Counted from the first letter of the stretch, positions 1 to 64,000 are shown. The stretch is DNA of 64,000 bases from Sipunculus nudus (GCA_026874595.1 CM049311.1:69667453-69731452), one strand, 5' to 3'. Notes: generated by a model not told the origin, from the letters alone. Made by a program: numbers and translations.

Positions 1-1945
1 TGTAGTGCTGCAGGGGTGATAAGGGTCATCTTCAGTGAGTGTTCTCATCAGCAGCCAGGACACATTGCAAGTGGCATCCTCTTTGTACAGAAGTCATGTT
101 TGTAACTGACGTACCTACAGCACAGTTATTAGCCAACCACTCCTTCAGAGTTAAGAACAGTCTTGCTTCAGGTTTTTATGAACCATTGGTGTCAAGTTCA
201 CACCTGAGCAGACTTCAGCACTGCCATCAGTAACATCTTATTTTGGATTTTGTATTGGTTACTCAAAGCATGGTTAGTTTATGTTCAGTTGAAGCTCTAC
301 CACACCATCTCTGCCAGTTGATAGGAATATGCATTGGGAGTGATGGTGGACGCTGAAGTGAAAATTAAAGTATGGTAAAACATGAATTTTTGATCAAATT
401 AAAAATGTTACTGGTATATCATTTCTTGGAGCACTGCACAGTGCCATGGCATATGTCAGTTACTGCAAAGGGACTGGTCTTGCTGTTAGCAATCACTGGT
501 GGTATTTCTTTGTACAACTAATAATAATGTGTAAATTCCAGGAGGCCCCATACAGTGCCTATCAGTTGGCTACATGAGGAGAGGTCATACAGTTAACTAC
601 TTGTAATAATATTTATGCACAATTCACAGTAAAGTGAGTAAGGCTCCCTACTTGAAGTCAGTGTCAAAAGGCCAGGCCTACCTGCTCCTGAAGGAGCTGA
701 ATGAATACCAGATTGTTACCACTGTATGACTGGGCCGCAGGTTAGGGCTGTCTTTCAGCAGACTGTATGGTAACAAGTGGCTGCTATTTAAGACTGTTAT
801 TGTCCTGTCTGTAATAAAGGAGCTCTGGTTTGTGGAAGATCTCTGTAGAAGTGCTGTTTTAAGGTGTGCCAAGTGTACAGCCCCTGTCATGTTGTAGTAC
901 TGTGCAGTACATCTGTGTTGTACAACTTATTGACTTCTTCACAGATGGTGTTATGAATCACTGCTATTCATGTGGTTTATATTATTTTTCCAGCTATATG
1001 CTTATTATACATAAATTCATACCTCCAAAGGTGATGAACAGCAGACTTGTAAAAAAAATGCTTGTTTTTTTTTTTTTATCATGGAGGATCATGTTACGGT
1101 CCAGTTGATTATTTTTTTTTACATGAAACATGTTTAAATTTAGCCCTGTAGGCATCGTAGTCACCATCTCCTGTAATCAACAGTTCTCATTGCTCTGCAA
1201 AGGCAAACACTAAATATCATCATTGTCTTCAATAGTCATTTATTACACCATCTGTCAAGTTGGGCAAAGGTTATTTGGTGCAGACCGCCCAGTATATTTG
1301 ATTATGTATATAGTATCTTCAAGAATTGTGATGGATTTCATTAAAGGTTTGTGAGAGGCGAGCCTTGCATCAGGGAAGAGTCAGGAAAATTTGAAAGCAA
1401 TGTAGAATTAGCTCTTGAGACTGGGATGTTATTTCTGGAGGTATATTTCTGAGTATGTCTGAGTATGATAAAAAAACATTATTTCTACCATGGTAGTAGG
1501 AAAGTACAGATCCTTGTCTACAAGTATGTGGATATTTACAAAAAAAACAACAGCAACAGTTGCCGGTCACAATGCTGGATGAAGTTTGTTTGTAAAGGCC
1601 AGCAGATCTCAAGAGGCTCCTCCATATTGTGAAGAGGAGGTCAGTACCTTACCAACAGGTTAACAGCCAGGTATCTCAGACATCTTAACATGTGTGATCT
1701 TTACCTCTTGGAAGTCAAGTGAGTTCAGCCTAAGTAGTCCTTCCTAGAAACCCCAAAGTGTGATAGTGCTTGTCTCAGTGTTGGTAATCTTGGAACTGGA
1801 ACAGGGTGCTGGAATATCTGATGGTTGGGTGGCCACCATTGGTGTATAGTCTCTGGGATAAGGAAGCCTGCTTTGTAAAGGGTTAGTGTTTAGCATTACT
1901 GGTTCAGTACTTAGAGGGGCTGAGGTCCTCAGGCTGCTCCTGCAG

Positions 1946-1973
1946 CAACAAGTCCTGCACCCTGTCTGGGTCA
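1946..1973 (+). other. candidate non-coding 5' exon end with strong donor
   Basis: The sequence GGTCAG|GTAAGTATAG at 1974 is a near-perfect splice donor in a locally less AT-rich stretch (about 1790-1973). A possible acceptor (CTCCTGCAG) ends at 1945, giving a mini-exon; alternatively the donor belongs to a longer first exon that starts further left. It could supply the 5' UTR spliced to 11671. No transcript evidence is available, and isolated consensus donors are common, so confidence is low. Confidence 0.22.
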
Positions 1974-4490
1974 GGTAAGTATAGTTTCCAGACCCTGCAA
2001 AACTTGCAGAAATTTTCTGTAATTATTGATTACAAATCATGTTTGTGCATCAGCAGTTTACTTCTTGAATTGGGATATCAGTACCAGTCAAACATAGTAA
2101 AATACTGTTGATCTGTGTATACTTGGTAAATTTTCAGTTATAATAAATACACAGGTATGATAAGCACCGAAGGACTTAATTTTCCTAGAAATTTCTGTTC
2201 TATGGAAACTTTCAAGAACAACAGCAAAGTTGACACTAAAAATTTGTTGGGCTGTTAAATTAAACTTTTGTTAATCATATGTTAGAAAGTGTCCATGATG
2301 TTTTGGGTGATCATTTCTCTTAGTCACATGACCTGCTGGTACCGTTATAGGCGTTTTCTGTTGAGTATGAAACCATGGTCTATAACTAAAGTAAATATTA
2401 TTAGGGGTGCTCCACAGTATCATTGCCACAGTTTGTTCCAGTTGGCTCTGGTTATTGGATGTCAGTGAACATATCAGTTGTAATAGTGTAGTTACAGGCC
2501 TCAATATCTTGACAAGTGGTGTTTCTTCGCAGGTATCTCTATGTCTATGTCTGTCAACTAGAAAAAACATGGTTATATTTTTATATCAGTGTTTTGACAT
2601 GTGTACAAAGAAAACCAGCATAAGGCCAGATGATGACCTTTATTGATTGGCTTAAGGACTGAAAGAAGAAATATTAATAATTTCCTCAGGTAGACATAAA
2701 TATATAAGACAGCAGGCCATAGAACTTAGAAGTGTGCTTGTTTTTATTTTCCTGTATGAAGAACTTTAAAAATATTTATCTAACAGATGGTTAGTGTCAG
2801 CTGCCTGTCAAAATGATTCTGTCTTCAAGAGGACTGGTGAGTGATCATTGAAGGTCGCATTCGTTTCCATTGTTCTTGTCCAGACTTTGATCAGGTATGG
2901 ATGGTGCTGCTGTAAAAATTCTAAGCAGCTGTTGGAGTTCCAGCCATTATTCACATACACCTGAAACTGTTACATTAATGAAGAGAAGTATAAGAAGCAG
3001 TCTTCAGTATTTATTATAGTTCTTTTTCTTGGGTAGCTTTATGTATTTGGTCTTGTATTTTTAACATAAGCATTGTAGACACATGAGGGATAACACCTTA
3101 TTGCTTGACAAAAATCTTCTATTTTCGCAAGCATGATGGTCAGTAGCATATACATATTTCTTTGTTTGTCTCGCTCTCCTGGCCACAGTTTTGCAGCAAT
3201 CAACTTGAAACTTACAGGGATGATGGAAAACCAAAAGTCCTGGGAGCCTTTTGTTTTTGGTCAATATAGGTCAAAGGTCAAAGTCCTCGAAAAAAAAATA
3301 TCGAAATGGTCATAAAAAATATCTAGTATTAGTAATATTGGAATGTTTGAATGAAAATTCTTCACTATTTTAGTTCTAAATCAGAATTAAGGGACTTGTT
3401 GGATTCTCATAGTGTTAGATCATCTTTGTCTCTTGGCACCAAATGTTAAGATCTCGGCTTTATGTTGGCACCAGGGAAGGGGAATGAAGTGTACCATATT
3501 TTAAGGTATGAGTAATGTTTTGTTTCAGGTTTTAAATGTATGAGGATAAAGGTATCCATGAGTCATAGTCTGCTGTTCAGTTTTGGGAGTAAATGTCATG
3601 GCTCTGTAAAATTGTCATTATATGGACATAGGTTTTGTATTAAATCTAGTGGTAAGCCAATGACAGCCCTTCTTAACAATAATTACCAAATTATTTTAAA
3701 AGTGAAATTAATTCATACAGGTATTATCATACTGTGCATTTTTTTTATAAGCAGTAAAGTCAGTAATGAGTCTTTGATGTGTACTGAATCACGTTCTCTA
3801 TAGACACTATAAATGCATAGATCTGTCTGACAAGATACTACTGTATCAGTGGATATCTACTTTTAGCTGCCTGCTGTCTTCCAACCAGTATAGCTAGTAA
3901 AGTATGTTCACAGCCATGCCTGTGTTACTGGCATGCGTAGTCTGTAGTACGCCAGCAGCCTCAACAATTAATGTGTAACACTTAAGATTAACAGTAGTTT
4001 GTTACTTCTGGCTCTCCTCAGCTGGGTGTTTGGTCGGCTGGCATCATTTTTTAGGGTGATATATTGGACTTGTTATGTATGTACACACAGTGTGGGAGGT
4101 TGTAAAGCCCCGGCATATTTTGGTTCATTCAGTTATCCACTGATATAGTAGTGTCTTGTCAGAGCCAACAGGGGTAAAAGGGCTTCACAAGGATGAGATA
4201 ACTAGCAGAGAGGATTTATTAAGCTCCTTACTTTTTTACTGTCACAAATGTGTTAAACTGTAAGTTTCACAGGTCGCTTTGTGTTCCAGGAATATTTATA
4301 AAAAACAGGATAAAAAGTAAGTTTCACATATTGGAAGAAACTTCTAGTGTATCTTTCAGCACAAGAGTGTTATCAGTTATTTTATAGTCAAAGTGTAAGG
4401 TTCGCCTTGTCACATTTAGTAATGAAAGGTCAGATAAAGGTCAGTGTCTTAAGGTCAGAGCTACTGGAACAACTTACCCTGAGGTTTTCA

Positions 4491-4518
4491 TTTTTTTTTT
4501 GGGGGGGGGGGGGGGGGG
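4491..4518 (+). repeat. poly-T / poly-G homopolymer junction
   Basis: A run of T is followed directly by about 18 G, with a single A breaking it near the end. It is a simple low-complexity tract and prone to length error in sequencing. Confidence 0.85.
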
Positions 4519-7500
4519 AGGGATAAAATTTGTTTTCCACAGTGCATCATTTTAAAACCTATTCTGAGTAAGTCTGACATTTGTATTTAATAGTCAAGGT
4601 CAGGTTGAGGTCACTTAAGTTATTTTTAATTTCTGTCACTGGTAACAGAGGATGCTATGAAAGCTGTGTTTGTGTTACTTGCTATAGTATTAGGCACCAG
4701 TCTTTTGTACAGTTCTCATGAGAGGCATCAAGTAAAAAAAAATTCAGTTTTTAAAGGCTGATGTTAACATTTTAATCATATATGGAACATAACATTATTC
4801 TGTGATGTAATGCCTAATGGTGTATAAAATATTTGTTAAGGTTTTGCTCTCTTTGTTTACAAACTCAAATGTATCTGAGTAAATGTTGGATCCATTTGAC
4901 AGTCATTGCTTGACAGAGAACCATTTTTTTCCTCCCATGTTTATAAAAGTGTCATAGTTAAAGGCCAGTAACAGCCTGAACCTGTCACTCTCCATGGAGC
5001 AGTAAGACAAAAAAAATTGCTCCATGTGGAACGGGATCAGGGCCTAATGTATTTCTGTTTGTGAAACAAATCTGCCAGCTGATGTTGCATGGATACATGT
5101 CAGCAGCTCATGCCTGTCTTAGAGAAAAGGAGATGTACATATTTTTTTCTTCCCCTTGTTTTACAGGAGACATTAGCTTCTGGAGTACTTTCATTACAGG
5201 AATTATGGAGGACTTTCATAACAGGAATAGTGCTTAGTAGAGCTTAAACCTGTGCCAAGGATAACAGTTCCATGACATTGTCCCTGATATCAAGATCTTC
5301 ACTGATATTTTAATGGATCTTCCTGGCCCAGCCTTTTAAAGACTTCCATGGAATAATGTTCAATAATTTGAATTTAATCCTTTTGACAGACAAACAAACA
5401 ACCAAACCAGCATACAAACTGACACAGGCAGAAACATAATATCCTTAGCAGAGGTGACCATAACAGCTGGTTTTAGATTCCCCTGATCACTTCTGATACC
5501 CTAGATTACTTGTGTATTTCTTATTTTGATAAACGTAAACCCATATCACTCATGATTATATATTATGCAGTGCAAATATACAAGGCACATTTCCAAGTGG
5601 CACCATTATAGAATCAATTTTAGTAGTGCGAGGCTCATTTGTTGTTAAATCCAGGCATATATTAATTTTTTTCCCTGCCAGAACTAATGTCAGTAAGTAT
5701 AAATAATTTGATTGCAATTTTTATACTTAACTAACAAGAATTGCAGTACTTTTAAACTCTTATGAAATAGGTAATGGATAGGAAGCTGTTAATATAACTG
5801 GCACATTACAGGTTTTGGGTTGGGAAAGGTCTTCAAACTTCCTCTGGGAGGGGTTTTCCATGGACAGAGTTAATATACTGAATACACTAGCATAGTTTCT
5901 GATAAATGGGCCATTGATGGACCATTCAGATAAGTAACCAAATAATGTCAAATTCTGCAGGATTCATGTGGAAATATGGAAAATGACTCCCTTATGACAC
6001 AGATTCCTGAATGTCCCTGGCACTTTCAGGCCACTGGCCAAAAATGAGTATTTACATGGTATAGCCACAGAGAAGTTACAAGCCTGTTATTTTCATCATT
6101 TTGTGTGTTGTGAGGTCTCAGTGTCTGGATGGAAGATGGTAGCATATAATTATCTAGACTGAAATTAATGATTTACCAGTTGTGTTATTATTTGTGTACC
6201 AGTCAGTTTAAAATATCAGTCATTGAAAGGAGATACAGTTAGTGACTTAATAGACCCCTTTCCCACTCCCTGATATACACACGCACACACTGAAACATTA
6301 TAGCTGCTTAGTCCCAGATTCTTTTATAAAGAAATGTTACCAAATGGATAGTACTCTGGCATATTCCACCTTTATCTATATGCAGGTTTCCCTGCATTTA
6401 TTCCTGTTAAAGCTTGGTTTTTATTGCACCAAATTATATATAAAGACTATCTACAGACTAAGCATATTGACAGTCGTGGATAAAGTCAGTTTGAACAGGT
6501 GGCAGCCAGTGTTTCATGGTGCCAGTACCATTTGGTCACCAGGGTAAACCACACAGAATTTAATGTGTTTAACAGGATGTATTATATAACAGATATTCAT
6601 TGCTTGGCCCTGACCTCATGTATTAAATTAACTCATATGACACAAACCACAAGGGTGTAATATGAGGTTTGTGACAGATTGATTGGTTAAGAATGGAAGC
6701 TTTAACTGTCAGAGCCATACTGTAAATATAGCTTCATTATCGTAAGGGTATCTATCAGTCTGGGTTAATTATTGTCTCAATTAATTACTCCTAAAAAATC
6801 TCCTTTCTGGATTACCTCAGTTGGTGGCAATGGAAATGATATATTATCATATCTTCTGGAGTTGGGCAATATGTAAAAGAAATTTCTCATCAAAGAGAAA
6901 TTCTGAATGAACAAAAACTGTCATCATGCAGTTCACGGGGCTGGCAAACATAAAGCAGAACTTCTACAAATGGGTATTATTGTGAAAAATCTCGATTGCC
7001 TAATGAATTACCCCAATCCAAGATTTTTTATCGCATTCTCCTGAAAACTCTGAAGAATTAACTTTAGAATGAGCTTAGAAATTTGCAAAGACCTTTAGGT
7101 GAGGTTTAGCTAGTAAAATATAGATTGTATAGCGATAGAATGCTAAAAAAAGCTTTCCGGTTTCATAGATATTTGAATTTTAGCAGAAATGATAAATCAG
7201 TCACTCATTGATCAGTTTGTATGAACTGATGATCAGTTATGAAATAAGAACTAACCCCAACAACTATGGCATAATATTTTTATGGGAGTCATTCCCTCAG
7301 GTTCTTGGGTGGACAATGTGTTGATGACTTGGTGGTCATTGAATTCATAATTATTACACCTGAACACACTAATAGACACAATTTTAGTTATATTGATCCA
7401 GTATTTTGTGATCTATATTTCCAGGTCATGTTGTGATCACCAGATGAGTCTTGTCTAAGCTCTCTTCATTTGTCAACCTATATTTTGTGTTGATCCATGG

Positions 7501-9610
7501 CCTGTCAAGTAAATGCTGTGTCTGATCTATTATCTACCTGAGCTTTGTAGAGATTTTGTTCATGATTGGTATCTCTTTGTTGTTATCAGGAGGCAGAACA
7601 CTTGATCTGTGACACCTGTATAATGGATGAGTATAGAGCTCACATCTGTAGGGGGGATTTTAGTTGATCTTTATAATATCTACCTGTTTATACATCTTTT
7701 CTTTTGTTTATGTGCAAGATAGTTTATTAAATTAAATTGTAGTTTTTCCTGACAAAAGGGTTTCATGGAAAGATGACTGTTCACTGCATTGATTTTGTAA
7801 CAAAACTTCTGTACTCACATATGTGTAAATTCTTACAGTATTTACTCATTAAAGTTTGCTCTCCTTCAAACACGATAATTTTGTCTCTCATTTTGAAAAG
7901 TATTTAGTGCTGTCAGGTACCCTGTTTCTTGTATATTAACTGTTTCCTGCCCTGTGAAAACATGACTTGTCTTTCATGGTTTAATTGAGGCTGGCAAGGA
8001 GTCTTAATTCATGACTTCAGAGGAAACATGATAGAATGAGAGGTTTCTGTGTTTACTGAAGGACTTCTGTTTGTTACCACATTTTTATGTGCAGTTCCAC
8101 ATGCCATATCATGTGTCACAAAAAAATTCTGCCATGTGCACTTAGTGCCCTATAAAAGTTGGATTTAGTCCTTAGACAGCGTTGATTACTTGCATTGGAT
8201 CAATCTTATAATAAATCTTGCACTCCTTTTGCATAGTTCACATACTACATACAGCTTGTATTGTAAAAATCAAACTTAAATTGTATAAATGCATAAAAAC
8301 AATAATCCATATTTAAGTGGAACTTGATAGTGATTTGATGTGTTTTGATAGTATGCCTGAAATAGCAGGTGCCTCTGTCTGGTTAAGGAGTTTAATACAT
8401 AAATGTTTGATCACTGGTTTTGTTTTCTTTCCTTTCAAGAGACTTATTGCTTTAGTATCTCAGGATGACTGCAAGTGCAACTTGCCAAGTTGTTTTTCAC
8501 TAAAAACATACAAAATAAATGTCAGTCACTCACAGGTGTGATGTTTAGACTGCACAAATAAGTCAAAGTACAAGTCCTCAACCATCTTTTGTGTCACATA
8601 ATATTTCTCTGCAAGGATGATATATTACCTATTGGATTAAAAATGAAAAGATTCCAAGAAAATTGGGCAGATGAACGCTTTAAAACTTTCAGAACATAGA
8701 TCCGCACTGATGCAATGTTGGTATTGGCATAATAAACATGTACTGCTCAAAAAGTTCAACATAAATATTTGTAATATCTAGACTATAATTCCTGTGTACT
8801 GAGACGGACAGAGGTCAGTCACATGACAGAGTATCTTATGACACACAGTGGTTGTAACATGAGACTGACACATATTTTATAAGTAAGAGTGCCCATTATT
8901 GGTTGTTATCCTCACAAACACAACAAATCAACACCATTGTTTCTCTGTCTAATGAAATATCTGTCTGCTTCATGAGTCTGGCATTGATAATTGCTTGAAT
9001 AGATTTGTTGTAGCTCAGCAGTACAAGGACCAGTTTCATTGCTGTGGTAAAAGGCTGTTATTAGCTGAGTGATTTCAGACTTGTGACATTTTTGGTATTA
9101 ATCCATGTCAGCACAGTACAGAAACATGAGTTTAGTTGTATTTATGAAGGCAGTAACTAGTGCCAGCTGTATGTCTTTGTGACCAGCTGATTGATGAGAT
9201 TAAGGTCTTGTTGTCCCCCCCCCCCCTCCCCTTCCCCAGTCACCGGCCACTTGTGTAGCAGAACCCTTTTTCTGTGCAGTTTTCCTGTGTATTTTATGTC
9301 ACATACTTGTAACCAAGATTATTTTTTTTCCTTCTATAGAAAATAAAACTTTATTGAGATTTATGATTGGTGAATCATCTACACATGGGAAATATTATTT
9401 CACCATTGTTGGTGTGTCCTATTGCAGAGTTATGCAAAAAAGTTATCAGTGGAATTTTACAAATGTGGTGACAGGATCAGTCATTGTAACAAGATATTAT
9501 TGATTAAATTTGATTGTTGACCAAATCCTGATGGTGGTCCTGGACATTGGGTTCCTTGTGCATATCTGTAAGTGTTCTTACGGCACATCTGTCCTTGGTT
9601 AAATGTTGAG

Positions 9611-9690
9611 TAGACCGACTGGGTGGTCTAGAGGAAGTGCATGTTGCTCAAAACAGTGACCAAAGACTGAATCCCCGCACAGATGACCAG
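9611..9690 (+). mobile_element. degenerate tRNA-derived SINE head
   Basis: A box A-like stretch (TGGTCTAGAGGAAG) is followed about 35 nt later by a box B-like stretch (GACTGAATCCCC). This is the spacing of an RNA polymerase III internal promoter. Cloverleaf stems do not close convincingly, so it is read as a decayed SINE head and not as a tRNA gene. Confidence 0.35.
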
Positions 9691-11670
9691 TTACTTTTTC
9701 AATTGATTGAACTTTCCTTTACATTAGCCTGAGTGCCTGGTCTTGGTTGAGGCAAGAGCTCTGCTGAGTGCCCTGTAGTTGCCATGGGAAACCATGATTT
9801 GCTGGATTTTACATAAAGTTTAGATTTGGTAACTGAGCATGTCATAACATTGGAAGCATAGACAGCCTTTTTGATCACACTTTCATGCAGATATATAGAA
9901 CAATATTTGCTTCTATGACTCGCACAGAAAAACATGTTAACATGGCATCACTTACACAAGATATGTCCTATCTGCCATCAGTATTCTGATGCAGTGATTA
10001 CTTTACATACCTTTAGTTTTTACTATTTCTAGATACAAGTCTTGTTGTGTAGTTATGCTGTGGGTATAACAGGTACATAGCATATCTAACTACCTACCAG
10101 TTGTTGTAAGTTGGAATGTTTGGAACCGGTAATTATTGGGGGAAAAAAGTATTTTATGCAATATGTATATACCACAGTTGTATTGAAAGCCATACACAAA
10201 GTGCTTGGGACTATCTTGCATCACAAGAATATATGTCATAATATAGATATAATGATGTAATGGTGAATGTAGTCATAATTTCAGTTAATTATGATCACCG
10301 GAAATTTAACAGGGTCCAGGTTTGCCAGATCTGTGATGGTTCAGTTAACCTGGTTAACAACATTTAGAAGAATTGCTTGAAGAATTCTTTAGTCACCATT
10401 ATCCATAGTAGAAAACTTGAAGAATTGATTTGCCACGAAGCCAAGACCTGTGCAGTTCTGCTTGTTTTATAAATACTGCCAGAAAAATGTATTCAGTAAA
10501 CTGTTAGGTTTATACTTCATATTTTTAGAAGATCTGGTTTATGGTATGAAATCTGACATAATGGTACACAAAGATGGGGTGCAAGAAAAGATTTCTTAAG
10601 GCGGGTTAGCAGGATAATATAGTATAAAAAGGCCATCTTGAAGAAGAGCTGTATGTTCACTACTTATAAAGCTTGAGACCTGAATCAGATAGGAAGATGT
10701 GGCTTGAATTAGATTGGTTAGAACACTGTCATGTTGTTATGATTTAAAGTAATTGATTTGTTTCCATGTATGTGTTTGCACAGAGCACAACCGTAGAACT
10801 GTCTGCCTGTTGATGTAAGTCATAACCAGCACTGCATATTACATTATTTCTGGCAGTAGTGCTTTGTTATCAGATGTAATGGTATAACAAAAATCACTTT
10901 AAACTCATTTACAATTGAAACAGCATTCTTGTTAGATGAGTCACATCTTTTCAAGTTTTAGTGGTGTTCTGAATATAATCAGATATGCACCATTGTGGAG
11001 CCACAGGGCCTGATTCAGCATGCGATAGACAATCATTACTAAATCAGACATTGTACCTGTTAGTATTCTGACAAAAATGTGGCTTAGTTAAACAGAACAG
11101 TCTGCAGCGATTGGTGCTGAGGTGTACTTTGAATATTCTGTATCAATAGTGCTGTTTTCAGTATTACGGGCTTGACAGCATTTTCTAGATATGTGTTGAT
11201 AGTTCCTTCAGGTATAGCTACGGCCACTGCTAGGCATTTAGGTGATTTTTCTGAAGTGCCAGTTATCAGAGAGAACGTTTACATGCATAACGTGTGTTAC
11301 AAGACAGATTGTGCATCACATAATAACATGAACATTTCTTGCATTGCTAGATCATTTGTCGCAATATGGATATTATTATGGAATCAGAAACTAGGATGTA
11401 TATATTGAATCTAGGCTATCCACAGTAGTAGGCATTTCATAAAAATTTAGGGGTTTTCTGAGGTGTATTTTTTTCACCAGAGAAGGTCACAGTGTTGCTC
11501 GTAATTGATGATCACTTATAAACTTGAAATCATAACTCCAGGGGATTGGCTTGAGCTGAAAGGATTGTTTAATGCAGCAAGGTTAGAAGACTTAACAAAT
11601 TCCAGAACTGCAGAGCTGATGGCTTGAGAATATATACAGTTGAATAGAAAAATCTTTTCTATCATTACAG

Positions 11671-11826
11671 GCTTGAGGATGTGTACCTGAGGCTGGCATG
11701 GACTGGAGGAATAAAAGCAGCTTCCACCAAGAGCTGGAAGATGACTCAGGCATTGAGAACAATACAGCAGACATGGATGAAGCCACCGTGTATATCAGGA
11801 TATCTATCCCAGAAATCAATGTTCAG
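11671..11826 (+). CDS. Shank: Shank coding exon 1 (5' UTR end, start codon, first SPN strand)
   Basis: The acceptor is TCATTACAG before 11671 and the donor GTATGC is at 11827. The first 27 nt are 5' UTR and contain an in-frame TGA at 11674-11676, which fixes ATG 11698 as the first in-frame start. Its context (GGCATGG, G at -3 and +4) is strong. It encodes residues 1-43: an acidic, Ser-containing leader (EDDSGIENN) and then VYIRISIPEINVQ, the first beta-strand of the SPN domain, equivalent to VVVRVGIPDLQQ of vertebrate SHANK3. Arg34 corresponds to SHANK3 Arg12, one of two basic residues that contact Rap1/Ras. An out-of-frame ATG at 11681 overlaps the start. The exon ends in phase 0. Confidence 0.95.
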
Positions 11827-14800
11827 GTATGCACAGAGTCTACAAAGTCCTCTTGCTTTTATATATGGAAATTCCATAACTTTCTGTGTACCAGAATTTT
11901 GCCTGCTGCCATGCCTGGGAATCTTATACATTTTTGTCAGAAATCTAACATGTTTCTTGTTAATATCTATACAGTTCTGTGTCTGGAAATTCCATATGCT
12001 GATGCTTCTCTGTATGGAATCCAGAAGTTTCATATGCTTTTTTGTGGACATTCCATGCATTTCTGCATCCAAAATTTCCACATGCTTCTTTTTGTGGAAA
12101 TTCCATGCATTTCTGTTTTAATTATGTCCACATGCTTCTCTTTTTGGCAGTTTCATATATTTTAGTGTCCAGAAAGTTGTAAGCTTCTGCTTCTGAAAAA
12201 TTCCAAATGCTTTTATCTCAGGAAAATTTCACACATTCTTGTCCATCTTGAAAACTTTTCCACACTTGTGACAGTGTTTTTTGTCACCTCTAAATATATA
12301 AATATTCATGAATGAAAAATCAGAACCCAAATATGTCAATAAATCAATTCTGCAAAATCTAGGTGCTTTTGTATATTGAAATTTATCATGAGTCTGTGTC
12401 AGATTTCAGTCATTATGGGATATCAGTAAACATGTATAAACAAAATGTGATGGAATAATTTCCAAGGTCAAGTGGAAATTAATGTGGGAATTTAGATGCC
12501 TCTGCCTCAGGTTTCGGTTATTTCAGAACAAATAAATGAGCTATTTTCACCCAAGCTACAGCTGTTATAAAGTAGGCCTATGTCAGATAAAAAAAAAACC
12601 CAGAATATTTACAAAACAGTTACAGCAGTATCCATAATTATAATGTGTATGGAATAGGGCAAGCATGTCTTCTGTATATAACTATACATTTATTAAGGCC
12701 TGTATAGCACTGAATGCTTTGTATATTGATTATAAACTATAATTAATGTGTAGGTTCAGAACTGAACAAGCATAGTTCCAGATTCAGTTTGCCCATTATG
12801 GTACAGGTGTGAACACACAGTTATGCTAGTTGTGTTTACACTGCTATACATTATGTATGTGTGAAATTTTTGATCAACAGACTAAACAGGTGAGGCAGAT
12901 GGTCTGACCTAATCAGACCAATTTGTCAGTGATGTATCTACCTTTGAAAACACATTCTAAGGTGTATAATAGTTTTTAATATGTATAGGTGAAAATTACT
13001 CAAACCAAAGCTGCAAGGTTGCATTGGGCATAAATTCTTTGAAAATAGCAATCTTGAGTTTAGGATTTTTCATGGCTTTGTCAAGCCTGGAATTATGGCA
13101 TCAAGAAAAAAAGGGCCTTGAAATTGTCTTGGAATTCAACAAAATCAGGGACGAAATATATCAGGTATTATTTAATGAAGATTCAAGTAATACACCCTTT
13201 TATATTTACAGTCATAAAGTATTTCGAAGGCTTATATCATTAAACATGCATTAGGTTTTACTCTCTCATATTTTTAATGTATATCAGTTAAAATGGTCTC
13301 TCACATGTATGAAAGGGTATAAATACCCCAAAATAGCTTAGGGTAAATCATCACAAATTGCTATAAATTCATGTAGTTACAGACATTAAAATGATTCTTA
13401 TAATATGTCATGTTGTGGAAAGTTTCCCCACCAAATGAATCTGCTACTTAAAATGGGCAATGTCCTTTTCATTTATTGATAAAAAACACATAACCAAATT
13501 CATATTTAATGACTTTTTGCTTGTGTCTGTGATGATATTATAAATTTTAGTAATCCTTGAAACTAGTATAAAGAGTACACCAGTATGGAGATTCAGCAAG
13601 TGGTGTACATATATTGGACATTTTGATATTTTTACAAATAAGAATCGAATTCCACACATCAACAATGACAGTTCTTGTACTTGACCATTCATCTGTTGTG
13701 TTCAGCATACTACCAGTAATGAACATTCCTGCCTGTAATTGTCAGTAAGTTAAGTATATGAACACCTGTAATTAGCCAATAAGGTATCATACCTATGTGT
13801 AATTTTGTATTGAGAGACATCCAATGTACATTATGAGTGTATTATTGGCTCTTGAAATTACACACTGTACACAGCTGTTGTATGAACCCCACATTAACAG
13901 GTAGCTTGTTCTGCTCATAACAGATTGTGAGCAACTGTGTTTATTAATCTGGTACCCAGGGCCAGCCCCTATATACAATAGGTATATTGACCTGGACCTG
14001 GCGCAGTTACTGTGCCATTAGTGTGACAGTTCAGCGTGATGATCATATATGTGTATTCCAGCTATCATTAATAAATAGTTGTTCATATTATCAGATGCTG
14101 GCACAATATTTGTGTATTAGTGTATCTCCCTATTACCAAGCATTCTTGGTTCTGGTTTGGACCTTTCATTGTGTGAAACCTACAGGCAAACAAACCATAT
14201 ATATTTAAACCAAAATGTGTAAACATAAAAAAAAAATACATGTAGATCATAGGTATGATAATCATATTTTTAAATATTTAACCAGTTTCAGATATTTAAC
14301 CCATTTCCACTGATTGTTTGTAAATCTCAGAGAGAGAGAGAGGAGGGGGGGGGGGGAGGGGGGAGAAAGAGAGAGAATAGAAAAATACCAGATCTGTAGG
14401 TGCTTGATGTGAATTTCTAAAACTTCCTTAGCCATAACTGTGCATATTATATATTTTATATTTTAAATTTCAGTGTCACAAGAACTAAGCAAATATTTTT
14501 AGAAAATTCCCAGTACCATTTGGCATTTCAGAATATTAAAAGTATATAAAACCTAGAATACCCATGATGTCACAGCTGTCCATAGTGTTAATCTCTGCAT
14601 ATTTATAATTAGGCTTAATGCTTAACCTGTAATTTAACTGTCTCATGAAATCTGCTTTATTATTGCATGCTGTTATTCATCAAATCAGTTTGCAAATATA
14701 AAAATGTAACTCGGGCCAAATTAAGCATATTCAGCTTTGGGTTTGAATCTGAACTGGCTGGCTGGCTTTTTTTCTCACTTTGGTGCTGGAGGGGAGGGGG

Positions 14801-17800
14801 GTGGGAGGGGGTTAGAGGGAATCTTGGTGATATGCTGTCAATTTCTGGCTGCCCTTACTCAGTTTTCAAATCAGCTTTCACCACTAGCATGATATATAGA
14901 TTTATCAATGAATGAGGCAAGAGTGGTGAGGATTCATGTGGCCTGGCGCAGATGATTGATAATGATATATCCTGACAGAACGAAAGGGAGAGGTGGTAGA
15001 ACTACCTTCAGATTGTCCAGGTTTGTGCTCAGGTTAATACAGACAGCCAGACAGGTAATAATCCATGTATAAGGGTGCTCTTCACCTGTAACTATACCCC
15101 CGGAGGGAGGACAGCTATTGTGCCTTGGATGCTGAAACATCTGGTTGGATGTCCTTGAGGTTCAACTGCTGTCATCTTGGATTCATGAAAAGCCAGACGG
15201 GTCCATTGTGCTATCAGTTCTTCCCTGCCAGGGTTAATAAATCCAACAGCTAAATAACAGGCTCATATACAAACCCTGCCTGTTTGAAACCACTAGCATA
15301 TGGTGCTCTCTCACGCAGGGGATGTCTAACAAATTTCCCTATTGTTTCTTTTACTGAATCACAATGCTATTATTCTGTGTTTTAAGTTATATATATATTA
15401 TAACATTCTGTTTCAAAATTAAACTCTAAGTGAAATCAACCTTGGTTATATTTCAATATGACATGTTGCATTATTTGGAAAATGGTGTCAGAGTATAGCT
15501 TTGTATAACAAGAATGTTAGGTGGTTCCTGCTACAAGAAATCTAGAGATCTGATAATTCCACAACCATGTAAAAGTGGTCAAATTTTATTATAAAATTTT
15601 AACCAGTGCGCAAGAAAAGAAAGAGGAGAAAAGTAGACTAAAAGAGATAAAGAAGGGAGAAATAGTACTTTGCTTTTGCTTATCGCAGAAGCAGCATTGG
15701 AAGTTGCAGGTAGCTTTTTTTCCAGTTGTGATGGTTGTCACCCCAGTGGCCATCTTCCAGCCATCAGTAAGTGCTGGTTTTCTGAAAGAAAAAAAATCCA
15801 TCAACTACATTAACCCAGGGAGTGTGACAGGAGGCTTCATGTTTTTTCCCTATAGATTTCTCTCTCCAAATCTAACCTGTGAATCTCTGTTACCTGGCAA
15901 GCTTTACTAGAATGACAGATGGTTTTAATCTCTCTCCACAAAAAAATGCCTTGTCATATTCCATTAGTCTGCTAGGTTTGTTGTCTGTTAGAAAAACTTG
16001 CTCAGGATTTGGTCATACTTATAAAAGAATCATTGCAAAAGACTTTAATCCAGATCTAGAATGGGTTAAATGGGAAACATGTATGTTTAGAGACCTTCCC
16101 AAATGACAAACAAAAATGTGAAATAAGAGGTGCATTCTGAAGTATTTGTAGCAGTATTTCTCAGCTATTCCAGTGATGATATGACACAACTTCTTTATGT
16201 TACATGATGTCATCATGAAAAGTATTCTTAATGTGATTGTTTCTGTTGCAGAAATGTTTGCAATTTCGAAGTGATGCCACAGTGTGGGTTGCCAAACAGC
16301 AGATTCTCTCAACATTAGCAAAGGTAATTACTGTTGATGATTGTCATATAGTGTAGTGAATTAAAATGGAAGCTCTCATGTCAGATCCCTAAACGTGAAA
16401 TAATTTAACTTTAGATGATACTGAAACGATAATGCAGAAAAAGCTATTAATCAGTAACTATAATTCTTTAGCAGATTGGTTTAAAACTTGTTCAGAGTAG
16501 TTTACATGATTAGCATGCATAACCTTATCTCTTTTATTAAAGACCATATATCACAGCACAACTGTATGTTTAATTATTGATGAAAAACTTGAAGGTTTAA
16601 TATATCCAGGGTTACCTAAGGATTAATTGTACTATTGCATGATGGACAAAGAACCAAAGAAATTTATGAAATATAAAATCTTTTTGTTTTATATATTTAA
16701 AATTAAATATGACATGAATAACAAATTTTAAACTGAACCATGAAATAATGTTCCTGCAGTGTATATATTTAAGTTGTTTTTGTCATGTTTCTCACAGGAT
16801 CTGAAGGATGGTCTGAATTATGGCCTTTACTGCCCTCCAGAAAATGGAAAGGCTGGGAAATTCCTGGAGGAAGAACGGCCCCTCCATGACTACCCACTAA
16901 CAGGACCAATAGGCTTCTTAGAGGTAAGGGTTAAGATGCGTTAAAATCATGAGGACAAATGTCTGTGACCGGAGCTCATTTACAACTCCGAAAACCTGTG
17001 ATCCTGTGAAACGCCTTGGTTTTAGTGGTCACATTTCTGAGGTCTACTGGTGTGATGTCAGCACTTTTTAAGTGTAACTTTGAAATTTTTTATGTTGGTA
17101 GCTCCAGAAATGTGTCCAATGTAGCTTGGGTCATATTAAACAGCTTATGTGCACAGTTGTATACAGTAACCCAAAACATGTCAGGGTTGTCTCTACCCGG
17201 CACCTCTCCACCTCATACCATCACACCACATCGTTCCTTGATGAAAATTTTCTGATTCTCTGGTTAGCAGGTTGGTTTAGTGGAGAGTTGTGTGGCCACA
17301 GTCATTAGTGATCAGGGATTTTACTCCCAGTACAAATTTCTCAATCAAGTGACTTTCTGGTCAATCTCGTTAACATAAGCTTAAATGTACAGTGCTGGCA
17401 GAGGTAAGCCCTCTTCTGGTGAACTCTAGGTGAATTAGGAAAGGTCAGCCTGTACACTTGACTTCAGTATTTCATAGAGACCTGTTTGTAAATATCACAG
17501 TACATTGAAATGCTTATAACTGAGTGCAGATTGTATTTTATTTACATATATGTTACAAAGCGGCCATACTTGCCACTTTATTTCTGTTCATAAATCTGTG
17601 ACTGCATTAGAGTGTCAGTGCTTAGTTTGTAAACAAACGGGTCTGTACTTTCAGTATCACAGCTACCTCCCAAAGCAGTCATTACCCAAAAAATAATAAA
17701 CCATGATACTGAGGATTTATATATAACCTTTTTGGTGCCTGCTGTGATTTTACCGCCTCCTTTGTGGTGGTAAAGCATACAGTAAAGGTTGCTTGTTTTG

Positions 17801-20800
17801 TTTAGGGTGTAAGAGGGTTAATGACCCCCATGAGGAAGTGTAAACATACACACATGGCTCAACTACTAGTTGGTTTATCAGCCATACCTTATCACAGTCT
17901 GAAACTCAAGGTGATCACACTCATAATCATGTATGCAAATAGGCGTTTACTTCCAGTGTATTGATTTAGTGCTACTATTATCGATATTGACCCATGCGTT
18001 GTTATTTCCTCCTTTTTTAACCCATGAGTCATTGGGTAATAATGCCATATGTTGCATGTGTCTAGTCATTGGCTACTGAGAGCTGTTGCTTCCTTGTCTA
18101 ATTACTCAGGTGATTCAGTCATTCATGAGAGTAATTAACAGAATGTTTTTAAACAGCGTATGCAGTTACCAATCATTCATTCATAGATGTGCTTAAATTG
18201 CCAACTGCATTTCAAAATGAGTGATGAAAAATAAATAAATAACCAGCATTAGATTTTAGTGTCACAGGCATTTAGTAAACTGAGTTATTACACTGTAACA
18301 ATGAAAACTTCTGACCGTATGTTAACATTACCTCCTATTTCTTATATTCCAAGGTTAAATATAAACATATATAAGAAAATTGTGTTTTAGGATGATGCCG
18401 CATACTAAAAAAGAATGCAGAAAGTCCTCAAATATATACTTGTTTTCTGGTACATCATAACAGTTTGTCATTGGTCTAAGAAGCTCAACAGTAAAACTAG
18501 ATTAAAGGTGGCTATTCATCTACCTGTTCTGTAGAATTGATGTGAATTCTGGCTTATTCTGTCTACTTATAAATGAACTGTAGGTAATTGTCCCCTGCTT
18601 CTGTGCGATAACTTTCCTTAATATTATCAAATTTCATCAAATTTGGGTCACTGGTTTTGGAGTGTCTGTCTGAAAATTTATTATCATCAGCTTCAAAACA
18701 AAACAAAATTTTCCCTTTTGTTCCCAATTCACAACACAATTATGACATGTGGAGACATCTTCAGGGGACAATGAAAACTAAAACACAGGCACTATGACAT
18801 GTGGAGACCGTGGCATCTTCAGGGGAAAATAAAAACTAAAACATTGAGAAGGCAAGCATAAAGATCTCAGGAAGCTAAGATAACAAGAGGCAGAATTGAG
18901 GGACATAAATTCCATGAATTTGCTTGTTCCCATTAAGAAAAGTTCATATAATATCTGTTTGATGGATACAGGAGCTTATTTATCTACAAGGTATCAGTAA
19001 ACATGGTGCATGTGCCATTGTTGACAAACAGAAAAAACATGTATTCTAAGGTGGTTGGTTGCATATGCGGAGAAATTGAAAGGTCAGTAGTTGGAAAACT
19101 CCCTTTGCAATACTCTGGTTTATCAGATTGCCTCCAGGTGTGCTTGTTGAGTGTGTTTGGATTAATTTGGCTCCCCCCACATGTTATAAATATGTGGCTA
19201 TAAACATAACGGCCAGGCTGTGTGCAGTGTTATTAGCATTTTCTGGCCTATTTTAATAAAAAGGTTCAAGGGATAATCCTTAGTTAATTGACCTCTGATA
19301 TCAGAATAGGTCCTTTTTAATTGATCAGCTATACAGTAAACATAAATAATTCAGATAATTGTCAAACATATTTTAGTGGTGTTCCATTACACTATTGCTG
19401 AAGTTTAAAGCATGCAGAACCCTAGAAAGTGGTGTTTAGGGTCAGGCTAATTACACATATAGTAACTTCCCTTGTGCGATTCATCGGAGTCTACTTGGCT
19501 TTATGTGAATAACCAACTAAGAAGTGGAACCCTACTTTTCATCTTATCTGTGCCAGAGTACAAGGATTCTCAACTTCAGTAGAAGAGCTATCACAGAGCT
19601 GAGACATTTTGTACTGAACACAGTTGACTTGCTGCTCCAGTACTAGTTCTGCAGTAGTTCCTGCTGTATCTCTTATCAGTCTCGCAAGACGACCACCCAA
19701 GTATCCCATGAGGCCTTGACCTCTGCGGATAAACAGAATCTGTACCGCACCTCTAACTTCTAAGAATCCTTGCAAAGGATGACAGTATGATCACGGCATG
19801 TGTGGTTTAAACCCCATTCTGTTTCAAAGGACTGAGTTGAAGAAAAAAGTGTAAGAAGAGTTCGGGGTCCAAAGGTCATATTCACTGCACTGTCTCTGTC
19901 TGTGTTTAATGAAGTGGCACTTAAGATAGAAACTCTCATCTTGTCTGGTCCTCATTGGAGAAGTACTGACAAAAAAGATGACAAAAAGACTATAAAATAC
20001 AGACAGAGATTATTGTATAAAATATAGAAATATCAGGGAAGAGTTTTCAGTCTCTGACTGAAATCAGACTAATCATATGTTAAGTTCCTGCCACATTTTA
20101 GCTGTCTTAAAAAAAAGTGGCAGTAAGATCTCTTATGCCATTTTTGTCTATGGCATTTTTGCATTTGATGTTTATCTTTGTAGCATTTTGGGCAGGCTAT
20201 TTTTTCTAGCACCATTGATGCATTCAGGATATGCCCAGCTTACCAGTGTGCCTGTGGTGACAGGTCAGTTTTATGATATTCAAAGACCAAGATGCCCTGT
20301 TGTATTCTTCGTTTAATCTGCTCAGAAAACAATGATGACTGCAAATGTTAAGCACTAATTTCAAGCCCATACTCAAATGACACAATTCCTGTTGACAGGT
20401 CAAAGGTGAAAGGTTATCAGCACTTAAAGAACTGGTGTTCCAGTCCCCGCCCAGGGAAATTGTTAAACATTTTCCTTGTTTTATTGACTGAAGAGTTAAG
20501 TGTTTTTCAGTGTCAGCTAGCAGTGATGTTTGATTTTATGTCCTTTTATTTTCAGGTAGCTTGGCTTACCTTAGTCATGCCTTTAATTGGTAACATCACT
20601 ACATTCAGCTGGCATAGCACTTCTCAGGGGAAATAAAGCACAATGATTCAGTTCACATATAACGGGATACTTGCCTCTGAAATTTTCAGGGCACCTAAGG
20701 AATTGGCCAGTGAAGAATCTTGAAAGTAGATTTTGGTGTGGGTCCACCTCATGATCTGGATCTAGGAAGAACTTCCAGGAATATTCACAAATATATTTCA

Positions 20801-23800
20801 TATATGCCCGATTAAACATGGGAATGTGGGCCAAATAAGTCAATGAAAACACAGGCTGCTGGCTGCTGAGTAACTCACATAAAGGACTGCCCACATGGTG
20901 GAGGCCTGAATTCCTGAGAATTCATATTTCTTGTTGTTCATTTTCTCAAAATTTTTTGGTACTGACTGACTCCAAATGTATGCTTTATTTAAGAATAGAG
21001 CCCACTGTGCTAAGTGCAATAAAATTCTTGGTCATCAACGTGAAAATAAATCACATTGACTGGTTTCATGATATTTAGATAGATAAGGTTGTTTTATTGT
21101 TATACCAGCTGTCTTTGAATAGTTTAATCTCCTGATCAGTTTACACTAAATTGCATTCTGTGTCACATAGGTAATTACTCCAAATAATTAATTCCAAGCA
21201 CATTCCTTAAGCTCAAAGTATGTAGGGAATTTAGATCTAATGTTACAGTAATAAACCAAAAATATCCCACCTGAATTTAACCTGTTGAACTAAACCTAAT
21301 TCTCTAAGCAGGGCAGAAAAAAAAACAGAAGTATAGACTGGCAGGTTCATTGTTGATGCTGCCTGGCATCTGGGGTGATATGAATTTAAACTTCAGTGGA
21401 CAATGTTGTTGACAGTTCCAGTAGCCTCCACCCATGTTGTAAAAATTAAGTGGCAATGGTGATAACATGCTGACCTGTGGGGAGGGGGCGGCAGGGTTGT
21501 CTTTCAGTGTTATTAGGATGTGTGATGAGTGGGCTTGTTGTCAAAATGAGAGACAGGGAGGGCTACTACCCTGGGCAGCTTGTCATCAGCTCCAAGCCTC
21601 CCCCCCCCCCCTGTCTGTCAGTAACCTGTGTCCTCAGCAGGGTCTCACCAAGCACCTACCTGAAACAGCAAATGATGTACACCTCACCTGGACATTAATT
21701 GGGCCTACAGGGACAGTGGCGTGACCATGCATCCATGTTTTACACTCAGCAGTCTCAGAGTAGTGTTTTCAGGTGTCCAGGTTGGTTTAGGAGTTTTTCT
21801 GACAGTGTCAGATGGTTGTGCCATCTTTCACCAAACGCCACTGAATATCCATGGGCAAATTATAAGAGGATATACAATTAATGGACAAAATACTACAGCA
21901 CAAAACATTGTTAGGATTCACATAGTTCATTAGATCAGCCTGTCAGCATCTATGGACATGTTAAATCCATGTGTTTGTCATCTGAGTAGTGATGGTTTGC
22001 TGGTACTTTTTCAAACTTCAGGTCTTAATGAAGACAGTAAGGATGGATAGGTCACTGGTTCCCTTGTCTTTGTTTGTTTTTCCAGCTGGTACCCCTGAGG
22101 TTGGTTGTCTTGTAGAACAGTAATGATTAATTTGTGTAGGAATCCCATAGCACAGCTGGTGACTGTTTAGGGAAGAGTAAACCACTAAATGTGAATATTT
22201 TGATGCATTGGGACTAAATATGTGAGACTGTTTGCTAGTGAACCTTTTCCACGAGCAAGCTCACTCCACTTTATCATTGTCTGGGGGGGGGGGGGTCATA
22301 ATTAGTCAGTATTGCGTGTTTTGGCAAATGGAATTTAATACAAGTCAGAGGTTCAAACAGATATCTTACCATTAAAAATAAGGTTGAATTTCCACATTTG
22401 TCATTTGAAATATAACAGAATATTATCTGTTAAATCAAATAAACAGACCCCAACACTCAGTTTCAGTCACTGCCTTCAGTCGGCACAACTGAGATGTAAA
22501 AGATTTATTGCATATATGCATGAATATTATATTAAATAAATATGAGAAACAATGGCTAGTAAAAGCAGGATGTTTCAGGATTAAATTCTTTCCCAACAAA
22601 TAATTACTTCCAAAGGAGGTTGATTTAATATACTTACAAAAATAAAAGAAAAAAATCATGGAAAATATTGTGAAAATTTATGTTGTCATGGATACAGATG
22701 GAGCTGAAGATGATGGCTTACAATAACATTGTAGGTTCATGAAATCTCTTAATTCTGTGTTCCACTGTTTGGTCCAGTTGATGGTGTGTCCATCCACTCA
22801 AAAGTTTTCTTCACTTGAAACATTGTGCAGGCAGCTTGCTGAGGATATTTATTTTACACATTCTTTTATATATGGGCTTTTGCTGTCATGTTTTGTGCTC
22901 TACTGAGCACACTCTAACTTTTGCTGTGGTCAACATTTCACAGATAAATTTAAAGATAATTCATTCTTAAAGTGAGAGATAATAGATTTTCTGGTTGACC
23001 ACAACCAGCCTATGAAGGGAGTGACCTGAGGTGAGGTGTTAATGCAATATTGTAGAATATATGTGTTATGTAGTTGGCTAAACAGAGTTGTGATAAAGGA
23101 CCAGACCAGGTCTGTTTATACATGGTTTGAGCTCAGAAGGGAGCAAACCAGGTCCCTGCATCAACCATTAAGCTACTAGTTCTTACTGGTCACATGTGGT
23201 CAGCTCAGTAGGGGTAGAGGGTGGGGTAGAGTACAGTTTCTTGACCTTTGACACTAAGGTTAACTGGCAGGTGTTGAGGAAGTGAAACTGAACCTGTCAA
23301 GTTACTGATGATAAGTCCTGATCTACAGTACACACTGTATGAGAAAAAGAACTGTCATATGTATATATGTACTCTTGTGAACTTACCCTACAGATATACA
23401 TGTAATTTTTTTACACTCCCAAAAAAGTTGGTCACAGGTTATATTTTAACCCTCTCAGCTAGCTCATCCATATGTGTGCTCATTGTTTTATACATGTATG
23501 TGCTAGATATATCTGTTCATTATTATACCTTATTGTGTGGATATATTAAACAAATTGTTTATCCATCAGGATCCATATCTAGCACCTCGTAAAGATATCC
23601 AATCAGATTGTATCAAAGTCTGGCTGCATATTGTAAGAGAAAGGATCATGATAATGTCTGGTTGCACATTGTTCTTACATTATTGAGAGTAAAAGATGAA
23701 AATTTGTCATTTGGGAGGTATACAGTAACACTGTCTGAAGGCTGTGTCTTTTGTTGATGTTATTAACAGCAGTTTCACCTGAAATAAAAAAAATCTTATC

Positions 23801-26800
23801 CCAGTTATACATTATATAATATTAATTTGTTTATCACACTTATAATTGATAAGATTTCTGTGTACTCGTCCAGTCACCTGACCAGACCTTGTAAGGTGTG
23901 GCTTAAATGTAAAGGCCTGGTGTCCATCAGTATTTGTTTGAGGCAAGATGTAGATCTTTGTACAGATGGCACAAATTCAAACACAAGGAAAACTTGTTTC
24001 TAAAGGGTCAAAAGTTAGTATAGCTGAGCACTGTGTTTAAAATTGTGAGCGATTAAAGGTTCATGCACTGGTATTAACTGTGTGTGGCTGTGTTTTGGAG
24101 TGCCTTGTATATTCAGAACCTGGAAGATCACGGACGTTACTAGTGGTTTTTCACCGTTGATGATGTCAGTGTATTCCCACAGTCTTGTCTCCTACGGCCT
24201 GTGGTTAGCAGAGGATATGTTCCATTCACCAAGCAGATAGCTGACATAGCGCCAGAGTAATAATTGATCCATTACCATCCATTCGAGCTTTTCCCATGTC
24301 TACCAGTGCATTGTAAGATTTAATTGGCTCATAACTATTAAAAACAGCCCAAGGCTGCGTGATCTTCTTGATAAACTTTTTGTGGTTGTTTCATGTAGGG
24401 GAGAAACATTCTTGTAATACTTTAATATTAAAAACATAGAACCATATTAACTTCTTTTTATATTTGGCTTTTTAAAAGACTTATTATACTATATGATATT
24501 TATTATTATGGCTCTTTGATAACTGTGGAGTATATCCAGCTATTACATAACATAAATCTAGAGGCAGAAATATTAATTTTAAAAATGGAATTATTATACT
24601 TATACTGTTATATAAAAATTTTTAGATTCATTTGAAACTTTTAAGTCATGCAATACTCTTTTAATGATATTTGAAATGCTCCTCTCACATTTGTGTGTGT
24701 CTTGTGAAAAAAAAACGAAAGCTGCTTGTTAATCACTTGCAGCTGACGGTGCCTGTAAAGTGATCGATGGTGAGAGTTATTGATGTGACAGATTATCTTG
24801 GTGTCTTGTTGGGAGTGTCACAGATCACTTATCAGAATATGCCCCAAAGTTTAATTACACAGTTTATTTATAACAGCTGTAAATGAATACGACAGGGAAG
24901 TCCAAATGTTCAGTTCACCGATTGCAAAACTTATGTTCCTGTCATATTTAAAACTTGAGTGGATTATTTGACAAACACGTAATGTCAAGCAGATATGCTT
25001 TATGGTAGAACACTATATTTTTGTTCTCAATTTAAATAGGTTCATTATGCATATTAAAAAAAATAGGGTCATAGGGTCAAGGTCAAAACTTCAAAGGTCA
25101 AGTTCATGAGACATGGTGCTTGCTCACCTGACTGCACAGATGTACACACTTGACTGATACTTCAGGGCTAATGATTTTCCTTTCATCTTTACGTCCTTTT
25201 TTGTGGACAAGCCCTGGAGACTGTTTAATTTTGTTATAGCCAGTATTTCATGTAGAAATTAGGTGATTTAATACATTGATTTTCCATGGTAATAATGTCA
25301 CATTTATTCCAGAAGTAAATTAAAAAAAATGGAAGTAAAAATATTGATTATTGAACATGATCGTATGCAGAAATTGCCTTGATAAAGTCTAAAAGTATAT
25401 CCATGATAAGAAACAGTGTGTGCCATTAATTTGACATAGGGATGAGTTTTAAAGCAATCTGATACAGTAATTTGCCACTAGGAATCCAGATTATAAATTC
25501 ATGAGGTAAGAACAAGAACAACATTATAGTGAGATGGAAAATATTAATGATATAAAGAGTAGTTATGATGGTGTGGCACTTTCGGTGTGGCAGAAAGTGC
25601 CATCGTACATGTTTGCAGACAGCATGGGGATGTATGGAATAAAACAGAAATATAAAACTTTTATGGTGATGAGGGTCATGTTATTCTTGCCAGGGATCAA
25701 TATACGCCAGTATTTTCAGGGCACTCAAAGATTCAGTTTCAGAATAGTCTCCGTAGCACTTACCACCACCTGTAGGCTGAAAGATGTAGCCCTCGTCAGC
25801 TCTCACTTATAATGCAGTTATACCAGGAAGCCTTGTGTCTTGTCTACTGCTTTCATGCATGGATAGATTCTGTTTACACACTTTCAGTTTTTTTAGATTG
25901 CAAGGGTCTTTTATATTAATATATTCCCATATGCCATGTTTTCAAAGTTACCTGGTGATCTATGTCTGAATTGATTGATCACATTTGTGTAAAAGGACTT
26001 AAAGTTGATAGCCAGGTATAAACTTTGTTCAAATGCAGTAGGTTTGGATGTTATGGATGACCATGTATTGTTTTAAAAACATTTGATAATATTGACCAGT
26101 GTACATCTGTAGAAGTATGTATCATACATGCTGCCGCACGTGATATTGCCATGTTTCTGATGTATGATAATCAGTTACTGGAGAAGCTCATTATTTATAG
26201 ATGATCCAGGGTTACTGTGCTCCTTCTCTTCCTGTTATGTGTTGTCTACATTGAGTCAAATTCAGTTTGCAGATCAATAAAGAAGCCTGTGATCCACAGT
26301 GCTGGTCAAAGGTGCCCATTCACCTACCTTTTGAAAAAGAATTTATGTGATTTCTGGCTTCCTCTGTGTATATATTAATGATCTAAGCAATCTTTTCTTA
26401 TGAAAGGTTCATATAAGGCATCTAGGAAGAATGTATGAATTTGCTTATCAACAATATGTTTGTAAACACAGCAATGTTGAAACTGGAAAAACATGTAACC
26501 TAAGGTGGTAGGTTGCATATAGGTGGAGGTAGAAAGGTCACTTGTTGCAAAACGCCATTTGCAAAGCTCTGGGTTATCTGACTTGCTGCCAGATGCCATT
26601 GTTGAATTTGATTATTTTGGCGTTCCCCCATATATTATAAGCATGTTGATATAAACAAAACAAGCATCCTGTGTGTGGTGATATCCACATTTTCTGGCCT
26701 ATTTTTATAAAAGCTCCGAGGGATTACCTTTAGTTTATAAGGTGATTGGGCCCCTTTAATATCTAATCAAAGTTATGAACTTATCACCACAGTGTTCATA

Positions 26801-29800
26801 TTTTTTTGGTCTTATTTTATAATCTTAGACTTTTTTCCTGTGACAGCTTCACGTGGACATGGTTTTACTTATTTCATTCTTATGGAACATGTTTCAGTTT
26901 GTATTTTTTCTTTATTTTCTTAAAAGTCACAAGAGATTTTTAGCTCAGCTGACCTTCAATCATGCTGGGCTATAGCGATGGGTCTTTGTCCGGCGTCCTT
27001 CCGTCTGTCTGTCCGGCCGTCCGGCCGGCCGTCCGGCCGTTAGCAGGGCACAAATCGTAACCGTAGGGGCTAGGGCCATGAACCCTTTGCAGTCTTAGAG
27101 GTTATAAAAAGATCTCCTTGCAAACCTGAAATTAGGTCACTGCGACCTATATTTTCGAAGTTGTGGGGTGTGTTTGCACCCCCCAGAAATAACTCTTTGA
27201 GACAAAATTTTCATCCCAAACCTTCCATCTTTCACATACAGCTCACCTACCAACAGGGTAAGAACCATAATTTTTTTTAGGTCAAAAGGTCAAAGGTCAA
27301 GGTCACAGGGGCCTCTTCTTTGAAAAGCCTGTGGATGCATTTTAAGCCAACCCTTTCATCCCAATTCTTTGATCTTTCACATATAGCTCACCTACTAAGT
27401 TGGAGAAGAATCCTATAGATTTTGAGGTCACAAGGTCAAAGGTCAGGGTCACAGGATCCACTACTTTGAAAAGGTTGTGGACACATTTCAAGCTAGACTT
27501 TTCATTCCAAACCTTCCAGCACTGATATCGCTTCTCTGCCAACAGGGGAAAAGACCTGTTGATTTTGAGGTCAAAGGTCAAGTTCACAGCACCCACTTCT
27601 TGCGTGGAGTCTTTTTCAGGCAAACTTTTCAATCTGTACCTTCAATCTGTCATATATGGCTTACCTACCAATAAGGGAAGAAGCCTATTGATGTTGAGGT
27701 CAAAAAGTCAAAGGTCAAGGTCACAATATTTAATTGTTCTAAACGCTTGTGAGCATATTTCAAGTGTAACTGTTCAACCCAGACCTTCAGTCTTTCACAT
27801 ATGCCACATCTATGCAACACTCAGTTTGACTCAAACTTCATATTTATGGGTCTTTTTGCTTGAATAAATAACTTATTGATTTTGGGGTCAGCTGGTCAGC
27901 AGGTTAAAGGTTGCAGGTCAAAGTTATTCACCCATTGGTTGCAAAGTAATTACACCAGATTTAAGTGGTTAGTAGTTACCCATCATTTAGAAAGAATCCA
28001 GTTGATATATGGGCAAAAGGCCAAGGTCATAGGTCAGGGATGTTCACAATTACTTATTTTATAGACCATCTCTATTTTTCTTGTATATATAACCATCCCA
28101 CTCCAGCTGGTACATCTCCCTGTGTGGCTGTAATTGTGAGTGACACTGGCGACATATGACTCCCTTTTGTTTCAGCCTATTAAGTGATAAGGCTCAGTGA
28201 TAAGTACCTCGTTACTTCATAACAAAAACACTGTTGTCAGAATGCTTCAGCCAGGCATTAAGACTATGAGAGTATAGTATTAAGGTTTAGCTACTGATTT
28301 ATAAGATGATGGGAACATTTTGCAGTTTATTTTATGGAATCCTAGCAATAAACTTAGTTTCCTAGATATCTGAATATTTTAATATATATCACCACATATA
28401 AAAGCAAGTGTTTGTTCTCATAATATGTGGATGTGTACCTTGATTTAGGATGGCTTTTTGTTTTATTTCAAGACTCTTAGTCATGCTTTCTGCATTTCTT
28501 TTCTTTCAGGTTTGGCAGTTTACCTACCCTGCTGACCCCATTGAAAAGCAGAGTGATAATAAAAAATATTGGACTTACACTTTTTACAATTGCATATCTA
28601 TAATTCTGATATGAGGGCCTGGACATGCCTTTTGAATTATTTTGGGCATCCATTACTGGATAATTTGCCCCAAGTTTGGTCTCTTATTGGAGAATGTGGG
28701 ATATCAAATGTCATACTTGTCAGAAATCCATTATGTCTGCCAGTTAGCCACCTTAGAAATTCTTTCTTCAGTGCAGTTTCAGTAATTTTCTTTAATGTTT
28801 GGTCCGATTTAGAGAATGTTTGTTGTCTGATTTCAGACTTGTCAGAAGTCCAATATGGACACCAGGCAGCCATCTTTTAATTCCTTTTGATCATTTTATC
28901 TCAAGAACAGTTAAAGTGAATGCAGTTGGATGTATATTTATGTAATCTTGTAAAGGATTGGGTCAAATATTTCTGAATAAATATTACCATCATTTATAAA
29001 AGTGCAGTACAGTTGGCTTGTATTGAATAAAAATTCACACAGAAACACCTGTTTCTCAATAATTCTTGCATGTATTTCCTTGATTTTTGCTATATATTTT
29101 GATCTTATATTTGCCCTTTGTGGTGTTCCTTTTGAGACTGATAGGTTTCAAGCAAGCTGTTGGAATAGTTCCTGATAGCTTAACAATCATGCATTTTCCT
29201 CAGACCATCAATTCACTGTGTTTTAACCAGACAAAGGTGACATATATTTCTGTTGTCATAGAAAATTTTCAACAAATTGGCAAATTGGTTCTTCAAAATT
29301 TGACTGGAAGTTTTGAATCTCAGTCCATGATGTCACAGGTCATGCTTGGCAGCTGAGCGTCATGACCCATGGGTCACTTGTTTTCTTCTGTGACATATCT
29401 ATTATGACCATTAAAACCTGTCTCTTACATGTCTAGCTTTTGGCCTATATATATATGTAATCTATTTTCCTTCTTTATTTGAATATTAGAATATATATTT
29501 GATGCCTTAGACATCATTTAGTTTTGCATGAAAGACCAAAACAATAAGTGTCATATATTTAAATGAAAATAAAATTCATGTTTTATTCATGGTAAATGCA
29601 AGAAATGTTTCGCATGTCATAAAGTTGAGGAAGAACATAGAGAACAGCACCAAACATTTGCTTATTGTTATTATTTATGTTATAACCTCACTATATTATT
29701 CATTTTTTTGCTTCTTTTCAGTTTAAATACAAGAGGCGGGTGTACAAGTTGATGAATGTGAACCCCCGAAAACTGAAACAGCTTCACACAAAGGTAGGTG

Positions 29801-30725
29801 GTATTGATAAAACAGATAAATGTCAGGGGCATTATCAGTGAGTGAATTCAGTCAGCAAACAGTATTTTGATGGATACTGTACCATTTTTGTTATGTTTCA
29901 GTAATTTGACCTAAAAATCATTGAGCAGAAGATAGGGTGTAATGTAGGGGTGGGGGGTGGGGGTGGGGGGTGGAGGGTAGAGTTGTACACTTTTAATAAT
30001 AATGACCTTACATCTTATTGGTTAGATGATATTATATCTTATACTGTTGTTTTGGCATAACAAAATGTTTTATGCTGATGCCACTACAAAAAACCTGAAT
30101 GTTTTTATTTAATGTAAAAATAACCTAGGATTTGGATATTTGATAATAGTAAAACTAGAAAATCTATCCTTTGGTTTAATTAATTCCTTTTTAGTGGTAC
30201 TATGATTACCACAGCAGTTCCACTTTTAAGATGATGTATTAAATTAAGTGAATCTTTCATGTTTTATACACCCAACCGCACACTTGGCACTCAGCCAGAG
30301 ACTAAAAGTCTCGGGAGACCGTGATATTTCATAGGGTCATTTAGTTTTAATGGAATTTGTTTTACACTCAGGAGATGTACATTGATGGATTGGGACAACA
30401 TCAGAGGTTTGGATAGTTAAAGTGAAATTTAAGGACAGTCATTCATGTCTTGTTTTGTTTCTAGGCTAATGTGAGACATTTTATGGAATGTGTTCGTGCT
30501 GGGGACCTGGAAAAGATCACCCGCTTTTGCAACAGAGGTCTTGACCCAAATTTATTTGAAAAAGAAACAGGAGGTTAGTTATTTGCATTCTTTAGGATTT
30601 CCTGGCCCAATTTTCTTAAAGAGCACTGTGTATCAACTTTGTGGTCATTAAGTTCTCATACATACCCACAGGTGGCAGTACTTGTTCTTCCATTTATTTT
30701 TGCATCTATGTATCTCTAAAATATG

Positions 30726-30804
<79 letters not shown>

Positions 30805-33800
30805 GATATATTTACATACATAAGCATTTGCACACACACACAATTTTATTTTTATTATTTTAAAATCATTTTAAAGTTGGCTAAGTGCATAAGAAATTCA
30901 TTTGAAGTGTATCTTAACCTGAACTATTATACGTCCTAAGAAATATATGATATTGGCAGTAAATTTGCTTTATGTAATATATAATATATAATATATAATA
31001 TATAATTATGTCTTGTCTTCATATACAGAGACTCCTTTGACCATAGCTGCCACAATGGGAAGGGCCCGCTCAGTCATTTTGACTCTAGTCAGCGGAGGGG
31101 CACACATTGACTTCAGATCAAGGGATGGCTTGACGCCTGTACACAAGGCTGCCAAAAAAGGAAATATGGAGGCATTGAAGGTCAGCTAGCCCTTGTATAA
31201 ACTTCATGACTTGTCTAGATAGCTTGAAGCTCTTCAAGTGCTTGTGACTTAAAAATTGATAAGTTTGATTCATGAAAATAGTTTGCTTCACGGGTAAGGC
31301 CCCTGAACAAGAGCTTAACCATAAATTACTATCACTGAACGAGTATAAAATAAAACAGAAACTTGTACTTCTCTGCAAAGTAAAGTTGTAAGAGATAAAA
31401 AGAGTGTTGGGACAATGTTATGGTTAGTATTTTTAATATGCCCATAACAGGAAAGTAGTAGAACAATTTGTTCTGTAGAATTTGTTTGAGTTAGCCAGTA
31501 GACAGGGCTTGATGTGCCCGTGGTTAAGTTTATACATTTTTACAGGTGCTATCAGTTTAATTAAATTAACCAATCAATATACTGAATGGTTTACATTTTA
31601 AAAAATATACAGTAAATTGATGTCGTCATCATTTTAAGACTGTGCTTTAGTTTAATGGGTAATGTTACTTGTAGGTGTAACTTTTGCACTGTTTGCCAGA
31701 CACTTGCAGTCTTACCTAGAACTTGATGCACCGTCACAGACACTATAAAATCTTCTCATGTTAATTGTAACTTTACCTTTTTGCAGACTCTGTTAGACCT
31801 TGGGGCATCACCCAACTACAAAGACTCGCGGGGGATCACCCCACTGTATCTGACCTGCAGCAGTGACACACCGCCTCGTGTGGTTGAGTTGTTGCTTCAC
31901 GACCATGCCGTTATAGGTGCTACAGATGACCGGGGCTGGACAGAAACGCATCAGGTATGTCATTGTGTCACAGAATTTATCAGCCATCCAGTTAAATCTG
32001 TCAGGCCATTTGTGTTTTATTTTCTGCTGGAAAATATATGAAATTTTATTGATGAGTAAAAAATGTTGGAAAAAAAATTTAAAACCCTTTAGGGAAATTA
32101 ATATTTTGTTACTTTCCCTTGTTGTATTTCGTTTTCCTACAGATTGAAAAAATACAATTTACCCACAGCTGAGTCTTAATTCGTACATAATCATTTTGAT
32201 CTCTGATATAAGCATTTTAGTCTGTACCAACATTCAGTATGGCAACACCTATGGATGATAAACAAGAATGTTTGTTTCTTAAAGTGTACTTTTCTGAAGG
32301 TTTAAACTTTCTAATCTGTGCTAAATTAATATTCAAAAGGAAACATTTGCATCATACATATCCTCGAGGAAGGGGTGGGTGGGGGAGAAATTGATAGAAT
32401 ACGAAGCCTTCCTGAAAACTATCAGGTTTTTATGTCAAATCTTTGGTTTCCTGCAGTTTTAAAGCAGTTATTAAGATTTCCCAACGTCTATCTTAAATCC
32501 TTCATGAAACTGGGAAAATTAAACTTTAACAGTGCTAAATCTGAGCCTTGTGTTATATCAAGGAGGACATGTAACAGTGATGTAAAATATGACTTTATCA
32601 TGTATCAGTGATGTAAAATATGACTTTTATCATGTAACAGTGATGTAAAATGTATGACTTTTATCATGTTTCAGTGATGTAAAATATGACTTTATCATGT
32701 AATAGTGATGTAAAATGTATGACTTTTATCATGTAACAGTGATGTAAAATGTATGACTTTTATCATGTATCAGTGATGTAAAATATGACTTTTATCATGT
32801 ATCAGTGATGTAAAATGTATGACTTTTATCATGTAACAGTGATGTAAAATGTATGACTTTTATCATGTATCAGTGATGTAAAATATGACTTTTATCATGT
32901 ATCAGTGATGTAAAATGTATGACTTTTATCATGTTTCAGTGATGTAAAATATGACTTTATCATATAACAGTGATGTAAAATGTATGACTTTTATCATTTA
33001 ACAGTGATGTAAAATGTATGACTTTTATCATGTATCAGTGATGTTTAATATGACTTTATCATGTATCAGAGATGTAAAATATGACTTTATCATGTATCAG
33101 AGATGTAAAATATGACTTTTATCATGTATCAGGGATGTAAAATATGACTTTTATCATGTAACAGTGATGTAAAATGTATGACTTTTATCATGTATCAGTG
33201 ATGTAAAATATGACTTTATCATGTAATAGTGATGTAAAATATGACTTTCATCATGTATCAGTGATGTAAAATATGACTTTCATCATGTATCAGTGATGTA
33301 AAATATGACTTTATCATTTAACAATGATGTAAAATATGACTTTTATCATGTAACAGTGATGTAAAATATGACTTTTGTCATATAACAGTGATGTAAAATA
33401 TGACTTATATCATGTAACAGTGATGTAAAATGTATGACTTTTTTTCTTCTCCAGGTTTGCAAGTACGGTCGAGTTCAGCATCTAGAACATTTATTGTTTT
33501 ATGGGGCCAACATGAACGTCCAGAACTCAAGTGGCAACACACCACTACATGTGTGTGCTGTGGAGAACCAGGTATCTATGAACTAGGTCTCTGTGGTTGT
33601 GTTCTACATCTATTAGATTAAACTTTGTAGAAACCTTTTCGCTTAAGCTACTTTGGTATTATATTATGATTGTGGTGGTAAAAAATGGATTTCTCCATAG
33701 AAAGATGTATATTTTTATAGTTTTTCTGACAGACCTTACAGCATAAGTAATTGTTATTTTGAAACAAAATTGAATCCCATAAGAATAATCTGAATTAACA

Positions 33801-36800
33801 GGTGTTAAATAAACCTCACTATGTCACATAACATGGTGTGAAGCACTACATGAATATCACAAAATTGTTCTTGGTAAATTGTGATTGTTTAAATTTATCT
33901 CAGGATTAAACATCTTAGGAATGTGCATTTTTGAGACGCAAGGTGATGTGTATACTTCATATCTTGTGTCAGTTAACGGGACGTTCCATCGTTTTTTACC
34001 TGTTTTTCATTATAGGAGTCTTGTGCACGGGTGCTGCTGTTTCGAGGGGCTGACAAAACTATCCAGAATTTTGCTAATCAGGATGCTTACCACACAGCAC
34101 TGATAGCAGGGAACCATGAGCTGGCCAGAATCATTGAAAAACATGACCCACAGGAAGCTGGTCAGTATCAAAACTCTTTCAATCACTCCATTCTTTAGCA
34201 ATGTGGTAATTCTATCATTTTCCTCATAGCCACAAGGTTTGGTGGGGGGGGGGGGGGGGGGGGTGCCATCTGGTGGCAAATTTATGAACTATTTTGAACA
34301 CTGCAGTGTCTTCCTCCATACTAATTTTGCATATGTAAACTTCCAGTTTCCCCCTTAAATTTTCAGTTATGTTAATAAATAATGAATTTTTTACTGCCAA
34401 TTATATCAATTTTGTACATTGAAATTTCCATGGTGTTGAAGATGTTAACTTTACCTGTAATCCACACCCACTGTGAATGTGTGGAAAATTGCATAATAAA
34501 GCCATGGCTAATCTTAAGTTCCCTGTTCAGATAAATACCTAAATATTGCATGATGACCTTAAATATGTCCGATATAAAAACATTGTCTAATATTAAAATA
34601 AAAAGTGGGTTCTGCTGAAATTTTCTGTATATACCTTACCCTACAGTTTGCCAATTTTGAGCAGCGCAATCACATACAACAACTTTGTATGATGAGCTGT
34701 CTAATGTTACAATTTTAATTACGCAAATTTATAAAAGATTGAAAACAGAGGTACCTTTCTTTACAGTGCCATTTCAAGAAGTGCCAAAGTACAACGAAAA
34801 AAGAAGGGGTCCAATAGATAATTTTAGAGCAACGTTAGTACGAAGTAGGAGTGATCCTCGACTTAACGAGAATCTTCATCAAGACTATAGATTAAAAACT
34901 TCTCAGACAGTCCGAGCTCTACCTCATTTTCGATCCAATGACAATCTCATGGATGATTGTAATGGTGGGGTGATGTTAGACCGATCAGCGCTGGACTCAC
35001 CGCGTTCTACAAGCATTTCTAGTGCTGGTTCAGGTAAGATATGGCTCAGTATATACTCATCTGTATATTCAATATATAATTGGTATATGTCATTGTATTA
35101 TTTAAAATTCATTGAAAATTAAATCCGAGGGAATATATCTTAGTCTGCAGTAACAGCAATCATTAATTATTTGTAGTATTCCTATAAATAATAAAATTTG
35201 TCACAAAAAGGCCACATATCTAACTAAGCAGGAAATTGGTCATCTATGTAAGAAATTTTAGGATCTCATGTTTCATGTCATGAATAGTTTAAAGAGATAA
35301 AAGTGAAACAGGGTCAGTTAGTTAGCCTTCTGCCTGAAACAGAAACAGTGTATGATAAGAAAACAAAACATGGTGTATACTCTGTTTCCTGGTAGAGTTT
35401 TCAATGTGTGGCACCAGTCACTTGTTATTTATATATAGTACATTTAATACAGTCCAGCCTGTTTATGTCATATTGTCCATGCAGTCTACAAATGTGATCA
35501 GTAACTGTGATGCCTGGGCTTCAAGGCTTGAACACATTTTTGACAGTGTGAGAACACGTCATCTAGAGTGTGTTTTGGATTTCAGACATCTTTGACTGTA
35601 AACAGAATTTTCTTACAACTGACTTGACACTAAATGGGCTTGTCTGTATAGTTTTCAAGATGTCACACACAGAATGGAATATCACCATCCCAGCCCAGTC
35701 TGTTCATTTTCCCTATTCCTTTGATATTATTCTCACCTGTGTGCAAATTTTCTTCTACATGATTTAATCCTTGATTGTGAAAAGTATCTAAAACATAGAA
35801 TTTGGGTTTATTTTTCCAAGATGCTATCAGCCAGTTCTGTCTGTGTAATTTTTCTTATCATAATGTCTAATTTAAAGTCAGTTTTTCATATTTTATTATA
35901 TGTATATGACTGATTCAATAATTATTTAAAAATGGTGTGCAGGGAAAACTTGTAAATCCAGTGAAATTGTTGTTAATGAATTTATTATACAATGCAGTAC
36001 CATAGATGACACTAAGAACAAACTTAGTCACAGACACACAGAATATCCCTTGAAAATTGAATCCTTATCTGTTGTTTGTTTTCACCAGGTTATTATCTTT
36101 CATACGGAGAAAATTTAAAAAGTCATTATGAATTTTGATGTTTTGAAAACAAATAAATATTGATAGCCTCACAGATCACTCCACTGCATGCCTTGACAAC
36201 TCTGTTGGGTGTCATCTTATGTAATTTATATATCACCCACCAGGTGGACTCCCGCCAAGTCTTTTACGCAAAATGCGATGTTACTCGTACTGTAGTGGTA
36301 ACGCTGATGGTAAGACCAGGTGTCACGCTCAGTGTCATGCTGCATGTCGTGATGTTTACACGATGTTATTTGTTCCTCTTTTAAGTTTTGAAAATGTTCA
36401 TTTACATCAGTCCTCCTAACCACTGCATGGTTTTGTTGTTTCTTCATCTAATTCTTCATCCCTCTTCTGTTGTTTGGAGAATTTATTTGAACATTCTGTT
36501 CATGGAAATGTTTACTGCATATAATGTTTATTGCATATTGTGGTCTGCATGCTGCATTATTTATTCAAATTTGTGTTTTTTAAGGGCTTCAACATTTTAC
36601 TCATGATCATCAGAATCCCTATGTACCAGTACTAGTTAAAAAAGTTTTTCATTTATATTTTAAGGTGAGGGATAGAATTTATTTTTAAGATTTTATAGCA
36701 GATATAAGGAGGGTCTGATTTTTATGTAGCTCACTTCTGTTGCAGTAGTGCTTACACACAGGTAAATTGAGTTAGCATCATTTCAGATTTGCTACCATTC

Positions 36801-39800
36801 TAGTAAGAATGCCTCAGAAGGAATTGGTAAAACCTTTAGATTTTTAGTAATACAGATTAAAGAAAATAAGTCACAACAGAGCAGGAGTAAATTAGAATGG
36901 CAGAATTCCTGCTAAACATCATACAGATTAAAAAGTCTCAGTCATAAAATTTATGAGAACTTGAGAGCCATGCTCAGTCTCTCATTAATAATTTACCTGG
37001 TTATCAATCATAACATACCTGGGCATTTCAGGCAAACATTTTCTGTATATTAAGGAAATATTCACAACACTGAATTTTATTTACTTTGGAGGCATAGTAT
37101 GGGTATAGAATGAAAGAGTTCATTCTTTTGATTTATTTGATAGATTGCTTCAACACCAACCCTTCCCCCTTAATTATATTAGTTTACAAGAAATACATGT
37201 AATAGTGAATTTCCCTTGCCTATAAATCTTGTTGGAAGCAAGGTTTTATGATGTTTGTTTTCAGTAGACTTTGATTTTTTATCAGCTTTTCTTTTCCTGA
37301 TTTTGACTAACCAATTGCACATATGCCATGCATTTGCATATGTATATATACATGAAATGCTATAATATACATAATAAATACAGTCAGCTTTATTATAATT
37401 GTAACATATTACAGGAGTATATTATGAAAAATGTATAGGTCATTCAGAAATGTATGTCATCAGATGATTAATCAAAATTAAAGCTGTCTTTTCCTACTAG
37501 GATCAGTTTAGCAATGGTTAAGCAAGATTTAAACTCTTGTTTTATGTGATTCTAAATGGAAGCTACTTTTTCTCTTTAATAAGCTATGATAGATACACCT
37601 ATGATTTAATGGTTTTCAGTTACCATCCTGGTAAATGAAATTTTCACACTGAGCATTGGGGCTAGATCAGAGCACTAATTTAAAGGTGTACATATTTTGT
37701 TTAAAGAAATTGTATATAAAGTGATTTCATGTAATTTTGATGTAATTGAAATTTGTAGCATCACTATTTATTAAATCAGTTTGATGTATAGTTTTATAAT
37801 TTGTATTTACCAGCCACAAATTTTAATTTAAATGTATATTCATACAGTTCAGTGGGTCTTCATGCCCAGTAATAGGAGATTTCTGGTTACAGTAATGTTT
37901 GATGAGTCTTTTTCAAAGTGTGCTTTATGTGGAAGGTATTGTATGCAATATGCTTAATGTACTGCGGTTGTCGTCTACAGAGGCCATCTATGAGTCCCTC
38001 CTGGACTTTAGTAATAAAGCCCCAGTCAAACGGTTGTACCTCACGCCTCCCGGCTGCATGTTCGTGTGTGTGCGATCGTTCGATCCCCAAGAAGTAGGGG
38101 ACCTCAGACTCAACAAAGGCGACGTTGTGGAAGGTGGCCATCCTTGTCCATATTTTGCATGTTTGGGTTATGGCTGTTCAGTTCAAGTTACAATGCATCA
38201 TGTATTTTGTTACTTACTGACTTCTCTTTCATTCCCACCTACTGGCCACTGTGAAGATTTATTTCTAGCTCATCATAGACATGTTGCCATGATGTGTCAT
38301 CTATTTACTTTTTGTCAATCTTTTTGCCGCTTTTTTCAGCAATGGCTGGATAGCTTATTTTGAATTGTACACAAGTTTAAGAAATATCATCTTGTCCCTA
38401 CCAGTTTTTCAGAACTAAAGGACACCTCTGTAAATGCAAACTATGCTGAAAATTACAGGATTTTATATTTAAAAAAAAATCTCAGCAGTGGCTGCATGGA
38501 GTGTGCTGCATGAAATTCAATACTTTCACAAAATTGGTGGCGACACCTACATCTGAGATTCTTTAAAGTTAAAAAGCTTTGGTTTTGAATTTGTTTGAAT
38601 CCTTGCAATAATTAACAGTTATATTTCATTCAGATAATTCAGAAAGATGTTTAACGAATGAAATAATACAGATCTCTGTTTTTTTCCTATATGCAAAATG
38701 GCCATAGGTCAACAGATGATATTGGAATATGTGTTTTAATTAATTATCTATGTTTATTACATTTTCCAGGTTTTACCAGTATTTGTTGCTGGGTATTTTA
38801 AGAGCTGTAATTGAGGTTGACTTAAGCATATTATTTAAGTCACCTTCAGTGTGACAACCATCTCTTTATTTATTTTAGTCATACTCTAGATGGATAACAC
38901 CCGATAAGTTGCTTAACTCCAGATAACGCTAGATGTTTCATATTAAGTAATTTCTTTCTTTTCTTTTTATGTTTTTATCAAATTATTCCCTGTGGATTTT
39001 AACCTCTTAAGAAATAAACAATTTTAAAATTTTCAATCCCTTCCCACGTTGTGGATAAGTACTTCTACATGTAAAAAATTTATATATGAATAAACCCACT
39101 ATTCTCAAGTTACCATATTTCAAGGAAAGAATTATTACCAATTATGAATCACAAGTGGATTATTGGTTTTGCATTGCTTGTAAGTTTCCCAGATTTCCAG
39201 CAGCAAAGGATATTTTTCAACATTTTGAAAACATGACACTTTTGCCAAAAGGAGGAAAAATTGGTCAGATTCCGGGATCTCCAGTCTTCAGTTACATGCA
39301 CATGGCTAGTTTTAATGTGGAAGCCCAGCATGTCTTTAATCCACTACTTAGTTATAACATATTTAGGTTTGGCCACGTTAGGTTTAGTTAAGTTTAACTG
39401 CATGATTATAGATTTAATATTCAAGAACTCACTATCACCCTGCTAGATGACAGTAGATGCATTTTGGATTGTCTGCAAGGCATCTTAAGCTGTTTGTTGG
39501 CATGTGATCTATTTAGTTTTTAGAACAGTTAAAATATAGCCACTTCCTCATTTCAACCCTTTTCATTCATATTTTTCTCCATACGCGTAAAGTATCTCTC
39601 TCCTATGTAATCAAGATCTGTCTTTTAACAGTTATCTTAAACATTTCTGTCCTTGTGCAGTCATTAATCAATCACTGGCATACAATTTTTATATTGTATA
39701 AATTAAACCCGATCTGCCAGGAGTTTGAAGATAATTTACATTGCTGGGAGTAAAGCCCTCAGTTGTTATGTGTCCAGAATTTTGTCTAGTATCAGTAGAC

Positions 39801-42800
39801 ACATCCATGAAATATTGAGAACATATCAATCAGGTCTGTACATTTTAGGCCTAACGCTGGTGTTTTAATTATTTACCCATTCTGTATAATTCAGATCACC
39901 ACAATTATCAAAATGCCTTTTTTAAATTAATTATAAGAATAATAGTACACAGAGAGTAATATGACTAAATATATTTTTTTCTAACTTGTGTTTTCCTATA
40001 CCAAGCTAATGTGTTCACCTTTTAGAGTTAACCATGAAAGCAGGTATATATAGTTAGTATATTAATGATTAACATGTTTTTTTTTATGAATAAGTGTATT
40101 GAAACCTACAGAGATTATGCAGATACTCATACTGTTACATACATGGATATTAAGTATCATGGGCAAAGGGAATTTAGCATTAATCTCATTGACTGTTCAG
40201 TAGTGAATACAGTATGAAATTTCATGACTGATTAGTGAATATTCATTATGTGATAATTTAATGCAGGAAGTTTTCTTGTTGCGCCTTAGAGTTACTTTCC
40301 TGTTTACTTTTTGTGCTCTTTCTTTCACATTGGCAGCATATATTGAATGTGCATCAGTTTTTCTTTTCTTTTCCTTCAAAAATACTTTAATAAAAGTAAA
40401 TTTCTGCCAATTAACCCACACCTGCTACTGCCTTGAGCCTTTGGCACCTGTCTGATTAGTAATAATTTACCAAGTAGAAGTAGACTTTTCACAATAAAAA
40501 AGGAGGGCACTGTGTTTTATATATCTATTTATTTTCATAGTTTAACTTTTTTACTGGTGTTTCTATATTCCAGCTTTTGCACTGTTGAATAATTCTAGGT
40601 TAATAGCCTTAGGTTGACAATCTTTTTACGAGTTTCAGATTGGTTGCAAGTATTTATTGGTACAAAAATGCACCATATATGACAGATCATTTAACATCCT
40701 TTATATCATTTTTTATACATCTTGACCTTTGACATGGCAGCAACATCAGAGACGATCTCTCTCCTTACAGAAGCATACTTGTGTTTGTACTGCATACATA
40801 GCACCATGCCATCATTTTACCACAGACACAGATAGCTAGTGTTAGCTGATGCCTGGCTTATGTGTGTCTTAGGATTTGTACAGGAGAATGACACTTTGTA
40901 TCTGTCTTCCTTTCTAGTTCTTAGCGTGGGTGAGCAAGGCTTCTGGGAAGGCCGTGTCGGCAACAAGGAGGGCTGGTTCCCAAGTAATCATGTACAAGAG
41001 GTCAAAATGAGCAGGCAGAGTAAGTAACGTTTCATAACCTCCTTATAGTTACAGAGTTAAAAGACGCCCCAGTCTTGAGTTCAAAACCAAACCTGTCTAC
41101 ACATGGTTGAAGTATTAGTAAAATTGATGTGCCTTGTGAGAAAGTCTAATTGCTACCAGAGATTTATGCTTGTCGTGAAAATAACACTTTTAACAGCAAC
41201 AAAGTTTCATACCATTGTAGGTAACAAGTTAAGTGTAACAATCAGAAAACAGACAGCTTATATTTTTGGGAATATTTACAGATTAAGTTAAATAAATTTC
41301 AGTTACTGGTTTTGAAGACAACAATTGCTGAAGCTTTGTGAGATAATATGTACTGAATTAAAGCTTAACAAAACATTTTATGCATGACGTTTTGTAACTG
41401 TTGTACAGAAGCTTATTTATTTGAAAACTTATTGGTATGGAAATCAGAAGGAACAGAAAATTACATTGCATAACCAATGAAAGGACACAATAAGGAAAAT
41501 CATATGATAGGAAAATTAGCAGTGTACATGTATGCTCATACTTTACCATGTTTAAATGTAGACAAAACCTTTATTTTCATAGATTTAAAAAAAAATTACT
41601 GAAAAAAATATAATATAAATGATTATGCTTGAATGAGTAACAGCTGTTGGTTTAAAGGAATCTGTGTGTATAAGTAGGATAAAAATACGTGTGTACCAAG
41701 GTCAGTATAAGTATTGTTTAAATGGTCTACCCTGTATATCTGTAAACTTGATTATCTTGGTCACATCCATGTTCATCTCAGTATTTTATAATCCGTGTTC
41801 TATTGCATAGCAGTTTTTGCTTCCATTTATCAGATTGACAATTAGAAATAAGGGTGTCCTCTTTTTTTCAGATTCTAGTGATAAAGATGACATTCTAATC
41901 AAAAGGGATACCCTGACAGCCATCGCCTCTGGCACCAGGTAAGCTATCTTATAATGCATTTATAAAAGTTGTGACAGCTTGTATAAACTGTGTCTGCATC
42001 ATTGACTGTAAGAAATAATACAAATGCCCTATCAGAAAAAAATGCTCAGAAAAAGCCATGGGTAAGAGAGGGGGGTTGGGGGTGGTAGGGGGTGAGAGGG
42101 GGGTGGAGAGGAGGATTGCAGCCCCTTGTTGAACAGACAGGACAGGAAGACATGACATTCACCCGCACCCTTTCACATTTCAAGTCCAGCTTCTTGGAAG
42201 TGCTATGGAGCTTGAATCTTCATTTGTTTTTTTCTGGGGATTATTCCTGTCCCTGTACACAGAACTCTTGAGATTCTGAACATTCCACAATGACACGTCG
42301 GTCAGTTTGACTTTTTACTATGATGCAGTACATGCACCTTCAAAGTAATATACACAAGGTTTACTATCATTGCATGTTAAGTATTTATGATGTCAGCAAA
42401 CTAAATTGTAAATTCAGTAGGTACAATCCTATAAGGCAATTTCCAGTTCTCTAATTCTCAAAGTTCAGTGAAACCTCCCAATTACAGACGCTGATTGGAC
42501 TTCAGGTTTTGTCCATAATAGAGAGGTGCCTGTATTAGAAGTGACAGCTCTCCACATATCAATTTACTGTTACTGCCTGAACATCCATAGGTCTATAACA
42601 GAGTGATACCGGAAAAGAGAGCCTTCTCTGTAATGTTATTTTCAAAATAGGTTTATTCTCTTATTAGAAGATACTATCCATGTTTAATTTCATACAAGGA
42701 TGTTGTCAGTTCCTATTATTTTCACTAGTCTCTCTGTTGAATTTAATGAATACCCAAACTATGCAGTCAGTAACGCTCATTTGGTAGGAATATTAGTCAG

Positions 42801-45800
42801 CTGCTTAAATTGGACCTGGCAGTAGTTCATGAAGATATGTTTACTTTCTGTGTAACATCTATAATAGTTTAGGCCTATTTTTGACAACTTTACTGATAAA
42901 TTTTATAAAACTCTTTTGGTTACTTTTACAAGGTATCAAGGGAGAAAAGCAGGTTCATGTGTCCTATTTTCTCACAGTTCTTGTCTTGCAGTGAAGGCAA
43001 CATCTTCAGTCAGTATCAAAGACACATTTGGACACCTTATCTTTGCCACAGTATTAAAAAATAATTGATCAACTCTATTTCATTTGAGATTACGCCATAC
43101 ATAAAAATCAAACAGTTTGGCTTTTTTAATATAAATTGAGAACATTGTACACAGTCAACTAGAACTAATCAAACCATTGACATCTGTACATCATCTTTTA
43201 AAGCTACGTGACCTCATGAATATTAATGACTGTGTGACCAGGAGATTGATAGTAAAACCATCTGGTGTAGTTGTCTAATCATTTATCATTGAATTTGGCT
43301 GCTCAAAACTATGTGCACATATGATTTCATTAAGTAAGGCTATTGTCAGTGTTTTTCAGAATCAGCTGCAAGTTACACTGCAAAAAGATTCCTACTGGTT
43401 AACGGAGTATTTTCTCTGACTATTAATTAAAGATAATGAGTCACTATCCAGGAATTTCTTAATGCTTAATTGATTTTCTGTGGTTTTGATGCATGGTTAT
43501 TAACAAGCTAGTCATAGGTAAATATATGACCTTAGTTGCTGCACTGTACAGTTAAAATATTCATATGCTCGTGTTGTGTTTATGTGCTATTGTTTTCAAA
43601 TCTGCTTCATGACATTAGTCATGTGTACCGATTCCTATACAGACACAGCCTTACATTCAAATTTATCAGTATAAAAAGACAGCATGCCATTCAGCATGAA
43701 ACCTGTTTTCCGATCGTTTTGTCCAGTTGGTTGTTCAGGAACTATCATATTTCTGACATAGCTAGATATTATCGCAGTTATGTTGTGTGTGGAGCCATAA
43801 CACATTTTAACAACATGTTGGGGTTCATTTTGACGTCGTTCTGTACAAGACTGACAGACATTACTCATAATTGTTTACCTTTCCCAGGCTGCTCAGTCCC
43901 ATGCTCCCGAGTGACAGACACATCGCGTGTATTGTGTAGTTACGTTAGATTTATGTCATAAGCAAAATAACAGGTGTAACAGTAATGAATTATTCAACAT
44001 GGATCTGATAGTACCTACCGTCTGTGTGTGATGTAATTTTGTGTTTTTTCTGTGCATTTTTTTTAAAAGAAAAGTGTACACTGCTGCTGATGAAGACTGT
44101 ACTCAGCCACATGTGCCATATTTTCTTCACAGATTGTTAATGTAGCATCCTTGTTGGTTTCATTATTGATGAGGTCACTCATGGCTCTCTAGGAATAAAG
44201 ATGGTTTTTGTCCTCCCACTGGAGTATTCATATATAGCTGGGGTGTTCCATCAAGCGTGACTGCCTCATGTATGCAGTTAGCCACACAATGCTAGTGGGT
44301 TTACATAGGAGACATATCAGTGGGCAGGAATTCATAGCTTGTGTGTCAGTTTTTGCAGTAGGGAGACTCTCATTTCTCTACTGGGGATGTGTGTGTCGTA
44401 TATGAGCACAAGGGACTGAGAGTTGAGACAACGGATTGTTTACCTGTATACAGAGATGTTTACCTAAGGTGGCCTTAGAAGGCACGGCACTGCACGCAGA
44501 GTTTCCACAAGACTGCCTGTGAAAGGACTACTCACCTGTACTTACTGTGCCGTGCAGATCTAGGCCTGTTCAATGAAGGGAAGCGCCATTTGCTTGTCAT
44601 TTTGTTCCTTTTGCATTCCAAACTGTAAGCGGATCGAGTTTGTATGTGACCAAACTGGGAATGCCTAGGAGTGGATCTGTCATGTCATATTTCAAATTAC
44701 ACTTGAATTGTCTCTGATGGACTTATGTTAATGGTATGGAAGACTTGGCTTGGTGTGTGAATATATAATCCCTTCAGGATGTCTTCACCCAGGCATAGTA
44801 AATCTAAGCAGGTAGCCAAGCCTGACAGGATGCATCAAAGCATACCTGTTAAGCAGGAGGCAGAAAGACATCACCGACACTATAAACGTAATGACAACTG
44901 GGACACATCAAGTGTGCATAGTGTGCAGTCCAGCCCAGGTCGTGTGTTGGCCCATAAACGTCAAGGTGGATCCACACCACGAGGCACCATTTCTCGTTCA
45001 GGAGGACTACAAGTAGTGTCCACTTTCATTGAACATGGAGGAGATATCCACGTAGAACCTGCACCAATCCCCAGAAGACCAGCACCGCCACCCCCAAAAA
45101 ACACACAGCCAAGGACTCTGTCACGCACGGAGGGGATTAATATATCTAAGGACCTGGAGAAAGATAAAGCTCTTGCTTCTAATGACGGAAATTGGATAAT
45201 ACAAACAGACAGCATGGAAAGGTTAGTTAGATCAAAATCACAGGCCCACTCTGCCGCAGATATAGCCAGCTTAGCCTCAGCATTAGGAAGCCCAAGTCAT
45301 GGAGGAGGAGTTGAGTATGACGAAGAGGGTCGCCTTGTTGGTGTGCCCAAAATTAACAAATCTCCGTCTGTAAGTGATATGTCATTTAAGAAGCGCAGTT
45401 TACCGGAAGGTGCTGCATCTATACTGGTTGATCCAGCCCTGTATCGGAACCAGCCAGAATCACCCGATAGCGGAGTGGCTTCTCCATTAGAAAACAGTGG
45501 TGCCAGCAGTATGCCGACAACCCCCAGAGGTGCACTGCCAAGTGAAGCAACCAGTACTTACCATACAGTTGGTTCTGCACATCGCAGACTTGTTGCTTCA
45601 GATAGTGCTCCAGTACAGGTGCATATGAACACAGTGTATCAACCAATGCCAGACTCAAGGCCAGTCCAACAACCGCCATTAGTTGTCAGGCAACAACCTT
45701 TACCTGGAGGAAGGAATGTCAGTGCCATGGTTGTCAATCAGAATGCTACAATCCCAGGCCATACCCGCCATGCTTCTACCCCGATGGTTTTCCACTCCAA

Positions 45801-48800
45801 CATACCCCAAGGCCCACCACCTCAAAGTAATCCCGAGATCGGTAGAAGACAACTGGTCTATCAGGGAGGACAGCCTGCTGTTTCCCAGCAGCAGCCCACA
45901 GTAACAATGTTTAAAGGAGTACCGGGGCAAATACACTACATGCGAACTGTTCCAAGAAATTTCCGAGCTACATCAGCACCAGGTGCTGCAAACAGGAGCA
46001 TGACTGTTAACACTGTGGTACCAGCACCAAGGCAGGGTTATGCAGCCACCTACAAAGGCTCAACTGTTAAAGTACAGGTACCATCCTACAGCAGGGAGGA
46101 GGCTGATGGGATGACAAGTGCTGCATCAATCCTTGAGGCACACAAGAACTTTCGAAGTGATCCAAATCTTCTACAGGACCATGATATATATGATACTATC
46201 CCGATGGTTCCAAGGATAGAAACCAGGGTGGAGCAAACGCAAGCTTATAGGAAACCTCGAGTTTCAGAAAAATCTATGGGAGATGATGAGGTATTCGCGC
46301 AAGTGGATCCATCTAAAGGTGAAGTAGTTGCACAAGTGAATCCTCCTAGACCTGCAGTAGTTAGACAAGTGGATCCTCCTAAACCAACAATATTTGCACA
46401 AGCGGATCCTCCTAAACCAGCAGTATTTGCACATGTGGATCCTCCCAAACCTGTGTCACCACAGCCTCAGTATGTATACTCTTGTTTTCATCATATTCTT
46501 CTCTGTCAATATTTGCAAGTCATAAAGGTGAAACAGGGAAGACTGGAAAGAAAAGAAGTTTATGCCAGGGGATTTTTTTTAGGGGGGGGGAGTATCATGC
46601 TGCAAGTTCAGCCATTGAATTTTCAGGGATGTAGGTCCTTGTCTCAGTCAACTACTTACCAATATTTACTCTTTGTGTTCATTGGTAGTTTTCCCCAACC
46701 TTCATGTAAATTTTGGAAATTCTTTAAGCTAATGTTTATTAAACCTTATGTAATTGAATTATAATTCTCAAGCTCATCCAGTGCCTCATTTGGTCAGCAG
46801 GTCATAATTCTGGCAACATATATAAAAATTGCATTTTGTGTTAGTTCAAGAGGAGTTGATTTTATACCATATCTTGTGGAATGGTCTGAGGATATGTATT
46901 AGTTGTACTTTTGTTAAAACAACCAGGATCATATTTCTTTGGCTTGCCTTTGATATGATACACTTTTTTTATGCCATTGTAGATTTATTTGGAGCACAAT
47001 AAAGAACTGTCTCTTTTGATTAGGTTCAAGCAGTAGAGATGCTCACACAAAGCCTTCTGTACATCCCAGTCTTATGTCCTGCATTCCTATCATATAATGT
47101 GAATCTCTGTAAGGTGAGAAATAACACAGTTGGGTTGGGTATAAAAGAGTCCTTACTGTGCCATTTAACCCACTGGTGTACTTCATTGATTTTTAGAGTC
47201 ATGTTTTCATTGACATTTTTTGCATTTTTGCCTGTCTCTTCCATGTATTTTCAATGGATGGTTGAACAAGCATTAACACTTGTTTTTTTTTTATACCCAG
47301 TTTCAAAAGCCAAAATTTTTGAAATATCAAATGCCTTGCGAATGTCTAAATAATTTTTCTATATAAAACTTTATATATGCTCAAGTCTGGTTAATGTTTA
47401 CTTTACAAGGTCTATAGTCAGATGGTAGTTTATTTCCAAAATACAAGGTTGATTTATCAAGGGCTTTGTGCAGGTCTTATATTTCATTAGATTTCTCTGA
47501 AATGAAGCTGGTAAAGGTCAAATCAGTTCATAAGGTACATGAGAAGAAGACTGATGACAATTCCTTTTTATTTATTGATGCCAGTTTCAAAAGACAAGGT
47601 TGACATATCAAACACCTTATGAACATCTCATTAAAAGTAAATGAATTATGAAGCTGATGGAAAGAAATGCAGCTCCGAGGAATACCGAGATTCACAGTGA
47701 CACCTGGTCACACATGGTTGAAAGGGCAGATGTTGACCATAAAAGGATCTGCCTCAGTTGATGCAAGTTCTATGGTGGGTTGGCTTGAGTGTCACTCGTC
47801 ATAATGTTCATGATTGTCAAGGTCTTTACTCTTCTATTGTACGTTGCTGGCCCCAGTGTTCAACCCTCAACAGGTTCTCAACAGGGTCTTGGCAGATTTC
47901 CAAAGCAGTGTCCAATGTGTACAAGTTTTAAATAGGAGGCTTTCTCTGTAGTCTGCTTTATTTTTCTGCTTGCATAATCAGTTAGTTTACTTACCAGAAC
48001 ACCCAAAACAATATTTACATGCTCTAATGACAGGTTGGATGGCTTGCTGTGGTGAACCTCTGGTATTTTTTGTATTTTATCATTGTGTAGAGTTAAATTT
48101 GCTGCTGATGATGCATTGACAGAGATTAAAATGTTTTGTCGTAGAGCAGGGCTGAACATTCATCATCACCAGTTGATCAGTTATTACATATCAAACTTAA
48201 ACATAGATTTTTATGCACCTTCTGCCAAATTGTGGCATGCCTTGTGTTAAAACAGAAAGTTCTGGTCTGTCTCCTGGCTGGCTCTTTATATTTTATGTAG
48301 GACATTATCTATGATTGTTATTGTTCATGTATGTCTTTGATTGTTGTTGTTCAAGTATATATGAGATGTAAGTAACATTCCTGCATATTAATAACCTTGT
48401 GGGTGAGTGGGAGCATGAACCGTGACCTGAGTTTGATGTTCACCGACCTGAATCACACCGACAGGGAGTGTAATCCACCACCACGCACTCTTGTATAAAA
48501 ATGTCAACTATGTGTTCTTATTGTTTGGTACATGGTGGCATCAGTGTGTTTTATATGACTTACATTTGATATACATACATGATGAGGTGGTGTCATGGGT
48601 TAAAGTCACTCCTCATCATCTAAGGTTGATCATGTGACTCTTCATAGTCATCTGAGTTGCTGACATTCTCACAACACTGACATGGAATGTGGGAATGTGA
48701 CAAAAACACAGGTGTTAATTACTAATTATCCACCAGTTTTGAACATGTATCTTGACACAGTTTTGTGTTCTATTTTTTATGTAAATCCCATTCTTACACT

Positions 48801-51800
48801 TGCATTGTTAAAATTTATCAAATTTGCATTGGTGATAAAAGTTGGAATTTTCTCAGACATCTGAAAAATCTTATTGCCAGTCTATTCATTTTCTTATTTT
48901 AGCTAGCATGGTTTGCTATCTTTTGTCATCTTTTCTAAACCACAGGTCTTTGTCATGACAAAATTTCTGTTTGGAATACTAAAAGAAATATTCCTATAAT
49001 TATTTATTATTTTCATTGAGAATTTATTATTTCAAATGTTCTAACTGTAGAAATCATCATGTTGTTCTGTATAATGAATGGTAATCAGAAGCTCAGATGA
49101 AATGTTAGCATATGATGGCTGCTCTTGTAGGAATGAACCCAGGACTTGACCATTTAAGTATGGTCCTCTTATATCTAAAGGCCTAACTGGTTCAATTTTA
49201 ATACTGTTCTGTCGATCTAGGAGGAGGTAAACTTTCTCGTACCCATCCTCGGGTCAAAGGGTACTGGGTTTTAACCATAATGGTGTGGATATACAGACAG
49301 AGTTTTAACCTCAGGTTCAGATTTCAGATTCACAGTCCATTTCATTTAATTGATAAAGCTCAGAGAATCACACACCAGTCCCATCAGAATTATTCCACTG
49401 TGTTGGTTCACAGATGAAAACGCCTGACCCCTCCACACCCTTGGTCAGGCGGATATAATGATCTCGTGATGGTGCCAGGCTTAAACTGGTTAATCAGGAG
49501 GTTCACGACCTTTTTGTGCTTTAATGTTAATATGTGCCACAGTATTGTACTCTGGAGATTGTGTACACAGGGACACCAGCTACCGGACTGGTGCACCCAA
49601 TCTGATCCATTCATCATGGGAGAGGAGAGGCTCCTACAATCACTATTCATATACTCAGACAGTGAATACTCTCCAGTTGATTGGTGCTCTGGTATTGTCC
49701 AAGGATAATTCTCCAGACAACTAACAAATTATTTAAATATTTCCTGCTCTTGATTACTGTTCTTGATTCATACACTGTACGGGTGATCCTGTTTCCTGAT
49801 TTTGGACTGTTTGGTCTATGAAAGGATTCAGGGCTTACAAACAGTTCCTGTAATGCATTTCTTTACACACTGAATAATTTTAGATCTGGGTTTATTCTGA
49901 TATCCTAATGTAGGTCATGAAGTGAAATGAAATATTAGGGCTCCACAACATAAGCTGAGTCATATAATGGGTGGGGCTCCTGAAGGAACCTAAATAATTA
50001 TAAAAAGATTATAAATGATTTATGAAATATTGCATTGTCTTTAGACAAACTAATTTGACATGTATTTCATCAGGTTGGTTTTCCTAAGAAGTTTTTAACA
50101 GAATACATGAGCTTTTGATGTCAATGATAGGTTTCTGTATTTATCTTGTTGAGGCATGCACCGGGTTTGCTGATGATGGCTTGTGTGGGAGGGTGTTTTT
50201 TTTTTCTGTGACACCTCAGTGTGTATTTAAATACATGAAAAAAGCACACATGACATTCATTGCTGGTGACACCTGACAGTATAAAAAGAGAGCATTGATT
50301 CATTCTGCATGGTCTGTTGCACATGACAACAGTAATGCTGACTGTCAACACTAATTACTGCTTATAGATGGGTCTTCCAGCAGTTTTCCTTGTTGTATGG
50401 TCAAACTGTATTGTTAAATGTGTAAATGACTATTACCATAATTCATGTTGCAGACGTTCCCCAATTTCATTAACCTTTTAAATTTTGCCCAAGATTGGGA
50501 GGTTGTTCATGATACCATGGAGTATGATTGAAAATCTTGGAAAGTAAGGAAAAAAGTACAGAATAAGGATACTAAATAACCAGCATGAGACAGTTTGGAC
50601 AAGTTGACTCGTACCTTGTCTGGATGTGACATAGCCAAGTAGTTAAGACATTAAACTTGGTAGCTGAGGAACCTGGGTTCAGTTCCAAGTAAAAGAAAAA
50701 TAGTTTATGTGTCAGACGACCTCAGATATAATTATGGGCCTGGACAATTGAGGGGTAAAGTGCCTGGCCCTCTCTGCTGGAGATCCAGGTTCAATCCCCC
50801 ACTTGGCCGTGAGAGTAGGTTGTAGTGGCACATCTGAGGTTAGCTAGTTTTCTCTAAATTTTGTGGTTTCCTCCACCTTTAGACACTACTGAATGCCATT
50901 ACCTGAGCCGTTGAGAGTGTCTAGATGAGTTATAATAACTAGTTGTACACTCCATGTAAAATTGATAAGTTTATGATTTAATGATATTTGCTGAGTCTTC
51001 ACATATCTGTCCATAGTCTGGAGCTGGCACTGTATATCAGACAAGGATGAAGATATTTGTATGTTATTGATAAGGCTTATGTGATTTTAAGTAAGTTAAT
51101 ACGAGATTTGTTGGTATTTCTGTGGTATTTTGCTCATAAAGTAAGGTATTTATAATGACATGATACATCATACCTTATATACCACAATATATAAATCACC
51201 CTATGTAATATGGTGTGGCTGCCATACATACTGTTTATCATTTTGTCACTAATCTATGATCTATCAGTCATGCCCTATATTGCATACCCGATGACCATTT
51301 ATTCACTCTGCTTTGTCCTGGCTTAATTATTTCATACCATCTGCATGGTTAATTTCACTCTTCTTCTTAAAATGGTTAATTGTTCAACCTGAAATATATT
51401 TAATACCCATGGCCTCAAAGTTCTTCATGGTCTATTTATCTTCAAAATTTTATTTTTATGAATAAAAAATAAGATATCTGGGTGTATATTGCTTAGTTCT
51501 ATTCTTTGAAGAATTAAAAAAATTTGAGATTTCAAGAAACAACAGTTAGATACAGAATGGTTTGCAGACTTGTGGACTGAATGCATACATCTTATTGAAT
51601 AGTAAAGCGCTCATAGAAAATGCTATCCCTGAGATTAGAGGAATCAAATTTGAATTATCTGCAATTTTTATATAATTTGAAATTTTTGTCTTGTGTTGTA
51701 CATGATATATTTCAGTTTATATAAAAAATAACATTGTACCATTTGTGTCCTTTATCAGTACAATCATATTTTTTTCTCAAATGCCACTTAGCCATATCCT

Positions 51801-54800
51801 TTCGCATACATCATTACCACGCTATCTGCAGTTTTACATTCGAGTACTTAATCCAGGATGATAGTATGGCAAAGTAGTCACGTTTATTTCACTTGGACAG
51901 ACCAGGTGCGTTCCTACACACTTGTAACATTTTCTTATATACCTGTAGACTCTGTATATCAGATAAGGTAGATTATATTGTGCCCTGAGGTCAACACCTG
52001 ATACAGGGGCTTGCTATATAAAACCATGTGGCATTCCATACGATCCTTCAGTGATGCCCTTAACAATAAGAGCTCGTTAAGCTTCTCTTTAACACAGGGC
52101 CCGTGTCTGCTACCTGTGCTGTGGTACCATCCTCAGTTAAAGTGGTGTCTAGTTTTTACGCATGTGCTAAGTATATGGTATGATGAGCAAAATACTGCAA
52201 GTTCAATGGGGTTGTTGCGTGTAACATTGCATTATACAGTCACTGAGCTGAGTTTTTTACAACATCATCAATGATACACTTCGTTGATCTGTTTTTGAAG
52301 TATCATTGAGGATAAAGGGTGGTTTTGTGTGGTACGCTTGGATATCTGAGTAAGAGTACTTGTTCATGATCAATACACCCCTGCACAGTTGGATTTCTTC
52401 AGGTTAAGGATGATAATTTGCCAGTACGTGAATATAGCCGGACTCTCAGTGGCAGTTTTTGTGATAATCGTAGTGAAAGCCAGACTGAATGGAGAAAGAT
52501 TAAACAGTAGCCAGGTGTTGGTGTAAAGTTCAATCAGACGATATTACAGCATCACTGTTTAAAAAAGTCAAATTACAGTACACAAGATTATAAAACAGGT
52601 GTGGTTAAAATACAAAAAAAAAAAACATAACCATGGTGGTCAAAATGACTAAAAACACAGGACTTAAACCACAGTGGTCAAATTGACAATTAAAAACCTC
52701 AGTGGTTAATCTGAATAAACTTCAAGTTAATGTGCAAAGAAAAACCCAATGGTCAATTAGACACAATTTACAATATATAGCAATGATTGACCAAAACAGG
52801 AATCTTCCATTGTGATAGTGAATGTTGTACTTCATTGAGTTATGGTAGTAAACTTCGTAATCTGTGTGACATTTCGATAAACATTTCCTTGAGACAGGTT
52901 TCACCGGATAACACCTCAGCCTGTTGAATCCGCTATGCCTGTGTTTAAAGGACGCTCTAAGAAAAAACTGACCTTTTCTTCTTCCAGGGAATATGCTCCC
53001 AGGACGGTGGTTCTACAGAGGGGGAAGGGAGGCTTCGGCTTCGTGCTGCGAGGAGCCAAATGTGAGTACAGTTACTATCACCATCTTTTTGACACCCAAG
53101 GTAATTCCTTTATTCATAACAGTTAGGGCTGGCATAATTTTATCAATATATCAGTCAATACAAGGGGGTCCATAGCATTTTGAAGGCTCTGACAAAAATC
53201 AGTATGACTACCAGTGGCTCTGACAAGAATCAGTATGATAACCAATGGCTCTGACAAGAATCAGTGATAACTTATGGCTCTGACAAGAATCAGTGATAAC
53301 TAATGACTCTGACAAGAATCAGTGATAACTAATGGCTCTGACAAGAATCAGTGATAATTAATGGCTCTGACAAGAATCAATATGATTACCAATGGCCCTG
53401 ACAAGCACCATATGATTATTCCAGTGGCTCTGACAAGAATCCATATGATTACCAATGGCTCTGATGAATGTATGTTAAAATTAGATACAGTTTTCTAAAA
53501 CAAATACAGCAGACTGACAAGATTGTAGGTTATTCTTAATCTATGGCCAAAAGAATACATTGCAATGCCAATTTTGATAGTTTGTCAAGATACTTAAAGG
53601 CAAATAAAAGTGCAGATAAAACATTTTTGTTACTTCAGTACCCTGTGGTACTACTTTTGGATGGGAACTATTTTCCTTAGTCTTGAGTGGTTTCACCAGG
53701 TTCACTGACAGTGTGTAACCCTTTATGGATGCAAGCTGTGTGTATGATTAATAAGACAGAAGCAAGGCATCCGTGACATCCTTGAAAGAACTAGGTCCCT
53801 TCAGACATATAAATGTATACTTCATACTAGTGGTATCAACCTGAACTACACGCTCCACTTCTTGCTGTGTAAAGATTGCATGGTTTAGAATAAGGGTGTC
53901 CTGAACTTGACCAAGGTCACATTTAACGTCACATGTCACATGATTTTTAAGTGTACTAAGACTTTCTCCTGTGTTCTGGTTTCCAGCCTGTATTTATAAT
54001 ATATTCATGAAATACCTGAAGCATGGCATATGCTGTAACTACAGTTTATGCACTTGTGGAATTTAGCCAAGGGGTTGAACGTAGCCTGTTAGATTTGGTA
54101 TTTGATTTCATACTGTTAAATGAGAATTAAACACAGCAATCAGTTTTCAAGAATAGCACAGCCCCTACCCCAAAGCTGGCCTTTTTCAAAGATGCATAAA
54201 TCTGAGATGGCTTCATAGTGTAAACAATAATGCCATGTTTTTATCTTCATCTCCTCACTGTAAAATGTATGTTTTTACAGTGGTTCAGGTTGCAAAAGAA
54301 AACAAAAAAATATTTTATATTGTAAATACAGAAGTATTTTAGGGATTTTAATGACTTGGGATTTTGGATAATCCACAGTTGTCCACAATTTTAAGAACCT
54401 AACAAGCTTTCATCAGAAAGAGTATAAATTTAAAAAACAACTAGCAAGTCTTCATCAACATGTAACAACTCTGCCTTTCTGCAGATTATTTCACAATGGT
54501 ACTTCATTAACAATATTTTAAAAGTTCTTTACATTTACCATTGAGTCATTACAAATTTACAGGTATACATTCAGTAATAATTAGCCTTTTTTAATTACAT
54601 CTCCTTTCATAGAAAATTTGGACTTTTTGTTTTTTTTCTGACTTAAGGCTCAGTCTACAAAAAAAATTAGCTTGTTTGTAAAACAGAATGACAGATTATT
54701 TTCAGGATCCACAGTCATTCCTCTTTTGTTCTATATGTTAGACAAATTTGATTGTAGTGAACTGAAATAAGTCAGATGTTGTTCATATTTAAATGCTTTT

Positions 54801-55287
54801 GACTTCAAGTCAGCCTCATCAGCAGTATTATTTTTAATAAAAAAAATTCAAGATGACTTTGTTATAAAACTTAAAAAAAGACTGAAAATTACCATATGGA
54901 AAGTGAAAAGTATTTCAGTCAATATACTAACAGGACATTTTAAAATGAAAGTGATTGTATTGTGAATGTTCTAAATGAGGACTTGGCAGTAGGTTACCTT
55001 CCTGGTGTCACCAGAAGTGACCATTATTGTATATTCAAGGGGTTCCACCTACATTAGTCACTATCACCAGATACATTACCCTGATGATTATATCTACTGC
55101 GTAAATAACACTGTCATGTTCAGCATTTACTGCCCACAGCTCCTTCCGGTATATAGGATGCTTCTCATTAGAACTGCTATAAAATTGTGGAAGGTCATCT
55201 TTTGATAACAGGGATAGGTAATAAATACTTTCCTGTCTTTTTCTTGCACTTTCTCTTTCTCTCGCTCTCTCTCTCTCTCTCTTTCTG

Positions 55288-55321
<34 letters not shown>

Positions 55322-58300
55322 ATGAACACATGCAGATTTCAAATACAAATATCTTTGAAACTTGCACATGATATGTCCCTATCTTTTCTAAAACTTCAAA
55401 ATTATAATTTGGATAATATTCTACTATACAAGGCACTGTGACCTGCTTTTGGAGTGGTTAGCTCTGTATTGGATATAGATAAGACTTGGTAAAACTCAAC
55501 AACATATCTCCAGTAGTAATGTTGCTGGGAATTAGAAATTTAAAATTATCATCTGAGTCAGTATCCACAGAGTGTGGATGAAAGTCAGTGTTAAGATGTT
55601 GTCTACCTGACTGAGCTCTGCTGCACACCTGTTTCACTGTGCATTGTGATAAACATTATTGTGTAAACACTGACTGATCAATGACATTGATCTGCTACAG
55701 ATGGGCAGCATTGTCTGAATATATAAGTTCATACATTGAGTCCTCTGTAACACTGCTCTGTACTTTATGGAATAGACTTGTGGCTTCCTGTTTGTCTTCT
55801 GACATATCCCAGGAATATTTTATCCTGCAAATCCTTCAAAGGTATCAGAGACATTTTTCCATGAGCCAGTCTTTAGGCCTACACAGTTTTAAGGATCATT
55901 TCAGTCTCTTTTGAAGTTTTGCAATCCTGGATGGATGAAGAATTTTTAGAGGATCATGATGTCTTCATAAATGTTTGATACACTTGCGGATTAGCATTAT
56001 TTGAAAAGAACAAGATTGGATCTTAATACTGTAATTAGCTTAAGCCTGTGTCTGATATATATCAGCTGGAACCGATCAAAAGGATATAGATAAATAAGTG
56101 ATTACACTGTCTGCTTTCTGATGTCAAGATAAGCACTGCATAGTGGATGCAAACAACTATCTTCAAGGCTGATTCACCAAAGCATTTGGTCTTTCAAGGA
56201 CTATATTTTCCATACATTGGCCAGGATATGAACTGGTGGCAAAAAAGAGTTTATGAAATAATCTTTAATCTTTAGTACATATACTTTGATCACCACATAC
56301 TTGCCATAAGACTTGTTGGTCAGCATGAATTTTAAGCTGAAAGGTGTTAGTAAACCTCTGCGCAGCGTCCTCAGAAGGTTTAGTGATGATGCCTCTTGTG
56401 GAAGTGATAAGAAAACAGTTACAGATTATTATGACACCCAGGAAAACATGGTTTATGGTGGGTCAAATATTGAACATATATGTTTTTATAAGAACAAGGA
56501 GATCATTATCAGAAGGCTTGCTTTTTAGTGACAAGCTGAACCTGCAACCCAGCCACTGTAGGCTGAGTGTAGATTGTGTTTTGTGATCAGCAGGATATTA
56601 AAATACAGAACTAAACAAATTTAAAATACAGTTTGACAAAACGTGTCAGCCTTCACAACAGGTGTTAAAATAGAATCATCACAGTAGGGGGGATACTGTA
56701 ACTAGTAACATTCTGTGATTATTAACAACTTCTTGTGTTCTAACTTGCAGCCCAGGACCCGAGGGCCAGGATTCTGGATTTTTCACCCTCGGCAGAGTTC
56801 CCCGCCCTGCAGTACCTGGACCGAGTTGAGAAGGGTAGCATGGCCGATAAGGCAGGACTTAAACCTGGAGACTTCCTCCTGGAGGTGAGCCTAATCCATT
56901 GCTATTAATGGTGACACAGTGAAACCTATGTTATGAGACCACCCATGGGACTGGCTGAAAGTAGTCTTAGTTCACAGGTGGTCTTATTAGATAAGTCAGT
57001 TACAACCAATGTGAATGCTTTTTGTTCACCCAAGTGCACATTGTGCAGGTGGTCTTATAAGACAGATGGTCTTTCAGACAGTTACCACTGTATGTGATAT
57101 GAATGAATAATATTTGATATAATTGAGTGTTGTGATTGTAATTTATATAATGTATGGTGTGTATTATATTTTCTGTATATTCTGTCATTACTTTATTGGT
57201 TGAGGTAGAATGTAAATTAATTATTAAAAATTGTTAAAAGATCTTGGATTTTAAATGTGTGATTAGTACTTAAAAAATCACAGGATTCAGGACATTTCAA
57301 AAGGTCATAAAAGGCATGAAATTTTATTGTCAGACAGTTTGAAAATTATATTTTAATAATCATAAATGACTTTACCCATATTTACATGATGGAAGCTCAC
57401 TGTGAGTGTGAAAAGTTATAAAGCAAGATTGGTAATTTATTCTTTGAAAAGGCCCTTCAAATGTCATGACATTTTTATCTTCTTAATTGTTGAAGTACAG
57501 AGGAACCCACAATTAGGACCACCTCAGGGACTGACCAGTGTGGTCATAATTTGGGGTTGTTGTATTTTTGAAATTTAAGTTACCTGGATCATATATTCAG
57601 AACTAAGAAAAGTGGTGGCAATTGTTGGATGGTCACTAGGCAGGGTTCCACAGTATGTGAACCCTGAACCCTTTCCAGTAATTTAAATCTTGGGTGGGGG
57701 AGGGGTTGTGTGTGATGAACTCTTTGTGTTACAATTGCATCATGCATGTACAATACTTTTCATCATACAGAATAGTTAAGCATCCTCTTCGGTATGCGTT
57801 TGTCAGACATTGGGCTCCACCTCCTCACATAAACCCTGCAAAGCCATTGGAACACTTTTATCATGAGACTGCTGTATTAATATATAAATATATAATACTG
57901 AAATGGTCAAGTTTTCCACCATACAAATGCACACAACAATTTTAGTTTAGGAGCTAGATCAAGGCTTTGCAATATAAATTAATGAAAACAAACCTGATAA
58001 TGGACATAGTGATCTTAAATAATTTTTTGTTATAATGTTTCTTGAAAATAGTTCAGTATATATAGGAATGTGTGGGTACATATAGTTCAGGTTTGATTTC
58101 ATGTTGTTGGCCATGATTGTAGGAATTTAAATTGATCTAAACCAACCAGATCTGACACAGGGATAGAATTAGTCATTCATAAATAATTGAGGTGAATCGC
58201 TGCCGTACCCAGCCACACATGGCCACCCATGTGTAACCAAGAGCAATATGGCAGCCAGCTCAGACCTGTACATTCAACTCTGCCGGGGCAGATGTTGACG

Positions 58301-61300
58301 ATCAAAAATTGACTGTCATGTGACCAAGACGTGAGGGAATCCTGGGGTATTGTACACCTCGGAGATACCGTGTCCCTGTGCAAATAAAACACACATGACT
58401 TCAGTACCACTTTTGTCACCCAGGATTAATCCAACCCAATTTTGTGACCTGGTGTACTTATTGCTTATAATGATGATAATGAGTCTAAAAAATCACCAAG
58501 ATGTTACCCATTCTGTTTTATATTTATTGTAAGAACAGTGGGCCTTATGGTTCAGGAGGACAGTACTTGGTACTGTTTTATTCTGTCCTTGCAGAGGACA
58601 GGTTGTTATTTGTTTACAAAGTTTACATACTTCACAAATGAATAGTCCAGGTGACAAGAAAAGATTTTAAGAGAAGGAGATTAAAGAGAAACCCTGTTCT
58701 ACAATGATATAGACATAATTAAAATTATTTATATTTCTTGCTTTGATAAATTTATGACATAGAGCAGCTTAAATTGTCTTATATAAAATAAGATCATTAT
58801 ATTTTGATAAACAGGTATACAGTCCTTTTGCAACAGGGGTTTTTAGTCATGTTTACATATACACAAATAGCAAATTATTTTTTCCTCATTTCACTTAATG
58901 ACATTAGACCCCTGATATTTTGGCTTGATTTATTATAGTAAATAATATTTCTGTGACACCTATTTATGTAATACATAGCCATAGACAGTTTTCTGTGGAG
59001 GTTTGTAAACCATTGGTTCAGAAATCATCTTTAGCCTGCTAATTTCTCGTGAGTTTTCAGTTTTGCATTATCTAGTAAAATAATGATAAATATCATAATG
59101 AAAAAAAAAATTCTCATATTCTTTTTTTAGCTCAGCTGACTGAAAGTCATCTGAGCTATAGCGATCACTCTTTGTCCGTCGTCCGTCTGTCCGTCTGTCT
59201 GTCTGTCTGTCCGTCTGTCCGTTAACGAGGCACAAATCGTAACCACTAGAACTGGAATCTTCTTACTTGACATCCTGGGAGGTCCATGAAAAATCTCCTT
59301 GGAAACCAGAAATTAGGTCTCTGTTACCCATATCCTTCGAGCTATGGGGCCCCAAAGTACCCCCCCAGAAAAGTCCAAAATTTCATACAAAAACTTCAAT
59401 ATCTCATTAACTACTTGACTGATGGTCATGATTTTTGGCATACATATTGATCATGAGAGGTTCCATCATTTCCTGAAGACTGGTGGCGCCACCTGTATTT
59501 TTCGATTTTTTACGAATTTTTTTCTCTATTTTTGAGACCTTTAAAAATGTGAACATCTGTTAACAAGGCACAAATCGTAATGACTGGACTTAGAATCTTC
59601 ATTCTCGACACACTGAGAGACCTATGAAAAGTCTCCATGGAAGCCAGAAATTAGGTCTCTGTTACCCATATTCTTCGAGCTACGGGGCCCCAAACTACCC
59701 CCCAGAAAAGTAAAAAATTTCAAACAAAAACTTCAATATCTCATTAAATACTTGACTGATGGTCATGATTTTTGTCATACATATTGATCATGAGATGTTC
59801 CATCACTTCCTGCAGACTGGTGGCGCCACCTGTATCGTTCAATTTTTTACGAATTTTTTCTCTATTTTTGAGACCTTTCAAAATGTAAACATCTGTTAAC
59901 AAGGCACAAATCGTAAAGACTGGACCTAGAATCTTCATTCTTGACACACTGAGAGACCTATGAAAAGTCTCCATGGAAACCAGAAATGAGGTCTCTGTTA
60001 CCCATATTCTTCGAGCTATGGAGCCCCAAAGTACCCCCAAGAAATGTAAAAAATTTCATACAAAAACTTCAATATCTCATTAACTACTTGACTGATGGTC
60101 ATGATTTGTGGCATAACTATTGATCATGAGATGTGTCATCACTTCCCGCAGACTGGTGGTGCCACCTTTATTCGATTTTTTACGATTTTTTCCTCTATTT
60201 TTGAGACCTTTAAGGATGCTGTCATCTGTTAGCATGGCACAAATCGTAACGACTGGACCTAGAATCTTCATTCTCAACACACTGAGAGGTCCATGAAAAA
60301 TATCCTAGGAAACCAGAAATTAGGTCTCTGTTAACCATATCCTTCGAGCTATGGGGCCCCAAAGTACCCCCCCCCCCCCCCCCGAGTAGTCAAAAATTTC
60401 ATACAAAAACTTCAATATCTCAATAACTACATCACTGATGGTCATGATTTTTGGCATACATATTGATTATGAAATGTTCCATCAGTTCCTGCAGACTTGT
60501 GGCGCCACCTGTATTGTTTGATTTTTTACGATTTTTTCCTCTATTTTTGAGACCTTTAAGGATGCTGTCATCTGTTAACGTGCCACAAAATCATAACGAC
60601 TGGACCTAGAATCTTCATTCTCGACACACTGAGAGACCTATGAAAAGTCTCCATGGAAACCAAAATTAGGTCTCTGTTACCCATATTCTTCGAGCTATGG
60701 AGCCCTAAAGTACCCCCAAGAAAAGTAAAAAAATTTCATACAAAAACTTCAATATCTCATTAACTACTTGAATGATGGTCATGATTTGTGGCATAACTAT
60801 TGATCATGAGATGTGTCATCTGTTTCTGCAGACTGGTGGCGCCACCTGTATCGTTCGATTTTTTACGATTTTTTCCTCTATTTTTGAGACCTTTAAGGAT
60901 GCTGTCATCTGTTAGCATGGCACAAATAGTAACGACTGGACCTAGAATCTTCATTCTCAACACACTAGAAGACCTATGAAAAGTCTCCATGGAAACCAGA
61001 AATTAAGTCTCTGTTACCCATATCCTTCGAGCTATGGGGCCCCAAAGTACCCCCCCAGAGTAGTCAAAAATTTCATACAAAAACTTCAATATCTCAATAA
61101 CTACATCACTGATGGTCATGATTTTTGGCATACATATTGATTATGAGATGTTCCATCAGTTCCTGCAGACTGGTGGCGCCACCTATGTTATCTATCAAGA
61201 GGTTACAAATTGCAACAACTGGACCTAGAAACTTCATTCTTGTCATGCAAGGAGGCCCATGAAGATTGCCTGTGGAAACTTGAAATTAGGTCTCTGTTAC

Positions 61301-63555
61301 CCATATCCTTCAAGCTATAGGTCTCTGAAGTATCCCTCAGAATAATGGACAATTTGATACAAAAGCTGAAGTATCTGAACAACTAATACGGAGATCATCA
61401 TGATTCTTTGCATGGATATTGACCGTTAAGTGTTTTTAGCTCAGCTGACTGTAAGTCATCTGAAGTATCCCTCAGAATAATGGACAATTTGATACAAAAG
61501 CTCAAGTATCTAAACAACTATTGCAGTGATCACCATGATTCCTTGCATGGATATTGATCATGGAATGTGTCATCAGTTTCTGCAGTATGGTGGCGCCACC
61601 TGTATTTTTTTTTATTTTTACGAATTTTTTTCTCTATTTTTGAGACCTCATAAGATGCGGTCATCTGTTTACATGGCACAAATCGTAACAACTGGACCTA
61701 GAATCTTCTCTCTTGACATGCTGAGAGGCCCATGAAAAGTTTCCTTAAAAACTTGAAATTAGGTCTCTGTTACCCATAACCTCTGAGCTATGGGGCTCCG
61801 AAGTACCCCCCAGAATAATGGAAAATTTGATACAAAAGTTCAAGTATCTGAACAATTATTATATTGATCACCATGATTCTTTGCATGGATATTGATCTTG
61901 AAATGTTTCATCAGTTTCTGCATTCTGGTGGAGCCACCTGTATTTTTTCAATTTTTAGCTCAGCTGACTGAAAGTCATCTGAGCTGTAGGGATCACCTTT
62001 TGTCCGTCGTCCGTCCGGCCATCCAGGCGTCTGTCTGTTAACAGGGCACAAATTGTAACCGCTAGACCGGGAATCTTCTTACTTGAAATCCTGGGAGGTC
62101 TATGGAAATTCTCCTTTTAAACCTGAAATTAGGTCACTGTGACCTATATTCTTCGAGCTATGGGGTTCTGAAGTACCCCCCAGAATAATGCAAAATTTAA
62201 TACAAAAGCTCAAGTATCTGAACAACTAATGCATTAATCACCATGATTCTTTGCATGGATATTGATCATGGAGTGTTTCATCAATTTCTGGAGATTGGTG
62301 GCGCCACCTATATTTTTTTTTTATTTTTTACGATTTTTTTTCTCTACTTTTGTGATCTTTAAACATTTGGTCATCTGTAAACAGGGCACAAATCATAATG
62401 ACTGGACCTAGAATCTTCTGTCCTCACCTCCAGGGAAGCCCATAAAAGGTCTACATGGAAACCCGAAATAAGGTCCCTGTTACCCATATTCTGTGAGCCA
62501 TGGGGCTCTGAAGTACCCCCCAGAATAAAGATTTGGTCATATATTAACAGGGCACAAATCATAATGACTGGACCTAGAATCTTCTGTCCTCACCTCCAGG
62601 GAAGCCCATAAAAGGTCTACATGGAAACCCGAAATAAGGTCCCTGTTACCCATATCCTTCATGCTCTGGGGCTCCGAAGTACTCCTCAGAATAAAGATTT
62701 GGTCATCTGTTAACAGAGCACAAATTATAATGACTTGACCTAGAATCTCCTTTCTTGATATGCTGGGAGGCCCCTGAAAAGTCTCCTTGTGCACCTGAAA
62801 TTACATCTCTGTTACCCATATCCTTCATCCTATGCGGCTTTGAAATACCCCCCAGAATAAACATTTGGATTTGTTAACAGGGCACAAATCATAATAACTG
62901 GACCTAGAATTTCATTTTTTGACATGCTGGGAGACCCCTGAAAAGTCATCTTGTAAACCTTGAAAATAGGTGTCTGTTACCCATATCCTTCATGCTACAG
63001 AGCTCCATAGTACCCCAATGAATATTGGATGGTTTTATACAAAAGGTCAAGTTTGGAAAAAGTATTTCAAATTCAAATTTGACATTCAGATGATAAAATT
63101 ACTTTTGTCAATGTCTTCCTGGTCAGCTGAGCGTCATGACCCCTGGGTCACTTGTTAATACTCCTCTCAAAGTTTGTTGAAACAGTCAGGGGTTTTGTAT
63201 AACGTTTGGTTTAACACTTTATATTCCTTTGTTATATTGTGTTTATGGTGCAATTTTCAAGCGTATATTGAAAACGAATACATTCATAGGTTCTATGTGG
63301 TTCTAAGGACTGTATTGTATTTTTTTTACACATAGTTATTTTAATCAGGTTTTGTGGACCTGTGTGTCTTGCAGATTAACAACAAAGACGTAACGAGGGC
63401 TTCCCATGAGCACACAGTGGGTATGATCAAACAGTCCGGTGACACCCTGGCCATGAAGGTCGTCACCGTCCAGAAGGCCCGAGTGACTGAGAGAGAAAAC
63501 AAGATCATGAGTGTCCATATGGATGGTACCCGGACCCTCCCACTGAAGAAGAAAG
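11698..63555 (+). CDS. Shank: SHANK/ProSAP multidomain scaffold gene (3'-partial, 17-18 coding exons)
   Basis: This entry spans the whole coding region. SHANK proteins are scaffolds of excitatory postsynapses and other actin-rich junctions. They bind Rap/Ras and alpha-fodrin through the N-terminal SPN-ANK module, GKAP/SAPAP through PDZ, and Homer, cortactin and SAM partners further downstream. Joined exons give SPN (about residues 28-130), ankyrin repeats (134-360), linker, SH3 (478-533) and PDZ (566-662), numbered without cassette exons. The order and the exact junction residues match the SHANK family throughout. All introns are GT-AG and the phases are consistent. Joined codons: 11698-11826, 16252-16323, 16798-16923, 29722-29793, 30465-30573, 31029-31180, 31787-31954, 33455-33571, 34016-34160, 34767-35033, (36244-36309), 37981-38133, 40918-41019, 41872-41938, (44778-46469), 52988-53061, 56751-56884, 63375-63555. 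The proline-rich tail and SAM domain are not in the window. Which vertebrate paralogue (1, 2 or 3) is closest is not meaningful for a probable invertebrate single-copy gene. Confidence 0.95.
11860..12240 (+). repeat. degenerate tandem repeat with GGAAATTCC palindromes
   Basis: Loosely repeated blocks of the type GGAAATTCCATATGCTT / CCACATGCTTCT recur at roughly 50-60-nt intervals. Intact GGAAATTCC occurs at 11867, 11985 and 12096, and a GGACATTCC variant occurs near 12047. The array begins about 40 nt after the exon 1 donor. The two open frames that run through it on the + strand continue from exon 1 in wrong or read-through frames and are not genes. Confidence 0.6.
14330..14375 (+). repeat. 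GA/G-rich microsatellite
   Basis: AGAGAGAGAG passes into a G-rich stretch and back to GAGAGAGA. It is a polypurine tract on the sense strand of the gene. Confidence 0.85.
14788..14812 (+). other. G-rich tract with quadruplex motif (sense strand)
   Basis: Four or more G-runs of at least three are separated by one to three bases (GGGGAGGGGGGTGGGAGGGGG). This satisfies the usual G3+N1-7 quadruplex rule and would be carried on the pre-mRNA of intron 1. Confidence 0.7.
16252..16323 (+). CDS. Shank: Shank coding exon 2 (SPN domain)
   Basis: The acceptor TGTTGCAG ends at 16251 and the donor GTAATT starts at 16324. The exon is 72 nt, phase 0 to 0, and encodes 24 residues (44-67) beginning KCLQFRSDATVWVAKQQ. 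It aligns with TKCLRLDPTAPVWAAKQRVL of vertebrate SHANK3. Lys44, its first residue, corresponds to SHANK3 Lys22, the second Rap1-contacting basic residue. It continues the Ubl-like fold of the SPN domain directly from exon 1. Confidence 0.95.
16324..16797 (+). other. Shank intron 2
   Basis: A 474-nt AT-rich intron with nothing distinctive in it. It ends in TCTCACAG. Confidence 0.85.
16798..16923 (+). CDS. Shank: Shank coding exon 3 (SPN domain)
   Basis: The exon is 126 nt, phase 0 to 0, and encodes residues 68-109. The segments LKDGLNYGLYCPP, GKAGKFLEEERPLHDYP and GPIGFLE match LQDALNYGLFQPP, GRAGKFLDEERLLQEYP and PLPYLE of SHANK3. These form the highly conserved centre of the SPN domain, the hydrophobic core of the Ubl-like fold that packs against the ankyrin block. 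Acceptor TCTCACAG, donor GTAAGG. Confidence 0.96.
17266..17345 (+). mobile_element. degenerate tRNA-derived SINE head
   Basis: Box A-like GTTGGTTTAGTGGAGAG is followed by box B-like CAGGGATTTTACTCCC at tRNA spacing. Acceptor stems are not evident, so it is best read as a decayed SINE head. Confidence 0.35.
18510..19310 (+). repeat. dispersed repeat, copy A
   Basis: Long stretches are recognisably similar to 26310-26755. Shared blocks include AAAGGTGGCTATTCATCTACC, TCTAAGGTGGTTGGTTGCAT, ATTTTCTGGCCTATTTT and AGGGATAATCCTTAGTT. Copy A carries extra internal sequence, including the 18727-18845 duplication. No terminal repeats or coding capacity are seen, and the class is unknown. Confidence 0.6.
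18727..18845 (+). repeat. local tandem duplication
   Basis: Two adjacent copies share ATGACATGTGGAGAC, CATCTTCAGGGGA and ACTAAAACA. The unit is about 55-60 nt, and the second copy carries a small insertion. Confidence 0.75.
26310..26755 (+). repeat. dispersed repeat, copy B
   Basis: Counterpart of 18510-19310 in the same orientation. It carries AAAGGTGCCCATTCACCTACC, CCTAAGGTGGTAGGTTGCAT, ATTTTCTGGCCTATTTT and AGGGATTACCTTTAGTT. It is more compact than copy A. The two copies are diverged, so the duplication is old or reflects two independent insertions of one family. Confidence 0.6.
26937..29382 (+). mobile_element. pearl/Helitron-like non-autonomous element A
   Basis: The head begins TTTTAGCTCAGCTGAC and continues through a GC-rich CCGGCCGT stretch and GGGCACAAATCGTAACC. 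The tail is CAGCTGAGCGTCATGACCCA followed by TGGGTCACTTGTT. Head and tail motifs recur in element B at 59126-63156. The tail contains a perfect 14-nt palindrome, TGACCCATGGGTCA, six bases before the inferred end. The core contains tandem units of about 136-146 nt (27150-27750) rich in AGGTCA, and a pair of diverged units near 28650-28890. No protein is encoded. Similarity to bivalve pearl elements, which also carry tandem-repeat cores, is from memory. The class assignment is tentative. Confidence 0.6.
27150..27750 (+). repeat. tandem 136-146-nt units with AGGTCA direct repeats
   Basis: At least four units share CAAACCTTC.ATCTTTCACATA, CTCACCTACCAA, GATTTTGAGGTCA and AAAGGTCAAGGTCACA. The AGGTCA-A-AGGTCA core recurs at 27287, 27433 and 27568, and a degenerate version occurs at 27705, which sets the unit length. 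Confidence 0.75.
29722..29793 (+). CDS. Shank: Shank coding exon 4 (SPN C-terminus / linker to ankyrin repeats)
   Basis: The exon is 72 nt, phase 0 to 0, with acceptor TTCTTTTCAG and donor GTAGGT. It encodes residues 110-133. FKYKRRVYKL and the terminal KQLHTK match FRYKRRVYAQ and AKLHTK of SHANK3. The basic KYKRRVY strand closes the SPN fold, and the helix ending LHTK leads into the first ankyrin repeat. Confidence 0.96.
29794..30464 (+). other. Shank intron 4
   Basis: A 671-nt intron. It carries a G-rich tract at about 29946-29980 (runs of four to six G separated by single T, a sense-strand quadruplex candidate). Nothing else is distinctive. Confidence 0.85.
30465..30573 (+). CDS. Shank: Shank coding exon 5 (ankyrin repeat 1)
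   Basis: The exon is 109 nt, phase 0 to 1, with acceptor GTTTCTAG and donor GTTAGT. It encodes residues 134-169 plus the first base of a Glu codon. ANVRHFMECVRAGD, followed by GLDPNLFEKETG, matches ANLKKFMDYVQ and GLDPNFHDPDSG of SHANK3. This is the first ankyrin helix pair and its beta-hairpin. Confidence 0.95.
30730..30801 (+). repeat. (TA)n microsatellite
   Basis: Uninterrupted TA dinucleotides, about 36 units. The tract is self-complementary and could form a hairpin or cruciform. Confidence 0.95.
30976..31006 (+). repeat. AATATAT heptamer repeat
   Basis: About four tandem AATATAT units end roughly 20 nt before the exon 6 acceptor, leaving TGTCTTGTCTTCATATACAG as the splice signal. Confidence 0.85.
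31029..31180 (+). CDS. Shank: Shank coding exon 6 (ankyrin repeats 2-3)
   Basis: The exon is 152 nt, phase 1 to 0. The G of exon 5 plus AG here makes Glu170, giving ETPLTIAATMGRARS, then LTLVSGGAHIDFRSRDG and LTPVHKAAKKGNMEALK. These fit canonical ankyrin positions (TPL, AA, GA, DG) and match CPLSLAA, GGAHLDFRTRDG and LTAVHCA of SHANK3. Donor GTCAGC is weaker than its neighbours. Confidence 0.96.
31181..31786 (+). other. Shank intron 6
   Basis: A 606-nt AT-rich intron. No repeat or gene is recognised. The minus-strand open frame at 31118-31378 overlaps exon 6 and is a shadow. Confidence 0.85.
31787..31954 (+). CDS. Shank: Shank coding exon 7 (ankyrin repeats 3-5)
   Basis: The exon is 168 nt, phase 0 to 0, and encodes residues 221-276. 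TLLDLGASPNYKDSRGITPLY is nearly identical to TLLDLGASPDYKDSRGLTPLY of SHANK3. VVELLLHDHAVIGATDDRGW and ETHQ follow, matching CELLLHDHAQLG.TDENGW and EIHQ. This is the best conserved part of the ankyrin block. Acceptor TTTTTGCAG, donor GTATGT. Confidence 0.97.
31955..33454 (+). other. Shank intron 7 containing a 27-copy minisatellite
   Basis: A 1500-nt intron. More than half (32569-33441) is tandem repeat that extends to within 13 nt of the acceptor. A short G-rich stretch lies at 32367-32386. Confidence 0.9.
32569..33441 (+). repeat. minisatellite, ~32-nt unit, about 27 copies
   Basis: The unit is approximately GTATCAGTGATGTAAAATATGACTTTTATCAT with variants (AACAG/TATCAG, ATATGAC/GTATGAC, three or four T). 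I count 27 GATGT cores in 873 nt. Triplets of units at about 32733-32828 and 32829-32920 repeat the same variant order, which suggests amplification of three-unit blocks. The last unit runs directly into the polypyrimidine tract and AG of exon 8. Confidence 0.95.
33455..33571 (+). CDS. Shank: Shank coding exon 8 (ankyrin repeats 5-6)
   Basis: The exon is 117 nt, phase 0 to 0, and encodes residues 277-315. VCKYGRVQHLEHLLFYGANM matches ACRFGHVQHLEHLLFYGADM of SHANK3, and NSSGNTPLHVCAVENQ matches NASGNTALHICALYNQ. The acceptor (CTTTTTTTCTTCTCCAG) is formed at the end of the upstream minisatellite. Donor GTATCT. Confidence 0.96.
33572..34015 (+). other. Shank intron 8
   Basis: A 444-nt AT-rich intron with nothing distinctive. 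It ends in TTCATTATAG. Confidence 0.85.
34016..34160 (+). CDS. Shank: Shank coding exon 9 (last ankyrin repeats)
   Basis: The exon is 145 nt, phase 0 to 1, and encodes residues 316-363. ESCARVLLFRGADKTIQNF is nearly identical to ESCARVLLFRGANKDVRNY of SHANK3, and ALIAGNHELARIIEKH matches AIIAGNFELAEVIKTH. The trailing G pairs with TG of exon 10 to give Val364. Donor GTCAGT. Confidence 0.96.
34161..34766 (+). other. Shank intron 9
   Basis: A 606-nt intron with an unbroken poly-G run at about 34242-34263. Otherwise AT-rich, with no gene recognised. Confidence 0.85.
34767..35033 (+). CDS. Shank: Shank coding exon 10 (post-ankyrin basic/Ser-rich linker)
   Basis: The exon is 267 nt, phase 1 to 1, and encodes residues 364-452. 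It opens VPFQEVPKYNEKRRG, matching VPFRETPSYAKRRR of SHANK3, then becomes low-complexity and phosphorylatable: LVRSRSDPRLNENL, ALPHFRSNDNLMDD and SPRSTSISSAGSG. The R-S-x-x-N-L type motif resembles QRSASDINL of vertebrate SHANKs. Acceptor TTTCTTTACAG, donor GTAAGA. The open frame starts upstream in the intron, but the family match begins exactly at the acceptor. Confidence 0.93.
35034..37980 (+). other. Shank intron 10 (contains a candidate cassette exon)
   Basis: A 2947-nt AT-rich interval between exon 10 and the SH3 exon. The only exon-like island is 36244-36309. A second acceptor-like site near 36088 leads to a stop after 17 codons without a donor and was rejected. No repeats were recognised. 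Confidence 0.75.
36244..36309 (+). CDS. Shank: candidate 22-codon cassette exon (Shank exon 11)
   Basis: Sixty-six nt lie between ATCACCCACCAG and the good donor GTAAGA. The segment is phase 1 to 1, so it can be included or skipped without changing the frame. With the preceding G it reads GGLPPSLLRKMRCYSYCSGN and continues AD, joining to Glu of exon 12. It is Cys/Arg-rich and I recognise no domain. Local base composition is richer in G+C than the flanks. The acceptor has a weak pyrimidine tract. Transcript evidence is lacking, so this is probable but unproven. Confidence 0.5.
37981..38133 (+). CDS. Shank: Shank coding exon 12 (SH3 N-terminal half)
   Basis: The exon is 153 nt, phase 1 to 1, with acceptor GTCGTCTACAG and donor GTGGCC (weak). 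It encodes residues 453-503: a lead-in EAIYESLLDFSNKAPVKRLY, then MFVCVRSFDPQEVGDLRLNK and GDVVE. This corresponds to FMAVKSYQAQAEGEISLSKGE of vertebrate SHANK. The ALYDY-type motif is degenerate (VRSFDP), as is typical of this atypical SH3, in which several ligand-binding aromatics are missing. The SH3 fold is completed by exon 13. Confidence 0.94.
38134..40917 (+). other. Shank intron 12
   Basis: A 2784-nt AT-rich intron. The frame of exon 12 stays open to 38363, but the sequence after 38133 no longer resembles SH3. Open frames of up to 101 codons near 39086-39391 show no family and no splice logic. No repeats were recognised. Confidence 0.8.
40918..41019 (+). CDS. Shank: Shank coding exon 13 (SH3 C-terminal half)
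   Basis: The exon is 102 nt, phase 1 to 1. After G from exon 12, TT completes Val504, giving VLSVGEQGFWEGRVGNKEGW and FPSNHVQEVKMSRQ. This matches VLSIGEGGFWEGQVKGRVGW and FPSDCLEEV of vertebrate SHANK. The single W of the FWEG strand and the GWFPSN 3-10 helix region are intact. Acceptor TTCCTTTCTAG, donor GTAAGTAA (excellent). The open frame that ends at the nearby TAA is simply the donor read through. Confidence 0.96.
41020..41871 (+). other. Shank intron 13
   Basis: An 852-nt AT-rich intron with nothing distinctive. It ends in a strong CTTTTTTTCAG acceptor. Confidence 0.85.
41872..41938 (+). CDS. Shank: Shank coding exon 14 (short SH3-PDZ connector)
   Basis: The exon is 67 nt, phase 1 to 2, with donor GTAAGC. 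It encodes Asn538 (completed here) and 21 further codons: SSDKDDILIKRDTLTAIASG followed by T, then the first two bases of a codon. Its phase-2 end can join either the giant exon 15 (codon AG+G, Arg, then Met) or directly the PDZ exon at 52988 (AG+G, Arg, then EYAPRTVV). Both joins keep the frame, which makes exon 15 skippable. Confidence 0.85.
42068..42115 (+). other. G-rich quadruplex-type tract (sense strand)
   Basis: Four runs of five or six G are separated by two to five bases, between GAGA stretches. It is a strong G3+N1-7 match on the pre-mRNA strand of intron 14. Confidence 0.75.
42474..42600 (+). mobile_element. possible remnant of a CAGTG-AACCT inverted-repeat element
   Basis: It starts CAGTGAAACCTCCCAATTAC, like the ends of the short elements at 56916 and 57496. 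The matching 3' terminal inverted repeat was not found, so this is a fragment or a chance resemblance. Confidence 0.3.
44778..46469 (+). CDS. Shank: Shank exon 15: 1692-nt symmetric exon, 564-codon disordered linker
   Basis: The acceptor CCTTCAG precedes 44778 and the donor GTATGT starts at 46470. The length is exactly 564 codons, phase 2 to 2. Joined to exon 14 it reads ...ASGT-R-MSSPRHSK, and to exon 16 ...VSPQPQ-EYAPRTVVLQ. The encoded sequence is rich in Pro, Ser, Gln and basic residues, with no predicted fold. Features seen: a polyproline stretch PIPRRPAPPPPK, Ser/basic clusters (LVRSKSQAHSAAD, SPSVSDMSFKKR), a DSGVAS sequence at 45466-45483, Gln/Pro-rich sequence in the middle, NFRSDPNL near the end, and five 11-residue PPKP repeats at the 3' end. 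The Met at its first full codon could also be an alternative start. The frame stays open past the donor to 46764. Confidence 0.88.
46276..46455 (+). repeat. coding 33-nt (11-aa) proline repeat, five units
   Basis: Units of the type VDPPKPAVFAQ occur in tandem: VDPSKGEVVAQ, VNPPRPAVVRQ, VDPPKPTIFAQ, ADPPKPAVFAH and the partial VDPPKPV. The DNA units are similar as well (GTGGATCCTCCTAAACCAGC), which points to recent duplication. They sit at the 3' edge of exon 15, ending about 15 nt before the donor. Confidence 0.92.
50625..50701 (+). mobile_element. tRNA-derived SINE head (tRNA-Ser-like)
   Basis: Box A-like ATAGCCAAGTAGTTAAGACA and box B-like GGGTTCAGTTCC occur at normal tRNA spacing, followed by an A-rich stretch (AAAAGAAAAATAG). 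The 5' half resembles class II tRNAs, but acceptor pairing is poor. It lies about 35 nt before a second tRNA-like head. Confidence 0.5.
50735..50990 (+). mobile_element. tRNA-derived SINE with GTTTCCTCCACC core
   Basis: The head has a degenerate box A and a clear box B (CAGGTTCAATCCCCCACTTG). Downstream, TTTTCTCTAAATTTTGTGGT followed by TTCCTCCACC resembles the conserved central domain of several ancient animal SINE families (Nin-type, as I remember it). No poly-A tail or target-site duplication is obvious, so the 3' end is approximate. Confidence 0.5.
52988..53061 (+). CDS. Shank: Shank coding exon 16 (PDZ start, carboxylate-binding loop)
   Basis: The exon is 74 nt, phase 2 to 1, with acceptor TCTTCTTCCAG and donor GTGAGT. 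It encodes REYAPRTVVLQ and GKGGFGFVLRGAK, matching VAVLQKRDHEGFGFVLRGAK of vertebrate SHANK. GFGF is the PDZ carboxylate-binding loop, and VLRGAK is the second strand that pairs with the ligand C-terminus. The final T joins CC of exon 17 to give Ser. The first residue after the junction is Arg when exon 15 is skipped and Gln when it is included. Confidence 0.96.
53182..53465 (+). repeat. minisatellite, ~30-nt unit, about 10 copies
   Basis: The unit TGGCTCTGACAAGAATCAGT followed by GATAACTAA varies in its tail (ATGATTACCAA, GATAACTAA). Copies differ by a 2-3-nt indel. It begins about 120 nt after the exon 16 donor. Confidence 0.92.
55249..55320 (+). repeat. (CT)n microsatellite
   Basis: CT dinucleotides with occasional TTTCT, CGCT and TGTCT interruptions. 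It is a polypyrimidine tract on the sense strand. Open frames across it on both strands are translation artefacts. Confidence 0.92.
56751..56884 (+). CDS. Shank: Shank coding exon 17 (PDZ middle)
   Basis: The exon is 134 nt, phase 1 to 0, with acceptor CTAACTTGCAG and donor GTGAGC. It encodes SQDPRARILDFSPSAEFPAL, QYLDRVEKGSMADKAGLKPG and DFLLE, matching FTPTPAFPALQYLESVDVEG, VAWRAGLRTG and DFLIEV of vertebrate SHANK. The GLKPGD turn precedes the strand completed in exon 18. Charged residues after RAR replace the TPIEE segment of vertebrates. Confidence 0.97.
56916..57092 (+). mobile_element. short inverted-repeat element (MITE-like) 1
   Basis: It starts CACAGTGAAACCT and ends AGTTACCACTGTA. 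The reverse complement of the end is TACAGTGGTAACT, so the termini match imperfectly (ACAGTGNNANCT). The interior has two copies of AGGTGGTCTTAT. Ends of the CAGTG-AACCT type are reminiscent of Tc1/mariner-pogo-derived MITEs. No coding capacity. Confidence 0.5.
57496..57655 (+). mobile_element. short inverted-repeat element (MITE-like) 2
   Basis: It starts TACAGAGGAACCC and ends GGGTTCCACAGTA, whose reverse complement is TACTGTGGAACCC: 11 of 13 positions match. Length is 160 nt, with TA at both edges as expected for TA-targeting transposons. The interior shares ACCACCTCAGGGACTG with a similar block in element 1 (ACCACCCATGGGACTG), so the two are one family. Confidence 0.6.
59126..63156 (+). 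mobile_element. pearl/Helitron-like element B with ~337-nt and ~166-nt tandem core
   Basis: The head is TTTTTAGCTCAGCTGACTGA with GTCCGTCTGTCC repeats. The tail is GTCAGCTGAGCGTCATGACC then CCTGGGTCACTTGTT, with stem TGACCC/GGGTCA around a two-base loop. The same head and tail delimit element A. The core is a tandem array anchored on GGCACAAATCGTAA: anchors at 59221, 59560, 59895, 60228, 60574, 60911 and 61667 and, at the 3' end, 62377, 62543, 62709 and 62873. Two further heads occur at 61434 (truncated) and 61953, so the array is nested or rearranged. No protein is encoded. Confidence 0.62.
62131..62145. promoter_or_regulatory. perfect palindromic AGGTCAnnnTGACCT site
   Basis: AGGTCACTGTGACCT is an exact consensus of the inverted-repeat-3 element bound by steroid/estrogen-type nuclear receptors. 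It lies within the third head-derived unit of mobile element B. The equivalent position in element A (27134-27148) reads AGGTCACTGCGACCT, one base off. Whether it is used is unknown. Confidence 0.4.
63375..63555 (+). CDS. Shank: Shank coding exon 18 (PDZ end and start of the proline-rich tail)
   Basis: The exon is 181 nt, phase 0 to 1, with acceptor TGTGTGTCTTGCAG and donor GTGAAC. INNKDVTRASHEHTVGMIKQ then SGDTLAMKVVTV matches VNGVNVVKVGHKQVVALIRQ and GGNRLVMKVVSV of SHANK3. His640 is the alpha-B1 histidine of class I PDZ domains, which select S/T-x-hydrophobic C-termini such as those of GKAP. After the fold comes a basic stretch and TRTLPLKKK, the family position where the proline-rich region begins. 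Reading past the donor gives GEQN and a stop, which I regard as intron. The next exon is outside the window. Confidence 0.95.
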
Positions 63556-64000
63556 GTGAACAGAATTAGAATCTTGCTCATTGTGTACTAACCGTTACAT
63601 AAGTACAAATGTAGTCGCAGGCACTTGGTTGCTCAAAACACATTCTGTCAGAACCTCCCCCAGATGCTGCCCCCATCAGGCTTAGCCTGTATTATAAGAG
63701 AGGTATTTCAGTAGAAATTTTTGTTGGGGGAAAGTTATATTGATTTCTAGTCTTGGTTTGGTGATCAGTTTTGAATATTGAAAATTGGAGCGGGCTGTGC
63801 AGAGAAATGTTATTGTTGATTAAACCCATGGTTCCATTTTGATTTTCAATCAAAAAATTGATTTTGGCACTAAGTGAGGCAGCCAGGTAAATGGGGTAGG
63901 GCGGTCATATGCTGAGACCAGAATCAGTGGTCTTCAGTACAGCTGGTAACTACATGGGGGGGGGGGGGGGGGGGGGAGGGGATTGCATCCTGTTGTGTCC
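63556..64000 (+). other. Shank intron 18 (partial)
   Basis: Start of the intron after the last PDZ exon, cut by the window edge. It holds a poly-G run at about 63954-63978. No exon seen. Confidence 0.8.

Follow-up and report, generated by a model that had tools for sequence, protein, structure and literature searches.

Shank proteins organise the postsynaptic density, and in vertebrates they are tuned by promoters and by splicing. The isoform diversity that arises from intragenic promoters together with splicing is well known (PMC4113141, PMC11449796). SHANK2B is transcribed from a promoter of its own, located in an intron of SHANK2A and SHANK2E, and PDZ and SAM are the only domains that it retains; a variant in its codon 29, c.87C>G, adjoins the acceptor AG that is used by the longer forms (PMC11449796). 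Since the changed base lies beside this acceptor, the shared PDZ exon starts at the third base of codon 30, that is in phase 2, just as in the gene studied here. Codon 30 of SHANK2B is presumably located about seven residues before the TVVLQ of the PDZ domain, and the Shank1 chain SDYIIKEKTVLLQ from the PDB agrees with this position. The architecture of invertebrate Shanks varies, SHN-1 of Caenorhabditis elegans being devoid of an SH3 domain (PMC5432211), and SAM is absent from some metazoan Shanks (PMC2824662). Giant exons are known from neuronal scaffolds such as ankyrin-G (PMC12202978). A giant insert between SH3 and PDZ was not found described for any Shank in the open papers searched, a coverage that makes this weak evidence.

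The window, that is the whole stretch of 64,000 nucleotides of Sipunculus nudus DNA analysed in this work, is part of a large chromosome in a 1.43-Gb assembly, and the analysis was extended 60 kb beyond it. One single-copy gene in the window comprises putative SPN exons as well as ankyrin, SH3, PDZ and proline-rich exons. This gene is Shank, the only one of this animal. Collinear exons from 16.2 kb to 63.5 kb were matched by tblastn, for which a Shank3 sequence served purely as a probe; Pfam domains and PDB matches confirm the assignment independently of this probe. According to Pfam, ankyrin repeats, SH3 and PDZ follow each other in that order in the spliced product, and closest to the SH3-PDZ part in the PDB are the PDZ domain of Shank1 (3l4f_D, 4.2e-26) and the SH3 domain of Shank3 (6cpk, 3.8e-15). 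The Shank PDZ domain is present in one copy genome-wide. The exons from 16252 to 29793 align with the SPN of Shank3, and the match of this region to FERM_f0 in Pfam reaches 24.6 bits, just under the cut-off of 26.9. The exons on either side of the segment considered below are the following:

16252-16323, 16798-16923 and 29722-29793, plus strand: putative SPN exons
30465-34160, plus strand: ankyrin repeat exons
34767-35033, plus strand: post-ankyrin exon
37981-38133, plus strand: SH3 exon, first part (tblastn, Pfam, PDB)
40918-41019, plus strand: SH3 exon, second part (tblastn, Pfam, PDB)
41872-41938, plus strand: exon 14, SH3-PDZ connector, entered in phase 1 and left in phase 2
52988-53061, plus strand: exon 16, start of the PDZ domain, EYAPRTVVLQRGKGGFGFVLRGAK (Pfam, PDB)
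56751-56884, plus strand: PDZ exon, middle part (Pfam, PDB)
63375-63555, plus strand: PDZ exon, last part, plus the following linker (Pfam, PDB)

Beyond the PDZ exons, the gene goes on in the extended window with a small exon and then a giant proline-rich exon (67776-70423), whose frame of 889 codons ends in the stop at 70424-70426 and in which a Homer-type PPxxF is present as PPPPMFE. No SAM domain was detected within 54 kb downstream (70424 to 124000, extended coordinates) with a probe that a diverged SAM could escape, and elsewhere in the genome a SAM probe gave weak matches only. The Shank gene may end without SAM, or its SAM may have diverged or lie further off. Within the post-ankyrin exon, LVRSRSDPRL constitutes a mode-1 14-3-3 type RSxSxP motif, and TVRALPH resembles TLRSLPH of vertebrate Shank3; this stretch is a possible conserved element between the ankyrin repeats and SH3. 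As an observation on the assembly (G000) as such, contigs C60-C62, C66, C72, C74, C75, C77, C79, C80, C83, C89, C90 and C123 are bacterial. The match on C123 reads as a cytochrome oxidase subunit I of bacterial type. Several COX1 and DnaK-type frames are spread over many contigs in nearly identical form, which gives the impression that the assembly includes several strains of an associated bacterium.

Between exons 14 and 16, the initial annotation had placed a single exon of 1692 nt with phase 2 at both ends, here termed exon 15. Location, length and phases are borne out by AG/GT borders, open frame and codon score. The features of this region are:

44150-44757, plus strand: GC-rich single-copy flank 5' of exon 15, perhaps regulatory or a 5' UTR (GC 0.445 over 600 nt)
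44758-44777, plus strand: acceptor region of exon 15, TGAATATATAATCCCTTCAG, with an in-frame stop (generic score 6.4)
44778-46469, plus strand: exon 15, 1692-nt coding, phase 2/2, 564 codons, probably disordered (open frame, codon score, splice sites; no family match; AlphaFold2)
44779-44781, plus strand: ATG, first whole codon of exon 15 and possible start of a PDZ-first isoform (context TTCAGGATGTC, A at -3; in-frame stop at 44758)
46300-46451, plus strand: 4.6 tandem copies of a 33-bp unit in frame, encoding 11-mers of the type QVDPPKPAVVA (Tandem Repeats Finder score 178)
46467-46475, plus strand: donor of exon 15, TCA/GTATGT, the weakest of 17 donors, with no other reasonable candidate of compatible phase at the end of the coding signal

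Exon 15 is bordered by AG at 44776-44777 and GT at 46470-46471. Its frame is open from the stop at 44758-44760 to the stop at 46762-46764, the chance of finding 563 open codons at the local stop frequency being 1.8e-16. With the other Shank exons as the training set, its codon score amounts to +0.31 bits/codon in frame and is negative in the other five frames, while intron windows of the same length (n=397) have a mean of -0.32 with a standard deviation of 0.07 and a maximum of -0.16. The signal becomes negative after about 46500, just past the proposed donor, and the tail of 98 codons that stays open to 46761 scores like intron (-0.47 bits/codon). Apart from exon 15, the only stop-to-stop frame of more than 170 codons on the same strand of 124 kb is that of the 889-codon proline-rich exon. 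The exon 15 protein is single copy, and nothing resembling the whole exon occurs elsewhere in the genome. Because of the long open frame, the codon score and the loss of signal at the donor, exon 15 can be taken as real and its 3' end as well placed: the segment 44778-46469 is a genuine coding exon of Shank.

A gene model from 16252 to 70423 is stop-free both ways, with 2126 residues when exon 15 is included and 1562 when it is left out. The earlier statement that skipping keeps the frame, with Arg versus Gln at the PDZ edge, was correct (AG/G versus CA/G, both products open). Between 46300 and 46764, position 46469 alone combines a compatible phase with a reasonable donor score. This score of 3.0 is the lowest of the gene's 17 donors, the next-weakest having 4.3. 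The acceptor scores 6.4, within the gene's range of 4.5-13.9, and 7.7% of intronic AGs equal or exceed this value with the generic matrix. When a matrix was derived from this gene alone, which is slightly blurred by two downstream training sites placed one or two bases off, both sites of exon 15 scored lower, at the level of the intron background. As looked for in a cassette exon, exon 15 has a splice site on either side and a length that keeps the frame, the donor being weak. Being frame-neutral and having the weakest donor of the gene, exon 15 is probably optional, with the weak donor as the sole pointer to optional over constitutive inclusion.

The 563 whole codons of exon 15 gave no family match in Pfam or NCBIfam, and P, S, V, A and R are abundant in the encoded sequence. 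Single-sequence AlphaFold2 yielded a mean pLDDT of 39 with values below 50 for 496 of 563 residues, as read from a program that often performs poorly on folded proteins too when it is given no alignment, and the charge-hydropathy value falls on the border between ordered and disordered proteins. By composition and single-sequence AlphaFold2 the product of exon 15 is probably disordered, and the earlier description of a disordered-looking sequence is supported on these two grounds. A pLDDT of about 70 is reached in one block only, at residues about 177-195 around VEYDEEGRLVG, which may be a short binding motif. The 33-bp repeat sits at the 3' end of the exon. Polyproline and phospho-type motifs had also been ascribed to exon 15. 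The former are slightly enriched over shuffled sequence (class I SH3 ligands 2 versus 0.9, PPP 3 versus 0.9), whereas the latter occur at chance level, with 10 versus 10.4 [ST]P motifs and 7 versus 6.4 RxxS/T motifs, and are no special feature of exon 15 since their frequency equals that of the shuffled sequence. A Homer-type PPxxF is not present in exon 15.

Several origins for this sequence were considered and rejected. The scores of local alignments with the proline-rich exon and with the post-ankyrin exon are reached by 31% and 12% of shuffles, respectively, and exon 15 is not regarded as a duplicate of either. Kinship with the vertebrate post-PDZ stretch RRAPPPPKRAP...RSKSM is borderline (5% of shuffles) and was rejected because the corresponding stretch of this gene is found at 66119-66217. 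Residues about 60-95 match designed DARPins in the PDB with a summed E of 2.6e-6; an ankyrin-like repeat was rejected, as E exceeds 30 for each of the individual stretches listed and Pfam gives no match, and the similarity is an artefact because many sub-threshold repeats were summed. A retrocopy or second locus was rejected likewise, exon 15 protein and Shank PDZ both being single copy.

We consider it fairly probable from splice sites and phases that exon 15 is an internal exon, spliced between exons 14 and 16 in at least some transcripts. Its junction lies six residues ahead of the conserved TVVLQ at the start of the PDZ domain. In the skipped form, 34 residues separate the Pfam limits of SH3 (437-489) and PDZ (524-615), and with exon 15 the connector would comprise about 598 residues, that is, it would be about 18-fold longer. 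Phases and Pfam limits uphold the claims of the initial annotation that a giant frame-neutral exon lies between the SH3 and PDZ exons and that skipping leaves a short connector. Inclusion would insert 564 probably disordered residues at this connector and, acting as a spacer, could hold the partners of SH3 and the ankyrin repeats far from those of the PDZ domain and the C-terminus. Skipping would leave a compact, vertebrate-like arrangement of SH3 and PDZ. It is a tentative extension of this proposal that splicing is regulated, such that a disordered tether of 564 residues at the PDZ border would switch the protein between a short-range and a long-range scaffold.

On the other hand, a PDZ-first isoform could begin with exon 15, because an ATG that has A at -3 is available there behind an in-frame stop. 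A promoter in intron 14 would then drive a short Shank starting at ATG 44779, with an N-terminus of 563 residues of its own, which would keep the PDZ domain and the proline-rich part and be devoid of SPN, ankyrin repeats and SH3. Such a protein would be the invertebrate counterpart of SHANK2B or of the promoter-specific isoforms of Shank3. We regard this alternative as possible but doubtful. The ATG, in fair context, is the first whole codon of exon 15 and in frame with the PDZ domain, and the in-frame stop lies 18 nt upstream of this codon; however, the ATG is directly preceded by an in-phase acceptor, and there are 11 upstream ATGs in 400 nt. About 2% of internal exons are expected to have methionine as their first whole codon, and an acceptor-like CAG/G in phase right before a true start codon is estimated to be rarer still (<1%).

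The base composition of the upstream flank also bears on an alternative start. Over 600 nt its GC content is 0.445 versus 0.26-0.37 at the other 17 exons, and it exceeds that of 98% of intron windows. The flank is single copy, for which reason a transposon origin was rejected, and a GC-rich single-copy flank favours a 5' UTR or regulatory stretch. The ratio of observed to expected CpG (CpG o/e) is raised to about 0.6 at 43400-44100, but that of the 600-nt flank is 0.31, which is the gene-body level, while most sampled start-codon flanks in the genome have 0.5-1.08, and the ratio is equally raised at other places in the gene. As a promoter test, base composition did not discriminate, the flanks of 15 start exons of conserved genes being too variable to decide. 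Islands of raised CpG o/e (0.56-0.78, with a gene-body median of 0.24) are located at 34400-35300, 26500-27300, 58700-59600 and 43400-44100 and may mark intragenic promoters or other unmethylated elements.

The position of exon 15 in a phase-2 intron before the PDZ exon, which is also where SHANK2B starts (PMC11449796), and the several intragenic promoters known in Shank3 (PMC4113141) are in line with a first exon. Judged by phase and by the presumed residue position, the intron of exon 15 and the one in which the short isoform of vertebrate SHANK2 starts are probably one and the same ancient intron. Weak donor, low scores with the gene-only matrix, ATG in fair context, GC-rich flank and the known vertebrate alternative start in what is probably the same intron (PMC11449796) all speak against an internal exon. 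The internal exon is favoured over the first exon because of the odds of an ATG coinciding with an acceptor plus the flank evidence, the test being a mild one.

Exon 15 might also be an alternative last exon, in transcripts that pass from exon 14 into it and read through the donor to a downstream poly(A) site. The ANK-SH3 protein made from them would end in a disordered tail and lack the PDZ domain. The frame is indeed open to 46761, an AATAAA is found at about 46998 and the donor is weak, but the 98-codon tail scores like intron and the donor at the end of the coding signal is matched in phase to the PDZ exon, which makes this reading very unlikely. Least probable of all is that exon 15 belongs to an unrelated gene nested in the intron between exons 14 and 16, or is a retrocopy or pseudogene there: it has no recognisable domain and does not resemble the rest of Shank, but both its borders fit the Shank phases, nothing like the whole exon exists elsewhere in the genome and the longest other forward open frame in the downstream intron has 109 codons.

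If exon 15 is indeed an optional spacer at the PDZ border, as we prefer, or else a SHANK2-like start, control of isoforms at this intron would have a longer history and take more forms than one would gather from the vertebrate literature. SHANK2B resembles exon 15 in that isoform-specific coding sequence is derived from a phase-2 intron just before the PDZ exon. The part specific to SHANK2B has about 30 codons and reads straight into the PDZ exon, whereas exon 15 comprises 564 codons, depends on a donor to be joined to the PDZ exon 6.5 kb further downstream and is preceded by an in-phase acceptor. The intragenic promoters of Shank3 and the splice variants of its exons 10-12 likewise tune the domain content around SH3 and PDZ, but these variants remove domains or truncate the protein, and none described in that work inserts a long disordered segment (PMC4113141). 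The giant exon of ankyrin-G is likewise a very large in-frame exon of a neuronal scaffold outside the repeat domains (PMC12202978). It belongs to another gene family and is demonstrated to be neuronal and functional, whereas exon 15 is much shorter and known from sequence alone. Within the same gene, exon 67776-70423 is likewise a single long, disordered and proline-rich exon; it follows the PDZ domain and has a Homer-type PPxxF, unlike exon 15, which lacks this motif and shares no significant similarity with it.
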